DNA from: an uncultured Roseivirga sp.
GTDB lineage: Bacteria; Bacteroidota; Bacteroidia; Cytophagales; Cyclobacteriaceae
NCBI GenBank assembly: GCA_947493005.1
Contig: CANLOY010000001.1
Span: forward strand, 372,001 to 436,000
DNA length: 64,000 nucleotides
Direction of reading: 5' to 3'
Shown here: positions 1 through 64,000 of the stretch, in pieces
Position numbering within the stretch: position 1 is the stretch's first letter
Layout: every line of letters begins with the position of its first letter
Notes under the pieces: generated by a model
Seen by the model: the letters and a program-made list of their open reading frames with translations, nothing else
Database searches by the model: none
What the model was told of the DNA's origin: nothing
Made by a program: the position numbers and the translations under genes

Positions 1-378
1 GTAGAAGCCAGAGTAGCCACAACCCCAATGCTTCAAGGTTTTAGAATTGCAGGAACAATGGAAATATCTGGAGTTAATCATCAGGTTAATCCATCAAGAG
101 TTCAAGGAATCATAGATTCTGTTAAGAAAGCTATCCCTGATTTTGAAGGCTATAATTTTGAAAATATAAAACCCTGGGCTGGTTTGCGCCCTTGTACACC
201 TGATGGACTTCCATATATTGGAAGAACAAAAGCCATAAGTAATCTACTTGTAGGTACAGGCCATGCAATGTTAGGTTGGACCATGGGGCCAATAACTGGA
301 AAGCTCCTCACAGAAGAGGTTATTGGACAAACTCCTTCTATTCAATCAAGCTTATTAAACGTTGAAAGGTACAATTGA
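1..378 (+). CDS. FAD-dependent amino-acid oxidoreductase (DadA-like), C-terminal part
   Basis: The frame is open from base 1, so the gene starts outside the window and only its last 125 residues are seen. The segment carries the end pattern of the D-amino-acid dehydrogenase / glycine oxidase family: a substrate-domain stretch RIAGTMEISG, the motif WAGLRPCTPDGLPYIG, then GTGHAMLGWTMGP near the C-terminus, which closes the FAD site. Its stop overlaps the next start by 4 nt (TTGA), so the two are probably translated together. Because the next gene is a hydroxyproline dehydratase, this enzyme is likely a flavin-dependent D-hydroxyproline or proline-type dehydrogenase. The family is clear; the substrate is inferred. 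Confidence 0.8.
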   Translation, partial: VEARVATTPMLQGFRIAGTMEISGVNHQVNPSRVQGIIDSVKKAIPDFEGYNFENIKPWAGLRPCTPDGLPYIGRTKAISNLLVGTGHAMLGWTMGPITGKLLTEEVIGQTPSIQSSLLNVERYN

Positions 379-1430
379 AAAATACATACCAAAATATTCT
401 AAGTAATCATGATTTCAGGAAGCCAGATGATTGGTTAAGAATCAAAACTATTGACATGCATACGGGGGGTGAACCTCTCAGGGTAATTGTTGATGGGTTA
501 CCAGAGTTGAAAGGAAACTCTGTATTAGAATATCGAAGGTTCATGAAGTCAAACTATGACCATCTAAGAACCTCTCTAATGTTTGAACCAAGGGGGCATG
601 CCGATATGTATGGCTGTGTTCTACTTCCTCCAAACCATCCATCAGCTGACTTTGGCATCCTTTTCCTTCATAATGAAGGGTATAGTACAATGTGCGGTCA
701 TGCTATTATTGCTATTACCAAACTAGCCGTAGAGATGGGGTGGGTAAAAAAAGAGTCCCCGACAACTAAACTTGAAATAGACGCTCCATGCGGCCGTATA
801 ACTTCATTTGCCAGAATTGAAGAGGGAAAAGTACAAAGTGTATACTTCCACTGTGTCCCCTCTTTTGTTGTAGCACTTGATCAAGATGTAAATGTTGAAG
901 GCCTTGGAAAGGTCAAATATGATTTGGCCTATGGAGGTGCTTTTTATGCATATGTCGATGCAGATAAGCTAGGGATTTCACTGCGGGAAGATAACTATAC
1001 TCAGCTAATCAAAACTGGAATGGATATCAAAAGAGCTGTGGTGAAGTCTTCAAGTTTAGTCAATCATCCTTTTGAAAAAGACTTGAGTTTTCTATACGGA
1101 ACTATCTTCACTAGTCAGAAAACATATAATGGAGCGGATAGTCGGAATGTATGCATTTTTGCAGAGGGTGAAGTTGATCGATCACCAACTGGATCTGGAG
1201 TAGCTGGTAGAATGGCCATTCATCACAAAAAAGGAGAACTCAAACCTGATGGAATGACAATTGAAAGTATCATAGGCACTAAATTCAAAGGCTCTGTTCA
1301 TGACACCCTTTCTTATGGACCCTATGAAGCTGTTATTCCAAAAGTAGAAGGAACAGCTTACGTTACGGGTCAAAACGAATGGTTAATCGATCCAGAAGAT
1401 CCGCTTAAAAATGGCTTCATTCTTAGATAG
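375..1430 (+). CDS. trans-3-hydroxy-L-proline dehydratase (proline racemase family)
   Basis: The 351-residue protein belongs to the proline racemase fold family. The first catalytic site is present as MCGH (Cys107). The second site reads DRSPTGSG, with Thr272 where proline racemases and 4-hydroxyproline epimerases have cysteine. In this family that Cys/Thr pair marks trans-3-hydroxy-L-proline dehydratase, which removes water to give delta1-pyrroline-2-carboxylate. The conserved opening MHTGGEPLRV is also present. The start is a TTG overlapping the upstream stop by 4 nt, with GAAAGG just before it; no in-frame ATG lies nearby. With the upstream flavoenzyme it looks like a collagen-derived hydroxyproline catabolic pair. 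The dehydratase call rests on the Thr replacement, so epimerase activity is unlikely but not excluded. Confidence 0.87.
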   Translation: MKNTYQNILSNHDFRKPDDWLRIKTIDMHTGGEPLRVIVDGLPELKGNSVLEYRRFMKSNYDHLRTSLMFEPRGHADMYGCVLLPPNHPSADFGILFLHNEGYSTMCGHAIIAITKLAVEMGWVKKESPTTKLEIDAPCGRITSFARIEEGKVQSVYFHCVPSFVVALDQDVNVEGLGKVKYDLAYGGAFYAYVDADKLGISLREDNYTQLIKTGMDIKRAVVKSSSLVNHPFEKDLSFLYGTIFTSQKTYNGADSRNVCIFAEGEVDRSPTGSGVAGRMAIHHKKGELKPDGMTIESIIGTKFKGSVHDTLSYGPYEAVIPKVEGTAYVTGQNEWLIDPEDPLKNGFILR

Positions 1431-1542
1431 CAGTTTATACATATAAAATTTAGTGTCATAAAAGCGCTTTTTTGAGCCTAAAATCCTAGCATTACTTGCA
1501 TTAGTAAAATTGCTGAGCCAAATTAGGGACGCTTAGGCTGAC

Positions 1543-1568
1543 TTGACCGACTAAATTTTGACTGACTA
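1543..1568 (+). repeat. 15-bp-period direct repeat in front of the carotenoid desaturase
   Basis: TTGACCGACTA (1543-1553) and TTGACTGACTA (1558-1568) are direct copies of an 11-mer with one mismatch and a 15-bp period. They end 6 bp before the ATG of the downstream desaturase. Such an arrangement may be a binding site for a regulator, or simply a short duplication; no protein can be assigned. Confidence 0.4.
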
Positions 1569-1574
1569 CCATTA

Positions 1575-3038
1575 ATGAGCAAATCAGCTATTGTGATTGG
1601 CTCAGGGATTGCTGGTATAGCTTCAGCTATACGCCTATCTCAAAAAGGATATGCTGTGTCCGTTTTTGAAGCTAACGAGTACCCTGGAGGCAAACTCACA
1701 GAAATACGACTAGGCGACTATAGGTTCGATGCCGGACCTTCTGTTTTTACTATGCCTGAATATGTTGAAGAACTGTTCAAGTTATTTAAGTTCAATCCTT
1801 CAGATCACTTTCAATATAAATCTCTGGACTCTACTGGGAAGTTCTTCTTTCCTGATGGTACTCAATTAACCGCATGGACTGATATAAATAAGGTCTTGTC
1901 AGAGTTTGAAGAGAAATTAGGCGAACCGAGGGAGAACCTTGAGGCCTATTTCAAAAAAAGTAAATTCTTATATGAAAACCTGGCTCCGGTGTTTATGCAC
2001 AAATCGCTGCATAAGGTAACTACTTGGTTAGGAAGTCGAGCTATCATGGCGTATACCAAACTGTCCAGGTTTGACTTCAACAGAACCATGGACCAGGCCA
2101 ATGCCTCCTTATTTGAAAACCCAAAAACTACCCAATTCTTCAATCGCTTTGCCACATACAATGGCTCAGACCCCTATCAGGCTCCAGCTACATTTAATAT
2201 AATTCCTCACCTTGAATTTGGACGAGGCATATTCTTTCCTTTAAAGGGGATGCACCATATTGTAGATAGCCTCTACAATCTTGCTAAAAAGGTCGGGGTT
2301 AAATTCTATTTCAATACACCAATAAAGAAAATCGTTGTTTTCGAAGGAGAAGCTAAAGGTGTAAATACGGCTATGGGCTTTCACAAATCAGATGTGGTTG
2401 TTAGCAATATGGATATGACTGCAACCTATAAAAAGTTGCTAAAAGAACAGAAGCAGCCTAAAAAACTAACATCTCAACCTAAATCAAGTTCTGCACTTAT
2501 CTTTTATTGGGGTATAAAGAAAGAGTTTAAACAGCTTGATCTGCATAATATATTTTTCTCCGAGGATTATAAAGCTGAGTTCGAACACATTTTTAAAAAA
2601 GGAGATATCTACAGCGACCCGACAGTGTATCTAAACATAACAAGTACCCAAAAACCTGACGATGCTCCTGAAGGCTGTCAGAATTGGTTCACTATGATTA
2701 ACGTACCAAATAATCAAGGGCAAGATTGGGACTCAATGATCAAAAAGGCAAGGGTCAATATCATTAAGAAGTTATCAAGTGTATTGGACACGGATGTTGA
2801 GTCTCTTATTGAAGAAGAAGATATTCTTGATCCCAGATTAATAGAGCAAAGAACAAGTGCTGTGGCTGGAGCTCTTTACGGAAACAGTTCTAATAACAAG
2901 TATGCGGCATTTCTCAGACATCCCAATCATTCCCGCAGAATAGATAGTCTATATTTCTGTGGTGGAAGCGTTCATCCAGGAGGAGGCATCCCACTAAGTC
3001 TTCTATCTGCTAAGATTGCAACAGATAATATCTCCTAA
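1575..3038 (+). CDS. crtD: Carotenoid desaturase, CrtD type (CrtI/phytoene desaturase family)
   Basis: The 487-residue protein is an FAD flavoprotein of the CrtI family. It has the N-terminal dinucleotide-binding motif VIGSGIAGIASAIRL (residues 7-21), then FEANEYPGGKL, and a C-terminal FAD motif FCGGSVHPGGGIPLSLLSAK. In Bacteroidota the phytoene desaturase CrtI usually reads DMGPSWYWMPD after the first motif. This protein reads FDAGPSVFTMPE, which is the pattern I associate with the paralogue CrtD (1-hydroxycarotenoid 3,4-desaturase of saproxanthin/myxol-type synthesis). No other carotenoid gene is in the window. Family membership is near certain; the CrtD rather than CrtI assignment is from recalled motif differences. 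The gene converges on the next gene with a 1-nt gap. Confidence 0.75.
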   Translation: MSKSAIVIGSGIAGIASAIRLSQKGYAVSVFEANEYPGGKLTEIRLGDYRFDAGPSVFTMPEYVEELFKLFKFNPSDHFQYKSLDSTGKFFFPDGTQLTAWTDINKVLSEFEEKLGEPRENLEAYFKKSKFLYENLAPVFMHKSLHKVTTWLGSRAIMAYTKLSRFDFNRTMDQANASLFENPKTTQFFNRFATYNGSDPYQAPATFNIIPHLEFGRGIFFPLKGMHHIVDSLYNLAKKVGVKFYFNTPIKKIVVFEGEAKGVNTAMGFHKSDVVVSNMDMTATYKKLLKEQKQPKKLTSQPKSSSALIFYWGIKKEFKQLDLHNIFFSEDYKAEFEHIFKKGDIYSDPTVYLNITSTQKPDDAPEGCQNWFTMINVPNNQGQDWDSMIKKARVNIIKKLSSVLDTDVESLIEEEDILDPRLIEQRTSAVAGALYGNSSNNKYAAFLRHPNHSRRIDSLYFCGGSVHPGGGIPLSLLSAKIATDNIS

Positions 3039-3039
3039 C

Positions 3040-3822
3040 TCAGGAATTTTCAGCAATGAATTGGATTGCTGAATTATTAAAGAATTCTGGCTGTTCCACA
3101 TTGCATACATGTCCGCAGTTAGGAACTACTTGAAGCAAGGATGATGAATGGGTTTCTACGAGCTTCATTACTTGTGGAAGAAACATGTAATCCTCATCTC
3201 CCATCAAATATAAAGTTGGCAACCTTGTATCGTTCTCATTAAAGTAATTAAGTAGTGGATTCAACTTGTAGGTAAGCTGAAACCATCTTATAAATTCCTT
3301 TTGGCAGAGTTTTTTAGCCTGATTGGCAAACAGTATTCTAGACTCCTGATTTCTCTTTCGAGGCATTATTATCCATGCAAAGAAGCGATACAGCCACATA
3401 TATGGCACAACCTTTTTTGTGGCATTGCCAAGGCCAACTAAAAACTTTGATCTAACATTTAAACGTGTAACTGCTCCTCCCATAACAAGAGACTTAACTC
3501 TTTCAGGTGCTAACTCACAAATAGTCCTCATTAAGATGGTACCTAGCGAAATACCTACAAAATGCGATTGTTTAATTTTTAAATGATCAAGGACATCCAA
3601 AACATCTATGGAGATATTCTCGAAGTTATATTCATTGGTAAAGTAGCGTTCAAACATTTCCTGAGACTTGCCATGCCCTCTAAGGTCAATCAGCAAAACG
3701 TTAAAGTGCTTCTTAAAATCTTTTATTTGCTTGAACCAAATTGAAGAACTACCACCAGCACCATGGATAAATGTGACCCACTCGTTGGAGTCATTGTGTA
3801 TATATTGTTTGTAGTATAGCAT
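3040..3822 (-). CDS. Alpha/beta hydrolase
   Basis: This is a canonical alpha/beta-hydrolase fold protein of about 260 residues. The oxyanion region is HGAGGSSSIW, followed by LIDLRGHGKS, the nucleophile elbow GISLG, a late acid segment LMGDEDYMF and the catalytic histidine in PNCGHVCNVEQPE. There is no signal peptide, so it is cytoplasmic. A longer form from a GTG at 3834 is possible, but the ATG at 3822 is preferred because a -7-like element lies at 3836-3843 and would start the transcript after the GTG. The substrate cannot be read from sequence. It converges tail-to-tail with the carotenoid desaturase. Confidence 0.8.
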   Translation of the reverse strand: MLYYKQYIHNDSNEWVTFIHGAGGSSSIWFKQIKDFKKHFNVLLIDLRGHGKSQEMFERYFTNEYNFENISIDVLDVLDHLKIKQSHFVGISLGTILMRTICELAPERVKSLVMGGAVTRLNVRSKFLVGLGNATKKVVPYMWLYRFFAWIIMPRKRNQESRILFANQAKKLCQKEFIRWFQLTYKLNPLLNYFNENDTRLPTLYLMGDEDYMFLPQVMKLVETHSSSLLQVVPNCGHVCNVEQPEFFNNSAIQFIAENS

Positions 3823-3835
3823 TGCGCTGAGCACG

Positions 3836-3843
3836 CAAATGTA
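3836..3843 (-). promoter_or_regulatory. Bacteroidota -7 element (TAnnTTTG) for the hydrolase
   Basis: On the minus strand the bases read TACATTTG, an exact match to the Bacteroidota -7 consensus TAnnTTTG, 13 bp upstream of the ATG at 3822. I see no clear TTTG -33 partner. It would give a leader of only a few bases and favours the ATG over the upstream GTG. Confidence 0.4.
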
Positions 3844-3923
3844 ACAAGTTTAAAGCGAATTGGTTTTGAATGAAGGGTACCAAAAGGGAATTCAAAATCG
3901 TTTTCGCACCGAATCACATTACT

Positions 3924-4238
3924 CTATTGTCTAAGCTTTAAGTATTCGTAACAAAGCTTTTCATATTCTTGTTTGGTAATTTCAATGGTATTAGGGTCTT
4001 CCAAATCTTTAAAAGAACTAACTCTACGCTCCAAACATGATCTTCCAGGCTTAATATAATCGGCATAAACACCATCTTTATCCCCTATAGTTTTGAGAAG
4101 CCGTATAGGTGTTCCATACCAGGTCTTATAATATTCGTAGCATATAAACTCTGCGCCCGAAACAGGTTCCGTACCATGGTAGCCATCGGGTAGACTCCAT
4201 GAGTTAAAATCTATTAATCCATGACTATTTCTTTCCAT
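3924..4238 (-). CDS. Hypothetical protein, 104 aa
   Basis: I do not recognise this protein. It is a small soluble protein rich in aromatic residues (repeated Tyr and Trp, for example FICYEYYKTWYGTP), with no signal peptide or membrane segment. It lies 18 bp downstream of an exported hypothetical protein on the same strand and is probably the last gene of the transcription unit starting at 5999. The ATG at 4238 is the first start in the frame. It is kept as a real gene because of its position and strand; it could be an effector-like or immunity-like partner of the upstream exported protein, but nothing in the sequence shows that. Confidence 0.55.
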   Translation of the reverse strand: MERNSHGLIDFNSWSLPDGYHGTEPVSGAEFICYEYYKTWYGTPIRLLKTIGDKDGVYADYIKPGRSCLERRVSSFKDLEDPNTIEITKQEYEKLCYEYLKLRQ

Positions 4239-4256
4239 AAAATATAGTACAACAAA

Positions 4257-5231
4257 TCATCGACATACCTCAGGGTCATCACACAATGCGTTGATAGCAT
4301 TTTCAAGTGAAGTATTATGTATAGAAACCCATTTAACTCTCTTCTTTTTCTTTCTATTGGATATGAAATCATGTATTGTATCTGCATAGAAAACTATGAG
4401 CGTCCCATACTCCATTTGAAAAGCATCATACATTTCACCTGATTTAGCCGGATCTCCTAGCCTTGACAAGGTCCGTTTTCTGCTTTTTCCGAAGAGCTTA
4501 ATAGAAGTATCTATTCCAAACTCTTTCTCGATAATGAAATAATTCGAAAAATAATTAATCTCAATACCATGTAAAGAAGGGATGTCTGACCAAACTAATT
4601 CATCTACAAACTTGGGAAATAGAAGCTGGAATTGCTCTTCTGTAAAATCAGGTCTAGCACCATTCAGAGTTCCATTTTTAAAATCAACGAACAAATCAAT
4701 TTTGGAATTATTCTCTATTTCAACCGAACCACAAGCATCTTCTATATGGCCTTTTCTACTCTTAGATTTTCTTAAAGAGGCAAGTTCAAAAGTACCAAAT
4801 TGTTCGGGTAGATTCCCCTTGCCTAAAATCCTGTAAGCCCCTTTTACTTCACCAGTGTTCTTAAACCACTTGATACTCGCTTCAAAGTCAGAAAAAGTGT
4901 CTTTTGGCCAACCACCAACATTGCTACAATCAAAAGTGCCTTTGAATGAAATCTTTACTCCTTCATCATTCTTAGCTACCACTTCCCCACAAGTAATGGC
5001 TTTTCCATACAATAGAATGTTATCCCATTCAAACAACCCCTGCAATTGCCCTGATCTAAGAGCTGTGATACTAAGCCTGATTTTTCCCTCTGTATAGCTA
5101 GTACGATTCAATGCGTCACCACGTGCTGTTAGTACAAGTTCATCCACTGAATGTTCTTGATAGGCCTGAAGCTCTAACGCTAAAGTATTAAACAGCGTAA
5201 CAAGCATTAATAATCTCTTTATTAGACTCAT
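4257..5231 (-). CDS. Exported hypothetical protein, 324 aa
   Basis: The protein begins with a probable signal peptide (MSLIKRLLMLVTLFNTLALELQA, cut around residue 23), so it is periplasmic or surface located. The body has alternating beta-strand patterns with glycine turns (LQGLFEWDNILLYGKAITCGEV, then a similar strand-rich block near GAYRILGKGNLPEQFGTFEL) and one pair of cysteines in the first third. No known domain is recognised. The start ATG overlaps the stop of the upstream lipocalin-like gene by 4 nt (ATGA), which argues for coupled translation and a shared role. Confidence 0.6.
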   Translation of the reverse strand: MSLIKRLLMLVTLFNTLALELQAYQEHSVDELVLTARGDALNRTSYTEGKIRLSITALRSGQLQGLFEWDNILLYGKAITCGEVVAKNDEGVKISFKGTFDCSNVGGWPKDTFSDFEASIKWFKNTGEVKGAYRILGKGNLPEQFGTFELASLRKSKSRKGHIEDACGSVEIENNSKIDLFVDFKNGTLNGARPDFTEEQFQLLFPKFVDELVWSDIPSLHGIEINYFSNYFIIEKEFGIDTSIKLFGKSRKRTLSRLGDPAKSGEMYDAFQMEYGTLIVFYADTIHDFISNRKKKKRVKWVSIHNTSLENAINALCDDPEVCR

Positions 5232-5575
5232 TTAACCAGTACTATATGCATTTCATCTTTCCCTATAAGCCCTTTGAGTACTAATTTTTCATCATAAAAA
5301 GGGTCAGGCATGAAGTAATACAGGCCTGTAAGCAGCCCACCTGCCTGATTCATATCTAAACGGATGTGATTAGGGTCCAGAATGGACCAGTTTCCTTTGG
5401 CCTCCTTCCGATCAACTTGCATAATGAAATCTCCATTATCTAGAAATTCGTAGAAAACTACCCTTTCCTCTGTAGGATCTTCTGTATCTATTACAATTCT
5501 TCCATTTGAAGCCATCGTCAGTAACTTCCATTCACCCAGGAATTGTTGGTTCTCAGTTTCTTTTTCGAAAAACAT
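5228..5575 (-). CDS. Lipocalin-like small protein, 115 aa
   Basis: The sequence opens with FLGEWKLLTMASNGR and continues with FLDNGDFIMQV and GNWSILDPNHIRLDM. This is the pattern of lipocalin-like / META-like beta-barrel domains found in many Bacteroidota proteins (first-strand G-x-W, then a regularly spaced strand and turn series). There is no signal peptide. It sits between a DnaJ-type zinc-finger membrane protein (7 bp upstream) and an exported protein (4-nt overlap downstream). The fold is suggested by strand pattern only; the ligand, if any, is unknown. Confidence 0.55.
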   Translation of the reverse strand: MFFEKETENQQFLGEWKLLTMASNGRIVIDTEDPTEERVVFYEFLDNGDFIMQVDRKEAKGNWSILDPNHIRLDMNQAGGLLTGLYYFMPDPFYDEKLVLKGLIGKDEMHIVLVK

Positions 5576-5582
5576 GTGACTC

Positions 5583-5999
5583 TTAACTATTTGTAGTGAA
5601 CAAGTAGATTAGCAATATGATAAAACCAACAACTATGATTACCTTATAAAGCTTGCTGGCTATGTACCCAGCAACCAAGCCTGCAATAATTGTAGCCACC
5701 CAGTTTTCCTCAGAATTTTGATAAGTAGCAACTGCAACAATTATAAATGCAATTAAACCAACAACACCTTGAGCTTTATCTTCTTTACCAGTAGATTTCC
5801 CACTAGGGACTGACTTTTTAGGTTTTGATTTTGGAGGTACCCGTTTAACCGGGTCGGGAACAGTAATTCTACCTGTTCCATTGCAAGTATAACAAGTTTG
5901 CTCACCATGCCTGTAGTATGACGAGCTGGTCTGGATTTTCTTAGAGTAATCTGTAATTAGTCCTCTTCCTCCACAAGTTCCACATGTTTCAGTTGCCAT
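5583..5999 (-). CDS. Membrane protein with DnaJ-type zinc-finger motifs
   Basis: The N-terminus holds two CxxCxGxG motifs, CGTCGGRG (residues 6-13) and CYTCNGTG (36-43). These are the paired half-sites that bind one zinc in the central domain of DnaJ/Hsp40. A lysine- and proline-rich linker (about 50-72) follows, then three hydrophobic segments (about 78-93, 100-115 and 119-134). There is no J-domain, so this is not a co-chaperone of the DnaJ class. It is best described as a membrane-anchored cytosolic zinc-ribbon-like domain of unknown job. It is probably the first gene of the unit that continues with the lipocalin-like, exported and 104-aa genes. Confidence 0.65.
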   Translation of the reverse strand: MATETCGTCGGRGLITDYSKKIQTSSSYYRHGEQTCYTCNGTGRITVPDPVKRVPPKSKPKKSVPSGKSTGKEDKAQGVVGLIAFIIVAVATYQNSEENWVATIIAGLVAGYIASKLYKVIIVVGFIILLIYLFTTNS

Positions 6000-6171
6000 T
6001 ACTTTTAATTAGTTTGAATCAAAACTCAACTGGTTATTAAAGGTCGAATAGCCATCAATTTCGAAATCTAAAACGGGTGATGCACCTAATTTGCAGAATA
6101 GCCAACAAGGGCAGTCAAATAGCCAACCAAGCTGTTGTTTTATTCAATAAAGGACATTGTCAATCTTCAGC

Positions 6172-6705
6172 TCAATTACTCAATCCGTTGGTATTAATAT
6201 TTCTCATTGCAATTCTCATTACCTCATTGGGATCCTGTTCTTCAAAGCGTTCGAACAACATATTATGTATATGCTCCAATCCCTCTAATTGATCTCGAGA
6301 AGATTTGTCAACTATAAAATGAAACATCATTAAATAAACCAGAATCTCCTTTCTCACCTCAAATGGCAATCCAATGGACATCTCAGTAAGTCCATCACAT
6401 GTATAATACATGAACTCACCCTCCGGCATTTCTTCTAGGTTAGACTTCATATCAAACAGAATATCCTTTACATCTGAAGGTTTCATCTTCATTTGCATTA
6501 CATCAATAGAAAAAAGAAGTTGAATTTGACTAGCTTTATTTAGTATCAGAGAATCAATCCTGCGATCAATCTGCCCTATAAGAATTAAACAGTGTCCCAG
6601 AACAGTCATTGATTGCTGATAAAAAGTCATGCCTGTAGCCTGGTTAATCGAATTAGGACTAATACCGTTCGGCATCTTTGGCTTCAGAAAGTCGAAAAGG
6701 CCCAT
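6172..6705 (-). CDS. Hypothetical protein, 177 aa
   Basis: I do not recognise this protein. It starts MGLFDFLKPK, an opening common in small cytosolic Bacteroidota proteins, and the rest is predicted helical with many Met and Asp/Glu residues (for example the stretches near SIDVMQMKMKPSDVK and EVRKEILVYLMMFHF). There is no signal peptide. It is 39 bp downstream of the 638-aa exported protein on the same strand and is probably the last gene of the run that starts at 11177. A TerB-like helical bundle is possible from the helical pattern, but no diagnostic residue supports it. Confidence 0.55.
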   Translation of the reverse strand: MGLFDFLKPKMPNGISPNSINQATGMTFYQQSMTVLGHCLILIGQIDRRIDSLILNKASQIQLLFSIDVMQMKMKPSDVKDILFDMKSNLEEMPEGEFMYYTCDGLTEMSIGLPFEVRKEILVYLMMFHFIVDKSSRDQLEGLEHIHNMLFERFEEQDPNEVMRIAMRNINTNGLSN

Positions 6706-6744
6706 TTTTTCTACTCATTTTTTTCTTTGATATATCAATCAACT

Positions 6745-8661
6745 CTATTTTAACTTCAATGGCCTTTCATCATTAATGAATCGAATCAGGTTTTCCTCAA
6801 ACCTATCTATTGCCTCACTACCACATCCATTAAGCCTCAACATTTTATCTAAGTCCTTTATTATATCCATTACTATTCTTTGTGTACCCATGGTCTCTTC
6901 CCTATTAACCAGCAATTTTAAAGCGGTTCCTAAAGCCTTTTTGTCTATATTACTTTTAACCTTGTTATGAGCTAAAAAGAGCTTTTTGGAAGTATAAAGC
7001 CCAGATGGCCTGTCTTCCCAATCGGAGCAAGAGCGATTAACCACTACACCATACCCATTTCTGGTGACTGTTTCTTCAACGCATACTTCATCCATAATAG
7101 GGACAACATCTGATTTAGGTATATGGCTCACTCCGCATTTAACCGCTCTTTTGCGCATGAACTGATTGGCAATTGCACCAATCACTATGTCGTCTATCCA
7201 GCTATAGGATTTCATTACATCGAACCTACCTCTATAAATAAGACTCAGTGCGATGTCGATATCTTCATCTTCTCGATTGGTTTCAAAGTCTCTGGTTTCC
7301 AGAAAAAAACCATTGCTCTCCATTGACTTTTCTCTTGAGAGATCATAAGCATCTATAGTTGCCTGAATGCGTTCTTCTTTCTCTTTTCGCTTTCTTTTAT
7401 AGTAAGCATGATATTCTTTTTCTGCAGTAGGAGCTTTTCCTTCCAGATAGTAATTTTTGAACTTTTCGTTATCCAAACTCACCTCAAATGTTTGACTTCC
7501 TTTGGGCACTTCTATTTTGTCCCCAGATTTGATTAACATTTCTTTCTGATGGTTGAATTGGTCATGAGAAGAAATATCATTACTCAGCATATCATTCACA
7601 GACCCATTTACTCCATAAGCTATTACCCTTTCTACAGTGGCATTAAAAAAGCCACCTCCGGCAAAATCCAACCTTAGTCTATTAAAAGGAAGCTCCTTTT
7701 TTGTGTTGGACTTAAAGACTTCAAACAGGTGAACACCATCAGGAAGGTTTTCCATCAGCCTGAGGTATACCTCTCCTTCAAGGGGATTTCCTTTTGGGTA
7801 CTCTATTTTAAGCAGGTTATCAAATTTATTCTCGGTTCCATTGCCCTTAGAAAATTCATCCTGCCACTTAAATCGTGCGCCCAAGAGTCTGATCTTAATA
7901 CCATCTTTTTCATAGTAGTCAATGTCAATATTCACACTTCCTTTATTTGGAATCCATCTCTTAATTCGGCTTTCCAGGGTAGAATTTTTCCGCTGCCATT
8001 TACCAATCAAGCTATGTCGTTTTTGCCTTTCAAGATCTGCCTTTCTCAATTCTTCAATTCTCTTATCTGCAAATCGCTTTAAGTCCAGGAGTTCTGCAAT
8101 AGACTTCTTATTGACTTTGTTATTGTTTAGGTAGTTCAGAAATTCCTCATCGGGTACATTGCTTAAAAAGAATTCTGATAGCTTAAGAGGCTTGGTTTTC
8201 TTCTGCCTTATTCTTGAAATGATGTCCTTCTCTTCAAAACTGCCAATTTCAAGGTCATAAAGCTCAGCTCGTTTCATATAAACATACTTTATGGATTTAG
8301 CATCAGTAGTTGACTTGTATGTATTGACAATTTTCTGAATCGACTTTGGGTTTACTTTACCTCCCCTATAACCCTCAATAAGTCCGGTATCAAAAATCAG
8401 TTCATGAATCTTCTTCTTTTTATAAGTTTCAACATACTTTGTAAACTGTATAAATTTGCCTCGGTTATACCTTTCAGGTACTTCATAAATGATGCTGTAT
8501 GAATTTATTAGCACCTCTTTTTTTTCAGGTTGCCTACCTTCTTTTTTTACAATAGGCATGTTAATCTTAGCTTCTATATCAACTATTGAAAGTTCTTTTT
8601 GACAATAGCCGGAAAAAACAGAGCCTATTATTAATGAAAAGATTAATACCTGCTTTCTCAT
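6745..8661 (-). CDS. Exported hypothetical protein, 638 aa
   Basis: A clear signal peptide (MRKQVLIFSLIIGSVFSGYC, cut near residue 20) shows export. The first third is charged and helical. The middle (about 230-400) looks strand-rich, with LFEVFKSNT and LRLDFAGGGFFNATVERV. The last third is again helical and holds several cysteines. No known family is recognised. The start codon shares one base with the stop of the upstream 730-aa lipoprotein gene (TAATG), a tight coupling that suggests the two proteins act together. Base composition is similar to the neighbours, so recent transfer is not evident. Confidence 0.6.
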   Translation of the reverse strand: MRKQVLIFSLIIGSVFSGYCQKELSIVDIEAKINMPIVKKEGRQPEKKEVLINSYSIIYEVPERYNRGKFIQFTKYVETYKKKKIHELIFDTGLIEGYRGGKVNPKSIQKIVNTYKSTTDAKSIKYVYMKRAELYDLEIGSFEEKDIISRIRQKKTKPLKLSEFFLSNVPDEEFLNYLNNNKVNKKSIAELLDLKRFADKRIEELRKADLERQKRHSLIGKWQRKNSTLESRIKRWIPNKGSVNIDIDYYEKDGIKIRLLGARFKWQDEFSKGNGTENKFDNLLKIEYPKGNPLEGEVYLRLMENLPDGVHLFEVFKSNTKKELPFNRLRLDFAGGGFFNATVERVIAYGVNGSVNDMLSNDISSHDQFNHQKEMLIKSGDKIEVPKGSQTFEVSLDNEKFKNYYLEGKAPTAEKEYHAYYKRKRKEKEERIQATIDAYDLSREKSMESNGFFLETRDFETNREDEDIDIALSLIYRGRFDVMKSYSWIDDIVIGAIANQFMRKRAVKCGVSHIPKSDVVPIMDEVCVEETVTRNGYGVVVNRSCSDWEDRPSGLYTSKKLFLAHNKVKSNIDKKALGTALKLLVNREETMGTQRIVMDIIKDLDKMLRLNGCGSEAIDRFEENLIRFINDERPLKLK

Positions 8662-10853
8662 TATTTTCCTTTTAAATACTTGACACTAAAATCTTCCACA
8701 GCTTCCTTAACTAGTGAAACTCTACTCGTACTCACCTCATCCGATACGCACATTCTGCTTCTTCTGTGGGTGTAAACTGAACCGGGGTACCTATACCAGT
8801 CTCCATTCAGTAGAATCAGGCAATTTTTGAGAATCACATTGGCATCTCCTAATACTACAAACACATCTTTGCCTGAATCATCGGTCATGTCGTAGCCTTT
8901 AGAACTAATAGAATGTAAGATGGAAGCCTGATCAACACCATAGTTATCTTTCTCAGCAAAAAGAACTCCCAGCTTTTTCAGTCGAACATTCCAACCTCCC
9001 AAATAGGATTTGTAGTCATTTTGATTCACTCTATTGATTGACTTGAGCCATGAAAGACTGCCGTTTGAACTCTGGCTTTTCATGTCGATAGATGATGACT
9101 CATCGAATATTTTCTCAACAACTTTAGACCACTCTTCTTTTGGCGTTGCAGATTGCTTAATAAATGGTTTGGAAAAGACATCTGACAAAAGATCACTCAA
9201 TGTGATTTTGTAACCATTTCTAAGCCTGGTAATCTCATTTGTCTTTATCAGGTAAGAATTGGAAATACTATTGATTATGGTTAATCCATTAACAATTTCT
9301 CCGTTGTAGTATTTCAACCCATAAGTATAGAGCTGTACCCGAATGTTGGAACCGGTAACATTGGTACTAAAATTTTCGTCACCATTGCTCTTCTTTGAAT
9401 AAAAAGTCCCTGCCTCTTTATTATCAATCAGTTCAAGAATGACATCAGCATCTTCTGATACTTTAATACCAACTCTTTCGAGCATGTTGATTACTTCTGT
9501 CTTGTCTGCATAAACTGATCTCAGTCGAAAATCTAACTTCACTTCTCTGATTTTTCCTAGAATTTCTTTTGAAGACAAGGCTTGAGACCTTGATAGATTA
9601 GCAAAAACATTGACATTAGATTTATCTGTTCTCCGTTCCAGAATTACTTCTTTAGATAATGATGCAACTTTTTCCAGGAGCTCTTCAACTGCTTTATCAT
9701 CACTTATCAAGTTTCCATATTTCCTTTTCACTCGTTCAATACCTGAAAAACTAGATTGACTATTCATTTCAATCAATATGGAGTGCCTGTTGGATGTAAC
9801 CATGGACTTACGAATCGATAGGTAGTCCTTCCACAGTTGTTTGACCAAACCATGCTCCCTGAAGAAATCATATTCCTTTAAGTTATTGTCGTAGTGAGAA
9901 GCCCAGCTCTCCATTTTTTTCCAGTTTTTCAAGCTAAGACCAAGCGATTTCAAGTGGTCAAGTTCTTGACCGACCAAAGTGGCTGTTCCCATCTCAAAGG
10001 CGCTTTGAACTTTTCTTTCTATCTGGCTTCTTCTTTCTACATCCAGAGAATTAATCTCACTTACATAAGTACCTCTGAAATCACCTAAGCTTCTAAGCTT
10101 TGTATAAAGCTCATGCTTGCTTAAAATGCTGCTCAATTGCTTCTCCAGATACTTAGCCGTTTCAGTTCTTTCTTCCTCAACAGCCAAGCCTCTTTGTCTT
10201 TCTAACGCATTTGTTAGGTTATCTACTTCGGTTGGGTAAACTTTCCCTTTATGATCGGAGATCAGTTCGATGATAGCGTTTTCTTCATCAAGCATGACTT
10301 CATTACTTGCGTTGAGTTTATCCGAAAGCGACACAATTCTATTCCTGTAATTGGAGTAAACAGAAAGGTTAGATTTAGATATTAGCTGTAGCTCCTGATC
10401 GTTGGGTCTGTTGAATACAACATACTTTGTATTCTCTTTTGCGTTGTACTTTCTCAGCCATTTCTTTTGATCTTCAGTCTGAACCGGGATAGGCTCCTTT
10501 ATTTGCTCTTTCCTCTTACGACTGTTAAATATGCCATCGTAAATCCACAGCGATAAAACACCAAAACCTGCAGCAGCGATTATCTCATTATCATTAGGGT
10601 TGTTTTCCTGATTGTTTGCCAAAACCTCATCTCCAACATTCCAACCTACAAATGCTGCACCAACCATTGCACCAAACATTGTGACTTTATATGGTGCCCC
10701 CTTGTGCTTTTTCCATTGTGGAGTTACAGATTTAATTTCGGGGGTGATATACTTCTCATTTGACAAAACTGCCTTTTGTGAAAGGCAGGAGGTAAACAAT
10801 GAAAGTATGACGATACTGAGGAGGATAAATCGTTTCATATATAATCGAATCAT
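8661..10853 (-). CDS. Large lipoprotein of unknown function, 730 aa
   Basis: The start MIRLYMKRFILLSIVILSL leads into FTSC, a lipobox, so the mature protein is lipid-anchored at about Cys23 (Cys18 if the ATG at 10838 is used). A second hydrophobic glycine-rich part follows at about residues 55-105 (MFGAMVGAAFVGWNVG and AAAGFGVLSLWIYDG) and could be a membrane hairpin. Residues 180-420 are strongly helical and charged, coiled-coil like, with RQRGLAVEEERTETAKYLEK as an example. The C-terminal half is more strand-like. No domain is recognised. It lies 9 bp after a small membrane protein gene and is coupled (TAATG) to the exported 638-aa gene. Confidence 0.6.
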   Translation of the reverse strand: MIRLYMKRFILLSIVILSLFTSCLSQKAVLSNEKYITPEIKSVTPQWKKHKGAPYKVTMFGAMVGAAFVGWNVGDEVLANNQENNPNDNEIIAAAGFGVLSLWIYDGIFNSRKRKEQIKEPIPVQTEDQKKWLRKYNAKENTKYVVFNRPNDQELQLISKSNLSVYSNYRNRIVSLSDKLNASNEVMLDEENAIIELISDHKGKVYPTEVDNLTNALERQRGLAVEEERTETAKYLEKQLSSILSKHELYTKLRSLGDFRGTYVSEINSLDVERRSQIERKVQSAFEMGTATLVGQELDHLKSLGLSLKNWKKMESWASHYDNNLKEYDFFREHGLVKQLWKDYLSIRKSMVTSNRHSILIEMNSQSSFSGIERVKRKYGNLISDDKAVEELLEKVASLSKEVILERRTDKSNVNVFANLSRSQALSSKEILGKIREVKLDFRLRSVYADKTEVINMLERVGIKVSEDADVILELIDNKEAGTFYSKKSNGDENFSTNVTGSNIRVQLYTYGLKYYNGEIVNGLTIINSISNSYLIKTNEITRLRNGYKITLSDLLSDVFSKPFIKQSATPKEEWSKVVEKIFDESSSIDMKSQSSNGSLSWLKSINRVNQNDYKSYLGGWNVRLKKLGVLFAEKDNYGVDQASILHSISSKGYDMTDDSGKDVFVVLGDANVILKNCLILLNGDWYRYPGSVYTHRRSRMCVSDEVSTSRVSLVKEAVEDFSVKYLKGK

Positions 10854-10862
10854 AAGGTATTA

Positions 10863-11177
10863 TTAACCAAAAACTCCCATCCAGATGAGACTACCAATAA
10901 CTAATAGTACCCAGAACCAATACTCCATTCTAATCCAGAAAAGCGTACTCAAGGGAATTATTTCGACCTTAGGATTTTCTCTATTATCAAGGGCTGATTT
11001 GTAAGTTTGAATATTCCATTTTCGGCCCAGAATGAGACTCACTATTGCTGTAGCATAACAAGCAATAGCTGCCGTAATATTATCAGTTTCCTCTAAAGGG
11101 GTTAGAAATATTATACCCCAAAAAAATACATTGAAGAATACTAGGATCAGTATTCCCTTACCTGACCAAACTATCAT
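10863..11177 (-). CDS. Small membrane protein, 104 aa
   Basis: The protein has three hydrophobic segments: residues 8-26 (ILILVFFNVFFWGIIFLTP), 34-51 (ITAAIACYATAIVSLILG) and 82-103 (YWFWVLLVIGSLIWMG). The charged loop between the second and third is probably cytoplasmic. The family is unknown. It is the first gene of the probable unit 11177 to 6172. It could be a membrane anchor or partner for the large lipoprotein encoded 9 bp downstream, which is an inference from spacing. Confidence 0.6.
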   Translation of the reverse strand: MIVWSGKGILILVFFNVFFWGIIFLTPLEETDNITAAIACYATAIVSLILGRKWNIQTYKSALDNRENPKVEIIPLSTLFWIRMEYWFWVLLVIGSLIWMGVFG

Positions 11178-11297
11178 AAGGCATTCATCTATTGGTGATA
11201 AAACTTATTAAAGCTAGTTCATGAGTATATGGATAGGCAGCACTAGTCATTATTGCCAATAAACCACTTGATTTAGGCAACAAAGCCGCTAATGCAA

Positions 11298-12203
11298 TCA
11301 ATAAAATTGATCAAGGAATACCATTCGACTTTTATCAATCTGAAAGGATTTAAAACTTGATCGAAATCTCTTTTCTCTGAAGTAGATGGCCCTAAAACCT
11401 TCTGCACTCTTTACCTCCTCATGATCCTTATGGAAATACACTCCATCAATTACATAGTGCTCCGGTAATCCTATCTTGTTGCAATTGCAGAGGTATTCAA
11501 AGTAGATATGATCTTTGGTCAACCAGACAATGGTATTCTCCGATTGAGAAAGTCCAATATGTGGCCTTTTCATTATTATTTCTCCCTCCTGATAATGATA
11601 TGTCATGCCTAGAAGATAGAATTCTCCGTCCCACTCGATTAGATAATTCAACCCAATACCATCTCCTATAAAAGCACTTTGATAGGCTCTTAGATAAGCT
11701 TCTTCTGTGCCTATCCGAAAGGTTTTGTTAGTTTTAACAGGCCTCAACCATAGGTGATTGACTTCATCATTTCTCCATTTTCCAAACCACTTTCCTGAAA
11801 ATTTCTTCAGCGTATGCCTGTTTTCTTTAAATCCACCCCAACCGCTACTGAAGCTTGGTTTATGGTTATCTTCAATTTCAGATTCGATAAGCGTATCGTA
11901 TACCCGGAAAAAGTGAGATTGAAGAGAATCTCTATTCCATTCTTTTTCTTCAATTATTTTCTTTAACAAATGTGCAGAGCAAGCCAAGCCCTCTCGAAAC
12001 ATTATTTGAAAATGTTGCTTATTCAGGTAAGTCAGTAATTCGCTTTTTGCAGGTTTTCTTATTCTATTGTATTGCCTATGCGAAGTTTTGAATTTCTTAA
12101 GATTAGTAAGTGAAATAGTCTCACATTCAAGTTCATGCTTATGTTGACCTTGAACATTCCATGAGCTTATCAAAATCAGCAAAACAAAAAGATACTTCAC
12201 CAC
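11298..12203 (-). CDS. Exported hypothetical protein, 301 aa
   Basis: A signal peptide (MVKYLFVLLILISSWNVQG, cut near residue 19-20) is followed by a helical charged part and then, from about residue 130, a strand-rich part starting KKFSGKWFGKWRND. The G-K-W-x-G-x-W repeat is reminiscent of the first strand of a calycin/lipocalin-like barrel. No family is recognised with confidence. It is separated from the downstream 104-aa membrane gene by 120 bp that hold no gene. A 7-bp inverted repeat (TAGTTTC / GAAACTA, 12207-12226) lies 3 bp upstream of the ATG. Confidence 0.6.
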   Translation of the reverse strand: MVKYLFVLLILISSWNVQGQHKHELECETISLTNLKKFKTSHRQYNRIRKPAKSELLTYLNKQHFQIMFREGLACSAHLLKKIIEEKEWNRDSLQSHFFRVYDTLIESEIEDNHKPSFSSGWGGFKENRHTLKKFSGKWFGKWRNDEVNHLWLRPVKTNKTFRIGTEEAYLRAYQSAFIGDGIGLNYLIEWDGEFYLLGMTYHYQEGEIIMKRPHIGLSQSENTIVWLTKDHIYFEYLCNCNKIGLPEHYVIDGVYFHKDHEEVKSAEGFRAIYFREKRFRSSFKSFQIDKSRMVFLDQFY

Positions 12204-12330
12204 TTGTAGTTTCTAGGTTGAAACTAGCGGATCAGCTTTGGCATCTTATATAAAAAGACCTTTACCCAATAAGGAAGCTCTTTTGATCAATAAAGCAACT
12301 TAGTGGATCAATCAATTAGGTGCTCTGCTT

Positions 12331-13083
12331 CTATAAAGAGTTAAACCTGGCTATTAGCTGAGCTCTGTAAATAGGTGAAAGTTTCAACTGGGTTGGAGTT
12401 TCCTTTAATACAAGCATCTTCTCCTTGGTAATGTTCCTTTTGGAGTCAACAATCTTACTCAGCTTGTTGATGTTAATGGCATGCGACCTGCTTATTCTTT
12501 GCATTGCATTTGTAACCGATGAGACTCGTGACATAAAGTCCTTCATATGCGTAGAAACTACAACTGGTTGTTCTTGTGTAGTTATATAGACCTTTGTGAC
12601 ATTTCCATCAGCCTCTAAGTAAACAATATCTTTTTCAACATCGAGGTTATAAGTAGCAGTGGTATTTCTTATTAAAAAATTGCTATCTCTTTTAGATCTG
12701 GTTTGCGAAGGTTGAATGTCTAGCGAACTCAAAGCATTTTTCAATGCGACCTTGAGTTCATTATTCGTCACTGGTTTACTTAAATATGTTTTGGGGTAAC
12801 CAGCAGCATCAATACGATCAAAAACCTCCTGATCGTCTTGTGTACTAGTCACAAAAATGATCGGTACTTGTCTACTCTCATTAAATCTATCAGCTACATC
12901 AATACCTGTCATTGAATCTTCTTCCAGACTAATATCACATAATGCAATATCGGGTGTGGCAGAAAGTGCCTCTTCTGAAGATCGCGCAGCTACTATTTCA
13001 CAATCCACAAACTTATTGACGCGATCGCACAAATCTTCCAGCAAAATACTTCGGTCTTCTAGTATGAGTATTGAAGGTTTCAT
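12331..13083 (-). CDS. LytTR-type response regulator
   Basis: The 250-residue protein has an N-terminal receiver domain (about 1-120) with acidic pair Glu9-Asp10, phospho-acceptor Asp50 in LCDISLEE, switch Thr79 in FVTST and the conserved Lys103 in LSKPV. The C-terminal part (about 145-245) is a LytTR DNA-binding domain, seen in VYLEADGNVTKVYIT and in RISRSHAININKLSKI. It therefore binds DNA after phosphorylation. The gene overlaps the upstream sensor-kinase gene by 4 nt (ATGA), so the two form a cognate pair. Its targets are unknown; the inverted-repeat-rich region at 15490-15690 is a candidate by proximity. Confidence 0.9.
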   Translation of the reverse strand: MKPSILILEDRSILLEDLCDRVNKFVDCEIVAARSSEEALSATPDIALCDISLEEDSMTGIDVADRFNESRQVPIIFVTSTQDDQEVFDRIDAAGYPKTYLSKPVTNNELKVALKNALSSLDIQPSQTRSKRDSNFLIRNTTATYNLDVEKDIVYLEADGNVTKVYITTQEQPVVVSTHMKDFMSRVSSVTNAMQRISRSHAININKLSKIVDSKRNITKEKMLVLKETPTQLKLSPIYRAQLIARFNSL

Positions 13084-15182
13084 TTCTTTATTGGGATTAC
13101 AATTCTGTATTCAACACCCTCCTCTGAGCTAGTAATCACGTTACCATTGAGGTCGTTAACCAACGAAACTACCAATTTACTATAGATATTGTCTTCATAT
13201 CCATTCCTATCCTTCAATTGGGCATTATCAAAATAGTGAAGGTTTATCTTTCCACTTGATTCATTCAATTCTATAGCCATTCGATCAGCTCCATTAGGAA
13301 TAGCATGCTTAATATAATTTATACAGAGTTCGTTTACAATCAGGCCAATAGACAGTGCTATATCTGACTTTATTGTAATCTTATCAACACTAAGGTGATA
13401 ATCCAAATCTTCATTATTGAGTTGCATGGAATCCGGAACAATCGACTCCAGGTATTCTTTGAGGTCAATCATAGCTGTTCCCGAATAGTTCTTTAATTGC
13501 TCTTTGTAAAGTATTCTTGACAAACCTGTAAGACTGCCGATCTTGGTGTTCACTTCAGTCAAGAGTGATTTGTTCTCCGATGACTCTGCCTCTCTTTCCT
13601 CTAATCGAAAGATTGCCCTTAGCAACTCAAATGAATTGAATTGGTTATGCAGAATTCCATTTTTAAGATTTACAATTCTTTCATTTAACCGAACAAGGCT
13701 TTGGTTTTTCTTGATACTATAAGCCAGAAACAACATGACGATAACTAAAAGCATTATGGCTACACCTAATAGCAGTTTTCTGGATTCGGCAATATCTTCT
13801 TGCAGTTCATTGGTCTCCAGCAATAGTTCCTTTTCTTTCTCAAGTTCCAAAGTTCTCAACCTTACCTCAGTAGCTGCAACAAACTTCTGTCTCTTCTGGC
13901 TTCCATCTAATCTCAAAAGCGAATCTCTCTCATCCATAAATAACTTATAGGACGACAGGTCATTTGATAGGCTGGCAATTGTCGCTTTCAATTCCATAAT
14001 GTTGGCCTGTTGGGAAAGGTTATCAAATTGCTCGTTTAGGGAGTCAGCCAAAGCAAGGTAGTCAACTGCCTTATTCAAGCTTATACCTAAGTTCAGCTTG
14101 GCTAACGCTATTGCTGTTTTGGAGAGGTTAACTGAGCTTTTATCTCTATTCCAGATTTCAAACGCTTCTGAAAAATACCTATTTGATTTTTTTTCATCTG
14201 ATTCGGAAAAGAGTTTTCCTAAATTGAATAAGGTGAAAGCACGTCCCTTCTTATCGTTTATTTGTGTTTTTATCTTTAAGGACTCATCCATAAAATGAAA
14301 AGCCGAGTCGAAATAGGCAGATGCTCTCTCATTATTGTAAAGTCCTAAATAGGCATCGCCAATATTGTTTAATACTCTGGCATACTTTGCCGAATCCATT
14401 CTCTTCTTCAAGAGATTTTGTGCCCTAAACCCAAGAGTCAAGGCTCTATCGTAATCTCCATTCTTAATAAGATTTATTCCTGATTGATAGAGCGAAGAAA
14501 TGTATTGAACCGAATCTTTTTTAGATAAGGCCAACTCAGCGGCCTTCTCATAAGAAACCGAAGAGAGGTCGTGCAAATCCAATGCAGCATATTGAATACC
14601 GAGGTAGTTTAAAGTCTTGATTTGCATAGTCGTGTCGAGAGTACCTTTAAATACTTCAAGCGCATTCTGGTATACATCGATCGTTTTTCCAATTTCAGAT
14701 TTGCGTTCGTAAAGCAGTCCCAAAGCTGAATATGTAAAGCCTTTTAACTTTGGGTTAGGTTGAAGATCGCTTTTGCTCAAAGCATCCATAAGAAAAGCTT
14801 CTGCCTCAGGATACTTTCTCTGATAAATGTGAGTCTGGCCTAACTGAATAAGAGTAGAAACTTCCCACTCCTTATTATCCAAGTTCCGTGTGATATCCAG
14901 CAGCTCCAAATAAACATTGTCTGCCATCGCAAACTTTTGGAGTGACTCGTAGAAATAACCTAAAAAGTATCGTGTTCGGATTCTTCCATCCTCGTTGTTC
15001 AGACTATCAGCCAACAACACATTTTCTTTTAGAAAAACCTCTCTCTGCGAACCTTGGAACTGCCATGATTGAGAAACAACCTCTTTGAAATCTATATCAT
15101 CAAGTCTCGTCTGGCAATTTGAAAATGCCAGCAGGCATAAAATGCCTGAAACAACAATTCGGTATTTTTGGTTGAGCAACAT
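13080..15182 (-). CDS. TPR-containing sensor histidine kinase
   Basis: The N-terminus resembles a lipoprotein signal (GILCLLAFSNC, Cys23). Residues about 40-400 are tetratricopeptide repeats, visible as repeated A-L-x-L-G-x-x-Y patterns such as KLKGFTYSALGLLYERKSE and ARVLNNIGDAYLGLY. A charged helix and one membrane segment (about 465-487) follow, then the kinase core: a candidate phosphoacceptor His512 in LHNQFNSFELL and the N-box VNELCIN with Asn617. This is the build of Bacteroidota TPR kinases of the HisKA_2-like type that pair with LytTR regulators. The H-box is divergent, so the exact histidine is tentative. The TPR domain should face the periplasm and sense a protein or peptide. Confidence 0.85.
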   Translation of the reverse strand: MLLNQKYRIVVSGILCLLAFSNCQTRLDDIDFKEVVSQSWQFQGSQREVFLKENVLLADSLNNEDGRIRTRYFLGYFYESLQKFAMADNVYLELLDITRNLDNKEWEVSTLIQLGQTHIYQRKYPEAEAFLMDALSKSDLQPNPKLKGFTYSALGLLYERKSEIGKTIDVYQNALEVFKGTLDTTMQIKTLNYLGIQYAALDLHDLSSVSYEKAAELALSKKDSVQYISSLYQSGINLIKNGDYDRALTLGFRAQNLLKKRMDSAKYARVLNNIGDAYLGLYNNERASAYFDSAFHFMDESLKIKTQINDKKGRAFTLFNLGKLFSESDEKKSNRYFSEAFEIWNRDKSSVNLSKTAIALAKLNLGISLNKAVDYLALADSLNEQFDNLSQQANIMELKATIASLSNDLSSYKLFMDERDSLLRLDGSQKRQKFVAATEVRLRTLELEKEKELLLETNELQEDIAESRKLLLGVAIMLLVIVMLFLAYSIKKNQSLVRLNERIVNLKNGILHNQFNSFELLRAIFRLEEREAESSENKSLLTEVNTKIGSLTGLSRILYKEQLKNYSGTAMIDLKEYLESIVPDSMQLNNEDLDYHLSVDKITIKSDIALSIGLIVNELCINYIKHAIPNGADRMAIELNESSGKINLHYFDNAQLKDRNGYEDNIYSKLVVSLVNDLNGNVITSSEEGVEYRIVIPIKK

Positions 15183-15189
15183 AGTTTAG

Positions 15190-15212
15190 CCCTGCACTTT
15201 TGAAGTGCAGGG
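15190..15212 (-). other. Intercistronic hairpin directly before the kinase start codon
   Basis: CCCTGCACTT and AAGTGCAGGG form a perfect 10-bp stem with a 3-nt loop. On the minus strand it lies between the small lipoprotein stop and the kinase ATG (15182), ending 8 nt before that ATG. No run of T follows, so it is not a classical terminator. It probably lowers kinase translation or protects the lipoprotein message; that role is inferred. Confidence 0.6.
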
Positions 15213-15239
15213 TGGTTAAATATATTACAATTCGAGAAG

Positions 15240-15428
15240 TTACGAATTACCACACTGTGTACAATTACCCACCGTAGAATCCGGATCATCATAGACATAA
15301 TCTCTGATATCCGTATCCTTCAGTTCTGAATCGTCCAGCAATGGTCTGATATCTTCTTCCGGACTGGAGCATGCTAAAACCATAGTAGCCAATACTCCCA
15401 CCACAAGCAATAATCTTTTCCTAAGCAT
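15240..15428 (-). CDS. Small lipoprotein, 62 aa
   Basis: The protein is MLRKRLLLVVGVLATMVLAC..., with a lipobox ending at Cys20, so the mature part is only about 43 residues and is lipid-anchored. It is very acidic (SSPEEDIRPLLDDSELKDTD) and ends in CTQCGNS, a CxxC pair that could form a disulfide or bind metal. It is the first gene of the run lipoprotein, TPR kinase, LytTR regulator, 57 bp ahead of the kinase. It may be a ligand, an accessory sensor or a secreted peptide precursor read by the TPR domain; none of these is shown by the sequence. No family is recognised. Confidence 0.6.
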   Translation of the reverse strand: MLRKRLLLVVGVLATMVLACSSPEEDIRPLLDDSELKDTDIRDYVYDDPDSTVGNCTQCGNS

Positions 15429-15690
15429 TGAATTTAGTTCAGGAGTTCTTATTGCTTATTGCGGCTAACCCAATGATGCCTTTAGCGCTGAGCGGTGCGT
15501 ATCACCGATTGGATTCTCTTTGCTATTTAATAAGCCACACTAAATAATAACCTGACAATGTCAGGTCACTCATTCGCCATATGCGAAAACAGATCTGAAT
15601 TTGTTAATCGACAAAGGCGAAATACCATATTAAAGAAGAGTATAGTGTAACTTTTCCAGTAGGAACACTGGATTTCCAAATGGAAATCTA
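15429..15690. promoter_or_regulatory. Divergent intergenic region with four short inverted repeats
   Basis: This region lies between the outward-facing lipoprotein/kinase run and the CHAT operon. It holds CGGTG-n5-CACCG (15493-15507), CCTGAC-AAT-GTCAGG (15551-15565), TTCGC-n5-GCGAA (15573-15587) and GATTTCC-AAAT-GGAAATC (15671-15688). The last covers the upstream ATG of the CHAT gene. They are candidate operators or leader hairpins. I find no exact TAnnTTTG element in either direction. Confidence 0.5.
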
Positions 15691-18064
15691 CAATTTGAAG
15701 TGTATGAAATTAGAATTAGATATTGTCTGGCATAAAATTATGACGCTCACAATAGTGATTCTTCTATCTATAAATGATGGAGTTTCCCAATCAGCTGTTG
15801 AGCAACGGGAACAGTTTTTTCTGGAAGCACTTCAGCATCCTGAGAATATAAAAGAACAGATTAATGGCTACGCCCAGTATAAGAATGATAAAGATAAACA
15901 GGAGTTGTATCGAATATACCTGCTTACTAAAGGTCTTATAAACTTTGAAGATTCTCTGGAATCAAAAATTGATGAGAAGTATAAGCACCTCATGGATTCT
16001 GTTAAAAAGCAGCATGAGAACAATCAGTTTCTTGAGCTTGTAACCAACCAAGTTCGTCAATTGGAGTCCATAGACAAACAGAATCAATTACATGCATTCA
16101 AAACAAGTTTGAATCCAAAGTTTAGAAATGGAATGACAATTCATTTTGACCCTGCTGTATCGTTCTATCTTCACGCCTTTTTGCCGAGCCTAAGATTCAG
16201 AAAGTCCTCTCGACTAGAAAACGATAAACTGAATAAAATAGATCAAACCATTGGTCAGCTTATAAGTGTATCTCCTAATATCCAAGAACTCTCAACATCA
16301 TTTTATTTTTCTGGGCATCAAAACAGAAGTAATTTTATAAACAGTCTAAATGCCAACCTGAACGAAGTTTATGATTACTTTGTGAGATCAGTTTTATACT
16401 TGAATCAGGAAAGCAAAAGAAATTTTGCCCAACCAGTTTATGCACTAAAAAAAGGCACTGCATTTGTAAAAATCTTAAGGCCTATCTCCGACTTTATTGA
16501 AAAACATGTGCCTGATTTGGAGTATCAATATTATGCCATCATATATAACAGCACACCTCCTTTTACTCGCTTAATATATTTGGGAAATGGCCCCAAGTTA
16601 GAAAAGGAGTTCTACCAAGAATACTTTGATAACTATGCCAACCCATATAGTTCAGGTAGACTGGATGAAGATTTTTCATACAAAAGGTATTGGGAGGCCA
16701 TAGAGCAGAAGTTACCAAAGAACGTCAATCAACTATTTTTTCAAGCACATGGAATTTACAATAAAGTAATGATAGAAGCTCTTGTGAACCCTAATGGGAA
16801 TTTCATTGGAGACTCCATTGATATCATAAGGAACTTTGAAATCAACTCAGACCAGATAAGACCTCTTAGGAAATCTTCTAAAAGATCGAATAAAACTTTT
16901 GATCTTTTCGGTTTCCCGGATTATGAAAGACTCACTCTCGATTCATTACCTACTAAACCTAAATCTTTTGCCGAAATGGTGCTCAGTCAATTAGATAGTG
17001 ACAAGTCGCAAAAAGAAAAAGATCAGGAAATGCAGGCCTGGGGTCAACAGAATCTGGAACGGGCTTTTAATAATAAAATAGAAGAAAGAAGAACACAGGA
17101 TAGCTCTTTAAACATTAATCAGGAAAAAGCACTTTACGATTGGGTACAAAAGTCTAGTGAATACAAAAGTATTGATCCCGGACTCCCAAGTGAATCGGAT
17201 AGCACACTCAGCCCTCTGTTAATGAGCAAATATGAGATCAAGGTTCTGAATAAGATTCTTCTTGACAATGGTTTTACAGGAAATTACTTTCTGGATACAC
17301 TAGCTACCGAAAAAAACATTAAAAAGGTTGAATCTCCAACGGTATTACACATATCAACTCATGCTGAAAATGATAAGCCATCAGAAGTTGGATCGTTCGC
17401 ACCTGACGAAACCAAGTTATTTCTATCTGGCGCATATTATAATTTGAATAAAGAATCTGTATTTAAAAGCATAGAAACTGAAAAATCTCAAGTCGCGGAA
17501 GAATATAATTCAAGATATAGTGCATTAATGGAACAGCATATTTACACAAAAGAATTACAAGAGTTAATGCTCAATTCAAGGTCAATAAAAAGTAAAAAGG
17601 CAATCAAAGATTATTTTGATTCTGTAAATATTATTTTAGAAGGACAAAAGCCACCAGGCGAATCGTTGATCCAAAAATATCAGGATCGGATTTACAACTT
17701 TGCCTTGCAAGATGGGGCTCTAGATAGTAAAGAGATTGAAGAACTAAGCCTTTCAGGTACACAAATTGTTACATTAGCGACTTGTGGCCCTATCAATCAA
17801 TATATACCTGAGTATCATACTACTAATATTGCAGAACTCTTTCTAAATGCGGGAGTAGGCCATGTGGTTGGCAGTTTCTGGCCTGTAAATGATGAAGCAA
17901 CGACAGCATTTATGCTTAAGTTTTATAAACATTGGCTAGATGGGAATTCGGAAAGAATGGCTCTGAAGAAGGCACAAAAAGATATAAGAGAAATTCCACA
18001 GTTCAATCATCCTTATTTCTGGGGTGGATGGATGGTCTATTCTAGGTTTTATTTTAATCATTAA
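15680..18064 (+). CDS. Exported CHAT-domain protein (caspase-like)
   Basis: The C-terminal third is a CHAT domain (caspase HetF associated with TPRs). The His motif is VLHISTHA (His561), the Cys motif is VTLATCGP (Cys702), then VVGSFWPVNDEATTAFMLKFY, ALKKAQKDIR and the typical ending HPYFWGGWMVY. His561 and Cys702 should be the protease dyad. The dyad is about 140 residues apart, much more than usual, because of a helical insertion. The first 500 residues show no TPRs, which is unusual for the family. A hydrophobic N-terminus (IMTLTIVILLSINDGVSQS) suggests export. Starts at 15704 or 15740 are alternatives, since the ATG at 15680 lies inside an inverted repeat. The stop is 3 bp from the next gene. 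Confidence 0.8.
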   Translation: MEIYNLKCMKLELDIVWHKIMTLTIVILLSINDGVSQSAVEQREQFFLEALQHPENIKEQINGYAQYKNDKDKQELYRIYLLTKGLINFEDSLESKIDEKYKHLMDSVKKQHENNQFLELVTNQVRQLESIDKQNQLHAFKTSLNPKFRNGMTIHFDPAVSFYLHAFLPSLRFRKSSRLENDKLNKIDQTIGQLISVSPNIQELSTSFYFSGHQNRSNFINSLNANLNEVYDYFVRSVLYLNQESKRNFAQPVYALKKGTAFVKILRPISDFIEKHVPDLEYQYYAIIYNSTPPFTRLIYLGNGPKLEKEFYQEYFDNYANPYSSGRLDEDFSYKRYWEAIEQKLPKNVNQLFFQAHGIYNKVMIEALVNPNGNFIGDSIDIIRNFEINSDQIRPLRKSSKRSNKTFDLFGFPDYERLTLDSLPTKPKSFAEMVLSQLDSDKSQKEKDQEMQAWGQQNLERAFNNKIEERRTQDSSLNINQEKALYDWVQKSSEYKSIDPGLPSESDSTLSPLLMSKYEIKVLNKILLDNGFTGNYFLDTLATEKNIKKVESPTVLHISTHAENDKPSEVGSFAPDETKLFLSGAYYNLNKESVFKSIETEKSQVAEEYNSRYSALMEQHIYTKELQELMLNSRSIKSKKAIKDYFDSVNIILEGQKPPGESLIQKYQDRIYNFALQDGALDSKEIEELSLSGTQIVTLATCGPINQYIPEYHTTNIAELFLNAGVGHVVGSFWPVNDEATTAFMLKFYKHWLDGNSERMALKKAQKDIREIPQFNHPYFWGGWMVYSRFYFNH

Positions 18065-18067
18065 TGA

Positions 18068-18745
18068 ATGCGTAAAATTCTTCTCACCGTTCTCTGTTCA
18101 TTTTCGTTGCACTATTCTTTTGCTCAGGAAATAGCGCTCAAGGAAACTGTTGATGTTAGTTTGAAAACAGTGTTTATTGGGAATCGTCAGTTTCTAATAT
18201 CTGATGACTGGAGTACTATACCTGTCGATTCAGAAGATAGAGAAGACATGAACAGCCCTAAGTTTGGTGGGAAGTTTTATCCAATGCGTAATCGCGATGG
18301 TTTGAATGAAAAGAGGGTATCTATTGCCAACCAGAACATGGAGGTTTGGATAGATGTAAAAAACGAAACTACCAAGACTTGGAAACTACATGCTGTCAGC
18401 ATTGAAATCTCAGATCAGTATAGGCTCGACTTAATTGGTACCATCGAACAAGGCATTTGGAGAAACTATACTTCTCGATTAAATCAATACAGCCCAAGGA
18501 TTGTTATTTCAAAAAACGCTGATTCAAAGGTTGAGAAAAAGTCAACGAAGCCTGTTTTCATCAAACCAGTTGGAGGCAATACCGATAACAGATTTTCAAT
18601 TCGATTATTAAACAATTCAAAAGAACCCGTTGAAGGTCTGGTATATCAATTCGACATTGTTATGACACTGGTAAATACAGACGATCTTGAGGAAGTAATC
18701 GAGGTTAAATCTGACAAACACTACTTTTTAGGATTTCAGAAATGA
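18068..18745 (+). CDS. Exported hypothetical protein in the CHAT operon, 225 aa
   Basis: A signal peptide (MRKILLTVLCSFSLHYSFAQ, cut after about residue 19-20) shows export. The mature 205 residues are predicted mostly beta-strand, with patterns such as MEVWIDVKNETTKTWKLHA and VYQFDIVMTLVNTDD, consistent with one or two immunoglobulin-like sandwiches. No catalytic motif or known family is seen. It begins 3 bp after the CHAT gene stop and its last 4 nt overlap the next gene (ATGA), so it is an integral part of the operon. A substrate, inhibitor or adaptor of the CHAT protein is plausible but unproven. Confidence 0.65.
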   Translation: MRKILLTVLCSFSLHYSFAQEIALKETVDVSLKTVFIGNRQFLISDDWSTIPVDSEDREDMNSPKFGGKFYPMRNRDGLNEKRVSIANQNMEVWIDVKNETTKTWKLHAVSIEISDQYRLDLIGTIEQGIWRNYTSRLNQYSPRIVISKNADSKVEKKSTKPVFIKPVGGNTDNRFSIRLLNNSKEPVEGLVYQFDIVMTLVNTDDLEEVIEVKSDKHYFLGFQK

Positions 18746-20007
18746 ACCAAATTCTAGAAAACACCGAATATAAAAAGCAAGTCAGCATTGCCGTAGAGCA
18801 ATACAGTGAAGTCTTACTCCATCTTGTAAAAAGAAGTTATTTCCAGAAATCAATAGAAAAGGGCTCTTCTTTAACGCAAACTGATATCTTAAATCTGGTC
18901 AATACTCTTTTTGGGCATTATAAAACTAATGCACATTACAAAAACAGAAGTAAATCCATATTATCTCTGATTTATGGGTCAAGTTCCAAAACCAACAGTG
19001 CTACGGCCAATGACATCTATAAGTACTTATTAGCTAGTGAAGCCCAAGATTCAAATGATAGAGCAAAAGAGTTACCGCAATTTGATGTAAATCCCTTCAG
19101 GGGTCTGGTTGAATTTCTCAAAAATGTTGCTCCCAGTAAATCCGATTACTCATTGAAGCTTGCCATCTCAGTTTTTGGTATTGACATATCAAAAGAGTCA
19201 TTATTAGTAGCCACAGACAATTTAGAGACTCTCAAAAGTGAGTTAAACTCACTTCAGGATCAACTGAACCTCATCAAAGAGCCTGGCAGGCTTGTAAGCG
19301 AATTAAAAAAACTGAAAGACTCCGTTGCCAACGTTCATGAGAAGAACATAGAAGCTGAGAATTCTATTCTTTCCATAAAAAAAGATGTCGAAAAATCTGA
19401 AAACCTAAATGACGAACTAAAGAAAAAATCAAGGAAAAACACCATACTGATTTACGTGATTGTAAGTATGATAGTTGGTGGGCTAGTGAGTTTGTTTCTT
19501 ATCTACCAACCTGCCCATGAAGGTATTACGATGCTGGACATTGAATTATCAAATCCTATTCCTGTATCCAATCAAACTTTTCACGAGGAGTTTCTTTTGG
19601 AGGGAGTCTTAAACGATTCTAAAAGCGTTAACAAACAATTACTCAACTTTAAGTTGAGTAATTATACATCAAGTAACCCCTTTTTTATTGATGCCATTTC
19701 ATTGAAAGTTATTGGCTCACCGAGTAGAATTTCCGCAATAGAGCACATCAAAGAAAGACAGGTTGATTCTCTTCATTTTCTATTAAACAAAAAAGCCAAA
19801 TATTACTCTATCAAAACTTTTTCAGAAGATGGAAAAAGTAACCCAATAGCTCCCAAAGAAAGCACTTTCTTCTCTTTACAAGTTGGAGGAATTAAGGATC
19901 TCAAAAATCTTGAGTTCGCCTTTCAAATTATTATCGAAGGGCACGATAGTCAAGGAAAATCGATCAGTCTTAATTCCCCCAAAGATTACTCTATTATTTT
20001 CAGATAG
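18742..20007 (+). CDS. Coiled-coil membrane protein in the CHAT operon, 421 aa
   Basis: The N-terminal 150 residues have no signal peptide and are helical, so they should be cytoplasmic. A heptad-rich coiled coil follows (about 155-228, for example NLETLKSELNSLQDQLNLIK), then a single membrane segment (about 234-256, TILIYVIVSMIVGGLVSLFL) and about 165 strand-rich residues outside the membrane. The layout resembles a transmembrane signal transducer that links an outer-facing sandwich domain to a cytoplasmic coil. No family is recognised. The outer domain would be in the same compartment as the exported CHAT and 225-aa proteins. It overlaps the 225-aa gene by 4 nt and ends at a strong terminator. 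Confidence 0.65.
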   Translation: MNQILENTEYKKQVSIAVEQYSEVLLHLVKRSYFQKSIEKGSSLTQTDILNLVNTLFGHYKTNAHYKNRSKSILSLIYGSSSKTNSATANDIYKYLLASEAQDSNDRAKELPQFDVNPFRGLVEFLKNVAPSKSDYSLKLAISVFGIDISKESLLVATDNLETLKSELNSLQDQLNLIKEPGRLVSELKKLKDSVANVHEKNIEAENSILSIKKDVEKSENLNDELKKKSRKNTILIYVIVSMIVGGLVSLFLIYQPAHEGITMLDIELSNPIPVSNQTFHEEFLLEGVLNDSKSVNKQLLNFKLSNYTSSNPFFIDAISLKVIGSPSRISAIEHIKERQVDSLHFLLNKKAKYYSIKTFSEDGKSNPIAPKESTFFSLQVGGIKDLKNLEFAFQIIIEGHDSQGKSISLNSPKDYSIIFR

Positions 20008-20019
20008 CCTTTAAACTAA

Positions 20020-20050
20020 AAAGCCTGTCTACCAAAGGCAGACAGGCTTT
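20020..20050. terminator. Bidirectional rho-independent terminator
   Basis: AAAGCCTGTCT and AGACAGGCTTT form a perfect 11-bp stem with a 9-nt loop, flanked by A on one side and T on the other. It sits between the convergent CHAT operon and the TonB-dependent receptor gene and can serve both. Confidence 0.9.
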
Positions 20051-20070
20051 TGTATCAGTTTTGGTAAGTA

Positions 20071-23000
20071 TTAGTTACCGAAGATATATCTTAATCCAAG
20101 TTGCATCTGCCATCTTGAACTAGTCAAGCCAGAATCATCAATTCTATTGGCAGCAGGATCGTTGTCAAGTACACCATCAAAAGTATAAGTTGGTGTAGTT
20201 CCATCAGCTTCGAAACCTTCGAAGTTCAACAACTGGAAGTCAGAAGGTACAAAGTATCTTCTACCCCAATCCTTGTTCAACATGTTACCGAAGTTGTAAA
20301 TGTCTGCAGTAAACTGAAGTGTATGCTTCTTACCACCAGCATTTAAGAAAAACTCTTGCATCAATCTTAAATCAAAGATATGAGTAAAAGGAGATCTACT
20401 CTTATTCACCTCTGCATAGTTACCTCTTCTTGAGTTCAAGTAGCTGTCATTAGAAATGAAAGAGTTTAATCTAGCCCACTGCTCATCAGCAGTACCTGCT
20501 CTTGCATCATCAACTAGAACAATATCATCTCTGTTAATCGGAACGTAGATTAGAGATCTTTCTCTAGACGCCTCGTTTGTTAGTCTGTCATTGTCATTGT
20601 AGATGTATGAGAATGGACGACCAGAACGACCTTCATAAACAAGACCAATCTGAGTAGCAAAATTCTTACCCCATTCTTTTCTGTAAGATGCCTGAGCAAT
20701 GATTCTGTGACCAGGAGAGAAGAAAGACTTCACTAAAGGCTGATCAAAGTTTCTACCACCTACTGAGTGCAATCCTCTCCACTGAGATGAATTCTGAGAA
20801 GAAGTACCATCAAACACGTTGAAAGACTCACCATAAGAGTAAGAGGCACTTCCCTGGAAACCATTTGTCATTGGCATAGTCAAAGTAGTAGTTAAGTTAT
20901 AAGCATACCCTCTACCAGTGTTCGAAGCCAAAATCACTCTACCATAAGTATCATCAACTTCATCTCTTCTATTGTAGATAGGTCTGTTATCACCAGTACC
21001 TGTAAGGTTAGAAGTTGAAGGTCTGATGTTGATATTCTCATATCTAACAGCGTAGATAGTTTTGGTATACAATGCATCAACTGACCAAATCCACCCATTA
21101 CTCAAACGCTTATCGGCAGCGATATTGAATTTAGCAACCTGAGGAACTTTGAAATCTTCTGCGAAAAGATCAATGTTACCAGACTGACGAGAAGGATCAA
21201 AAGTACCAGGTTGGTTGTTAATATCAGGTCTGAAAACTCCATTAAACCCATCTGTTCCTATAAAAGCAGCACCTAAGTTAAAACCATTGTTATTGTACGC
21301 ACCACCTGGCCATACCAAAGGAATCCTTGAAGTGAAAACACCAGCACCACCTCTTAATTGAAGCGACCTGTCACCATTAACATCCCAGTTGAAACCAAAT
21401 CTTGGAGAGAACAATGCTTGAGTTTTGATGAACTGTCCAATTCTAGCTCCTTTTAAATCATAACCAGCAGCTTGGTACAATGGAATACTATTATTATTAA
21501 AATCGGCATTCTCTGGAGTATCATCAAATGCTTGCATATCCATTCTTAAACCTGCAGTAATCTTAAGATTCTCATTAACCTGAATTTCATCCTGAGCATA
21601 AATTCCAAATAAGCTAGAATTAAAAATCGCAGCAGCCTTAGAACCGTCACCAGTTACATCATCTCTGTTTGAATACAATCTGAAGTAGTTATTAGCAGGC
21701 TGATCTGTCAAGAAATCATTCAGGTTATTGTACTCATATTCACCATAGTTAAATGCAATAAACAAGTTCTCTACGGAGTAGAATTCAGCGTTAACACCAA
21801 AAGTATAGGTATGCTTACCCTTATAAAGCTCAAAGTTGTTATTGATTGTGAAAACTGTCTGATCCAACAAGTTTGCAGTAGAGAACGGCTCTGCTCCAAA
21901 CCTAATTTCACCTGCTCCATCATTAATGTTCACCGTTGGAAAGTCAGTTCCTGTAGGATCTCTATCATCGTTTACTGAAACATATCCAATTGTCAATTTA
22001 TTAGAAGCGTTTGATCCGATTGTTGAAGACCACTCTGCAGAGAGAGAGTTTGTTTTTGATAGGAAAGATTCAGATCTATTGTAGAAATTTAAAGTTCTGT
22101 TCGAAGACCTTACACCTTCAATATTATCTGCCTTTACATAAGAGTATCTAAGAGATAACTTGTTATTCTGATTAACGTTGTAATCGAATTTGGCAGTAAT
22201 CTTATCAGAATCAAGCACTACAGGGTTAGGCTCCAACGTTCCTGGTTCATAACCAAAACCGCTCAATTTGTTCCTTAGTGCTGTGATATCAGCAGCAGTT
22301 GCATCACCTTCGTAATTACTGAAATCAAATGGTTGAGGAGTCTCATCACTTTGTTTCTCAACATTCACGAAGAAGAATAATTTGTCTTTAATTATTGGAC
22401 CACCTACTCGAACACCGTAAGTTTCAGCGCTAAAATCAGCTAATCTTTGTCTTGGCCCTTCGATATCTCTAGGAGTTTTGCCAGCAAACTTTTCGTTTCT
22501 CCAGTATCTATATACAGACCCTTGGTAATCATTAGAACCCGAACGCGTTACAGCATTAACAGCTCCACCAGCAAAACCTGAAACTCTTACATCAAAAGGA
22601 GCAACCTGAATCTGAAACTGCTCAATAGCATCAATTGAAATAGGAGAAACACCAGTTTGCCCACCATTAGTACCTGAACCAGCAAGACCGAAAACATCAT
22701 TGTTTACTGCTCCATCAATGTAGATAGAGTTGTATCTGTTGTTCTGCCCACCAATAGAAATTGAGAAGCCATCATTACCCTCATCAATAGTAGCTTGAGG
22801 AGTAAACCTGGCAAAGTCACCAATAGCTCTTGCAACCGTTGGAGTAGCATTAATTTGCTCAATACCCACAACAGTCTCAGCACCAGTTCTGTTACCATCA
22901 AAAACACCACCTCTTTCAGCAACAACTTCAACACCTTCAAGTGTCACAGCATCTTCTGTAAGTTTTGCGTTGATTTTGAAAGCCTGACCTAAAGTCAAGA

Positions 23001-23292
23001 ATACGTTTTCTCTTTTGAATTCTTTGTAACCAACGAAAGTAACCGTCACTGTGTAAGGACCGCCAACTCTCATGTTAGGAATTCTGTAATAACCATCAGC
23101 ATTTGTGATGTTTCCATAGCGAGTTCCACTAGGTGTGTGCACCGCAACAACAGTTGCACCAGGTAGTGTCTCACCACTTGCGTCTGTCACCCTTCCGTTA
23201 ATAGAAGAGGTTGTTGTACCTTGACCGAATGCTGCGTTTACCGTAACAAGCATCAATCCAGCCATAAGTAACTGAAGTAGTGTTCTTTTCAT
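20071..23292 (-). CDS. TonB-dependent outer-membrane receptor, Oar-like
   Basis: The 1073-residue protein starts MKRTLLQLLMAGLMLVTVNAAFGQ (signal peptide). A carboxypeptidase-regulatory-like domain follows (about 25-110, NGRVTDASGETLPGATVVAV), then a plug with GGQNNRYNSIYIDG and GGAVNAVTRSGSNDYQGSVY, then a long 22-strand-type barrel ending in an aromatic strand (LQLGLRYIFGN). This is the Oar / OmpA-related TonB receptor type of Bacteroidota. The ATG at 23292 is used; a start 36 bp upstream is in frame but would spoil the signal peptide. Codon use looks more restricted than in the neighbours, which fits high expression. The substrate is unknown. Confidence 0.9.
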   Translation of the reverse strand: MKRTLLQLLMAGLMLVTVNAAFGQGTTTSSINGRVTDASGETLPGATVVAVHTPSGTRYGNITNADGYYRIPNMRVGGPYTVTVTFVGYKEFKRENVFLTLGQAFKINAKLTEDAVTLEGVEVVAERGGVFDGNRTGAETVVGIEQINATPTVARAIGDFARFTPQATIDEGNDGFSISIGGQNNRYNSIYIDGAVNNDVFGLAGSGTNGGQTGVSPISIDAIEQFQIQVAPFDVRVSGFAGGAVNAVTRSGSNDYQGSVYRYWRNEKFAGKTPRDIEGPRQRLADFSAETYGVRVGGPIIKDKLFFFVNVEKQSDETPQPFDFSNYEGDATAADITALRNKLSGFGYEPGTLEPNPVVLDSDKITAKFDYNVNQNNKLSLRYSYVKADNIEGVRSSNRTLNFYNRSESFLSKTNSLSAEWSSTIGSNASNKLTIGYVSVNDDRDPTGTDFPTVNINDGAGEIRFGAEPFSTANLLDQTVFTINNNFELYKGKHTYTFGVNAEFYSVENLFIAFNYGEYEYNNLNDFLTDQPANNYFRLYSNRDDVTGDGSKAAAIFNSSLFGIYAQDEIQVNENLKITAGLRMDMQAFDDTPENADFNNNSIPLYQAAGYDLKGARIGQFIKTQALFSPRFGFNWDVNGDRSLQLRGGAGVFTSRIPLVWPGGAYNNNGFNLGAAFIGTDGFNGVFRPDINNQPGTFDPSRQSGNIDLFAEDFKVPQVAKFNIAADKRLSNGWIWSVDALYTKTIYAVRYENINIRPSTSNLTGTGDNRPIYNRRDEVDDTYGRVILASNTGRGYAYNLTTTLTMPMTNGFQGSASYSYGESFNVFDGTSSQNSSQWRGLHSVGGRNFDQPLVKSFFSPGHRIIAQASYRKEWGKNFATQIGLVYEGRSGRPFSYIYNDNDRLTNEASRERSLIYVPINRDDIVLVDDARAGTADEQWARLNSFISNDSYLNSRRGNYAEVNKSRSPFTHIFDLRLMQEFFLNAGGKKHTLQFTADIYNFGNMLNKDWGRRYFVPSDFQLLNFEGFEADGTTPTYTFDGVLDNDPAANRIDDSGLTSSRWQMQLGLRYIFGN

Positions 23293-23341
23293 AGAAGAAA
23301 ATTTAAAGTAGATTAGATTTAGATTCACTTTACAACATTAT

Positions 23342-23371
23342 GCGCTTGCGCGCGTTTTAAAGGCAAAATTA
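23342..23371 (-). promoter_or_regulatory. Receptor promoter element and 5' leader hairpin
   Basis: On the minus strand TAATTTTG (23371-23364) matches TAnnTTTG, so transcription would start near 23357. The predicted transcript then begins with a 4-bp GC stem closed by a GCAA tetraloop (GCGC GCAA GCGC, 23353-23342), a GNRA-type loop that is unusually stable. A hairpin at the extreme 5' end commonly protects abundant outer-membrane mRNAs. A -33 motif is not clear. Confidence 0.4.
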
Positions 23372-23603
23372 GTAGTTACCTAGATCGGCATTAATGGGCA
23401 AATGTTATGCTTTCGCTACCTTTGATATAGCGAATTAACTTTTTCTTAACATTAAAGTGTAGGTTTTTTCAAAAACTCTTTTTTATCTAAATAAGTAGTG
23501 ATTAAAAAAACATTTGAATTATCTAACACAATAGGTATCAGCTATTTCAATATACTACCTCCGACTATCTCAGGGCAATAGTCTAACCCGACCGCTCTAC
23601 ATA

Positions 23604-23620
23604 AAAGTAAATTTTACTTT
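23604..23620. repeat. 17-bp palindrome upstream of the M14 peptidase gene
   Basis: AAAGTAAA-T-TTTACTTT is an inverted repeat with 8-bp arms and a single central base, 107 bp before the peptidase ATG. Two more TTTAC words follow within 40 bp. It has the form of an operator for a dimeric regulator, although A+T-rich sequence can produce this by chance. Confidence 0.35.
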
Positions 23621-23726
23621 ACAAATAAAAAACTCTTTACTGAGTATTTTACTCTCTAAACCATTCCATTTTCAATAAGCTAATAGAATCAGTATATTGC
23701 TTTCTTTGTCAAAGCCCAACTGTACT

Positions 23727-26288
23727 ATGCATAAACGTTCGTTTTGTCTATTGATGGTTTCTCTAATGCTAATAACAGCACCAGGGTTTAGCCAAATAGA
23801 TTTGTCTTATTACCTTCCAGATAACGTTCAATACAACCCTGAGATCCCTACTCCAGAATCTATTATTGGGCATGAGGTTGGAGAATGGCATATTACACAT
23901 GACAAACTGGTTTTGTATATGAAGGCGGTTGCAGCTGCTTCCGAAAGAATATCAATTGAACAAACAGGAACAACTCACGAAGGAAGGCCTCAACTTCTCT
24001 TAACAATTACTGACCCTGTAAATCACATTGGGATTGATAAAATAAGAAGTGACCATGTCTGGCTAACCTATCCAAATGAAGCAGATAAGTTTAACGTGGA
24101 AAAAATGCCTGCCGTAGTCTATATGGGCTTTAGCATACATGGCAATGAACCTAGTGGTGCAAACGCGTCTATGTTAGTAGCCTACTATATGGCTGCAGCG
24201 CAAGGTGCGGAGATAGAAGATGCATTAAGAAACACGGTAGTCTTGCTGGACCCTTCGTATAACCCAGATGGTCTAACCAGGTTTTCTACCTGGGCCAATA
24301 TGCATAAGGGTAAAAAGGTTAATCCTGACCCAAATGATAGGGAATATGGAGAAGTATGGCCTGGTGGACGTACTAACCATTATTGGTTTGACTTGAACAG
24401 AGATTGGTTACCCGTACAACAACCTGAGTCGCAAAACAGAATCGCAAAGTACCACATGTGGAAACCCAATGTCCTCACCGATCATCATGAAATGGGTACT
24501 AATTCAACTTTCTTTTTCCAACCGGGAGTACCTTCTAGAACACACCCTCTAACTCCTAAACTAAACCAGGAGCTTACCGAAAAGATTGGTGAGTATCACG
24601 CTCAGGCTCTGGATAGTATTGGCTCCCTCTATTACACAAAAGAGGGTTATGATGATTTCTATTATGGCAAAGGCTCAACTTTTCCTGATATCAATGGAGG
24701 CATTGGCATATTATTCGAGCAGGCCAGTTCAAGAGGGCATGCCCAGGAAAGCGCCAATGGAATACTAAAGTTTCCATTCACTGTTAAGAATCAATTCACA
24801 ACAGCGCTCTCCACCTGGAAGGCTTCTGTCGAAATGAGAGTGGAACTTCTTGAATACCAACGAAACTTCTATAAAAGAGCCTTGAGAACTGCCGATGGTG
24901 ACAATCATAAGGCTTATATCTTTAAGGCTGAGAAAGATCCGGTCAGGGCTTTTCATCTTGCTGAAATACTTGATAAACAAGAGATCGATTTCTATCGTCC
25001 GTCTAGAAGAATCCGACTTGCTGATGAAGAGTATAGACCAGACAATAGTTATATCATTCCTTTAAAGCAACGAAACTACAGGATTATAAAGGCAATGTTC
25101 GAGCAGCGCACAACTTTTGAAGATAGCTTGTTTTATGACATTTCCGGCTGGACATATCCCATGGCTTTCAATTTGGAATATCATGAGATGTCTGGCAGAG
25201 ATTACGGAAGAAACCAATTAGGAGAAAAGGTCGAAAATCTTGAGTTCCCTAAGGGAAACATTGTTGGAGGACAAAGCAAATATGCATACGCCTTTGAGTG
25301 GCATGGCTACTATGCGCCTAGAGCAGCCAACAAACTATTATCCAAAGGAGTCAGAATCAAAGTTGCTACTTCCAAATTCCAAAGTGCAGACGAAAAAGAG
25401 TTTGACAGAGGCACAATTTTAATTCCAGTCGCTAATCAGGGCATCTCTGGCTTTGACCTCTTTAAACTTGTACAAGAGATAGCAACAGAGGATGGGTTAG
25501 ACATCTATAATCTAAATACTGGTTTAACTGACGGTGTTTCCTTGGGTAGCAATTCTTTCGTAACTGTAGAAAAGCCAGAAGTTGCGTTGATCGTTGAAGC
25601 AGGTAGCTCTTATGATGCCGGTGAAGTATGGCATTTGCTTGATACCAGAATGGATATGTTCGTTACAAAACTTCCAGAAAGAAGGCTGGGAGGCGCTGCC
25701 ATTGACAGATACAATACGATCATAATCACCGGAGGGCTAGATCTTGGAAAGAGTGAAATGGACAACCTGAAAAGATGGATTAGAAATGGAGGCACATTAG
25801 TTGGTACTTCAGGTGCCGTGGCGTGGATGTCAAGAAATAAGTTGACCAATCTAAAATCTGTTCAGGCAGAACGCCCAAGTGCAGAGGAAATTTCATATGA
25901 TCAGATTTCAAATTATTCAAGAGCTCAATTCATTCCTGGAGGGGTTTATATGTCGGAGCTAGACCTCTCACATCCGATGGCTTTTGGGTATTATAAAGAG
26001 CTACTTCCAACTTTCCGTAGAGGCAATACTATAATTGAAGCCTCAGAAAGCAAATTTTCTAATCCGGGAAGGTATACGGAAGAACCTCTGATTAGTGGTT
26101 GGATTAGTGACGCTAATCTTGAAGCTTTAAAAGGGACTTCAACAATTAGAGTCTCTGCCATGGGCAGAGGCAGGATAGTTTCGCTAGTAGATAATCCAAA
26201 TTTCAGAGCATTTTGGTACGGTACAAATAAGCTCATGATGAATGCTATATTCTTTGGCAGAATGGTGAACGGAATGGCCGCTCAATAA
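23727..26288 (+). CDS. M14-family zinc carboxypeptidase, secreted
   Basis: The protein (853 residues from the ATG at 23727) starts with a signal peptide MHKRSFCLLMVSLMLITAPGFSQ. The zinc-binding HxxE motif of M14 carboxypeptidases is HGNEPSG (His138, Glu141), followed by NRDWLPVQQPE and DHHEMGTNSTFFFQPG, typical of the large Bacteroidota M14 peptidases. The last third (about 610-850) looks like a class I glutamine-amidotransferase-like domain, with IIITGGLD and WIRNGGTLVGTSGA, which these proteins often carry. It probably trims peptides outside the inner membrane. An earlier in-frame start at 23697 would add ten residues and disrupt the signal peptide. Confidence 0.87.
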   Translation: MHKRSFCLLMVSLMLITAPGFSQIDLSYYLPDNVQYNPEIPTPESIIGHEVGEWHITHDKLVLYMKAVAAASERISIEQTGTTHEGRPQLLLTITDPVNHIGIDKIRSDHVWLTYPNEADKFNVEKMPAVVYMGFSIHGNEPSGANASMLVAYYMAAAQGAEIEDALRNTVVLLDPSYNPDGLTRFSTWANMHKGKKVNPDPNDREYGEVWPGGRTNHYWFDLNRDWLPVQQPESQNRIAKYHMWKPNVLTDHHEMGTNSTFFFQPGVPSRTHPLTPKLNQELTEKIGEYHAQALDSIGSLYYTKEGYDDFYYGKGSTFPDINGGIGILFEQASSRGHAQESANGILKFPFTVKNQFTTALSTWKASVEMRVELLEYQRNFYKRALRTADGDNHKAYIFKAEKDPVRAFHLAEILDKQEIDFYRPSRRIRLADEEYRPDNSYIIPLKQRNYRIIKAMFEQRTTFEDSLFYDISGWTYPMAFNLEYHEMSGRDYGRNQLGEKVENLEFPKGNIVGGQSKYAYAFEWHGYYAPRAANKLLSKGVRIKVATSKFQSADEKEFDRGTILIPVANQGISGFDLFKLVQEIATEDGLDIYNLNTGLTDGVSLGSNSFVTVEKPEVALIVEAGSSYDAGEVWHLLDTRMDMFVTKLPERRLGGAAIDRYNTIIITGGLDLGKSEMDNLKRWIRNGGTLVGTSGAVAWMSRNKLTNLKSVQAERPSAEEISYDQISNYSRAQFIPGGVYMSELDLSHPMAFGYYKELLPTFRRGNTIIEASESKFSNPGRYTEEPLISGWISDANLEALKGTSTIRVSAMGRGRIVSLVDNPNFRAFWYGTNKLMMNAIFFGRMVNGMAAQ

Positions 26289-26355
26289 AAAGCAATCTAA
26301 ACGACTGAACACGAGCAGGTAAACAGCTTTTTTCGCATTATTAGCTATAATTTTA

Positions 26356-26363
26356 TAATTTTG
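26356..26363 (+). promoter_or_regulatory. -7 element for the 169-aa gene
   Basis: TAATTTTG matches TAnnTTTG exactly, 15 bp before the GTG at 26379. TTTTTTC about 20 bp upstream is a weak -33 candidate. Transcription would start near 26370, leaving a leader of a few bases. Confidence 0.4.
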
Positions 26364-26378
26364 TCAAAATTTTTTTGA

Positions 26379-26888
26379 GTGGGAGAACGATTATTCCTTC
26401 TGGATAAAAACTACATACTAAAACAGGTTCAAACTGATATGAAGCTGGAGCTTCAGGCCAGATTGATTGATCTTGTTAAAGAAGGGTACTTTAATCTTTT
26501 CAACCCTCTTAGACTACCAGATGATACAACCCGGCTAATCGACCATTATCAGCCAGCACATTTAGCTTTTTTTGATGAACTATATGATGTGATTTCGGGC
26601 ATCTATAGATATCACCTTGGAGACAACCAATTGGAGTTACTCTTTGATGGAAGAAGCCATTATGATAAGTACATAGAAGATTGGTCAGAGGCTTTCAATA
26701 ACTATGTAAAGCAGCTTTGCACTAAAAAGAATTTCGTTTTAGCCGGTTTAGAACTATCCGTTTTTCATAGCATTGACAAACGAATCGAACTTGCGCAAAA
26801 CAGAATGAAAGTCAGTATCTATGACCACTTTGGACTAAAGGTATATAAACACAAAGGGATACAAAAGTTTAAATCAAAAACTGCTTAG
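26379..26888 (+). CDS. Hypothetical protein, 169 aa
   Basis: I do not recognise this protein. It is soluble, mostly helical and rich in Leu, Tyr and His, without a signal peptide. The assigned start is a GTG; an ATG at 26439 would shorten it by 20 residues, and no good ribosome-binding site decides between them. It converges on the acylphosphatase gene, sharing the last 4 bp with it (26885-26888). No neighbour suggests a role. Confidence 0.55.
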   Translation: MGERLFLLDKNYILKQVQTDMKLELQARLIDLVKEGYFNLFNPLRLPDDTTRLIDHYQPAHLAFFDELYDVISGIYRYHLGDNQLELLFDGRSHYDKYIEDWSEAFNNYVKQLCTKKNFVLAGLELSVFHSIDKRIELAQNRMKVSIYDHFGLKVYKHKGIQKFKSKTA

Positions 26889-27157
26889 CTCTTTTGAATT
26901 AAGAACTCCTTCCGATATAAAAGTTTCGATTCCGTAACCTCCACTCCTATTACATTTGAAGCCGGGGAACCAATGTGACACCATTTGACAAATTCCTCAA
27001 GTTGATCTTCAGAACCTTCAGCATGAATGAAAACACTATTATCTGCTTGATTCTTACACCAACCTTTCAATCCAATTCTATTCGCTTCTTTCTTTGTAAA
27101 AACTCTGAAGTAAACTCCCTGAACTAAACCTAGAACGGTTATATCAATGGCCCTCAT
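26885..27157 (-). CDS. acyP: Acylphosphatase
   Basis: The 90-residue protein matches acylphosphatase in length and layout. The phosphate-binding loop is VQGVYFR with catalytic Arg18, followed by GLKGWCKN, in which Asn35 is the second catalytic residue, then VFIHAEG. The enzyme hydrolyses acyl phosphates such as carbamoyl or 1,3-bisphosphoglycerate. It is cytoplasmic. The start overlaps the end of the aldolase gene by 14 nt, so it is the last gene of a tight three-gene run with the aldolase and the dehydrogenase. The usual Val before the Arg-Asn segment is replaced by Trp-Cys, a mild departure. Confidence 0.9.
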   Translation of the reverse strand: MRAIDITVLGLVQGVYFRVFTKKEANRIGLKGWCKNQADNSVFIHAEGSEDQLEEFVKWCHIGSPASNVIGVEVTESKLLYRKEFLIQKS

Positions 27158-27809
27158 TGAATTCCTTCATGATTTTCACTCCAGAAGAAGTACCAATACG
27201 ATCTGCTCCTGCAGCAACCATAGATTTAAGTGTTAATAAATCCCTTATTCCACCGGATGCCTTTACACCGACATTTGAAGGAGAGTTATTTCGCATCAGT
27301 TCAATGTGAGTAGTCTTAGCACCTGCTGTAGAAAAGCCCGTAGATGTTTTTACGAAGTCCGTACCCGCTTCACAACAAAACTTTGTAGCAGTGACTATCT
27401 CTTCATCAGTTAGCAAGGCAGTTTCGAGTATTACCTTCATCATACACCCAGCGTCATGTATCAAGTTGGCACACTTTGCCAACTCTATTTTAACCCACGG
27501 CATTCCTGCTTTGAAAGCTGAAATGTTCATTACAATATCCAATTCATTGGCACCATGATCAATCGCCTTTTCTATCTCAGTCAACTTACTCTCTGTAATC
27601 TGGTAGCCTAATGGAAAGCCTATTACAGTTACCAACTGTATATCTGCGGAAGATAAATCGCGGGCAGCCCTTTTCACCCAAAATGGAGGAACACAGACCC
27701 CTACAAACTGATGATTAATTGCCTCTGTTATCAAAGTATCTACATCCTTATCAACCAGAGTTGGCCTAAGGTCAGTATGTTCAATGAATCGATTAATTTC
27801 CATTGACAA
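27144..27809 (-). CDS. deoC: Deoxyribose-phosphate aldolase
   Basis: The 221-residue class I aldolase cleaves 2-deoxyribose 5-phosphate to glyceraldehyde 3-phosphate and acetaldehyde. The Schiff-base lysine is Lys154 in DFVKTSTGF, the second lysine is Lys183 in GVKASGGIRD, and the conserved Asp91 lies in NELDIVMN. The first ATG (27809) or the third codon (27803) could be the start; the two differ by two residues. It overlaps the upstream dehydrogenase gene by 17 nt and the downstream acylphosphatase gene by 14 nt. No other nucleoside catabolic gene is nearby, so the grouping is probably general. Confidence 0.93.
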   Translation of the reverse strand: MSMEINRFIEHTDLRPTLVDKDVDTLITEAINHQFVGVCVPPFWVKRAARDLSSADIQLVTVIGFPLGYQITESKLTEIEKAIDHGANELDIVMNISAFKAGMPWVKIELAKCANLIHDAGCMMKVILETALLTDEEIVTATKFCCEAGTDFVKTSTGFSTAGAKTTHIELMRNNSPSNVGVKASGGIRDLLTLKSMVAAGADRIGTSSGVKIMKEFNEGH

Positions 27810-29007
27810 AGTCTTGCAGATACTTAAACCTCGTAGTTAGCCCACCTTCATTAGTAATTGATGCTCGTTCAATGATTGCATCTGTATCCTCGCCAATAAG
27901 GTTTGGAAGAATGTGCTTCAAAAATTCCTTACCAAAATCTTCAGAAGCGTTTCTTGGTAATTCGCAAGGGAGGTTATCAACTGCCATAACAGTCACATTG
28001 GCCTCATCTTTAAATGGTGGTTCCACTCTATCATTACTAGGATTGTAATCATATACGGGGTCATCAATTGTACTTGGCTTCTTTGTAGAGGGTATAGAAC
28101 CTTCGATGTCGCAGGTAACATCAGCAATCACACGTATCTTAAAGTCATTCTGTACCATGTCATCTTTGGTAAACAAAACCGGAGCTTGAGGATCCCAAAA
28201 GGCTCCTGCAATTAATATATCCGACTTTCTCGCATATTGAAGAAAGGCCGATTCATATTTTTCGGGGCTTTGATAAAACTCATCTCTATCGAAATCACCA
28301 CTCTCTATTCTTCTATTGTAGTCTCTTGTGTTTAACTGTGTATAAACTGGCCCATTGAAGTATTCATTGAGGAATTCTGCCGGACTAACTTTCCTAATAC
28401 CCATTCCATTCAAAACTTCCATAGCTCCTTTAGAAACCCTTCCTCCACCAGTAAGTGCAATCTTAACTGGAGGAAGCGCCACCTTCTCATACTCGGTTTT
28501 CATATCGTCCATATCGAAACATTCATGGGCAGGACGTAAATGAAAAAGATTATACCGCTTACCAAAGGTGAGAATACCATTATAAGCTCCCACTATGCCT
28601 GCATATCTGCCAAAGGCAATCAACCTTTGACCATCCTTATTGGTCAGACATTCCCAGTCAATCAGTCTGATATTTTTCTTTAGAATTTCTTGAAGTAATT
28701 CACGGTTATACTCCTGTTTCTTAATTGTGTGAGAAAAAAAGAAATGAGTTTTACCATCAGATAACATGTTAAGAGGCACTTCTTTAACCCCAAGGATAAT
28801 TTCGCAATCCGAAACATCATCTACCATTAAAGCTCCGGCTGCTTCATACTCAGCATCTGAAAAGCAGCGGATTTCACTACGCTGACACTTGATCTGAATA
28901 TTAGAGTTTGATTTAAGAATTTCTTCAACTTGTGCCGGAATCAATGGCACTCTATGATCTACAGGTACCTTACCTTCTTTGATAATACCAATACGGATAG
29001 TGTTCAT
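27793..29007 (-). CDS. Saccharopine dehydrogenase (Lys-forming) / alanine dehydrogenase family protein
   Basis: The 404-residue protein has the alanine dehydrogenase / transhydrogenase N-terminal domain, seen as KEGKVPVDHRVPLIP and later AYNGILTFGKRY, and a C-terminal NAD-binding part with IALTGGGRVSKGA. The motif FGRYAGIVGAYNG and the spacing CFSDAEYEAAGA are those of the lysine-forming saccharopine dehydrogenase (Lys1) branch rather than of true alanine dehydrogenase. In Bacteroidota such proteins are common, and their physiological substrate is usually not established. It is the first gene of the deoC/acylphosphatase run. Confidence 0.75.
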   Translation of the reverse strand: MNTIRIGIIKEGKVPVDHRVPLIPAQVEEILKSNSNIQIKCQRSEIRCFSDAEYEAAGALMVDDVSDCEIILGVKEVPLNMLSDGKTHFFFSHTIKKQEYNRELLQEILKKNIRLIDWECLTNKDGQRLIAFGRYAGIVGAYNGILTFGKRYNLFHLRPAHECFDMDDMKTEYEKVALPPVKIALTGGGRVSKGAMEVLNGMGIRKVSPAEFLNEYFNGPVYTQLNTRDYNRRIESGDFDRDEFYQSPEKYESAFLQYARKSDILIAGAFWDPQAPVLFTKDDMVQNDFKIRVIADVTCDIEGSIPSTKKPSTIDDPVYDYNPSNDRVEPPFKDEANVTVMAVDNLPCELPRNASEDFGKEFLKHILPNLIGEDTDAIIERASITNEGGLTTRFKYLQDFVNGN

Positions 29008-29011
29008 GCCT

Positions 29012-29019
29012 CAAAAGTA
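29012..29019 (-). promoter_or_regulatory. -7 element for the saccharopine dehydrogenase-like gene
   Basis: The minus strand reads TACTTTTG, an exact TAnnTTTG match only 4 bp before the ATG at 29007. If used, the transcript would be almost leaderless. Confidence 0.35.
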
Positions 29020-29045
29020 AGGAATTCGTCAAAATAGAAAACCCA

Positions 29046-30140
29046 TTACAAACCACTTACTATTCTGAAGGCGAGTTCCTCCACATACTTGTCAGCATTT
29101 TTCATGGCATCCGCCTTGTTTCTGGCAATTGCCATCACCTTCTCTATACTAAAGGCCTCTAGCCAATTCAATTGTTTCGTACAATCTCCGCAAATTATAC
29201 CGATTGGTATATTTTTATCTTTAACTCTTTCTACAACACCCCAAACAACCTTGCCTTGACCGGTTTGATCATCTAACTTTCCCTCACCAGTAATTATCAG
29301 GTCAACATCTTCTAAGAATTGTTCGAAACAGACAAGGTCCATAATAGTATGTATACCCGATTCAAGTTTAGCATTCAAAAAGGTTAATGCACCATAACCA
29401 AGGCCTCCAGCCGCTCCTGCCCCGTGAATGTTCTCATTACCATTATTCAAAACATCCGTGAGATTAACCATGCCGTCTTCCAGACACTCTATTGATTCCA
29501 AATCGCCTCCCTTCTGACCACAATAAGTACGTGTTGCACCTTCAGGTCCTAGTAAAAGGTTTTGAACATCTGTAAGGACGGTGAAGCTTACGCTACTGAT
29601 TAAGGGCATTACTCTTTCTCGACTTATACTTCTTATAACATTCAAACCAGCTCCAGAAATGGAACAAGACAGGCCATCTTCATCAAAAAACTCATATCCC
29701 AAAGCTGAAGCCATACCAATACCAGCATCGTTGGTTGCGCTTCCACCTACTAACAAATATACGTTTGACACGCCTCCTTCAATAGCATGCCTGATCATTT
29801 GTCCAACACCATATGTTGATGTCTTTAATGGATTTCTTTCATCCTCGGATAATAGCTGAAGTCCTGAGGACTTTGCCATTTCAATAAATGCAGTATCGCG
29901 GTTCTTTATATAATATGTTTCAATAGGTCGACCAAGAGGATCACTCACTTGTAAATAGATTCGTTCCACATTCAGGTTTGCTTCTAAGACATCTAATGTC
30001 CCATCACCTCCATCGGCCAAGGGGAGTTTTATGACCTCAATTTTAGGGTCAAACCTGAGAAGACCTTGTTCCACAGAAGTCACCACCTCATCGGCAGTTA
30101 AAGAACCTTTAAACTTGTCGGGGCAAATCAGAACTTTCAT
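29046..30140 (-). CDS. Glycerate kinase (GarK/GlxK family)
   Basis: The 364-residue protein starts MKVLICPDKFKGSLTADEV and continues with LPLADGGDGTLDVLEA, LLVGGSATNDAGIGMASALG and GAGAAGGLGYG, all signatures of class I glycerate kinase. The enzyme phosphorylates glycerate, normally to 2-phosphoglycerate in this family, feeding glyoxylate or serine-derived carbon to glycolysis. It is cytoplasmic. It stands alone between a terminator upstream and the dehydrogenase gene downstream (38 bp). Length matches the family. Confidence 0.92.
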   Translation of the reverse strand: MKVLICPDKFKGSLTADEVVTSVEQGLLRFDPKIEVIKLPLADGGDGTLDVLEANLNVERIYLQVSDPLGRPIETYYIKNRDTAFIEMAKSSGLQLLSEDERNPLKTSTYGVGQMIRHAIEGGVSNVYLLVGGSATNDAGIGMASALGYEFFDEDGLSCSISGAGLNVIRSISRERVMPLISSVSFTVLTDVQNLLLGPEGATRTYCGQKGGDLESIECLEDGMVNLTDVLNNGNENIHGAGAAGGLGYGALTFLNAKLESGIHTIMDLVCFEQFLEDVDLIITGEGKLDDQTGQGKVVWGVVERVKDKNIPIGIICGDCTKQLNWLEAFSIEKVMAIARNKADAMKNADKYVEELAFRIVSGL

Positions 30141-30186
30141 ATTGCTTCGTTCCAGTGAAATTAACTAGCATGCCAGTAAATAAAAA

Positions 30187-30209
30187 TACCAGAGCCGTAT
30201 ACTCTGGTA
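30187..30209 (-). terminator. Rho-independent terminator after the GyrI-like gene
   Basis: TACCAGAG and CTCTGGTA form an 8-bp stem with a 7-nt loop. On the minus strand the stem is followed by a T-rich stretch (TTTTTATTTA). It separates the WYL/ABM/GyrI-like unit from glycerate kinase. Confidence 0.75.
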
Positions 30210-30235
30210 CCATTCATGAAGTTAGAGGTTTCTGA

Positions 30236-30844
30236 TTACCGTATTGAATAACGTAGTATAGTTTTCAATCGGTCTTCAGACACTTTTCTTGGGTCACTGA
30301 TATAAATTTCGTGGTGCCTACCTGCAACCTCAAAACCCTCTTGTGCTATATAAGCATATAGTTTTTCGAGTGTCCCAGTCTCATCATCATACGAGCCTAC
30401 ATGTAAAATTTGTGCCGAAAGTCCTTCATGGATCTCTTCAAACACTAACCCATGTTCACTTTCAATTTTCCCCTTTTCCAAAAGACTTTGAATAGCATCG
30501 TTAAATTCCATTTCACCTACGAAATCAGGCATTCTGAACATAATTTTCCAATGCCATTCTTCTCTGGGTGTTTCTTCAAAAGGCTGTTTTCCTTCTACCC
30601 ACCAGAAACCCTCCATTTTGGGCACTACAAAATCGAGTTCCTTTGCTTTACATAGAAATTTTATACCATATGCCAAACCATAAAGTTGGTCAATTGCGCT
30701 ATTGAAAACAGGTGCTTCAGGAGCAGATTTCCCATGAACAGTTATGTAATTGTAAGGCTCCAAATTGACAATTTGTGGTTTCGCCTTAGCCTTATAATAC
30801 TCTGGGTAACTCTTAGCTAAATCAAGTTTTTGAATGGCTATCAT
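30236..30844 (-). CDS. GyrI-like small-molecule-binding domain protein
   Basis: The 202-residue protein matches the GyrI-like / SOUL-type domain proteins often annotated as transcriptional-activator ligand domains. It has the early KPQIVNLEPYNYITVHGKSAPE, the central WWVEGKQPFEETPREEWHWKIMFRMPDFV, and the end QILHVGSYDDETGTLEKLYAYI. It has no DNA-binding domain and probably binds small ligands such as drugs. The ATG overlaps the end of the ABM-like gene by 4 nt (ATGA). With the WYL regulator upstream it forms a module seen repeatedly in Bacteroidota. Confidence 0.85.
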   Translation of the reverse strand: MIAIQKLDLAKSYPEYYKAKAKPQIVNLEPYNYITVHGKSAPEAPVFNSAIDQLYGLAYGIKFLCKAKELDFVVPKMEGFWWVEGKQPFEETPREEWHWKIMFRMPDFVGEMEFNDAIQSLLEKGKIESEHGLVFEEIHEGLSAQILHVGSYDDETGTLEKLYAYIAQEGFEVAGRHHEIYISDPRKVSEDRLKTILRYSIR

Positions 30845-31158
30845 GATAATTGCTTGAAGTGGTCAAAAAATTCTACTTTCTCAAATGCAGCAAGAACCTC
30901 TGCAAACTCACCGGATTCAGTCCGCTTTTTCCATTCAGCAGATGCGGCTTCTGCGGCACTCAAACTCGACCATTCAATCAGGTCGAGCATATAACCATCT
31001 TGTTTAATAGCTCCAAGCGTCTTGTGTGCCAGAAAACCATCTTGATTCTTAAGGAATTTTTGTAACAATGGGAGAACAGTCTCCGCGTATTTCTCCGTAT
31101 AGGCAGTATTCACTTTATAAAGCACCACCTCTTCAACAGTTTCATTCATATTGCTCAT
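30841..31158 (-). CDS. Antibiotic-biosynthesis-monooxygenase-like (ABM fold) protein
   Basis: The roughly 105-residue protein has the dimeric alpha+beta barrel pattern of ABM-like proteins: a first strand VVLYKVN, a helix TVLPLLQKFLKN, then GFLAHKTLGAIKQDGYMLDLIEWSS and a closing helix EWKKRTESGEFAEVLAAFE. The ATG at 31158 is preferred over the upstream TTG at 31185. The catalytic role is unknown; many such proteins only bind or degrade small aromatic compounds. It is coupled to the GyrI-like gene by a 4-nt overlap and lies 100 bp downstream of the WYL regulator. Confidence 0.7.
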   Translation of the reverse strand: MSNMNETVEEVVLYKVNTAYTEKYAETVLPLLQKFLKNQDGFLAHKTLGAIKQDGYMLDLIEWSSLSAAEAASAEWKKRTESGEFAEVLAAFEKVEFFDHFKQLS

Positions 31159-31258
31159 GTGATCGATTTTTAAATTCACATGCAATTAAACTGGGGGTAG
31201 TGACAGCCCTATGTCAGTAGAAAAAATAAGGTCAAAAAAACTTAAGTATTATTTGATT

Positions 31259-32209
31259 TCAAGAGCCATAATGGTTTTGAAGTTCACTTACTCTTTCCTT
31301 CAAAGCGCCTTTCAAACTATCAGGCTCTATTGCTACTACGGAATCTCCCATGGTTAAAAGCCATCTGGAAAAATACTCTATGCTAGGAACCAAAAACTTC
31401 ATTTCAATGAACTCGTCTTTAACCTGTTCACTAACAAATCCCTGATAGAATTTTTGATTTGAGATAAACCGAGACACTTGTTTTTCTACACCAATAACTA
31501 CCTCTTGTAACTCCGTACCTTGAACCAATTGCCTCATAAAACCATCAATGGCCTTTTTATCCATCTCAAAACGTTCATCTTGAGCAGTCAAACGAACCAA
31601 CCTGTCCACTCTAAAATCTCGTGGAGCTTTTCTTAACCTGCAATAGGCAAGCAAGTGCCAATGTCCTCCATAAAAAGTAAGACCAATAGGTTCTACTTGC
31701 CTTTCATTAAAATTACCAGTGTAGTTAGAAAAGTATTTGAACTCCAGCACATGCTGGTCGATTAGCGCTTTTTGAATTGTGGATAGAAAGTTGTTGGGGA
31801 AGTCTTCGTTCTCTTGATGTGGAATGGCAGAAACACTGATTTGAGACTCAAGTTTTTCTAACCCTTCTTTATCATCAGATTTTAACACACTCTTAATCTT
31901 TAACATGGCTTCCGTAAAGTGCTTCTTAATCGAGTTGTCAGTATGACCTTCAATAAGCTTTGCACCTAAAATCAAAGCGTTTGCCTCCTCTTGTGTAAAC
32001 ATGACTGGTGGCAGGTGATACCCATCCATAATGAAATAACCCTTTCCAGCTTCGGCTCCAAGAGGAACTCCAGCTTCTTCAAGGGAACGCACATCTCTGT
32101 ATACAGTTCTTAGGCTTATATCAAATCTATCAGCAATCTCCTGCGCGGTAATTACTTTCTTGGATTGAAGTTGTACCAAAATGGCTGTTAAACGGTCAAT
32201 TCTATTCAT
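31259..32209 (-). CDS. YafY/WYL-domain transcriptional regulator
   Basis: The 316-residue protein opens with a DeoR-type winged helix-turn-helix (about 1-60, TAQEIADRFDISLRTVYRDVRSLEEAGVP). A WYL domain follows (about 140-220, with WHLLAYCRLRKAPRDFRVDRL), then the C-terminal WCX-like extension. WYL proteins bind small ligands or nucleic acids and usually control adjacent genes. Here the ABM-like and GyrI-like genes lie just downstream on the same strand, so autoregulation of the unit is likely. It is divergent from the methyltransferase-like gene at 32255, with 45 bp between. Confidence 0.9.
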   Translation of the reverse strand: MNRIDRLTAILVQLQSKKVITAQEIADRFDISLRTVYRDVRSLEEAGVPLGAEAGKGYFIMDGYHLPPVMFTQEEANALILGAKLIEGHTDNSIKKHFTEAMLKIKSVLKSDDKEGLEKLESQISVSAIPHQENEDFPNNFLSTIQKALIDQHVLEFKYFSNYTGNFNERQVEPIGLTFYGGHWHLLAYCRLRKAPRDFRVDRLVRLTAQDERFEMDKKAIDGFMRQLVQGTELQEVVIGVEKQVSRFISNQKFYQGFVSEQVKDEFIEMKFLVPSIEYFSRWLLTMGDSVVAIEPDSLKGALKERVSELQNHYGS

Positions 32210-32254
32210 AGCTAATAAGCCTTAAACATAAAAAATATCCTTATCATTGCGACC

Positions 32255-32839
32255 ATGTGGTTGGATCATACAATCTTATTTTTGAGTTGGGTGCTCTTCT
32301 ATACTCTTCACAGTGTCTTACTGCTGGAGAAAGTAAAATCAAAAATCGGTTTAAAACCGAAAACCTATAGGATTATCTACAACCTTATTTCTTTGGTTGT
32401 ATTGATCGCAGTATTACTCATTGGTGCTATTATTCCAAGTCCGCTATTGATTACCCCCGACCCTATGCTATTCTATGCAGGGCTCATGATTACCACTATG
32501 GGTATTTTCATCATAAAAAGAGCGTTTAGGAACTATAGTACCAAGGTGTTTTTTGGCTTCAAAAGAGAGGAGTCCAATGCTCAGTTGAAAACCGAAGGTT
32601 TGCAAAGCAAAGTTCGACACCCTCTCTATTCTGGAACCATACTGGTTTTTTTAGGTTACTTTATTTACAACCCGTTGCTATCCAGTTTTGTGACACTTAC
32701 TGCTTTGTTAGTTTATCTACCTGTTGGTATAAGACTTGAGGAACGAAAACTTGTAAAACGCTTCGGGCAAGAGTATATAGAGTACAAACAAAATGTCCCA
32801 TCCATTTTCCCGAGAATCTTAGCAAAAAGCAAACGTTGA
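32255..32839 (+). CDS. Isoprenylcysteine carboxyl methyltransferase-like membrane protein
   Basis: The 194-residue protein has about five hydrophobic segments and a C-terminal motif SKVRHPLYSGTILVFLGYF followed by RLEERKLVKRFGQEYIEYKQNVP. This is the ICMT/PEMT signature for binding S-adenosylmethionine at the membrane. Such bacterial proteins methylate lipids or proteins, but the substrate of this branch is unknown. The stop is 1 nt before the next small gene, so the two are co-transcribed. It diverges from the WYL regulator. Confidence 0.8.
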   Translation: MWLDHTILFLSWVLFYTLHSVLLLEKVKSKIGLKPKTYRIIYNLISLVVLIAVLLIGAIIPSPLLITPDPMLFYAGLMITTMGIFIIKRAFRNYSTKVFFGFKREESNAQLKTEGLQSKVRHPLYSGTILVFLGYFIYNPLLSSFVTLTALLVYLPVGIRLEERKLVKRFGQEYIEYKQNVPSIFPRILAKSKR

Positions 32840-32840
32840 A

Positions 32841-33035
32841 ATGAAACATAAAATCACTACTGGAATTGCTTTCCTAGGGCTAATACTCGTACTACTGTCT
32901 TTTGTTTTCAAATACCTGTACCCTATAAATTTCAATATCAGAACAGCGATGCTTGTTATTGGCTTTGCACTGATGCTCTTAGGCACGCTATGGAAAGTGG
33001 TCATTGATATGAACGATGATAAAAGTGTTGATTAG
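32841..33035 (+). CDS. Small two-helix membrane protein, 64 aa
   Basis: Residues 5-25 (ITTGIAFLGLILVLLSFVFK) and 35-55 (TAMLVIGFALMLLGTLWKVV) are hydrophobic, with a charged tail at the end, so it is an inner-membrane hairpin. No family is recognised beyond similarity in layout to many small Bacteroidota envelope proteins. It begins 1 nt after the methyltransferase-like gene, and its role may be linked to that enzyme. Confidence 0.6.
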   Translation: MKHKITTGIAFLGLILVLLSFVFKYLYPINFNIRTAMLVIGFALMLLGTLWKVVIDMNDDKSVD

Positions 33036-33095
33036 GAGTTAAATCCAATAGCTTGTAAGGGTACTCAATAGGACAAAACTCATACGAAAAAAAGC

Positions 33096-33103
33096 TATAT
33101 TTG
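33096..33103 (+). promoter_or_regulatory. -7 element for the FG-GAP pair
   Basis: TATATTTG matches TAnnTTTG, only 5 bp before the ATG at 33109. The resulting mRNA would be close to leaderless. No -33 partner is visible. Confidence 0.35.
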
Positions 33104-33108
33104 AACTT

Positions 33109-35373
33109 ATGAGGGGCAAACAAACAATTATACTATTGTTAATAGTATACCTGATTCAATCGTGCAATTCTGAAAAAGCCGTAAACGTTCAAGAGCAAAA
33201 CCAATACATGGTTGACTTGCTAACAGAAAGGCATTCAAAAGCCAACCCTCTAGACCTTCAATATTACTATAATTCAAAAAGAGCCTTAGCTTACGATTCT
33301 ATCAGAAAGGTAATAGACCCCAATTCTCCGGACTTTTCTAATCTTAGTTATTGGTTTTTCCGTGAAACACTCAACAGCGGTAAAACTGAAGAAGCAATTC
33401 TCGGTATAGAATCGTATCTATCAGATCTGGAATCTCAAGGCAAAAGCTTAGGTAAACAAGAGCTCAGTTTCTTTCAAAGGCTGCTTGCAACGGCATACAT
33501 TCGATTAGGAGAACAGGAAAATTGCATTCTCAACCATACTTCAGCCTCATGTATTATACCCATTTCAAGTTCTGGAGTTCATACTAAAACCAAAGGTTCT
33601 GAAAAGGCGATCGAAATAATTGAAGACATGCTGGTTAACCTCCCAGATGATTTTGAGTTGAAGTGGCTCTTGAATATCTCATATCAAACGCTAGGTCGTT
33701 ATCCGAATGATGTTCCTACCGAGCATTTGATCCCCATCGAGGCATTTCTTTCTACCTCTGAAAATAAAACTCCACGTTTTGAAGATATAGCGCCCAATTT
33801 AGGTGTTGCGACCCGAGGCATCGCTGGGGGTTCTATCACAGAAGACTTTAACAATGATGGGCTGTTGGACATTTTGGTTACCTCAAGTGGGTTTAAACCT
33901 GATGATCAAATGAGGTTTTATATAAACAATGGCAATGGAGGTTTTGACGACAAAACCAGTGAAGCGGGTTTAGAGGGATTAGTAGGAGGGCTTAACTGTG
34001 TACAAAATGACTATAATAATGATGGGTTTGTGGATGTATTTGTAATGCGCGGTGGATGGTTTGGTGAATGGGGAAAACACCCTAACTCTCTGCTAAGAAA
34101 TAATGGAAATGGCACATTTACGGATGTAACCAAAGAAGCTGGAATTCTCACTTTTAATCCAACACAAACATCGGTTTGGGCAGACTTCAATAACGATGGA
34201 TGGCTTGACTTGTTCATTGGAAATGAAACTACTACATCTGGACAGGGTATGGGAAGGGCGAATAGAAACAAAATTCACAAAGCAGAATTTTACCTTAACA
34301 AGAAGGACGGTACATTCGCCAACATTACCACTTCTTCAGGGCTCGGCTTTACCAAACTTATTAAAGGAGCCACAGCCATAGATGCAAACAATGACAACCT
34401 TATGGACTTGTATGTATCAGTAATGGGAGGTCAAAACAAGCTGTTGATCAATAAGGGGGGCATGAAGTTTGGCGATGCAACCGTACAATTTCAAGTACCA
34501 GAACCCTTTGTCAGTTTTCCTGTAGCCTCATTTGACTATAATAATGATGGTTTCGAAGATTTATTTATATGTGGTTATAGCACCAGTAACAATACCCTAG
34601 CTTATGAAACTGCTTATGAATTCATGGGTAACAAACCAACAGCAGCACTTCCAAAGCTTTATAGAAATAATGGAAACGGTACTTTTACCGATGTTACGGA
34701 AGAAGCACAAATGAATCATTCGATTTATGGAATGGGATTCAATTATGGAGACTTAGATAATGACGGATATCTGGATATTTACTTTGGCACAGGGGACCCA
34801 AACTTTGAAAGTATTATTCCTAACAGGATGTTTCGAAATATTGAAGGCAAATATTTTGAGGAAGTTAGTTTTGAAGGTGGTTTTTCAAATATCCAAAAAG
34901 GACATGGTATCAGTTGGAGCGATCTAGATAATGATGGTGACCAGGACATTTATATTACCATGGGAGGTGCTCATGAAGGTGATATTTATCAAAATCAATT
35001 ATTGTTAAACCCAGGTTCAGAGAATAATTGGATCAATATTCAGCTTACAGGTGAGAAATCAAACCGCAAAGCTATAGGAAGTCAGGTTCATTTGGTTACA
35101 TCTACTGGGCAGCACATTTACCGAACTATTTCTAATGGCGCAAGCTTTGGTGGAAACAGCTATGACCTGGAAATTGGCTTAGGTAAAGCGGAAAAAATTG
35201 ACTTGCTAGAAGTTAATTGGCCCTCAACTGGCAAAAAACAAGTGTTTGAAAATGTAGCAATTAATCAGCACATAGAAATTAACGAGAATCGCTCGGAAAT
35301 AAATGTCAGAACAGTACCTAAAATCAACTTTGTTGCTCAAAACAATACCTCTAATCAGCATGGTCATGAATAA
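33109..35373 (+). CDS. FG-GAP/VCBS repeat lipoprotein with ASPIC/UnbV domain
   Basis: The 754-residue protein starts MRGKQTIILLLIVYLIQSC, a lipobox ending at Cys19. Residues about 25-210 are helical. Seven calcium-binding D-x-N-x-D-G repeats follow between about 245 and 620 (DFNNDGLLD, DYNNDGFVD, DFNNDGWLD, DANNDNLMD, DYNNDGFED, DLDNDGYLD, DLDNDGDQD). The C-terminal ASPIC/UnbV domain (about 640-735) includes GSQVHLVTSTGQHIYRTIS. These are outer-surface beta-propellers of Cytophagales, often near SusC/SusD systems. The gene overlaps the next one by 8 nt, so the pair is co-transcribed. Confidence 0.88.
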   Translation: MRGKQTIILLLIVYLIQSCNSEKAVNVQEQNQYMVDLLTERHSKANPLDLQYYYNSKRALAYDSIRKVIDPNSPDFSNLSYWFFRETLNSGKTEEAILGIESYLSDLESQGKSLGKQELSFFQRLLATAYIRLGEQENCILNHTSASCIIPISSSGVHTKTKGSEKAIEIIEDMLVNLPDDFELKWLLNISYQTLGRYPNDVPTEHLIPIEAFLSTSENKTPRFEDIAPNLGVATRGIAGGSITEDFNNDGLLDILVTSSGFKPDDQMRFYINNGNGGFDDKTSEAGLEGLVGGLNCVQNDYNNDGFVDVFVMRGGWFGEWGKHPNSLLRNNGNGTFTDVTKEAGILTFNPTQTSVWADFNNDGWLDLFIGNETTTSGQGMGRANRNKIHKAEFYLNKKDGTFANITTSSGLGFTKLIKGATAIDANNDNLMDLYVSVMGGQNKLLINKGGMKFGDATVQFQVPEPFVSFPVASFDYNNDGFEDLFICGYSTSNNTLAYETAYEFMGNKPTAALPKLYRNNGNGTFTDVTEEAQMNHSIYGMGFNYGDLDNDGYLDIYFGTGDPNFESIIPNRMFRNIEGKYFEEVSFEGGFSNIQKGHGISWSDLDNDGDQDIYITMGGAHEGDIYQNQLLLNPGSENNWINIQLTGEKSNRKAIGSQVHLVTSTGQHIYRTISNGASFGGNSYDLEIGLGKAEKIDLLEVNWPSTGKKQVFENVAINQHIEINENRSEINVRTVPKINFVAQNNTSNQHGHE

Positions 35374-38300
35374 AGTAAAACTCCATATTCTTGGACTATT
35401 TGTTCTGTTTGCTTTCGTTATCAGCTGTAAACAAGATAACGATCAACTATTCAAGCTTGTTCCTGTCAAGCAATCAGGAATCTCATTTGTTAACGAAATG
35501 AAGGAGAGCAAGGAAATTAACCTTCTGAATTTTGCTCCAATTTATAATGGCGGAGGTGTGGCCGTAGCTGACCTTAACAATGACGGATTAGAAGATCTCT
35601 TTTTCACTGGAAACTTTGTGTCAAGTAAACTATACATTAATCAGGGAGATCTCAAATTTGAAGATGTAACTCAAAAAGCTGGTTTGGAAACCTCTGTGTG
35701 GTGTAATGGAGTATCGATAGTAGATATCAATGCAGACGGGTACAATGATATTTACATATCTGTTTCCGGACCTGATGACAGTAAACGAGAAAACCTTCTT
35801 TATATCAACAATGGCGATCTTACATTCAAAGAGCAGGCCAAAGCTTATGGCTTGAATGATGATGGTCATTCAACACATTCAGCCTTTTTCGACTACGACC
35901 TTGATGGGGATTTGGATATGTACTTACTCACATATGGAAATAATGAAGGAACTGACCTCACTTTAGTAAACAAAAAAATTACTGATGGCTCTGGGCTTTC
36001 TAATGACAAGCTTTATCGCAACAATGGCGACAATACATTCACTAATGTAACACTTGAAGCAGGTATCTTGATTGAAGGATACGGACTTGGAGTAGCGGTC
36101 AATGATTTGAACAATGACCAATATCCAGATTTATACATCAGCAATGATTTTCTATTCGATGATATAGTATACCTCAACAATCAAGACGGAACTTTCACTG
36201 ACAAATCAAAAGAGTACTTGAAGCACACCAGTCACTTTGGAATGGGGGTAGACTTTCAGGACTTCAACAATGATCTTTTACCAGATGTGATTCAGGTTGA
36301 TATGATGCCGGAAGATAATTACCGCCAGAAAAAGATTCTGGGCCCAATGCATTTCGATTTTTATAACCTTTCAATCAAAGAAGGATATACGCCACAATAC
36401 ATGCGTAACAGTCTGCAAATGAATCAGGGAGAAAAAGGATTTTCTGAAATTGGGCAATTTGCCGGTATAAACGAAACAGACTGGAGTTGGGCTCCTGTTT
36501 TTGCTGATTATGACGCCAATGGCAGTAAGGATCTAATAATAACAAATGGATTCAGGAGAAATGTTACAGATTGGGATTTCAGAAACTATATCCGTGAACA
36601 ACTGGAGATAGCCAAAGGGAAAGGAGATGATCCTGATGAAGTTGCTTTGGCCATAGTTAGAAAAACCAATGATCTGAAGTTACCAAATTATGCCTATGCC
36701 TATAATGGAGATTTGACCTTTGATGATGTGACTACAAAGTGGGGATTGGGAACTCCTACCTGGTCAAACGGAATGGTATATGCCGACCTAGACAAGGATG
36801 GAGACTTGGATATTGTTGTTTCAAATATTGATGACAGAGCCCATTTGTATGAGAATACCTTGAGTCAAAAGGAAAGCAGAAGTAACAACTATCTTAAAGT
36901 AATCCTTAAAGGAACCAAGCTCAATCCAGAAGGAATTGGTGCAAAAGTGATAGTAGATCAACAAGGTCGTAAACAGTCCCACTATCAAACCAAAACAAGG
37001 GGTTATTTATCGAATGTAAGCTCAGAAATATACTTTGGGTTTGGGGAAGATGATTCTTCCATAGAGGTAAAAGTAATCTGGCCTGACGGCACGGAGGAAA
37101 TTAAATCATTGAGACCTAACCAAATTGTTGAATTTCAAATTGCAGATGCTGAAATTACTAATAAAGAAGAAGTTGCAATTGCTCTCAACATTGGGAATAT
37201 CGCTTCACGGTTTGCGCTTGATCATCAAACCCCAGAAAGTGACTATGTAGATTTTAACTACGAACCCCTACTACCACACAGGCTTTCACAAAACGGGGTT
37301 CCAATTGTGAAAGGAGATATTAATGGTGATGGGTTAGAAGATCTATTCGTAGGAGGAGCTGCCGGGTATCCAGCACACTTATTTGTACAAAACAATAAAG
37401 GAGTATTTAACAAAATAGTTATACCTGATTCCTCTCCTTTTGAAGATACAGGTGCTGTATTCTTCGATGCGGATGGAGATAATGATCTTGACCTTTATGT
37501 ATGCTCAGGTAGTAATGAGTTTGAAAAAACAGATGCAAGGTATCAAGACAGGATTTATATAAACAACGGTAAAGGACTATTTCAATGGCAAGAAGGTGTA
37601 CTTCCTGAAATGATTTCGAGCTCAGGAACGGTTAGTGCCAATGACTATGACAACGATGGGGATATCGATCTTTTTGTAGGTGGCAGATTGGCACCACGTG
37701 AATACCCTCTTCCAGGAAAGTCGTATTTACTTAGAAATGATAATGGAACTTTCACAGATGTGACAAGTCAAATTAGTGAAGGGTTAAGAGACATTGGAAT
37801 GGTAACCGCTTCGGCATGGACAGACATCAATGGAGATGGTAATTCTGATATTGTTCTGACAGGCGAGTTTATGCCAATAACCGTTTTCTTACAGAAACAA
37901 GGAAAGTTTGTTAACGAAACTGAGAATCTAGGCCTGTCCAGGTTCACCGGTTGGTGGAATAGCCTTTCTGTTAGTGATATTAATGGTGATAATAAACCAG
38001 ATATTCTGGCTGGAAACCTTGGTGAAAACACGAAATACAAAGTGTCAGAACAAAAACCGCTTAGCATCTTTGCCAAAGATTATGACAAAAATGGAATGGT
38101 TGATGCTATCATGAGCTGTTTTATAGGTGATGAAGAACACCTTTTACACTCAAAGAGCACCTTGGAAGAGCAGGTAATTGGTTTTAAAAAGAGGTTTGTC
38201 AAACACGAGCCTTTTGCCAGAGCAAAGTTCGATGACATCATTACTCCTGAGTTGAGAGAAGGCGCCTATACACTCAGAGCTAATACTTTCAAACACATGG

Positions 38301-38629
38301 CATTTCTAAACACAGAATCAGGCTTTGAAGCCTTAAACCTTCCAAATGAAGTACAAGTCGCGCCCTTGAATAATATTATTAAGGATGGAGGCAGCTTCTT
38401 CTTAAGTGGGAATAACTATTCAACAGAAGTAACTATTGGTCAGTATGATGCCAGTCATGGCTTCGAATTGCTTTATCAACCAGTAGATAAGACTTTCAAA
38501 ATAGAGACAAAATCACCCTATAGAGCTAGTGGTGATATCAAGTCAGCTGTAAAAGTAAAAGTAGGAGGAGAAACTATTTTGGTTCATACTGTTTCAGGAA
38601 AACAGCTGTACGTTTCAGGAATCAATTAA
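35366..38629 (+). CDS. Large FG-GAP repeat lipoprotein with internal ASPIC/UnbV domain
   Basis: From the ATG at 35366 the protein has 1087 residues and starts MNKVKLHILGLFVLFAFVISC, a clear lipobox; a start 63 bp upstream is in frame but unlikely. Thirteen D-x-N-x-D-G or related repeats are spread over two propeller blocks. An ASPIC/UnbV segment (about 520-600, GIGAKVIVDQQGRKQSHYQT) lies between the blocks. This two-propeller layout differs from the single-block upstream paralogue. It ends 1 bp before the convergent small gene. It is probably a surface calcium-dependent binding protein that works with the upstream product. Confidence 0.87.
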   Translation: MNKVKLHILGLFVLFAFVISCKQDNDQLFKLVPVKQSGISFVNEMKESKEINLLNFAPIYNGGGVAVADLNNDGLEDLFFTGNFVSSKLYINQGDLKFEDVTQKAGLETSVWCNGVSIVDINADGYNDIYISVSGPDDSKRENLLYINNGDLTFKEQAKAYGLNDDGHSTHSAFFDYDLDGDLDMYLLTYGNNEGTDLTLVNKKITDGSGLSNDKLYRNNGDNTFTNVTLEAGILIEGYGLGVAVNDLNNDQYPDLYISNDFLFDDIVYLNNQDGTFTDKSKEYLKHTSHFGMGVDFQDFNNDLLPDVIQVDMMPEDNYRQKKILGPMHFDFYNLSIKEGYTPQYMRNSLQMNQGEKGFSEIGQFAGINETDWSWAPVFADYDANGSKDLIITNGFRRNVTDWDFRNYIREQLEIAKGKGDDPDEVALAIVRKTNDLKLPNYAYAYNGDLTFDDVTTKWGLGTPTWSNGMVYADLDKDGDLDIVVSNIDDRAHLYENTLSQKESRSNNYLKVILKGTKLNPEGIGAKVIVDQQGRKQSHYQTKTRGYLSNVSSEIYFGFGEDDSSIEVKVIWPDGTEEIKSLRPNQIVEFQIADAEITNKEEVAIALNIGNIASRFALDHQTPESDYVDFNYEPLLPHRLSQNGVPIVKGDINGDGLEDLFVGGAAGYPAHLFVQNNKGVFNKIVIPDSSPFEDTGAVFFDADGDNDLDLYVCSGSNEFEKTDARYQDRIYINNGKGLFQWQEGVLPEMISSSGTVSANDYDNDGDIDLFVGGRLAPREYPLPGKSYLLRNDNGTFTDVTSQISEGLRDIGMVTASAWTDINGDGNSDIVLTGEFMPITVFLQKQGKFVNETENLGLSRFTGWWNSLSVSDINGDNKPDILAGNLGENTKYKVSEQKPLSIFAKDYDKNGMVDAIMSCFIGDEEHLLHSKSTLEEQVIGFKKRFVKHEPFARAKFDDIITPELREGAYTLRANTFKHMAFLNTESGFEALNLPNEVQVAPLNNIIKDGGSFFLSGNNYSTEVTIGQYDASHGFELLYQPVDKTFKIETKSPYRASGDIKSAVKVKVGGETILVHTVSGKQLYVSGIN

Positions 38630-38842
38630 TTACTCGTCCTCTTCACCCTTCAATTCATCAAGATCGTCTCGGTCTCTTAACTTCTTATCGTCAACGTTTT
38701 TGTTAAGAAACTCATTGATCTTGTCAATTGGCAGTGAACTCTGAATCTCTCCAAAAGAATCAATGTTTACCTCCAGTCCTCCGAGTTCAGGAGCAACTTT
38801 GGGTTTCTCATTCTGTTTGTTCTCTGTTTTTTTCTTTGCCAT
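38630..38842 (-). CDS. Small charged hypothetical protein, 70 aa
   Basis: The protein begins MAKKKTENKQNEK and ends with an acidic tail (DDLDELKGEEDE). It has no hydrophobic segment. The ATG at 38842 is preferred; a TTG two codons upstream is also in frame. It lies 6 bp after gltX on the same strand and is probably co-transcribed with it. Such small proteins follow gltX in several Cytophagales as far as I recall, but no function is known. It converges on the FG-GAP gene with no spacer. Confidence 0.6.
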   Translation of the reverse strand: MAKKKTENKQNEKPKVAPELGGLEVNIDSFGEIQSSLPIDKINEFLNKNVDDKKLRDRDDLDELKGEEDE

Positions 38843-38848
38843 AACCAA

Positions 38849-40360
38849 CTAATTAATTTTCAGTACATCAACTGCCACCTTGATTCTTTTGACAACTTCC
38901 TTTGTGCCCAATATCTCAATAATAGCCATTAAATCAGGACCTCCCGCTTGCCCAGTTAAACTTAGCCTAAGCGCTGGCATTATTCTACCTAAAGGTGTTT
39001 CATCTTCAGAAAGATAACTGGTTAAAATCTCTTTTGCTTCGTCTTTAGAAACGTTCTCTCGGGTCTCAAGTTTTTCCGCAAAACCTAATAGTTTATCAAC
39101 CGCCAGTTGATTCCATTTCTTTCTAACGGTTTTTTCATCATAAACTGTGGGCTCTTCAAAAAAGAACCTACCAGCATCAACCATCTGATGAACAAAGGTC
39201 ACTCTTTCTTTCAAAGCATTTACAATAGCCAAAGCCTTCCCTTGCTCAACAGACTGATCCATTAATCCAACAAACTCCTCTGCCAGCTCCTCATCTTCAC
39301 GGCCCTTAAGATACTGCTCATTAAACCACTTTGCTTTCTCTATATCAAACTTAGCCCCTGCCTTGTTGATCTTCTCCAGACTAAAGATTTCAATTAACTC
39401 CTGCATAGAAAAGAGCTCTTTTTCGCCACCAGGATTCCAACCTAGCAAGGCTAGAAAATTAATAAAGGCATCTGGTAAATAACCCTCCTCCTTAAAGCCC
39501 TTTGATAATTCCGAACCAACAGGGTCGATCCAGTTTAAAGGAAATATAGGAAACCCTAGTTTATCGGCAGCTCTTTTGCTCAGTTTCCCATTACCATCAG
39601 GCTTTAGTAATAGAGGCAAGTGTGCAAATTCGGGTCTATCCCAACCCAAAAAATCGTACAATATAACGTGCAATGGCGCAGATGGCAGCCACTCCTCTCC
39701 CCTAATTACATGGGAAATCTCCATCTGATGATCATCAACTATGTTCGCCAGGTGATACGTAGGCATACCATCAGACTTAAGAAGCACTTTATCATCTAAA
39801 GTAGCTGTGTTTACAACTACCCAGCCTCTCACTATATCTTTAAATCGTACATCTTCATTTCTAGGTAGTTTGATCCTGATTACATATGGATCTCCTTTCT
39901 CGATTCTTGCTTTCACATCATCTTCCGAAAGTGTAAGCGAGTTTGTCATTTGCATTCGAGTAACTGAGTTGTATTGAGGGTTTGCTACTCTGGCTTCTTT
40001 CAACCTTTCCCTCATTTCATCAAGTTCCTCTGGAGTATCAAAGGCATAATATGCCTTACCCTCAGCTAATAGCTTATCGGCAAACTCTTTATATCTTCCT
40101 TTTCTCTCTGACTGCTTATAAGGCCCAAAATTTCCACCAAAACTCACCCCTTCATCAGGGGTTATTCCTGCCCAGCTTAATGCGTTCTCAATATAGGACT
40201 CTGCTCCTTCTACAAAACGTGTTTGATCTGTATCCTCAATTCTAAGGACAAAACTTCCATTATGTTTTTTAGCAAACAGATAATTATAAAGGGCTGTTCT
40301 TACACCTCCTATATGCAATGCTCCTGTTGGACTGGGAGCAAATCTCACTCGAACACTCAT
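38849..40360 (-). CDS. gltX: Glutamyl-tRNA synthetase
   Basis: The 503-residue class I enzyme charges tRNA-Glu. It has the HIGH motif as APSPTGALHIGG (residues 7-18), then LRIEDTDQTR, and the KMSKS motif as KLSKR. The C-terminal anticodon-binding part (about 330-500) is complete. Length matches bacterial GltX. The gene starts 12 bp downstream of a -7-like element at 40380-40387. No glutaminyl-tRNA features are seen. Confidence 0.97.
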   Translation of the reverse strand: MSVRVRFAPSPTGALHIGGVRTALYNYLFAKKHNGSFVLRIEDTDQTRFVEGAESYIENALSWAGITPDEGVSFGGNFGPYKQSERKGRYKEFADKLLAEGKAYYAFDTPEELDEMRERLKEARVANPQYNSVTRMQMTNSLTLSEDDVKARIEKGDPYVIRIKLPRNEDVRFKDIVRGWVVVNTATLDDKVLLKSDGMPTYHLANIVDDHQMEISHVIRGEEWLPSAPLHVILYDFLGWDRPEFAHLPLLLKPDGNGKLSKRAADKLGFPIFPLNWIDPVGSELSKGFKEEGYLPDAFINFLALLGWNPGGEKELFSMQELIEIFSLEKINKAGAKFDIEKAKWFNEQYLKGREDEELAEEFVGLMDQSVEQGKALAIVNALKERVTFVHQMVDAGRFFFEEPTVYDEKTVRKKWNQLAVDKLLGFAEKLETRENVSKDEAKEILTSYLSEDETPLGRIMPALRLSLTGQAGGPDLMAIIEILGTKEVVKRIKVAVDVLKIN

Positions 40361-40379
40361 TATACTTCAAATTAGGCCG

Positions 40380-40387
40380 CAAATATA
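40380..40387 (-). promoter_or_regulatory. -7 element for gltX
   Basis: The minus strand reads TATATTTG, an exact match to TAnnTTTG, 19 bp before the gltX ATG at 40360. It would give a leader of about 14 nt. No convincing -33 TTTG is seen at 19-21 bp. Confidence 0.45.
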
Positions 40388-40416
40388 GAAATACTAAGGG
40401 ATTAACCCTTGCTTAT

Positions 40417-40800
40417 TTAGAGTTCCACGGCTATGCAAGAAATCTCAACGTTAACATCTTTTGGGAGTCTGGCCACTTCAACAGTTTCGCGCGCAGGAGG
40501 ATTATTCTTAAAATACATTGCATAGGCTTCGTTGATCGTTGAGAATTGCCCCATGTCCTTAATAAAAATTGAACATTTCACCACATTCTCGAAACTCATT
40601 CCAGCTTCACTAAGAATGGCTTCTATATTTTTCATTACCTGATGAGTCTCCTCAGTGATATTCTCATTAATCATTTCTCCTGTTAACTGATCAAAAGGTA
40701 TTTGACCTGAAACATAGAGTGTATTGCCTGCTTTAACTGCTTGGCTATATGGTCCGATCGGTGCTGGTGCCTGAGCACTTGTAACAATGGTCTTAGACAT
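40417..40800 (-). CDS. ridA: RidA family reactive enamine/imine deaminase
   Basis: The 127-residue protein is a canonical RidA (YjgF/YER057c/UK114). It has IGPYSQAVKAGNTLYVSGQIP near the N-terminus and the key Arg104 in PPARETVEVARLPKD, which holds the substrate carboxylate. It hydrolyses reactive enamines such as 2-aminoacrylate released by PLP enzymes. The gene is transcribed away from the downstream 3-hydroxyacyl-CoA dehydrogenase-like gene (divergent, 48 bp) and lies 56 bp upstream of gltX on the same strand. Confidence 0.93.
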   Translation of the reverse strand: MSKTIVTSAQAPAPIGPYSQAVKAGNTLYVSGQIPFDQLTGEMINENITEETHQVMKNIEAILSEAGMSFENVVKCSIFIKDMGQFSTINEAYAMYFKNNPPARETVEVARLPKDVNVEISCIAVEL

Positions 40801-40823
40801 GTTCGATTATTTATTAGAATCAA

Positions 40824-40831
40824 TACTTTTG
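40824..40831 (+). promoter_or_regulatory. -7 element for the 3-hydroxyacyl-CoA dehydrogenase-like gene
   Basis: TACTTTTG is an exact TAnnTTTG match, 17 bp before the ATG at 40849, inside the 48-bp divergent gap with ridA. Confidence 0.4.
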
Positions 40832-40848
40832 TGTCAAATTAGTCATTT

Positions 40849-41511
40849 ATGAAGATTCTAGTAATTGGTACTGAAAGAGATTTTAATGAATTCGAAAAAA
40901 AGTTTGGCCTTGATCATGAGTTAACCTTTAATTCCGATTATCAGTTTGAAGTAGACCCGACTGATTTTGATGCTGTTTTCGACCTTTACATTGGGGATGA
41001 TCCAGATCTATTCTCAAATTATCAGGCATTTGAAGATCTACCATTGTTCGTAAATGTTCCTAAAATTTCTTTGGCCGAACTAGCGTATTTTCAAGACAAT
41101 AATGTTGGCCCAAGGTTATTTGGATTCAATGGTCTACCAACTTTCCTAGATCGAAGTGTGCTTGAGGTGTCATTACTTAATTCAGAAGATCAAGAATTGC
41201 TAGAGTCAATTTGTACCAATTTAAAAACAGAGTATCAAATTGTAGAAGACAGAGTTGGAATGGTAACTCCAAGAATTATCTGTATGATTATTAACGAAGC
41301 TTTCTACACTGTTCAGGAAGGAACTGCTACTAAAGAAGATATAGACCTGGGAATGAAACTCGGCACCAACTATCCACTAGGGCCGTTTGAATGGGCCAAT
41401 AAAATCGGTATACAAAATGTATACGAATTGCTCGAGTCTTTTTATGACGACACTAAAGAAGAACGCTATAAAATTTGCCCAGCTTTAAAGAAAGCTTACC
41501 TAAAGGCCTAA
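40849..41511 (+). CDS. 3-hydroxyacyl-CoA dehydrogenase C-terminal domain protein
   Basis: The second half (about 125-215) is the C-terminal dimerisation domain of 3-hydroxyacyl-CoA dehydrogenase: DRVGMVTPRIICMIINEAFYTVQEGTATKEDID, then GTNYPLGPFEWANKIG. The first half begins like a Rossmann strand (MKILVIGTE) but lacks the GxGxxG NAD-binding loop, so it is probably not a redox enzyme by itself. Such standalone proteins occur in Bacteroidota. It could be a degenerate dehydrogenase or a subunit; no partner is adjacent. It ends 6 bp before a shared terminator. Confidence 0.75.
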   Translation: MKILVIGTERDFNEFEKKFGLDHELTFNSDYQFEVDPTDFDAVFDLYIGDDPDLFSNYQAFEDLPLFVNVPKISLAELAYFQDNNVGPRLFGFNGLPTFLDRSVLEVSLLNSEDQELLESICTNLKTEYQIVEDRVGMVTPRIICMIINEAFYTVQEGTATKEDIDLGMKLGTNYPLGPFEWANKIGIQNVYELLESFYDDTKEERYKICPALKKAYLKA

Positions 41512-41517
41512 GAATGA

Positions 41518-41541
41518 AAAAGGAAGCCTAGGCTTCCTTTT
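41518..41541. terminator. Bidirectional terminator
   Basis: The 24-bp perfect palindrome AAAAGGAAGCC-TA-GGCTTCCTTTT (with its short tip) is flanked by T or A runs on both sides. It lies between the convergent dehydrogenase-like gene and glmS and can stop both transcripts. Confidence 0.85.
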
Positions 41542-41548
41542 AAATTTT

Positions 41549-43384
41549 TTACTCAACAGTTACAGACTTTGCCAGATTCCTCGGCTGATCTACATTACAA
41601 CCTCTCATAACTGCTATATGATAAGATAGAAGCTGAAGTGGAATCACAGCAATCAAAGGCATGAGTGCCTCATGTGTATGTGGTACTTCAATAATATGAT
41701 CAGCTATTTCAGAAATTTCGGTATCTCCTTCACTTACAATAGCAATCACCTCTCCTTTTCTAGCCTTAACTTCCTGAATATTAGAAACAATTTTCTCATA
41801 AGAAGAATCTCTTGTTGCAATAAATACAACTGGCATGTTCTCATCAATCAAAGCAATTGGCCCATGCTTCATTTCTGCAGCAGGGTAACCTTCAGCATGT
41901 ATGTATGAAATCTCCTTAAGTTTTAAGGCTCCTTCCAGTGCTACAGGGAAATTGTAACCTCTACCTAAATACAAGAAGTTACTGGCATCCTTGAATTTTT
42001 CTGAAATAATCTCAATCTGTGGGTTGAGGTCAAGGCACTTAGCTATTTTATCAGGAATAGCCTCTAATTCTACCAATAAGTTTCTGAAGTCTCTTTCTGA
42101 TAGTGTTCCTTTCTTCTGGGCTATCATTAACGCCATCATAGCGAGCACAGAAATTTGTGCTGTAAAGGCCTTCGTACTAGCCACCCCAATTTCAGGCCCA
42201 GCATGAGTATATGACCCAGCATGAGTAGCTCTTGGAATAGACGAACCTACTACGTTACAAACTCCCAGTATTGTAGCACCTTTAGACTTAGCCAAATCTA
42301 TAGCCGCCAACGTATCTGCTGTTTCTCCAGACTGTGAAATTGCTATGGCAACATCCTTTTCTCCAACAATTGGGTTTCTGTACCTGAATTCTGAAGCGTA
42401 TTCTACTTCAACTGGTATTCTACATAACTCTTCGAATATATACTCTGCAACCAAACCGGCATGCCATGAAGTACCACAGGCTAAAATCAATATCCTATCT
42501 GCGTTGAGTACCTTATTCACATAATCATGAATACCTCCTAAATGTAAGTGCCCTCCTTTTGCGTTCAACCTCCCTCTAAGACAATCGCCTACAGATTTAG
42601 GCTGCTCGAAAATCTCCTTGATCATAAAATGATCGTAGCCACCTTTTTCTATAGCTTCAAGCTCTATATCCACTGTTTGGACATAAGGCTTCATTTCTAC
42701 GTCCTCAATGTTTTTAATGGTGAGGTTGTTGTCCTTAATTATCGCTATCTCCTGGTCATCCAGGTAAACAACTTCATTTGTATATTCAATAATAGGGGTA
42801 GCATCAGAGGCAAGAAAGAACTCATCTTTACCCAAACCTACTACAAGGGGACTACCTTTTCTTGCGGCAATTAGCAAATTAGGATCCTCAAGAGAGATAA
42901 TGGCTATCGCATAAGCTCCCACAACTTTATTAAGAGCAAGACGCACAGCCTCAGTCAAATCCACTTTTGTATTTAGATAAATATCTTCAACAAAGTTGAT
43001 GAACACTTCAGAATCAGTTTCACTCTTAAAATCATACCCTTTAGATACCAAGTCTGTTTTAAGAGAGGCGTAGTTTTCAATTATTCCATTGTGAATCATC
43101 GCCAATTTCCCACCTTTCGATACGTGAGGGTGTGCATTCACATCATTAGGCTCTCCATGTGTAGCCCACCTTGTATGACCAATTCCAATAGAAGAAGTAA
43201 TATTCTGATCTTTGGCAAAATCGTGTAAGTCTGCAACCTTCCCTTTCTTTTTATAAATATTAAGGTCACCGTTTAATAATGCAACTCCTGCACTATCATA
43301 TCCACGATATTCCAGCCTTTGAAGGCCTTTTACAATAATTGGATAGGCCTCCCTTTTGCCTATATAACCGACAATTCCGCACAT
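41549..43384 (-). CDS. glmS: Glutamine-fructose-6-phosphate aminotransferase (isomerising)
   Basis: The 611-residue enzyme makes glucosamine 6-phosphate for peptidoglycan and lipopolysaccharide. The N-terminal glutaminase uses Cys2 (MCGIVGYIG), followed by LEYRGYDSAG, THGEPNDVNAHPH and HNGIIENY. Two SIS sugar isomerase domains follow (about 285-425 and 455-600), with ACGTSWHAG and SQSGETADT, and the end is the typical LAKSVTVE. Length is normal. It follows the DUF4270 lipoprotein gene by 40 bp on the same strand. No glmS ribozyme is expected or seen. Confidence 0.97.
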   Translation of the reverse strand: MCGIVGYIGKREAYPIIVKGLQRLEYRGYDSAGVALLNGDLNIYKKKGKVADLHDFAKDQNITSSIGIGHTRWATHGEPNDVNAHPHVSKGGKLAMIHNGIIENYASLKTDLVSKGYDFKSETDSEVFINFVEDIYLNTKVDLTEAVRLALNKVVGAYAIAIISLEDPNLLIAARKGSPLVVGLGKDEFFLASDATPIIEYTNEVVYLDDQEIAIIKDNNLTIKNIEDVEMKPYVQTVDIELEAIEKGGYDHFMIKEIFEQPKSVGDCLRGRLNAKGGHLHLGGIHDYVNKVLNADRILILACGTSWHAGLVAEYIFEELCRIPVEVEYASEFRYRNPIVGEKDVAIAISQSGETADTLAAIDLAKSKGATILGVCNVVGSSIPRATHAGSYTHAGPEIGVASTKAFTAQISVLAMMALMIAQKKGTLSERDFRNLLVELEAIPDKIAKCLDLNPQIEIISEKFKDASNFLYLGRGYNFPVALEGALKLKEISYIHAEGYPAAEMKHGPIALIDENMPVVFIATRDSSYEKIVSNIQEVKARKGEVIAIVSEGDTEISEIADHIIEVPHTHEALMPLIAVIPLQLLSYHIAVMRGCNVDQPRNLAKSVTVE

Positions 43385-43424
43385 AGTGATCTACCTTTTC
43401 CGAAAAGTAATAATAATAGACTGG

Positions 43425-44735
43425 CTATTTCAATTGAGAGTAAAAAATCTTGATATTAAGGTTACTCGTGTTAACCGAGAATCCAGAAGCTCCAAGATTC
43501 ATATTAGATGGGTAAAGGAATATTTCATTCCTTCTAAACACATCACTAAAATAAGCTTGTGTAAATTTAGTCATAGAACCTGAGTAGGTTCTTGTATCTG
43601 GATCAAAAATCAATTGCAAAGGAGTATCACGAGCAAGCACACTTATTCTTTCTCCATCTCTCTGAATAGCTCTAAACACCGTACCATCCCTGATAACAGT
43701 ATTTCTTTCATCTGTTATAAAAAGAAATAATGATGGAGGTGGTGGAACACCCTCTTGCAAATCATTGATTGGACCAATAGTAATCTCAGATAAGTTTATA
43801 ATTGCTCCCTGATTCTGGTTTGTGAATCTTTCAAGGTCCGACAAGTCTAAACGAGTTACTATACCAGCACCAGACTGAACTACCAATCTCGGAACTGTAG
43901 GATATTCGATATTAGTCTGTTGAACTACTGAAAAGTCGGTAGCACTTCTATCAACGGTCAAGTTATGAAAGCTAGGCCTTCCGGTACTTGACATTTCAAT
44001 ACGTCTATTTGAAAACCCTCCACTTCCGTCATCCAGTGGAACAGAATAATAAAGAACCAGCTCAAAACTAGCACCTGGTACAATACCAAATACATTCTGA
44101 CTGCTTCCTTCATGTGTTAAGGCAAAGCCTCTGAAAAAAGCATCGAAAGCAGACTGTGAATCAAATGTAGCATCACCACTTCTGATCCCTTCAAAAATCT
44201 GGCTGGCCCATGCCTGATCTACATGAATAGCATAAACGGAGTCTAGTTTTTCAACCTGAATATCTCTTGAAGCAATTAATTGATTAGACCTTTGGAGAGA
44301 GTTTCTGGTTATATAAGTAGTATCCTTAAACTCTTCAATTATGGGGTATGCTCTAATATTTAGCTCACGATTGTTAGCTGAAGTATCATAGAGTGAATTA
44401 AGAGTGAAGTTTATCCTTGCAGAATCGAAAACAGCCTCCTCATCTAAGCTAGGGTGTCTACTTTCGTTTAAATCTATACCGATATATCCGGTTGAGGAAA
44501 TCTCGCCAAATTCAGAGCCTGAATGCTCTCCAACAAGCATTCTGCCCAAATTATTCGAGCGAATGGAGTCTAACCAGACGACAGAAGTATTTAATGAGAT
44601 TTTTTCTGATTGGAATTCGATTGGTGCAACATCATCCGAGCCCAAGCCGAAATCACCTTTTTCCTCACAAGAATTAAATATGATGAGGCCTAAAATCAAG
44701 GCCCCATATATTCTAATCTTAGCCAACAAGTTCAT
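43425..44735 (-). CDS. DUF4270 lipoprotein
   Basis: The 436-residue protein has a lipobox ending at Cys23 (GALILGLIIFNSC) and the DUF4270 pattern: GSDDVAPIEF, TSVVWLDSIRSNNLGRMLVGEHSGSEFG near the N-terminus, and repeated strand segments. This family is confined to Bacteroidota and is typically found next to the GT5 starch-synthase half and glmS, exactly as here. Its function is unknown; it is outer-membrane associated. Its 5' end overlaps the GT5 gene by 17 nt, indicating one transcript. Confidence 0.88.
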   Translation of the reverse strand: MNLLAKIRIYGALILGLIIFNSCEEKGDFGLGSDDVAPIEFQSEKISLNTSVVWLDSIRSNNLGRMLVGEHSGSEFGEISSTGYIGIDLNESRHPSLDEEAVFDSARINFTLNSLYDTSANNRELNIRAYPIIEEFKDTTYITRNSLQRSNQLIASRDIQVEKLDSVYAIHVDQAWASQIFEGIRSGDATFDSQSAFDAFFRGFALTHEGSSQNVFGIVPGASFELVLYYSVPLDDGSGGFSNRRIEMSSTGRPSFHNLTVDRSATDFSVVQQTNIEYPTVPRLVVQSGAGIVTRLDLSDLERFTNQNQGAIINLSEITIGPINDLQEGVPPPPSLFLFITDERNTVIRDGTVFRAIQRDGERISVLARDTPLQLIFDPDTRTYSGSMTKFTQAYFSDVFRRNEIFLYPSNMNLGASGFSVNTSNLNIKIFYSQLK

Positions 44736-45531
44736 TATATAGGTTATAATAGGAATCTAAAAAGTTATCGTCCTTTTCTATAGTACTAACCGTTTTATCT
44801 TGCCCGATTTCACTGAACAAATCACTTAAGACATCGCTAGCCTCTTCTTCAGCTCTAATTACTGCATCGGCATATTCCGCACCAGTTTTTATAAAACCTG
44901 AAAAGTCAGCGCTTTTTAAATTCTCCAACATACTATCTTCGATATCAAGCATTTTTACTTTATCCAATAAGTCATCATTAAACTGATGTGCAAAAGCATT
45001 ATTGTAAATGGTAAAAACTGACCTTGTATCTTGAAATATTGGGTCATTTTTATAAGTAGTCTTCAAATACAAAGGAATTAAGCTAGTCATCCAATCGTTA
45101 CAGTGTACTATGTCTGGTGCCCAACCTAACTTCTTCACGGTTTCCAAAACTCCTTTACAGAAGAATATGGCTCTCTCGTCATTGTCTTCGTAGAAGTTAT
45201 CTTCTTTGTCGAAGAAAACGGATTTCCTATGGAAATAGTCTTCGTTATCAATAAAATATACCTGAAGCTTAGCGTTCGGGATTGAAGCTACTTTGATAAC
45301 TAAAGGCTTCTCTTCCTCACCAACAGCAATGTTGATACCTGAAAGGCGAACTACTTCATGCAATCTGTTTTTTCTCTCATTTATGAGGCCGAATCGAGGT
45401 ACTAAAATCCTAATTTCCATCCCTCTTTCTTGCATCGCCTGTGGTAGTTTTCTAACAAAATCTGACACATTTGATGTTTGAAGGAATGGTTGAATTTCAC
45501 TCGCTACGTACAGAATTCTTAATTTTGACAT
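44719..45531 (-). CDS. Glycogen/starch synthase, GT5 N-terminal domain only
   Basis: The 270-residue protein matches the N-terminal half of glycogen synthase (GT5): MSKLRILYVASEIQPF, RILVPRFGLI, RAIFFCKGVLETVKKLGWAPDIVHCNDWMTSLIPLYLK and SVFTIYNNAF. A full GT5 enzyme has about 480 residues and a second Rossmann domain carrying the ADP-glucose site (about 200 residues), which is absent. The usual KTGGL motif near residue 15-20 is replaced (QTSNVSD). There is no frameshift: the frame ends cleanly and the DUF4270 start overlaps it. This short form is recurrent in Bacteroidota, so it is probably a repurposed protein rather than a pseudogene. Confidence 0.85.
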   Translation of the reverse strand: MSKLRILYVASEIQPFLQTSNVSDFVRKLPQAMQERGMEIRILVPRFGLINERKNRLHEVVRLSGINIAVGEEEKPLVIKVASIPNAKLQVYFIDNEDYFHRKSVFFDKEDNFYEDNDERAIFFCKGVLETVKKLGWAPDIVHCNDWMTSLIPLYLKTTYKNDPIFQDTRSVFTIYNNAFAHQFNDDLLDKVKMLDIEDSMLENLKSADFSGFIKTGAEYADAVIRAEEEASDVLSDLFSEIGQDKTVSTIEKDDNFLDSYYNLYNELVG

Positions 45532-45576
45532 ACTTAATGGGAATTAAATGAAACCTCTTCTTTTGAAAAAGAGCCA

Positions 45577-45584
45577 CAAAATTA
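45577..45584 (-). promoter_or_regulatory. -7 element for the GT5/DUF4270/glmS unit
   Basis: The minus strand reads TAATTTTG, an exact TAnnTTTG match, 45 bp before the GT5 ATG at 45531. The unit then runs to the terminator at 41541. Confidence 0.4.
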
Positions 45585-45670
45585 CGGTATTTGGGTCAAA
45601 AATCCTTCAATTTTACTGAAAAAGGGAATATACTATCTGTTCACAAGCGTTAATATAGGTTAAATACGCA

Positions 45671-46519
45671 ATGGAAATTTTAAAAACCATCACCGAAATC
45701 AGAAGCTTCGTAAGGCAAAACAGAAAATCTGATAAGAGTATAGGCTTAGTCCCAACCATGGGGGCTCTTCACAAAGGCCATATTAGTCTGATTGAAAAAT
45801 CAGTTGAACAAACCGATGTAACTGTAGCCAGCATTTTTGTAAATCCAACTCAATTCAACAAAACTGAAGATTTGGAAAAATACCCAAGGGCGATAGATCA
45901 GGATATAGAAATGTTGAAGGCTGCCAGCTGCAATGCTCTTTTTTTACCAGAAGAATCTGAGCTATACCCAGTTCAACCAACTCTGAAAATTGGATTCGGA
46001 AAACTGTCACAAAGCCTGGAAGGAAAATTCAGACCTGGTCACTTTGATGGGGTAGGGCTCGTTGTTTCTAAGTTTTTCAACATAGTGCAGCCAGACAAAG
46101 CCTTTTTTGGGCAAAAGGATCTACAGCAGTTTTACATAATCAAATCATTGAGAGACCAACTCAACTTTCCAATCCAATTAACCATGGTTCCTACGGTTAG
46201 AGAGGATAATGGCCTGGCAATGTCATCCAGAAACCTGCGGCTATCAGAAAAAGAAAGAGAAGAAGCTTCATTAATATCCTATGCATTGAACAAAGCCAAG
46301 CAAGGGCTGCTTAGTGGCAAAAGCCCAATATCGGTTTCGAATGAGGTTGAAGAACTATTCCTCAAATCTGAATGTTTCAAGCTTGAATACTTTGAGATCA
46401 TTAGTGTTAATGATTTTGAACCAATCAATAAGGTTGAAGAAAAAGAAAAAACTGCCTTGTGCATAGCTGCAGAAATAGGCAACGTTAGGCTAATAGATAA
46501 CTTAATGTTAATTTCTTAG
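45671..46519 (+). CDS. panC: Pantothenate synthetase
   Basis: The 282-residue enzyme condenses pantoate and beta-alanine using ATP. It has VPTMGALHKGH (residues 27-37, with His34 and His37 of the HIGH-like motif), VNPTQFN, then FGQKDLQQFYIIK and SSRNLRLS. It is cytoplasmic and of normal length. panD, which supplies beta-alanine, follows 26 bp downstream, so the two form a pantothenate pair. It diverges from the GT5 gene across 139 bp. Confidence 0.96.
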   Translation: MEILKTITEIRSFVRQNRKSDKSIGLVPTMGALHKGHISLIEKSVEQTDVTVASIFVNPTQFNKTEDLEKYPRAIDQDIEMLKAASCNALFLPEESELYPVQPTLKIGFGKLSQSLEGKFRPGHFDGVGLVVSKFFNIVQPDKAFFGQKDLQQFYIIKSLRDQLNFPIQLTMVPTVREDNGLAMSSRNLRLSEKEREEASLISYALNKAKQGLLSGKSPISVSNEVEELFLKSECFKLEYFEIISVNDFEPINKVEEKEKTALCIAAEIGNVRLIDNLMLIS

Positions 46520-46545
46520 CTTTGCGCTCGTTTTGAGGAGGAAGT
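46517..46545 (+). promoter_or_regulatory. Internal promoter and strong ribosome-binding site for panD
   Basis: TAGCTTTG (46517-46524) matches TAnnTTTG and overlaps the panC stop codon. It is followed by GAGGAGGAAG (46535-46544), an unusually strong Shine-Dalgarno sequence for a Bacteroidota gene, just before the panD ATG at 46546. Confidence 0.45.
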
Positions 46546-46893
46546 ATGCAAATAGAAGTCTTTAAGTCAAAAATTCATAGAGCAAAGGTCACACAGGCAG
46601 AATTGCATTATGTGGGCAGCATTACCCTTGATGAGTCATTAATGGAGGCTGCTAATATTATAGAAAACGAAAAGGTCCAGATTGTTAATGTAAACAATGG
46701 TGAACGCTTCGAAACTTATGTAATTAAAGGAGAAAAAAACAGCGGAACAGTTTGCCTGAATGGCCCGGCAGCAAGAAGGGTTCAAGTTGGTGACATTATT
46801 ATTATTGTTTCCTATGGAATAATGGATTTCGAAGAAGCCAAAAACCATAAACCAACTATTATTTTTCCCGATCAGGATAATCGATTGAATTAA
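46546..46893 (+). CDS. panD: Aspartate 1-decarboxylase precursor
   Basis: The 115-residue proenzyme cleaves itself between Gly24 and Ser25 ([10 protein letters not shown]) to make a pyruvoyl group, then decarboxylates aspartate to beta-alanine for pantothenate. Lys9 and the segment [25 protein letters not shown] are conserved. Length is normal. A strong ribosome-binding site precedes the ATG. It forms a unit with panC and probably reads into the downstream flippase-like gene (9-bp gap). Confidence 0.95.
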
Positions 46894-46902
46894 TCAAACC
46901 TT

Positions 46903-47931
46903 TTGAATACAAGCTCAAAATCTATAATTAAGTATTTGGTGGTTCTTATTGTAACCGGCTTAATTTTTTGGTATGCTTTCAAGGATGTCCCACAGGAAAA
47001 AATCATATCAGGTCTGGAATCTTTCGACTATTCCTGGATACTGTTAAGTATTGGGATTTCTTTTTTCAGTCACTTTCTCAGGGCCTGGCGCTGGAGCCTT
47101 TTACTAAAAAGTTCTGGGCACCATGCTACAACACTAAACAGTTACTTTGCTGTAATGATTGGGTATTTGATGAACTCTGTGTTCCCTAGGTTAGGAGAAG
47201 TGGCCAGATGTGGTGTAATGAACAGAACAGATAAAGTCCCTGTTGCTTTCTCAATCGGGACAGTTGTAACCGAACGGTTCATTGATTTAATCATGCTCTT
47301 GTTGTTAACTTTTATAACATTCATACTTCAGTTTGATTTATTGGAAAGTTATCTTTTAGACGCGCAAGCTTATATTTTAGAAAGTTTGGAAGAAAAGTGG
47401 TGGATTCTGGTTCTTTTAGCTCTTGTTGGGATTTTTGGAATGTATATTCTGTTCTTTTCTAAACTAGCTAAAAGCATCAACCTCATAAAAAAAGTAAGGT
47501 CGTTCGTTGATCAGGTAATTCAAGGAATTCTGAGTATTAAAAAGCTAAAGAATCAAAAAGGTTTTTGGGCCTCCACAGTAGCAATTTGGCTAATGTACTT
47601 TTTAATGCTTTATGTGATCACGTTTGGTTCGGACATTACAAAAGACCTTGGCATTTTGGCAGGCATGTCAATACTTGTTATGGGTAGTTTTGGCATGGCT
47701 ACCCCAGTTCCCAATGGAATTGGCCCATTCCATATTCTTGTGGCAGGTGTTTTAGGACTTTATGGCATATCCAATGGCGATGGAGAAGTTTTTGCTCTCA
47801 TAATGCATGCATCACAATTTATTACCGTATTGGTATTTGGTTCAATAAGTTTGATCTTAGTGAATGTGATGTATAAACCATCAAAAGTTGGAAGAGACAA
47901 AGAACAAAATCAAGTCGAAGGAAAATCTTAA
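46903..47931 (+). CDS. UPF0104 / lysylphosphatidylglycerol synthase TM-region family membrane protein
   Basis: The 342-residue protein has about eight membrane segments and the family signatures [38 protein letters not shown] and [15 protein letters not shown]. The family (flippase-like domain, AglD/MprF N-terminal type) moves lipid-linked material across the membrane; the exact substrate is unknown. The frame has no early ATG, so TTG at 46903 is the likely start, 9 bp after panD. Its 3' end overlaps the next gene by 44 nt. Confidence 0.8.
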
Positions 47932-48367
47932 AGAGCTTATCGAGTCCTGGCAAACACAAGGCAAAAAAATTGTATTTTCAAACGGGTGCTTTGACATTCT
48001 CCATCTAGGTCATATTGATTATTTAGAAAAAGCCAGTGCCTGTGGCGACAAACTGGTAATTGGTTTAAACTCTGATGATTCTGTAAAGGTTCTCAAAGGA
48101 GAAAGCAGACCGATAAATAATGAAGAAGCAAGAGCACGTATGCTAGCCGCACTTTCTTTCGTTGATGGAGTGACAGTTTTTGGAGAGGAGACACCTCAAA
48201 AACTGATTGAATACCTTTTACCAGATGTTTTGGTAAAGGGGAGTGACTACAATGTAGAGAACATTGTAGGTGCAAAAAGCGTAATCGCAAATGGTGGTAA
48301 AGTTCAAACCATTGATCTGGTTAATGGTTATTCTACCACCAACATTATTGAAAAAATAAAAGGTTAA
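47888..48367 (+). CDS. rfaE2: D-glycero-beta-D-manno-heptose 1-phosphate adenylyltransferase (RfaE2-like)
   Basis: The 159-residue protein is a cytidylyltransferase-fold nucleotidyltransferase with [21 protein letters not shown] (HxGH at residues 39-42) and [11 protein letters not shown] and [11 protein letters not shown]. It matches the separate C-terminal half of HldE, which makes ADP-heptose for lipopolysaccharide core. The kinase half (RfaE1) is not in the window. The only plausible start is TTG at 47888, inside the upstream gene, giving a 44-nt overlap. A different nucleotidyl acceptor is possible. Confidence 0.85.
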
Positions 48368-48370
48368 GAT

Positions 48371-49057
48371 ATGTTTATTGTATTAGTAGTTGGAATAATG
48401 ATTATCAGTTGGGCTGTTCAAAGCAGCTTAAAGCGAAAATTTAAAAAATACTCTCAGGTAGGTCTTCAGATGGGGCTTTCCGGCAAGGAAGTAGCCGAAC
48501 TGATGTTAAGAGATAATGGTATTGATGATGTAAAAGTAGTTTCCGTTCAAGGCAGGTTGACAGACCACTATAACCCAATGGACAAAACTGTAAACCTCAG
48601 CCCTGAAGTATACAGTGGAAGGTCTGTTATGGCAACAGCTGTTGCGGCACACGAATGTGGTCACGCAGTACAACATGCCACTGCTTATGCTCCTCTTAAA
48701 ATGAGGTCTGCTTTGGTACCAATTCAAAATGCTAGTGGCCGTTTAATGAATTTCATGTTCATGGCACTATTAATTGGATCTCTAGGAATGCAGCTCATCC
48801 CGATGGAAATTGCTGGAATAGCAATAGTTGGTGCTTATGCTGTTTTCACTCTTTTTGCATTCATAACACTACCAGTAGAATATGATGCCACCAAAAGGGC
48901 CTTGGCGTGGATAGATCAAAGAAACATTGTGAATGGTCCTGAGCATGATATGGCAACAGATGCGTTAAATGCTGCCGCCAAGACATATTTAGTAGCTGCT
49001 TTAGGTTCTTTGGCCATGCTACTCTACTATGCTATGGCATTCCTTGGAAATGACTAG
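48371..49057 (+). CDS. Neutral zinc metallopeptidase (Zn_peptidase_2, YugP-like)
   Basis: The 228-residue protein has an N-terminal membrane segment (residues 1-18), the zinc motif AAHECGHAVQHA (His94, Glu95, His98) and two or three C-terminal membrane segments (about 125-170 and 205-225). This is the pattern of the YugP-like membrane metallopeptidases. Substrates are unknown; a role in membrane protein turnover is usually assumed. It lies 3 bp after the rfaE2-like gene and probably shares its transcript. Confidence 0.88.
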   Translation: MFIVLVVGIMIISWAVQSSLKRKFKKYSQVGLQMGLSGKEVAELMLRDNGIDDVKVVSVQGRLTDHYNPMDKTVNLSPEVYSGRSVMATAVAAHECGHAVQHATAYAPLKMRSALVPIQNASGRLMNFMFMALLIGSLGMQLIPMEIAGIAIVGAYAVFTLFAFITLPVEYDATKRALAWIDQRNIVNGPEHDMATDALNAAAKTYLVAALGSLAMLLYYAMAFLGND

Positions 49058-49076
49058 CAATTTTTAAGCAATTGAT

Positions 49077-49103
49077 TAACTTTGCCTAACAAACGTTAGT
49101 TAA
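49077..49103 (+). promoter_or_regulatory. Promoter and nested inverted repeats before the acyl-CoA dehydrogenase gene
   Basis: TAACTTTG (49077-49084) matches TAnnTTTG. Directly after it, CTAAC-AAAC-GTTAG (49086-49099) forms an inverted repeat, enclosed by TTAAC (49076-49080) and GTTAA (49099-49103). It lies at the expected transcription start, as an operator for a repressor would, about 10 bp before the ATG. Confidence 0.45.
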
Positions 49104-49113
49104 AAATTTTCCA

Positions 49114-50253
49114 ATGAATTTCGAGTTAACAGAAGAGCATATTGCGGTAAGAGATGCGGCCAGAGAATTTGCCAACACAGAACTTTTACCAGGTGTAATT
49201 GAAAGAGACGAACACCAAAGATTTCCAACTGAGCAAGTTAAAAAGATGGGCGAGCTTGGTTTTCTTGGTATGATGGTAGACCCTAAATACGGAGGAGGCG
49301 GAATGGATAGCGTATCCTATGTATTAGCAATGGAGGAAATCTCTAAAATAGATGCATCTGCGAGTGTGTGTATGTCTGTTAATAATAGTCTGGTTTGCTG
49401 GGGTATTGAAAAATTCGGTAATGAAGAGCAGAAGCAAAAATACCTTAAGCCTCTAGCTACAGGTGAGAAAATTGGTGCTTTCTGTTTATCTGAGCCAGAA
49501 GCTGGTTCGGATGCCACTTCTCAACAGACAACAGCAGAAGATAAGGGAGATCACTATTTACTTAATGGTACCAAAAACTGGATCACCAATGGTAGCACTG
49601 CATCTATTTACCTTGTAATTGCACAGACTGATAGGGAAAAAGGTCACCGAGGAATCAACTGCCTTATTGTCGAAAGGGGCATGGATGGTTTTGTTGTTGG
49701 AAAGAAAGAAGATAAGCTCGGCATCAGAGGTTCTGACACACATTCATTGATGTTTACTGATGTGAAAGTTCCGAAAGAGAACCGTATTGGAGAAGATGGT
49801 TTTGGTTTTAAATTTGCCATGTCCACACTAAATGGAGGTAGAATTGGAATTGCATCTCAAGCACTTGGAATTGCATCTGGAGCTTACGAATTGGCCCTAG
49901 CATACTCTAAAGAAAGAAAAGCTTTCGGAAAACCAATCAGTCAACACCAAGCTATTCAGTTTAAGTTAGCCGATATGGCAACTGAGATTGAAGCTGCCAG
50001 ACTACTTTGCTTGCAAGCGGCATCTCTGAAAGATCAGAAAAAGGATTTTGCTAAAGCTAGCGCAATGGCTAAATTGTATGCTTCTAAAGTAGCCATGGAT
50101 GTGACGGTAGAAGCTGTTCAGGTTCACGGAGGTTATGGTTTTGTAAAAGAGTACCATGTAGAACGCCTGATGAGAGACGCTAAAATCACTCAGATTTATG
50201 AAGGCACTTCTGAAATACAAAAGATTGTTATCTCAAGAGAGTTACTGAAATAA
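49114..50253 (+). CDS. Acyl-CoA dehydrogenase (short-chain/butyryl type)
   Basis: The 379-residue flavoprotein oxidises acyl-CoA to trans-2-enoyl-CoA in beta-oxidation. It has the N-terminal helical domain, then FCLSEPEAGSDATSQ and NGTKNWITNGSTAS in the FAD-binding middle, and the C-terminal segment ITQIYEGTSEIQKIVISREL, in which Glu363 of YEGT is the catalytic base as in short- and medium-chain enzymes. It has its own promoter, apparently with an operator-like repeat, and a strong terminator downstream. Chain-length preference is inferred from similarity to butyryl-CoA enzymes. Confidence 0.94.
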   Translation: MNFELTEEHIAVRDAAREFANTELLPGVIERDEHQRFPTEQVKKMGELGFLGMMVDPKYGGGGMDSVSYVLAMEEISKIDASASVCMSVNNSLVCWGIEKFGNEEQKQKYLKPLATGEKIGAFCLSEPEAGSDATSQQTTAEDKGDHYLLNGTKNWITNGSTASIYLVIAQTDREKGHRGINCLIVERGMDGFVVGKKEDKLGIRGSDTHSLMFTDVKVPKENRIGEDGFGFKFAMSTLNGGRIGIASQALGIASGAYELALAYSKERKAFGKPISQHQAIQFKLADMATEIEAARLLCLQAASLKDQKKDFAKASAMAKLYASKVAMDVTVEAVQVHGGYGFVKEYHVERLMRDAKITQIYEGTSEIQKIVISRELLK

Positions 50254-50270
50254 ATAGAAAAATCATATTT

Positions 50271-50318
50271 AAATGACCATTGGTATATTAAATATTGCCA
50301 ATGGTCATTTTTTTTTGT
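50271..50318 (+). terminator. Rho-independent terminator of the acyl-CoA dehydrogenase gene
   Basis: AAATGACCATTGG (50271-50283) and CCAATGGTCATTT (50298-50310) form a 13-bp stem with a 14-nt loop, followed by a long T run. Confidence 0.92.
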
Positions 50319-50387
50319 TATTATTACACTAAACCGTAATTTAGTACACTTAAGAGCATGTTGTTTTTAAAAAGATTCTAAGCTAAT

Positions 50388-51311
50388 ATGGAAGATTATA
50401 ACAAAATAATTGAATCTCTAGGGGTTCGATACATTAAGAGTAGAAACATCAAAATAGCCAAGTCGGTTACTATAGACAACTTTTATGATGTTGAAAATAC
50501 AATACTACTGATCAATAATGGGGATGTCTACTATGGTCCTGATCAGGAAAAAGTATCTGAAGGTGATATGCTCTTCATTCCAGGAGGAAAGTCTCTTTCT
50601 ATCTCTTTCGGATCTGTAACGGCACAAACTATTTCCAACGAGGAATTCATTTCTAACAAGAAGAAATATCTTCAAAACGCCAGCCCATCTGAAATCAATG
50701 ATTTTGATGTAGATGGATTTAGTCAGGTAATGTTTGAAGCAAAGGTTTTCGATTCAGTTAACTTTTTCTCTTCCTTGAATATTACTCCTTTTGCCATAAG
50801 AAATTCAAGTGTTTTAGGAAGTCTGATCAGGCTTATTATTTCTGAGGATAACTCCGTGAAACCAGGGAAGAATAGAATTATCAAAGTAAACACTGAGTAT
50901 CTTGTTGTAGAAATAATCAGATATATCTTAGACAACAGGCTGTTTGTTGAACAACTTGTTACTAACAGTACCTATTTCAAAGACCCAAGGCTTATTGACA
51001 TTTTTGGTTATATCAAGAAAAACATTGGTGGTGACCTTTCTAACAAGGTGCTTGCACGTGTTGCCAATGTTTCGGAAGATTATGTTGGCCAATATTTCAA
51101 AATGCTAACTGGAATTAACCCACAAGACTACATCGAGTATCAAAGAATGGAAGCTGCGGTTGATTTGCTTAGAACTACTAAGAAAAGCATTAGAGACATC
51201 GGAAGAGAAGTGGGTTACAAAGACACTGCGTACTTCTGTCGAAGGTTCAAAATGATGTTCGGAATTCCTGCAGGAAAAATGAGAAGAAGAGAGAGCCTAA
51301 TTAACGTTTAG
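50388..51311 (+). CDS. AraC-family transcriptional regulator
   Basis: The 307-residue protein ends in a double helix-turn-helix of the AraC type (about 208-300): LARVANVSEDYVGQYFKMLTGINPQDYIEYQRMEAA, then SIRDIGREVGYKDTAYFCRRFKMMFGIPAGKMR. The N-terminal half has a cupin-like strand pattern (LLINNGDVYYGPDQEKVSEGDMLFIPGGKSLSI) and probably binds a ligand. Its last 15 bp overlap the end of the convergent GGGP synthase gene. Targets are unknown. Confidence 0.9.
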   Translation: MEDYNKIIESLGVRYIKSRNIKIAKSVTIDNFYDVENTILLINNGDVYYGPDQEKVSEGDMLFIPGGKSLSISFGSVTAQTISNEEFISNKKKYLQNASPSEINDFDVDGFSQVMFEAKVFDSVNFFSSLNITPFAIRNSSVLGSLIRLIISEDNSVKPGKNRIIKVNTEYLVVEIIRYILDNRLFVEQLVTNSTYFKDPRLIDIFGYIKKNIGGDLSNKVLARVANVSEDYVGQYFKMLTGINPQDYIEYQRMEAAVDLLRTTKKSIRDIGREVGYKDTAYFCRRFKMMFGIPAGKMRRRESLINV

Positions 51312-52070
51312 CGCCTCATTATAGAAATGTACAACTTCAGAAACCTCAGTCATTAGATTGAGGTTTTTTTGTACCCCATTTCCTATTACTATTATATCTG
51401 CTCCAGCATCTAACGCTTGTCTCGCTTTCGCAGCATTGTCAATTCCACCTCCTACAATAATCGGAGTATCTACGGTACTCTTAACAGCCCTGATCACCTT
51501 TACACTTACAGGCTCTTCTGCTCCACTTCCTGCATCCATGTAAATAGCCTTTAACCCAAGCATTTCTCCGGCCAACGCAGTACTAGCAGCAATACCAGGC
51601 TTATCATTTGGAATTGGTAGGGAGTTACTGATATAAGAAGCACTTGTAGGTTTTCCTGAGTTTATGAGCATATAACCTGTGGGAATAACTTCCAAGCCAC
51701 TTCTTTTTACAACAGGAGCCGCCACCACATGTTGGCCTATCAACAATTCTGGATTCCTACCTGAAATAAGAGACAAGAATAGAATAGCATCAGCACTGGC
51801 ATCTATTTGAATGGCATTACCAGGGAAAAGAACACAAGGGATATCAGTATATGATTTAATCATGCTTACTACCTCATGCAGATTGCTGCTAGTCACCAGG
51901 CTCCCTCCTACAAATAAATAGTCAACCTTATTTTCAAGGCACACATTCAGACTCTTTATAAGGTTCTGTTCACTTGTATCATCCGGATCAAACAAAACAG
52001 CCAGTGATTTTTTTCCTGACTGATTTAATCCTTCAAATGAATCTCTGACACTATTTTTTCTCATCAGCAT
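51297..52070 (-). CDS. Geranylgeranylglyceryl phosphate synthase family (PcrB-like)
   Basis: The 257-residue TIM-barrel prenyltransferase has SLAVLFDPDD, VDYLFVGGSLVTSSNLHEV, PCVLFPGNA, YMDAGSGAEEPV, PIIVGGGIDNAAKARQALDAGADIIVIGNGVQ. This is the GGGPS family, which in archaea makes the first ether bond of membrane lipids. Bacteroidota carry a member whose reaction on prenyl diphosphate and glycerol 1-phosphate has been shown for related proteins, as far as I recall, but the physiological role is unsettled. Starts at 52070 and 52064 are both ATG. It overlaps the AraC gene end by 15 bp and the upstream gene by 20 nt. Confidence 0.88.
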   Translation of the reverse strand: MLMRKNSVRDSFEGLNQSGKKSLAVLFDPDDTSEQNLIKSLNVCLENKVDYLFVGGSLVTSSNLHEVVSMIKSYTDIPCVLFPGNAIQIDASADAILFLSLISGRNPELLIGQHVVAAPVVKRSGLEVIPTGYMLINSGKPTSASYISNSLPIPNDKPGIAASTALAGEMLGLKAIYMDAGSGAEEPVSVKVIRAVKSTVDTPIIVGGGIDNAAKARQALDAGADIIVIGNGVQKNLNLMTEVSEVVHFYNEALNVN

Positions 52071-52398
52071 CTATTTCCTTTAAGAAAGCACTCAGCCTCT
52101 CCGTAGCAAGCCCCAATAAGAAGACAATCGCTTGTTCCTTTACTGTTGAAGTGAGCAAGTTTTCTTTATGTACTACGCTCTTACTCGATTTCTCCCTCTT
52201 CTGCTTATTCCTTTTTTTCTCCTTTTTCTTAGAACCAGTAAAACTATTGGCAAGTAAGTAAGCTCCGAGTAAGCCTCCACCAACAATCAGTGCATTTCTT
52301 CCTATTCTATCAAAGTCATGCTTAATCCCATCAAGTTGAGATTCAAGCGAATTCTTGAACTTGTCATTGGCACTTTGTAATTCTTCCCTTTTAGACAT
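52051..52398 (-). CDS. Small membrane-associated hypothetical protein, 115 aa
   Basis: The protein has a central glycine-rich hydrophobic segment (about 34-51, NALIVGGGLLGAYLLANSF), then a very basic lysine stretch (KKKEKKRNKQKREKSS) and a helical tail. No domain is recognised, although the layout resembles YtxH/DUF-type envelope proteins that follow phage-holin-like genes. It overlaps the upstream holin-superfamily gene by 8 nt and the GGGP synthase gene by 20 nt, so the three are co-translated. Confidence 0.6.
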   Translation of the reverse strand: MSKREELQSANDKFKNSLESQLDGIKHDFDRIGRNALIVGGGLLGAYLLANSFTGSKKKEKKRNKQKREKSSKSVVHKENLLTSTVKEQAIVFLLGLATERLSAFLKEIDADEKK

Positions 52399-52753
52399 TC
52401 TGATTATCTGAATCTTTATTTTCCAATCCTTCTTGTTCTCGTGCTTTCTCTTTGAATCTGGTAGCTAGATTATCTTTCTTACTTAAAACAACTATGGCTA
52501 TCAACAGATAGAAGACACCAACGATAAGAAAACCAAGATAGCTGCTCTTTAGGTATCCATTCAGAACCTGACTTAAACCAAAGGATAAAAGTGAAATCGC
52601 TATTAACGCACAAACCACAATTATAGATGAGACCAGAAGCTTAGAAATTAGATTTTCCAGTTCATCCTTAGCATCGAGTTTTAAGAGCTCAATCTTGGTT
52701 TCAATATAACCAGTTAGCGTATTAAGTAGCTTGTCTAAATCAAAGAGTTTCAA
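52391..52753 (-). CDS. Phage-holin superfamily III-like (Actinobacterial holin-X type) membrane protein
   Basis: The 120-residue protein has an amphipathic start (LLNTLTGYIETKIELLKLDAKDELENLISK) followed by two membrane segments (about 41-64 and 72-92). This is the arrangement of the Phage_holin_3_6 family, which in non-phage settings is a house-keeping envelope protein and not a lysis protein. No phage genes are near. It is the first gene of the run that continues with the 115-aa protein and GGGP synthase. Confidence 0.72.
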   Translation of the reverse strand: MKLFDLDKLLNTLTGYIETKIELLKLDAKDELENLISKLLVSSIIVVCALIAISLLSFGLSQVLNGYLKSSYLGFLIVGVFYLLIAIVVLSKKDNLATRFKEKAREQEGLENKDSDNQNV

Positions 52754-52769
52754 GTCTACAATTTAACAA

Positions 52770-52777
52770 CAAAATTA
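52770..52777 (-). promoter_or_regulatory. -7 element for the holin-like gene
   Basis: The minus strand reads TAATTTTG, an exact TAnnTTTG match, 16 bp before the ATG at 52753. Confidence 0.35.
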
Positions 52778-52779
52778 AC

Positions 52780-52802
52780 AGAAGAGCCAAACTGACTCTT
52801 CT
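52780..52802 (-). terminator. Possible terminator of the chromate transporter gene
   Basis: AGAAGAG and CTCTTCT form a 7-bp stem with a 9-nt loop. On the minus strand a T-rich but interrupted stretch follows. It lies 27 bp after the chrA stop and just upstream of the holin-like promoter. Confidence 0.4.
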
Positions 52803-52829
52803 TGATTAAAAATATTAAGACAATGAATT

Positions 52830-53969
52830 TTAAATCAGAAAAAGCAAATAGCCTAAAACAGCACTGCCCAACACAAGCCACATAGCACTAATCTTTTTGG
52901 GACCAAACGTAGCAAATAATGCCAATGCAGCAATAACCCATGCACGCCAGTCAACAAGAGAAGCTTTCCCCATCTCAAACAGAACTCCTAACATTACAGC
53001 AACCGCTGCAATATTCACAGAATCCAGAAAGAAGCGTAAAAGTTTAGACTTTCTCATTTTTGGGACCAAAGGATTCAAGATAAATACAAAAAGAAAAGAG
53101 GGCAGAAAGATTCCTGCTGTAGCGGCCAATGCTCCTCCAACACCTCCCATTTGATACCCAATAAATGTAGCTGTGGAAAGTACCGGGCCAGGAGTAAACT
53201 GACCAATCGCCACTGCATCAATTAATTGTTGTCTGGAAAGCAAACCGTTGGTTACAAGTTCTGCATCGAGATATGCAAATAGTACATACCCACTCCCATA
53301 TAAAACGGCTCCTACTTTTAGAAAGCTCCAGAAAATCTTCATTGCTGAAACCTTAGCTATCGGAGCAGTAACCAGTGATATTATCGAAATTGGTGCAAAA
53401 AAGGACTTTAAGCTTCCATCCGACTTATTTGTAGCACCAAAGTATAGCATACCCAATATTCCTGCAGAAAGAAGTGCCAGAATTTCATTGATTCCCAGAA
53501 GGCTAGCCAGCAATACTAAGCCTCCAAGAATACCAAGCTCCCAACCTTTAAGTGCTTTTTTACCAAGTTTAAACACTGCACCGGCTATAATAGCCAGCAC
53601 TGCTGGTTTAATTCCAAACACAAAAGCTTCTGCTTCAGGCAGGTGCCCATACTCCGTATAAAGCCAGGCAAAAAAGCCTGTTATAACCACAGCAGGAAAA
53701 ATAAAGCAAAAACCCGCGACAAAAAGGCCTGGAACCCCAGCTCTTTCATGACCACAGTGCATGGTCATTTCTGTAGAATTTGGCCCGGGAACAAGGTTCG
53801 TAGCACCCATTAGGTCTAAAAAGTGTTGGCGATCCATCCACTTTCTCTTGGTTACCACTTCTTCTTCCATCATGGCAACATGGGCAGCAGGCCCACCAAA
53901 AGCGATACAACCTAGTTTAAAGAATAGTCCAGCAACTTCCGTTAATCTTCCTTTTGCAGATTTTTCCAT
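52830..53969 (-). CDS. chrA: Chromate transporter (CHR family, long form)
   Basis: The 379-residue membrane protein holds two CHR domains (about 8-190 and 205-378), seen in the paired signatures FFKLGCIAFGGPAAHVAMMEEEVV / GATNLVPGPNSTEM and FLKVGAVLYGSGYVLFAYLDAELV / VAIGQFTPGPVLSTATFIGYQMGG. It is predicted to have about ten membrane helices and to export chromate by exchange. Many members occur without chromate resistance, so the in vivo substrate is uncertain. It is transcribed away from the porin gene 82 bp off without a shared operon signal. Confidence 0.9.
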   Translation of the reverse strand: MEKSAKGRLTEVAGLFFKLGCIAFGGPAAHVAMMEEEVVTKRKWMDRQHFLDLMGATNLVPGPNSTEMTMHCGHERAGVPGLFVAGFCFIFPAVVITGFFAWLYTEYGHLPEAEAFVFGIKPAVLAIIAGAVFKLGKKALKGWELGILGGLVLLASLLGINEILALLSAGILGMLYFGATNKSDGSLKSFFAPISIISLVTAPIAKVSAMKIFWSFLKVGAVLYGSGYVLFAYLDAELVTNGLLSRQQLIDAVAIGQFTPGPVLSTATFIGYQMGGVGGALAATAGIFLPSFLFVFILNPLVPKMRKSKLLRFFLDSVNIAAVAVMLGVLFEMGKASLVDWRAWVIAALALFATFGPKKISAMWLVLGSAVLGYLLFLI

Positions 53970-54051
53970 GGATTACTAAGTAAATTAAACACTTCCTTAA
54001 AATCAGCGTTTACAGGTTAAGTCTAAGTTAATAATTCAAGCTTGAGACTAC

Positions 54052-55284
54052 CTAGAACGCTACTTCAACTTGAAACCTATAAACTAAACGATTGCTAGTT
54101 CCAGTTCGATCGAGGTATGAAAAATCACTCTGTATTTTCAAACTGTGCCCTACTATATATTTGGAGAACCCAAGTGTATATTGTGTCTCTTCTCTCAAAC
54201 CAGAGAAAGCGGTATCATCAGGGGTCAGTGAAGTAAACCTAAGAGCGAGTTCAGTATCATTCTTGAATAAGTAACCAGCTTGTAAATTTATAGCATCGCC
54301 AGTTACGTACTTAATTGTAGAACCATCATTTAGTGTAGCAAACAGATTATCTGAACCTCTTTTGCTACCATATTCCACCATAGCAGAGAAACCTCTGTAT
54401 TTGTACATGGCATCAGCAAAAAAGGTTTTAAGATCATTGGCAAACTGATTGCCATTCGAATCTTGAACAAATTTACCTAATTGACCACGTTGTCTCGCAG
54501 CTCCTTTGTTAACATCATAAGTTAAACCGATAGCTAGTTTGGGGCTTTCTTCTCTTTTAAGATCTGAGCCGAAATAATCTCCCTTACTTGCAAACTTGCC
54601 AAACGGCAAGTATTCTAATCTGTAAGTATAATCATAGCCCCCAGTATTAGCAGCAATAATATCTCTACCCTCTCCCATAGAAATGGAAAACATCTTCTTT
54701 AGAATTCCATTAGTTCCAACTTTATTGTCATGTCTGATTTGAACTCCTATATCTCGATCGATATTCAACCTTGAGTTCAACAAGCTTCGATCTACAAATT
54801 GCAGTTTCTGAGAAGAAATTACTCGCTCTCTGTTTCCAGGCAGTTTAGTTTGCCCAAACCAAATACTCCAGTTTTTGGTCGCTTGCCATTTGACAACGGC
54901 ATCTAATATTATTCGAGATGTATTACCCGCTTCATCAATATTACCCCCTCCATGGTCTCTATTAGAAAGTCCTAGTTCGATCTTATATGTTATGGAAGGA
55001 TTATATACAAAGCCGTCAAACTTCAATCTGGCTCTTCTGACCAATACACGATCACTATACTCATCGCTGTCCAGATCATACTCACCTTGGTATAAGGTTT
55101 GAAATCGAGTACTGAACTTCATTGAAAAAGAAGAGTCTGCTGCGACAATCTTTATTCCTTTTCCAAATTTGTTGTTGCTGGTGTCTTGAGCCGAAAGACT
55201 AGCAATAGAAAAAATCATGGATAGCATAAGAAAAACAAGCTTTCCTTTGAGATTTTTCTGGTTTCTAATTAGTGTAGAAGTCAT
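54052..55284 (-). CDS. Phosphate-selective porin O/P family protein
   Basis: The 410-residue protein has a signal peptide (GKLVFLMLSMIFSIASLSAQ, cut near residue 32) and then outer-membrane strand patterns: SMKFSTRFQTLYQGEYDLD, RRARLKFDGFVYNPSITYKIELGLSNRD, ending in a strand with aromatic C-terminus (RFQVEVAF). It fits the OprO/OprP porin family, which takes up phosphate or other anions. It is 71 bp downstream of a Na/Pi cotransporter gene on the same strand, with a 20-bp perfect palindrome between them. Phosphate selectivity is inferred from the family and context. Confidence 0.85.
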   Translation of the reverse strand: MTSTLIRNQKNLKGKLVFLMLSMIFSIASLSAQDTSNNKFGKGIKIVAADSSFSMKFSTRFQTLYQGEYDLDSDEYSDRVLVRRARLKFDGFVYNPSITYKIELGLSNRDHGGGNIDEAGNTSRIILDAVVKWQATKNWSIWFGQTKLPGNRERVISSQKLQFVDRSLLNSRLNIDRDIGVQIRHDNKVGTNGILKKMFSISMGEGRDIIAANTGGYDYTYRLEYLPFGKFASKGDYFGSDLKREESPKLAIGLTYDVNKGAARQRGQLGKFVQDSNGNQFANDLKTFFADAMYKYRGFSAMVEYGSKRGSDNLFATLNDGSTIKYVTGDAINLQAGYLFKNDTELALRFTSLTPDDTAFSGLREETQYTLGFSKYIVGHSLKIQSDFSYLDRTGTSNRLVYRFQVEVAF

Positions 55285-55319
55285 TTAGTTTAGTTTGTTT
55301 AATCAGTAAATGTCCGATA

Positions 55320-55339
55320 ATGTAAAGCATGCTTTACAT
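55320..55339. repeat. 20-bp perfect palindrome between cotransporter and porin genes
   Basis: ATGTAAAGCATGCTTTACAT is self-complementary over all 20 bases and lies 36 bp before the porin ATG and 16 bp after the cotransporter stop. It is either a regulator site for the porin or an RNA processing hairpin. No T run follows, so a terminator is unlikely. Confidence 0.6.
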
Positions 55340-55355
55340 GTATAATCAAATTTTT

Positions 55356-56531
55356 TTAAGGTATTGTCTTATTAGTTTTTATAGCTATTTCCTGTTTTTC
55401 AGGAGCTTTTTTACCAATCACTGCCTTATGGATTGATATAAGGATAAAGGGTAAAAGAAAGAATGTGATTATTACATAAGCCAGGCCCATTACCCTTTTG
55501 CCAGATATGATTGTGCTAAACCTTTTTGTGAAATTCACCAGGCTTTGTCTAAGTGCTGATGACAACATAAATAGAATTGCCCCGGACAGATTGAACAATA
55601 AATGAGCAATTGCTATACTCATAGCAGTCTCGGAACTGAAACTTGCAGCTATCAGTGCTGTTAATGTTGTGCCCAGATTAGCCCCGATTATAAAAGGAAG
55701 TGCATTTACCAATCTCACCTTTTTTGTAGCCACTAATGGCACTAACAGAGAGGTAGAAACTGAACTTGACTGTATCGCTGATGTAATCAATACACCCCAT
55801 CCAAAAGATTTTCCGGGGTTCTGAAAAACAAATTTTCTAAGTCTATTCTTTGAGTCACCAATAACCGTTTTTTGAATTACGCTGGTGAGCATCTTTATGG
55901 ATACAAATAGCAAAACAAAGGATAGCAGGATCAGAACAACGTTATTCTGAATCAAGTCAGCCATTGAATTTGTTATTCCAAAATCCAAAAACCACTTCAT
56001 ATCCTGACCTGCACTGACAGATTTAGCTCCAAATATTAACTCTTGTAGCTTAATAGATACTCCAGAAAGAAGCCCATAGTAATACTCCAAAGGGAACAAG
56101 ATTATGACCAGGATTATATTATAAAAATCATGGATAACTCCCGCTGATACAGCTTTTCTAAACGCCACCTTATCGGAAATGAAACCTAAGGCAACTATAG
56201 TGCTGGTTAATGTTGTGCCTATATTAGCACCCATTATAACTGGTATAGCTTCTTCTATAGTAAGAGTACCTGTGGCAACCAAGGCAACCACCATTGTACT
56301 AGTAGTTGAGCTACTTTGAATAATCGCTGTGACAAGAAGACCTATGAAAAGACCTATAAACGGATCTAATGATGAAGAGAGTATATTTTCCTGAAAGCTT
56401 CCGGCAAAACCACCTAAAGAAGTCACCATTAACCTTATACAGAATAGGAAAAACGCAAGGGTCAGAATGATCCTTACCAATGCCCTAGCAACAGAAAGCT
56501 GTTTGTTTCTATCTGTTCCCAATTCCTCCAT
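55356..56531 (-). CDS. Na+/phosphate cotransporter (NptA family)
   Basis: The 391-residue inner-membrane protein has two inverted repeat halves each with the QSSS motif of the Na/Pi family: IIQSSSTTSTMVVALV followed by IMGANIGTTLTSTIVA, and IQSSSVSTSLLVPLVA followed by IIGANLGTTLTALIAA. It moves phosphate with sodium. It lacks a PhoU-like tail, unlike the divergent cotransporter at 56757. It is divergent from that gene across a 225-bp region with a Pho-box-like repeat, and is followed by the porin gene. Confidence 0.92.
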   Translation of the reverse strand: MEELGTDRNKQLSVARALVRIILTLAFFLFCIRLMVTSLGGFAGSFQENILSSSLDPFIGLFIGLLVTAIIQSSSTTSTMVVALVATGTLTIEEAIPVIMGANIGTTLTSTIVALGFISDKVAFRKAVSAGVIHDFYNIILVIILFPLEYYYGLLSGVSIKLQELIFGAKSVSAGQDMKWFLDFGITNSMADLIQNNVVLILLSFVLLFVSIKMLTSVIQKTVIGDSKNRLRKFVFQNPGKSFGWGVLITSAIQSSSVSTSLLVPLVATKKVRLVNALPFIIGANLGTTLTALIAASFSSETAMSIAIAHLLFNLSGAILFMLSSALRQSLVNFTKRFSTIISGKRVMGLAYVIITFFLLPFILISIHKAVIGKKAPEKQEIAIKTNKTIP

Positions 56532-56573
56532 AAAGGGTAGTTCTGTAGTTTTAATAGGTTCTTAAATAAGTTG

Positions 56574-56604
56574 CAAACCTATCTAAATCCTATGGCATTT
56601 AGAT
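56574..56604 (-). promoter_or_regulatory. Promoter with 8-bp inverted repeat for the minus-strand cotransporter
   Basis: The minus strand reads TAGGTTTG (56581-56574), an exact TAnnTTTG match, 42 bp before the ATG. Immediately upstream, ATCTAAAT (56581-56588) and ATTTAGAT (56597-56604) form an inverted repeat with 8-nt spacing, a probable operator. Confidence 0.45.
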
Positions 56605-56656
56605 TTCCTTAAGATCATACAATTGTTAAGTATCCTTGACTTTTTGTAAAGTAGAC

Positions 56657-56703
56657 TTAACAAAAACTTAACAGACCGTTTTTAAAAAGTATCCCTACTT
56701 TTA
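56657..56703 (+). promoter_or_regulatory. Pho-box-like direct repeat and -7-like element for the PhoU-fused cotransporter
   Basis: TTAACA (56657-56662) and TTAACA (56668-56673) are direct repeats with 5-nt spacing, an 11-bp period, matching the known PhoP box form of Bacillus subtilis (TTAACA, N4-6, TTAACA). They sit 23 bp ahead of TACTTTTA (56696-56703), one mismatch from TAnnTTTG, as expected for an activator site replacing the -33 element. Confidence 0.5.
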
Positions 56704-56756
56704 CCGCTGAAAATCAATCTTTTGAAACTGAACTTCATCAGTAACTTTAAACTAAT

Positions 56757-58466
56757 ATGGACTACGGAATATTAAATGTGATAGAGCTTCTCGGTGCTCT
56801 TGGCTTCTTTATTTATGGCATGAAGATCATGAGTGAAGGCATCCAAAAAGCTGCCGGAAACAATTTAAGAAGCATTCTCGGAACCATGACCTCCAATCGC
56901 TATACAGGGGTTCTGACCGGTTTCTTAATCACAGCAATCGTTCAATCTTCCTCTGCAACCACTGTAATGACAGTGAGTTTTGTAAATGCAGGTCTGATTT
57001 CACTAGTAGAGTCTGCCGGTATTATGATGGGAGCCAACATTGGTACCACCATCACAGGCTGGTTAGTGTCTCTACTTGGATTCAAAGTAAAAATATCTGC
57101 TTTTGCATTACCAATTATTGCAGTTGCTATGCCAATGATGTTCTCTAAGAAACAAAATCTTAAGAACTGGGCAGAGTTTCTGATTGGTTTTGCACTGCTT
57201 TTTATGGGCTTGGATGCATTGAAACATGCAGTTCCAGACATTAAAAACAACCCTGACGTACTTGCTTTCTTAACAGAATACAGCAACCCTGGTCTTTTAA
57301 CAAGGTTACTTTTTGTTGCTGCTGGAACATTATTGACTGTTATAGTACAATCATCAAGTGCCGCAATGTCTTTAACCATTGTACTTTGTGCTCAAGGCTT
57401 GCCAATTGAAATTGGTGCTGCCATGGTATTAGGGGAAAATATTGGTACAACTATTACTGCTGAACTTGCTGCGCTAATTGGAAATGTACATGCCAAAAGA
57501 TCTGCTAAGATTCACTCCATGTTTAATATCATTGGTGTAACATGGATGGTAATTCTGTTGCCTTACTTCCTTGATCTTATACATTATATATGGCCGGCTC
57601 CATCTGGAGATGATGCAGACAAATACACCCTGGCAACTTTCCACACCATGTTCAACTCTCTTAATGTATTGATCATGATCTGGTTTGTTCCTCAGCTAGT
57701 TCGTTTGGCCACCAGAATGGTTACCTCTAAAGGAGATGAGGATGAAGAATTTCACTTAACATACCTTGGAAACCAAGGAGCTCCACTAACTGCTGAAGTT
57801 TCAATTTTAGAAGCTCAGAAAGAGTCAGTTAAGTTTGGAAAATTAGCTATCAAGATGATGGACATACTCAAAAAGCAATTGGCTGAAGAGAGCGAATCAA
57901 AGCGTACTAAGCAAAAAGCCAAGATTGAAGAGTATGAAACCATGACAGACGAAATAGAAGAAAACATTGCCAGCTATCTTGTCAAGATATCTGAGCAAAG
58001 ACTGAGCGAAGACTCTTCTATCAAAATCAGATCTATCCTGAGTATATCTACAGATTTAGAGCGTATAGCTGATATCATACTAAGAATGTCTAAGGACATT
58101 GAAAGAGGAAACAAACAGAAGCTGTCGTTTACTGAAAAACAGAATGAAAATATTGCTAAGATTTTCGGTCTGCTTGATGAAGCTTTCGCTATTATGAGAA
58201 ACAACCTTGAAGGTTCATTTGGTAAAGTAGACATAAGTGATGCCATTGCTGTTGAAATGAAAATCAACGATCTGAAGGCAAAACTTAGAAAGAAACACCT
58301 TAAGGCTACGGAGCAGAAAGAGTATGATGTTAAGAGTGGTATTATATACAAAGACTTGTTCTTCTCTGCTGAGAAAATCGGTGACCATATCATTAACATT
58401 AGTGAAGCCGTAAGAGGAGACTTCGGAAAAGATGATGAAGATTTAGAACTGCCAAGTGCTGAATAA
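56757..58466 (+). CDS. Na+/phosphate cotransporter fused to PhoU-like domain
   Basis: The 569-residue protein has an N-terminal Na/Pi transporter (about 1-320) with two QSSS motifs, VQSSSATTVMTVSFV / MGANIGTTITGWLV and VQSSSAAMSLTIVLC / LGENIGTTITAELAA. A C-terminal helical PhoU-like domain (about 355-555) follows, with ISTDLERIADIILRMSKDIE and FSAEKIGDHIINISEAVRG, the usual E/DxxxD metal helix pattern. The fusion probably couples phosphate uptake to cytoplasmic sensing. The promoter has a Pho-box-like repeat, and a strong terminator follows. Confidence 0.93.
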   Translation: MDYGILNVIELLGALGFFIYGMKIMSEGIQKAAGNNLRSILGTMTSNRYTGVLTGFLITAIVQSSSATTVMTVSFVNAGLISLVESAGIMMGANIGTTITGWLVSLLGFKVKISAFALPIIAVAMPMMFSKKQNLKNWAEFLIGFALLFMGLDALKHAVPDIKNNPDVLAFLTEYSNPGLLTRLLFVAAGTLLTVIVQSSSAAMSLTIVLCAQGLPIEIGAAMVLGENIGTTITAELAALIGNVHAKRSAKIHSMFNIIGVTWMVILLPYFLDLIHYIWPAPSGDDADKYTLATFHTMFNSLNVLIMIWFVPQLVRLATRMVTSKGDEDEEFHLTYLGNQGAPLTAEVSILEAQKESVKFGKLAIKMMDILKKQLAEESESKRTKQKAKIEEYETMTDEIEENIASYLVKISEQRLSEDSSIKIRSILSISTDLERIADIILRMSKDIERGNKQKLSFTEKQNENIAKIFGLLDEAFAIMRNNLEGSFGKVDISDAIAVEMKINDLKAKLRKKHLKATEQKEYDVKSGIIYKDLFFSAEKIGDHIINISEAVRGDFGKDDEDLELPSAE

Positions 58467-58470
58467 CATG

Positions 58471-58500
58471 AAAGGCCAACTCTAAGAGTTGGCCTTTTTT
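58471..58500. terminator. Terminator between cotransporter and M20 genes
   Basis: AAAGGCCAACTCT and AGAGTTGGCCTTT form a stem with a tight loop, followed by a T run on the plus strand and an A-flanked start, so it can stop both convergent genes. Confidence 0.85.
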
Positions 58501-58521
58501 ATTTCCTTTGCGTTGCTTTTC

Positions 58522-59718
58522 TTAAGAATGCGCTAATTGATTCAAGGCAATCCAAGCCATCATTCCAATTCCAAGTTCGATAGCATCTTCATCTATATTG
58601 AAGTTAGGTGTATGAACACCATTCGTTGTATGCTTAGTTTCATTCCCAGTTCCAAGCCTATAAAAGCATGCCGGAACCTCATGAGTATAAAAAGCAAAGT
58701 CTTCTGCTCCCATCCATAAATCCAGATCTACCACATTCTCTGTCCCCACGTACTCTTCAGCAGCTCTTCTCGCTATTTGGGTAGTCTCCACATCATTGGT
58801 TAAGAAAGGATAGCCCACATCAATATTCACATCACAACTACCTCCCATACTTTCTGCTATCCCTTCAGCTATTGAAGTAATTCTTTTGTGTGCTTCAAAT
58901 CTCCAATCTTCATTGAGCGCTCTAAATGTTCCAGCAATTTTAACCTCTTCAGGAATGATATTCTGAGCTTGTCCTCCATGGATACTGCCAAAAGATAAAA
59001 CAGTAGGTGTTTTCGGATCGGCATTTCTGCTCACCACCTGCTGTAAGGCAACTATAATATGAGATGCTATTAAAATAGAATCAATTACTTTATCTGGCAA
59101 TGCTGCATGCCCTCCCTTTCCTTTTATAGTGAGATAAACCTCATCGGCACTAGCCATATACATACCTTCTCTAAACCCAACTTTGCCTGTTGGTATAAAT
59201 GGCATTACATGTTGACCAAGCATTCGGTTAGGTCTGGGATTTTCCAGTGCCCCATCCTTAATCATCAAAGATGCTCCACCCGGATTCTTTTCTTCCCCAG
59301 GTTGAAAAATAAGTTTAATTGTACCTTCAAACTGATCTTTCAGTTCTATCAAGATTTTTGCAGCCCCAAGAACGCATGCCGTATGCACATCGTGCCCACA
59401 AGCATGCATAACTCCATCATTAGTAGATTTATACTCAACATCATTGGCTTCTAATATGGGCAGTGCATCCATATCCGCCCTCAAAGCAACAGTTCTCGAC
59501 TCCGGGTTTCTTCCTTCAATCAGTGCGATTACACCTGTACCAGCCACCCCTTCTTTTGGGTTGAGCCCCATAGCTCTCAACTGTTTTGAAACATATTTGG
59601 CAGTTTCAAACTCCTGAAAAGAGAGTTCAGGATTAGCATGTATATGGCGCCTGATTTCAATTATATCATTAGCAAAATCTTTTGCTAATGCTTTTACCTG
59701 ATCCGATGAAATATTCAT
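58522..59718 (-). CDS. M20-family amidohydrolase (N-acyl-amino-acid deacylase type)
   Basis: The 398-residue protein is a cytoplasmic M20D amidohydrolase. It has IIEIRRHIHANPELSFQEFETAKYV, then LRADMDALPI, HACGHDVHTACVLGAA with metal ligands, QPGEEKNPGGASLMI and the late WMGAEDFAFY and VHTPNFNIDEDA. Such enzymes hydrolyse N-acyl amino acids, hippurate or IAA-type conjugates. The ATG overlaps the end of the SPOR-like lipoprotein gene by 4 nt. It is the last gene of the secA, lipoprotein, amidohydrolase run. Confidence 0.9.
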   Translation of the reverse strand: MNISSDQVKALAKDFANDIIEIRRHIHANPELSFQEFETAKYVSKQLRAMGLNPKEGVAGTGVIALIEGRNPESRTVALRADMDALPILEANDVEYKSTNDGVMHACGHDVHTACVLGAAKILIELKDQFEGTIKLIFQPGEEKNPGGASLMIKDGALENPRPNRMLGQHVMPFIPTGKVGFREGMYMASADEVYLTIKGKGGHAALPDKVIDSILIASHIIVALQQVVSRNADPKTPTVLSFGSIHGGQAQNIIPEEVKIAGTFRALNEDWRFEAHKRITSIAEGIAESMGGSCDVNIDVGYPFLTNDVETTQIARRAAEEYVGTENVVDLDLWMGAEDFAFYTHEVPACFYRLGTGNETKHTTNGVHTPNFNIDEDAIELGIGMMAWIALNQLAHS

Positions 59719-60245
59719 TCTTTGATTGGAAATTTGTCAGGCACAATAGATGCTGTAGGATAATACTCCCTTATTTTTCTATAAAGAGGTTGTGCTTCAA
59801 TTTGCTGATAAAACTGCCCCACCTTTACAAAATAAGTCGGCAACTTATACGTATATCTAGCTTCCATATCAGGGACAATGTCAAAGAGCCTGTTTCTAAC
59901 TCGGCCAGCTTCAATCTCATTATTTCCTGAATACACTAAAACTGTAAAACCATTGATCACTCTAATTGAATCATTACCAACTCGCATAGAGTCTATGAGT
60001 GAATTTAACTTGTCCGAAATGTCAAACTTGGTTTTCAAGGGTTCATTCTCAATCACCTCGGTTGAAGATGATTCCACTGTTTCCTTCTTAAGATCAACCC
60101 TTGGACTGTACTTGGACAAATCATCGGAATGACTCAGATCTTCTACTTCCGTTTTCTGAGGTATACTACCTTTTGAACAACCAGCAGAGGCCAGGCCGAC
60201 TACAAGAAGTATTAACACGATATTTAAGATGAATCTATTCATCAA
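59715..60245 (-). CDS. SPOR-domain-like lipoprotein
   Basis: The 176-residue protein has a signal peptide ending in a lipobox (LILLVVGLASAGC, Cys23). A disordered acidic part (24-85) leads into a C-terminal domain (about 100-170) with FTVLVYSGNNEIEAGRVRNRLFDI and FVKVGQFYQQIEAQPLYRKIREYYPTASIV. This is the SPOR pattern, which binds denuded peptidoglycan at division sites. It overlaps secA by 11 nt upstream and the M20 gene by 4 nt downstream. Confidence 0.78.
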   Translation of the reverse strand: MMNRFILNIVLILLVVGLASAGCSKGSIPQKTEVEDLSHSDDLSKYSPRVDLKKETVESSSTEVIENEPLKTKFDISDKLNSLIDSMRVGNDSIRVINGFTVLVYSGNNEIEAGRVRNRLFDIVPDMEARYTYKLPTYFVKVGQFYQQIEAQPLYRKIREYYPTASIVPDKFPIKE

Positions 60246-63200
60246 TTACCACACACTTGTTAGATTTTAAATCTTCTTCTACAGTTTTAAATTTAACGTC
60301 TTTTTTCACACTTCCGTCTGAATACTGAACTGATACCCGGTCATTTCTTCCAAAAACCTTCTCTGACTTTGCAGGGGCTACTTTTTCAGCTGGAGGTCTA
60401 TTTCGTGTATCTTGTCTTCCTGCCAATGCACTTTGAGACTCTTCTTTTGACTCATTATAACTTTGGCGTTTAGCAGATCTTGCTTCCTGTACTCTATTCG
60501 GGTCTTCAGTCGGGATGATTGATTTGCTCAAGAATGACATGGTGTCTTCATTCACTTTAGACAAGAATGTCTTGAACATCTCGAATGCCTCAAACTTATA
60601 GATCAATAGAGGATCTTTCTGCTCGTAAACTGCATTTTGTACGGATTGCTTCAAGTCATCCATGTCACGCAAATGCTCTTTCCATGTCTGATCGATCACA
60701 CCCAAAGTAATGGATTTCTCCATTGCTTTAATCATTTCTGCATTCTCAGTATCAATTGTCTTCTGAAGGTTTACAGGAACGCCAATTTGTCTCTTACCAT
60801 CGGTAAATGGTAAAAGTATATTATCAACAGTACCTCCTCTTTCCTTCTGAATATGTTTCAATAGAGGCAGCGTATTGTCAGCAATTTGTTTATTCTTATT
60901 CTGATAAGCCTCAAAAGCTTCATCGTATAGATCATTCACCAAGGTATTTAAATCCGAAGTTCTGAATGCATCTTCATCAATCTTAGCATCTATACCCAAT
61001 GTACTAATGCAGCTTAGTTTGAAAGCATCATAGTCTTCTCCTCCTTTAGAGTTATTGATAATATCTTCACAGGTATCATAAAGCATATTCATGATATCTA
61101 ACTGAAGACGCTCTCCTTTCAGTGCATTTCTACGTCTGTCATAGATCACCGTACGTTGCTGGTTCATGATGTCATCATATTCCAGCAGTCGTTTTCGGGT
61201 TCCAAAGTTGTTCTCTTCAACCTTCTTCTGTGCTCTTTCAATGGATTTGGTGATCATAGAATGCTGGATCATCTCACCCTCTTTCAATCCCATTCTATCC
61301 ATTAGCTTAGCTACACGGTCAGAACCAAACAAACGCATTAGATTATCTTCAAGAGAAACAAAGAACTGAGATGAGCCTGGGTCTCCCTGACGACCTGCCC
61401 TACCTCTTAACTGACGGTCAACCCGTCTCGATTCGTGACGTTCGGTACCAATTATAGCCAGTCCTCCCGCTGCTTTTGAGTCTGGATGAAGTTTTATATC
61501 CGTACCACGACCTGCCATGTTAGTAGCAATAGTCACAGTTCCAGGTTTTCCTGCTTCAGCAACTACATCGGCCTCACTGGCGTGTTGTTTAGCATTCAGT
61601 ACCTGGTGTTTTATCTTTTTCAGATTGAGCATTCTACTCAATACTTCTGAAATTTCAACAGATGTAGTACCCACTAAAACTGGCCTGCCTACTTCTGTTA
61701 ACTCTACTATTTCATCAACTACAGCATTGAATTTCTCACGAACCGTCTTGTAAACTTTGTCTTGCCTGTCATCTCTTTGAATTGGCCTGTTAGTTGGAAT
61801 AACAACAGTATCCAATTCATAGATTTCCCAGAACTCACCAGCTTCAGTTTCTGCTGTACCAGTCATACCAGCCAGTTTATGGTACATTCTGAAGTAATTC
61901 TGAAGCGTAATGGTGGCATAAGTTTGAGTGGCATCTTCCACTTTCACATTTTCTTTGGCTTCAATTGCCTGATGCAAACCGTCTGAATATCTTCTGCCAT
62001 CCATAACACGGCCTGTCTGCTCATCGACAATTTTCACCTTGTTTTCAGCCACAATGTATTCCGTATCACGTTCAAACATTGTAAATGCCTTAAGAAGCTG
62101 GTTTACAGTGTGAATTCTTTGTGCTTTAACACTGTAATCTTTAATAGCCTCATCCTTTTGTTTCAGTTTTTCTTCGTCATTCAACGAATCGTCTTTTTCG
62201 AATTTGGCTACAATTTCTCCGATATCTGTAAGAATGAAGAAATTAGGATCCTCTCCCTCACCGGTTATTAAATCAGTTCCCTTTTCGGTAAGGTTTACCA
62301 CGTTACTTTTCTCGTCAATTGTAAAGAAAAGAGGCTCATCGGCCTTAGGCATATTTTTTTGATTGTCAGCCAGGTAGAAGTTCTCAGTTTTCTGGAGAGT
62401 TATTCTTACCCCTGTTTCACTCAAATACTTGATCAATGGTTTGTACTTAGGCAGACCTCGGTATGCTCTGAATAGTGCTAACCCCCCATCTTCTTCATTA
62501 CCTTCCTTGATTAATTTCTTAGCATCATTCAGGTACTGACCACAAAGTTTTCGCTGTGCATCAACTAGTTTCTGAATTCTCGGCTTTAATTCATAAAATT
62601 CATGCTCATCACCTCTTGGTACTGGACCTGAAATGATCAAAGGTGTTCTAGCCTCATCAATCAACACCGAGTCAACCTCATCCACCATTGCATAGTGATG
62701 CTTTCTTTGAACTAGCTCGCTTTCTTCACGAGCCATATTATCTCTTAAGTAATCGAAACCAAACTCATTGTTAGTTCCATAGGTAATATCAGCACGATAA
62801 GCACTTCTTCTTTCTTCAGAGTTTGGCTGATGTTTATCAACGCAGTCAATAGAAAGGCCATGAAATTGGAAAAGCGGTGCCATCCACTCAGAATCTCGCT
62901 TAGCCAAGTAATCATTAACCGTTACTACATGAACACCACGGCCCGCTAACGCGTTGAGATAAGCTGGTAAGGTTGCTACTAAAGTTTTTCCTTCACCAGT
63001 AGCCATCTCAGAAATCTTGCCTTTATGTAGTACAATACCTCCGATCAGCTGAACATCATAGTGAAGCATTTCCCACTTAACCAGGTTTCCAGCAGCAATC
63101 CACTCATTATGCCAGGTGGCAGTATCTCCTTCAATTTGTATATGATCACCCGTTGCTGCCAACTGACGATCCATCATATTAGCACTTACTACAAGCTTTC

Positions 63201-63585
63201 CATTTTCTTTAAACCTTCTGGCTGTTTCTTTTACAACCGCAAAAGCAGTTGGTAAAATATCCATAAGCACAACTTCGAGTTCTTCGTTGCGCTTTTCTTC
63301 CAGTTTGTCTATAGACTGAAATACACTTTCCTTGTGTTGAATGTCCAGATCCGGTTCATTCTCAATTTTCTCCTTCAGGGATGAAATTTCATCATCGATA
63401 TGCTTAAGGTCTTTAGCAATGCGCTCCTTAAACTCTGCAGTTTTCGCACGTAACTCATCATCACTTAGACTACCTAATGTTTCATGGATTTTGTTAATTT
63501 CTCCAACAATAGGTGTTACTTCTTTAACATCTCTGTCTGACTTACTTCCGAAAAGCTTTGATAGCCCCTTGGTTAAAATGCTCAT
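60235..63585 (-). CDS. secA: Preprotein translocase ATPase SecA
   Basis: The 1116-residue motor drives protein export through SecYEG. The N-terminal part has the Walker A motif ATGEGKT (195-201) and HVVTVNDYLAKRDSEW; a DEVD-type Walker B lies in YAMVDEVDSVLIDEART. The preprotein-binding and C-terminal helical parts are complete. The protein is longer than the usual 900 residues because of an insert around 330-420 typical of Bacteroidota. It ends in a basic tail (VKFKTVEEDLKSNKCVVIDE) and lacks the CxCx8CH zinc motif that binds SecB. Its stop overlaps the lipoprotein gene start by 11 nt. Confidence 0.97.
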   Translation of the reverse strand: MSILTKGLSKLFGSKSDRDVKEVTPIVGEINKIHETLGSLSDDELRAKTAEFKERIAKDLKHIDDEISSLKEKIENEPDLDIQHKESVFQSIDKLEEKRNEELEVVLMDILPTAFAVVKETARRFKENGKLVVSANMMDRQLAATGDHIQIEGDTATWHNEWIAAGNLVKWEMLHYDVQLIGGIVLHKGKISEMATGEGKTLVATLPAYLNALAGRGVHVVTVNDYLAKRDSEWMAPLFQFHGLSIDCVDKHQPNSEERRSAYRADITYGTNNEFGFDYLRDNMAREESELVQRKHHYAMVDEVDSVLIDEARTPLIISGPVPRGDEHEFYELKPRIQKLVDAQRKLCGQYLNDAKKLIKEGNEEDGGLALFRAYRGLPKYKPLIKYLSETGVRITLQKTENFYLADNQKNMPKADEPLFFTIDEKSNVVNLTEKGTDLITGEGEDPNFFILTDIGEIVAKFEKDDSLNDEEKLKQKDEAIKDYSVKAQRIHTVNQLLKAFTMFERDTEYIVAENKVKIVDEQTGRVMDGRRYSDGLHQAIEAKENVKVEDATQTYATITLQNYFRMYHKLAGMTGTAETEAGEFWEIYELDTVVIPTNRPIQRDDRQDKVYKTVREKFNAVVDEIVELTEVGRPVLVGTTSVEISEVLSRMLNLKKIKHQVLNAKQHASEADVVAEAGKPGTVTIATNMAGRGTDIKLHPDSKAAGGLAIIGTERHESRRVDRQLRGRAGRQGDPGSSQFFVSLEDNLMRLFGSDRVAKLMDRMGLKEGEMIQHSMITKSIERAQKKVEENNFGTRKRLLEYDDIMNQQRTVIYDRRRNALKGERLQLDIMNMLYDTCEDIINNSKGGEDYDAFKLSCISTLGIDAKIDEDAFRTSDLNTLVNDLYDEAFEAYQNKNKQIADNTLPLLKHIQKERGGTVDNILLPFTDGKRQIGVPVNLQKTIDTENAEMIKAMEKSITLGVIDQTWKEHLRDMDDLKQSVQNAVYEQKDPLLIYKFEAFEMFKTFLSKVNEDTMSFLSKSIIPTEDPNRVQEARSAKRQSYNESKEESQSALAGRQDTRNRPPAEKVAPAKSEKVFGRNDRVSVQYSDGSVKKDVKFKTVEEDLKSNKCVVIDE

Positions 63586-63650
63586 ATTGAAAATTTATGT
63601 GCTAAAGTTAATTTCTTGTATATAAATAAAGAAAGCATACTCTGATAATC

Positions 63651-64000
63651 TTAAATAGTGATTTGCCCCGAAAAAACTGGTTCGGCCGGGCCTATCAGAT
63701 ATATGTTCCTGAATGTATTTCCTTCTTTTGAAAACGACACCTTCAATTTACCTCCAATTGCCTGAAGAGACACTTCTTCTATATCGTTTTTTAAACCCAA
63801 TGACAATGCGGCTGCTGTACAACCGGTACCACATGAGAATGTTTCTGCTTCCACACCTCTTTCATACGTTCTGATCTTAAGGCCATCTTTTTCGACCAAC
63901 TCCAAGAAGTTAACATTAACACCTTCTTTTTCGAAGCGCTCAGAATACCTGATTTTTTGCCCTTCAATGACTGGGTCAATATCATTGGTGTGTTCAACAT
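63651..64000 (-). CDS. dapF: Diaminopimelate epimerase, C-terminal part
   Basis: The frame is open to the window edge, so the N-terminal half of the gene lies outside. The visible 116 residues run from VEHTNDIDP (position 63998) through FLELVEKDGLKIRTYERGVEAETFSCGTGCTAAAL. The Cys in SCGTGC is one of the two catalytic cysteines, and ERGVE is a signature of the family. The enzyme converts LL- to meso-diaminopimelate for lysine and peptidoglycan synthesis. The end segment PAEPVFSGQITI is also typical. A shorter frame at 63791-64000 is out of register and not real. Confidence 0.93.
   Translation of the reverse strand, partial: VEHTNDIDPVIEGQKIRYSERFEKEGVNVNFLELVEKDGLKIRTYERGVEAETFSCGTGCTAAALSLGLKNDIEEVSLQAIGGKLKVSFSKEGNTFRNIYLIGPAEPVFSGQITI

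Follow-up and report, generated by a model that had tools for sequence, protein, structure and literature searches.

A CHAT protease gene in a putative envelope-signalling locus of an uncultured Roseivirga sp., next to two genes linked by a rare domain

Introduction

Most of what is known about CHAT proteases of bacteria comes from intracellular defence. What might such a protease do if it is exported, and with which partners? The question is raised by a 64,000-nucleotide stretch of DNA (the window) from contig CANLOY010000001.1 of an uncultured Roseivirga sp., where an earlier note had tentatively read a CHAT gene and two genes behind it as a periplasmic signalling or cell-envelope module. 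Our findings suggest that the cluster has a putative function in envelope signalling of an undescribed type.

Results

Layout of the cluster

The three ORFs lie as the earlier note had placed them, all on the forward strand, with a 3-bp gap between genes 1 and 2 and a 4-nt overlap between genes 2 and 3. The features of the locus are:

3866..20018, no strand: ~16-kb stretch with the cluster, absent at this place from four congeners (congener gene order)
12331..13083, minus: 250-aa response regulator carrying a LytTR domain (PF00072 and PF04397)
13080..15182, minus: 700-aa sensor histidine kinase with TPRs (HisKA_2, by Pfam); its hydrophobic peak is at 470
15190..15212, minus: RNA hairpin lying after the lipoprotein ORF and before the kinase start (fold z-score −5.33)
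15240..15428, minus: tiny lipoprotein ORF upstream of the kinase, 62 aa (same-place ORFs in three other loci)
15429..15679, no strand: intergenic region between the divergent genes, where regulation is presumed to act (by position only)
15680..18064, plus: gene 1, exported-type CHAT peptidase, 794 aa (PF12770 match; dyad aligned with relatives)
18068..18745, plus: gene 2, probably exported and probably beta-rich, 225 aa (HMM match)
18742..20007, plus: gene 3, 421 aa, with helical part, coiled coil (by eye), membrane helix and outer domain (BLASTP, topology)

The CHAT protein

The proposed CHAT domain with His561 and Cys702 was confirmed by a match to PF12770 (E 2.3e-31; 109.8 bits against a curated cut-off of 24). 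Both residues align with the catalytic pair of relatives: H561 falls in a column with H in 32/32 rows from 31 loci, and C702 in one with C in 34/34 rows from 34 loci. The surroundings differ. His and Cys are 141 residues apart, compared with 64 in relative L041, against which the protein gains ~60 residues before the His and 77 after it. The HG motif (G in 31/32 rows of Cytophagales relatives) is replaced by HA, and SACETG (S and A in 34/34 rows) by ATCGPI. Judged by alignment, the dyad is retained in an altered sequence setting; because of the two motif changes, the protein may be inactive. The structure model of the CHAT part (pLDDT 35) was too poor for dyad geometry. Against solved structures, the protein gave four weak matches only (best E 0.25) and a profile built from four further CHAT proteins gave none.

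A single N-terminal hydrophobic stretch (19-residue peak at 13, score 1.81) agrees with the export signal described earlier, and the protein appears to leave the cytoplasm. That its own chain carries no TPRs also held, as TPR families were absent in Pfam up to E 1, whereas relative L039 has numerous TPRs. Residues 118–437 nevertheless match one TPR-CHAT protein, and the N-terminal part therefore has some relation to such proteins.

CHAT relatives occur in 110 of 291 genomes of the order (threshold 1e-10), which places the novelty in the partners and not in the protease. The 4.88-Mb genome itself has only four places that match the CHAT protein. A genome-contig search with this protein gave no match.

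Genes 2 and 3

Gene 2 had no match in Pfam, NCBIfam or PADLOC, and the gene 2 set none among solved structures; a plasmid homologue was not found. An HMM built from gene 2 of four other genomes recovers the window gene at 4.4e-34. The product had been described as exported and beta-rich, and both properties are probable. The signal was recognized by eye, no 19-residue stretch reaching a score of 1.5, and the beta content was read from the sequence and from a poor model (pLDDT 51).

Gene 3 has one strong hydrophobic stretch (235–253; five K/R before it, none after), as expected of the single-pass membrane protein that had been predicted. It matches its homologue in genome G033 (BLASTP 3e-9), which also matches window gene 2 (4e-6). 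By similarity through this homologue, one rare, unnamed domain links the outer half of gene 3 with gene 2; the two show no direct match to each other, and the gene 2 profile does not recover window gene 3.

Seven gene 3-type proteins have a helical part, a main hydrophobic stretch and an outer domain, with a K/R excess before the stretch in six (a tie in G1072). A second hydrophobic stretch is present in the counterparts from G1072 and G1218, and the one from G148 has a weak peak. The counterparts in G250 (BLASTP 0.013; hhalign probability 14%) and G1072 (hhalign 0.8%) were assigned mainly by place and topology. We rejected the idea of a helix-turn-helix in gene 3, which had no Pfam support among the seven members; their Pfam matches included no DNA-binding family. 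Compared with solved structures, the gene 3 set gave one match only (E 0.085). A genome-contig search with the gene 3 pair returned only two previously found loci.

Divergent regulatory genes and homologous loci

The kinase and regulator ORFs are adjacent, with a 4-nt overlap, and carry HisKA_2, Response_reg and LytTR domains (Pfam). No convincing repeat or promoter was found in the intergenic region 15429..15679, and a repeat search gave no LytTR binding site common to the loci.

The rare domain of genes 2 and 3 was found in eight genomes, leaving out two part matches (G009, within a 1516-aa protein; G1024, in a 1021-aa frame). In four of the eight, the window included, a gene 2 homologue and a membrane-protein gene are divergent from a TPR histidine kinase and a LytTR regulator. 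The lipoprotein ORF and the hairpin precede the kinase in all four; the lipoprotein rule first missed the window ORF and was widened afterwards (Leu at one place, spacing relaxed) and rerun. At the equivalent place, the hairpins have fold z-scores of −5.99 (L062), −3.87 (L074) and −4.64 (L075). The window kinase is 21–25% identical to the three kinases in the equivalent place and the regulator 29–30% to its counterparts; among the three relatives, the values are 31–33% and 43–47%. The kinase pair was not seen in G033, G148 and G123, the G033 contig stopping 428 bases past the gene.

The note had suggested looking for co-occurrence of the three genes. Gene 2 keeps a membrane-protein gene as its neighbour in 4/8, but CHAT accompanies the pair in one of the eight genomes only, so the refuting condition set by the note, separate occurrence in most relatives, has a mixed outcome. 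The signalling proposal gains support from the divergent position of the pair relative to the kinase and LytTR genes.

Prokaryotic metacaspases (Peptidase_C14) have a clan-CD fold. A Peptidase_C14 gene lies near in three other genomes, one of them weakly matched, so that a clan-CD protease is near in four of eight: CHAT in the window and Peptidase_C14 in G1072, G033 and G148. Both matches in G033 lie on the 13-kb contig with the gene 3 homologue, and the nearer shares 41% identity with the G1072 protease. For G148 the protease match is weak (E 6.8e-6) and does not appear among the eight matches listed for this genome in the genome search; the genome has several such genes. The neighbourhoods in G250 (which holds a Peptidase_M48 gene instead), G1219 and G123 yielded no clan-CD protease; the G1218 contig is too short to show one. 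G000 and G250 gave no Peptidase_C14 match. In a sample of the class, the G033 protein as query matched one of 395 genomes, the window's own.

A variable stretch of ~16 kb

In four congeners (L048–L051), the counterpart of the gene at 3040–3834 directly adjoins the TonB-receptor gene. The variable stretch holds several unknown proteins. A strong terminator had been assigned to the operon. The hairpin exists (20033–20052), but operon-less congeners also have one behind the TonB-receptor gene, by eye, so it is probably a shared terminator of that gene; the scan counted three terminators against a shuffled mean of 2.4.

There is no tRNA in the window and no RNA family within 3000–23500. Among the island ORFs scanned, Pfam showed neither toxin nor secretion families. 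Three viral-contig scans gave no match. Phage origin was rejected, with one weak PHROGs match (gene 3) and none for six other proteins. We likewise rejected a known defence system: PADLOC had no match for CHAT and gene 2 and a single weak one, to the coiled coil, for gene 3.

Discussion

We tentatively propose, with less than even confidence, that the locus acts as a module for envelope sensing, whose exported caspase-fold protease is exchangeable and is either recruited by its partners or cuts them. The proposal starts from the observed gene content, the domain shared through homologues, the repeated neighbourhood and the dyad residues. From these we infer export, activity, substrate, control and direction of the signal as follows. 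The inner-membrane TPR histidine kinase would sense a cue outside the cytoplasm, with the tiny lipoprotein possibly serving as its ligand or regulator, and the LytTR regulator would turn on the divergent operon. The operon would encode the exported protease with its caspase fold (CHAT in the window, Peptidase_C14 in relatives), a soluble partner and a second partner that is tethered to the membrane, has a related outer domain and points its helical end to the cytoplasm. These partners may recruit the protease, or the protease may cut them, and the state of gene 3 would be relayed inward. The full version, in which a lipoprotein-signalled kinase controls an exchangeable exported CHAT or Peptidase_C14 protease that cuts a soluble and a tethered domain pair and so returns information across the inner membrane, would be an undescribed kind of signalling; we consider it unlikely.

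The module might also consist of genes 2 and 3 with the kinase pair alone, the CHAT gene being a chance or recent addition with no shared function. The single genome with CHAT and the pair, and the abundance of CHAT relatives in the order, are consistent with this. However, the 3-bp gap to gene 2, the only four CHAT-matching places in the genome, and the presence of a different clan-CD protease close to the genes of G1072, G033 and, weakly, G148 speak for a connection, and we regard a chance addition as somewhat unlikely. Gene 3, with a layout as in RodZ or CadC, might be a membrane-bound regulator, sensing by its outer domain and only being turned over by the protease. The common architecture of the seven proteins and the K/R excess in six would fit, but the Pfam matches without DNA-binding families, the second hydrophobic stretch in G1072 and G1218 and the weak peak in G148 make this quite improbable.

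Alternatively, the exported protease could attack neighbouring cells while genes 2 and 3 shield the producer. Metacaspase action on neighbours has been proposed (PMC3501461), and the variable stretch with its unknown proteins would suit such a role; the pair is, however, present without a clan-CD protease in G250, and as the island ORFs scanned include neither toxin nor secretion families we find this decidedly improbable. An anti-phage cell-death system like Craspase or a gasdermin operon would explain the CHAT domain and the accessory stretch. The export-type N-terminus, the PADLOC results (only the weak gene 3 match) and the lack of gasdermin, CRISPR and NTPase families among the island ORFs scanned argue against it, and its chances appear very remote.

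The cluster gives a seemingly exported CHAT protease likely partners, a likely regulator pair and an unlisted small lipoprotein; with these named, its function is directly testable. CHAT and caspase proteases possibly swap within one module.

Among known systems, the TPR-CHAT proteins of Cytophagales (PF12770) resemble the window protein in the CHAT fold, the dyad and, for one of them, the match to residues 118–437; in the four relatives whose whole sequences were read, the N-terminus looks signal-like by eye, as it does here. They differ in that the window protein has no TPR match, extra segments around the His, altered HG and SACETG motifs and a dedicated partner pair. Craspase (type III-E gRAMP with TPR-CHAT) also has a His/Cys CHAT peptidase, the substrate of which is encoded nearby (PMC9729208). 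Unlike the window system, it is activated by target RNA, bound to gRAMP and has neither a kinase pair nor similar partners; gRAMP and Csx30 families were absent from the ORFs scanned (Pfam), and there was no CRISPR array among 20 of the 41 repeat families within 3500–20200. Many prokaryotic metacaspases have an N-terminal helix, possibly a signal peptide (PMC3501461), and such proteases lie near the gene homologues in G1072, G033 and, weakly, G148, whereas the window has CHAT and its own genome has no Peptidase_C14 match. Finally, pairs of a TPR histidine kinase and a LytTR regulator have a domain make-up like that of the window genes, but here the pair is divergent from the gene 2 operon and has a lipoprotein ORF and a hairpin in front.

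Operon structure and predicted topology

The positions of three ORFs bear out an earlier proposal of an operon with a 3-bp gap and a 4-base overlap:

15680-18064, + strand: CHAT peptidase (Pfam E 2.3e-31)
18068-18745, + strand: gene 2, 3 bases after the CHAT ORF
18742-20007, + strand: gene 3, overlapping gene 2 by 4 bases

The Pfam match and the retention of both dyad residues in an alignment with relatives support the CHAT assignment. A Pfam scan gave no TPR match in this chain, as the earlier note had stated, and NCBIfam and PADLOC gave no match to the protein. Its one strong hydrophobic stretch is N-terminal, so the protein reads as exported, in line with the export signal proposed before. 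Gene 2 had likewise been called exported; its start looks signal-like by eye, but a hydrophobic stretch of 19 residues at ≥1.5 is absent. Gene 3, described as a single-pass membrane protein, has one strong hydrophobic stretch (235-253; five K/R before it, none after), which agrees with that description. Its three NCBIfam matches were all far under their cut-offs. The earlier note placed neither partner in a family. Pfam gave a best E-value of 0.015 for the gene 3 set (n=7) and 0.0085 for the gene 2 set (n=5), in one member each, and NCBIfam had no match to the gene 2 set.

Gene 2 and gene 3 have a common domain

Compared directly, neither gene 2 nor gene 3 finds the other. Gene 3 homologues occur in other families, in genomes G033 (WTJX01000429.1) and G148 (JAAFHK010000135.1), and are 31% identical to each other over their length. 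Both gene 3 (3e-9) and gene 2 (4e-6) match the G033 protein in its outer part. A gene 2 profile, built from four other genomes with the window excluded, recovered the window's gene 2 at 4.4e-34 and the proteins of G033 (8.9e-17), G123 (3.8e-16) and G148 (3.4e-14); it did not match the window's gene 3 at E 10. Through these homologues, sequence comparison indicates that gene 2 and gene 3 share a domain.

The homologues are rare and mostly lack a CHAT neighbour

Profile searches found homologues in 1/395 genomes of the phylum sample (the window's own), 6/291 of the order sample, 6/270 of the family sample, and 2/13 and 1/2 genomes of the families of G148 and G033, respectively; partial hits in G009 (order) and G1024 (family) were left out. 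With overlaps removed, eight genomes remain: G000 (the window's own), G250, G1072, G1218, G1219, G033, G148 and G123. In the first four, a membrane-protein gene comes after gene 2, and the two are transcribed divergently from genes for a TPR histidine kinase and a LytTR regulator. The second gene matches the profile in G1218 (4.0e-5), weakly resembles gene 3 in G250 (BLASTP 0.013, hhalign probability 14%) and has no sequence support in G1072 (hhalign probability 0.8%); in the latter two it was assigned by position and topology. In G1219, gene 2 stands on its own, with no protease or kinase in the six adjoining ORFs scanned. In G033, G148 and G123 it is the gene 3 homologue that stands on its own, in G033 428 bases from the contig end.

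The G033 and G250 loci have two more families with signal-like starts in common: an unnamed one (L037 8074-8688 and L062 13132-13788, 30% identical) and a second whose G033 member carries DUF5683 (L037 6182-7081 and L062 13819-14595, 23% identical).

A clan-CD protease (CHAT or Peptidase_C14) lies close by in 4/8 genomes, one of them weak:

Clan-CD proteases near the homologues
G000: CHAT, 3 bp from gene 2
G1072: Peptidase_C14 (E 9e-22), 4.6 kb from gene 2
G033: Peptidase_C14 (E 4.7e-20), 0.7 kb away
G148: Peptidase_C14, weak (E 6.8e-6), 2.2 kb away

The two Peptidase_C14 matches in G033 (84% complete) share a 13-kb contig with its gene 3 homologue; the closer one has 41% identity to the G1072 protease. 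The G148 protease is absent among the eight Peptidase_C14 matches listed in its genome search, and several such genes lie elsewhere in that genome. G123 has three matches, none on the contig concerned; no protease was found around the genes in G1219 and G123. Genome searches of G000 and G250 gave no Peptidase_C14 match, and the G250 cluster includes a Peptidase_M48 gene. The G1218 locus is cut off at a contig end, leaving its protease neighbourhood incomplete.

The strongest evidence against a protease module is that CHAT accompanies the pair in 1/8 genomes and that the surroundings of the genes showed no clan-CD protease in 3/8. The earlier note had proposed checking whether all three genes co-occur; gene 2 with a membrane-protein gene recurs in 4/8.

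The CHAT dyad is kept in an altered setting

CHAT relatives were aligned (42 rows, 34 loci) after removal of six loci repeating others or the window. The window retains the catalytic His, present in 32/32 covering rows (31 loci), and the catalytic Cys, present in 34/34 rows (34 loci). The residue after the His is Ala as against Gly in 31/32 rows, the Cys motif is ATCGPI as against SACETG, and 39/57 columns conserved at ≥90% are retained. Activity may have been lost; the kept dyad in changed surroundings also fits altered specificity. A model of the CHAT part alone was of low confidence (pLDDT 35). His and Cys are 141 residues apart, compared with 64 in the relative L041. A charged segment between them (about 17386-17707), not found in the aligned relatives, is a possible control loop.

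Neither the CHAT domain nor its export is new. At least 110/291 sampled genomes of the order matched the CHAT protein at E 1e-10, with most matches listed falling in its C-terminal CHAT part. By eye, signal-like N-termini are present in four relatives whose full sequences were inspected; the one scanned for domains has many TPRs, and residues 118-437 of the window protein align with it at 29%.

The cluster lies in an accessory stretch

3866-20018: stretch of about 16 kb holding the CHAT cluster, not present at this site in four congeners

These four were picked from 18 further genomes of the genus because they carry the TonB-receptor gene (74-88% identical). The gene at 3040-3834 directly adjoins it in 4/4, and homology to the window stops at about 3866 and 20018 at furthest. 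At 1e-60 the kinase was found in 1/19 genomes of the genus, namely the one that holds the window. No tRNA was found in the window and no integrase among island ORFs of ≥150 aa. An 11-base direct repeat (3918-3928 and 19985-19995), inside both boundaries, may be due to chance. Island ORFs of 301, 730, 638, 324 and 177 aa had no significant Pfam match; the first four have signal-like starts by eye.

A lipoprotein ORF and a hairpin precede the kinase

15240-15428, - strand: tiny lipoprotein ORF
15190-15212: hairpin between this ORF and the TPR kinase (z-score -5.33)

Both have counterparts in the other divergent loci (L062, L074, L075). In 4/4 loci the kinase is preceded by a lipobox-bearing ORF (47-62 aa), separated from it by a stable hairpin (z-scores -5.33, -5.99, -3.87, -4.64) whose stem sequences differ between loci. 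Under a widened rule, 17 loci (322,527 bases, the four included) held nine lipobox ORFs, five of them inside the four intergenic regions (2.5 kb together). L074 has a second lipobox ORF at 9056-9190. The hairpin may be an attenuator, yielding more lipoprotein than kinase.

Proposed mechanism and comparison with known systems

The gene order is repeated and the partners share a domain; for the CHAT module, we infer export, control, activity and substrate as follows. The kinase and regulator would sense a signal and induce the divergent operon. Its exported protease would act on, or via, the gene 2/gene 3 pair, and gene 3 would relay the outcome to the cytoplasm.

Among the matches listed from open papers, none described such a cluster. 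CHAT proteins, metacaspases and LytTR pairs are each familiar; joined to the gene 2/gene 3 partner pair, they appear to form a new variant.
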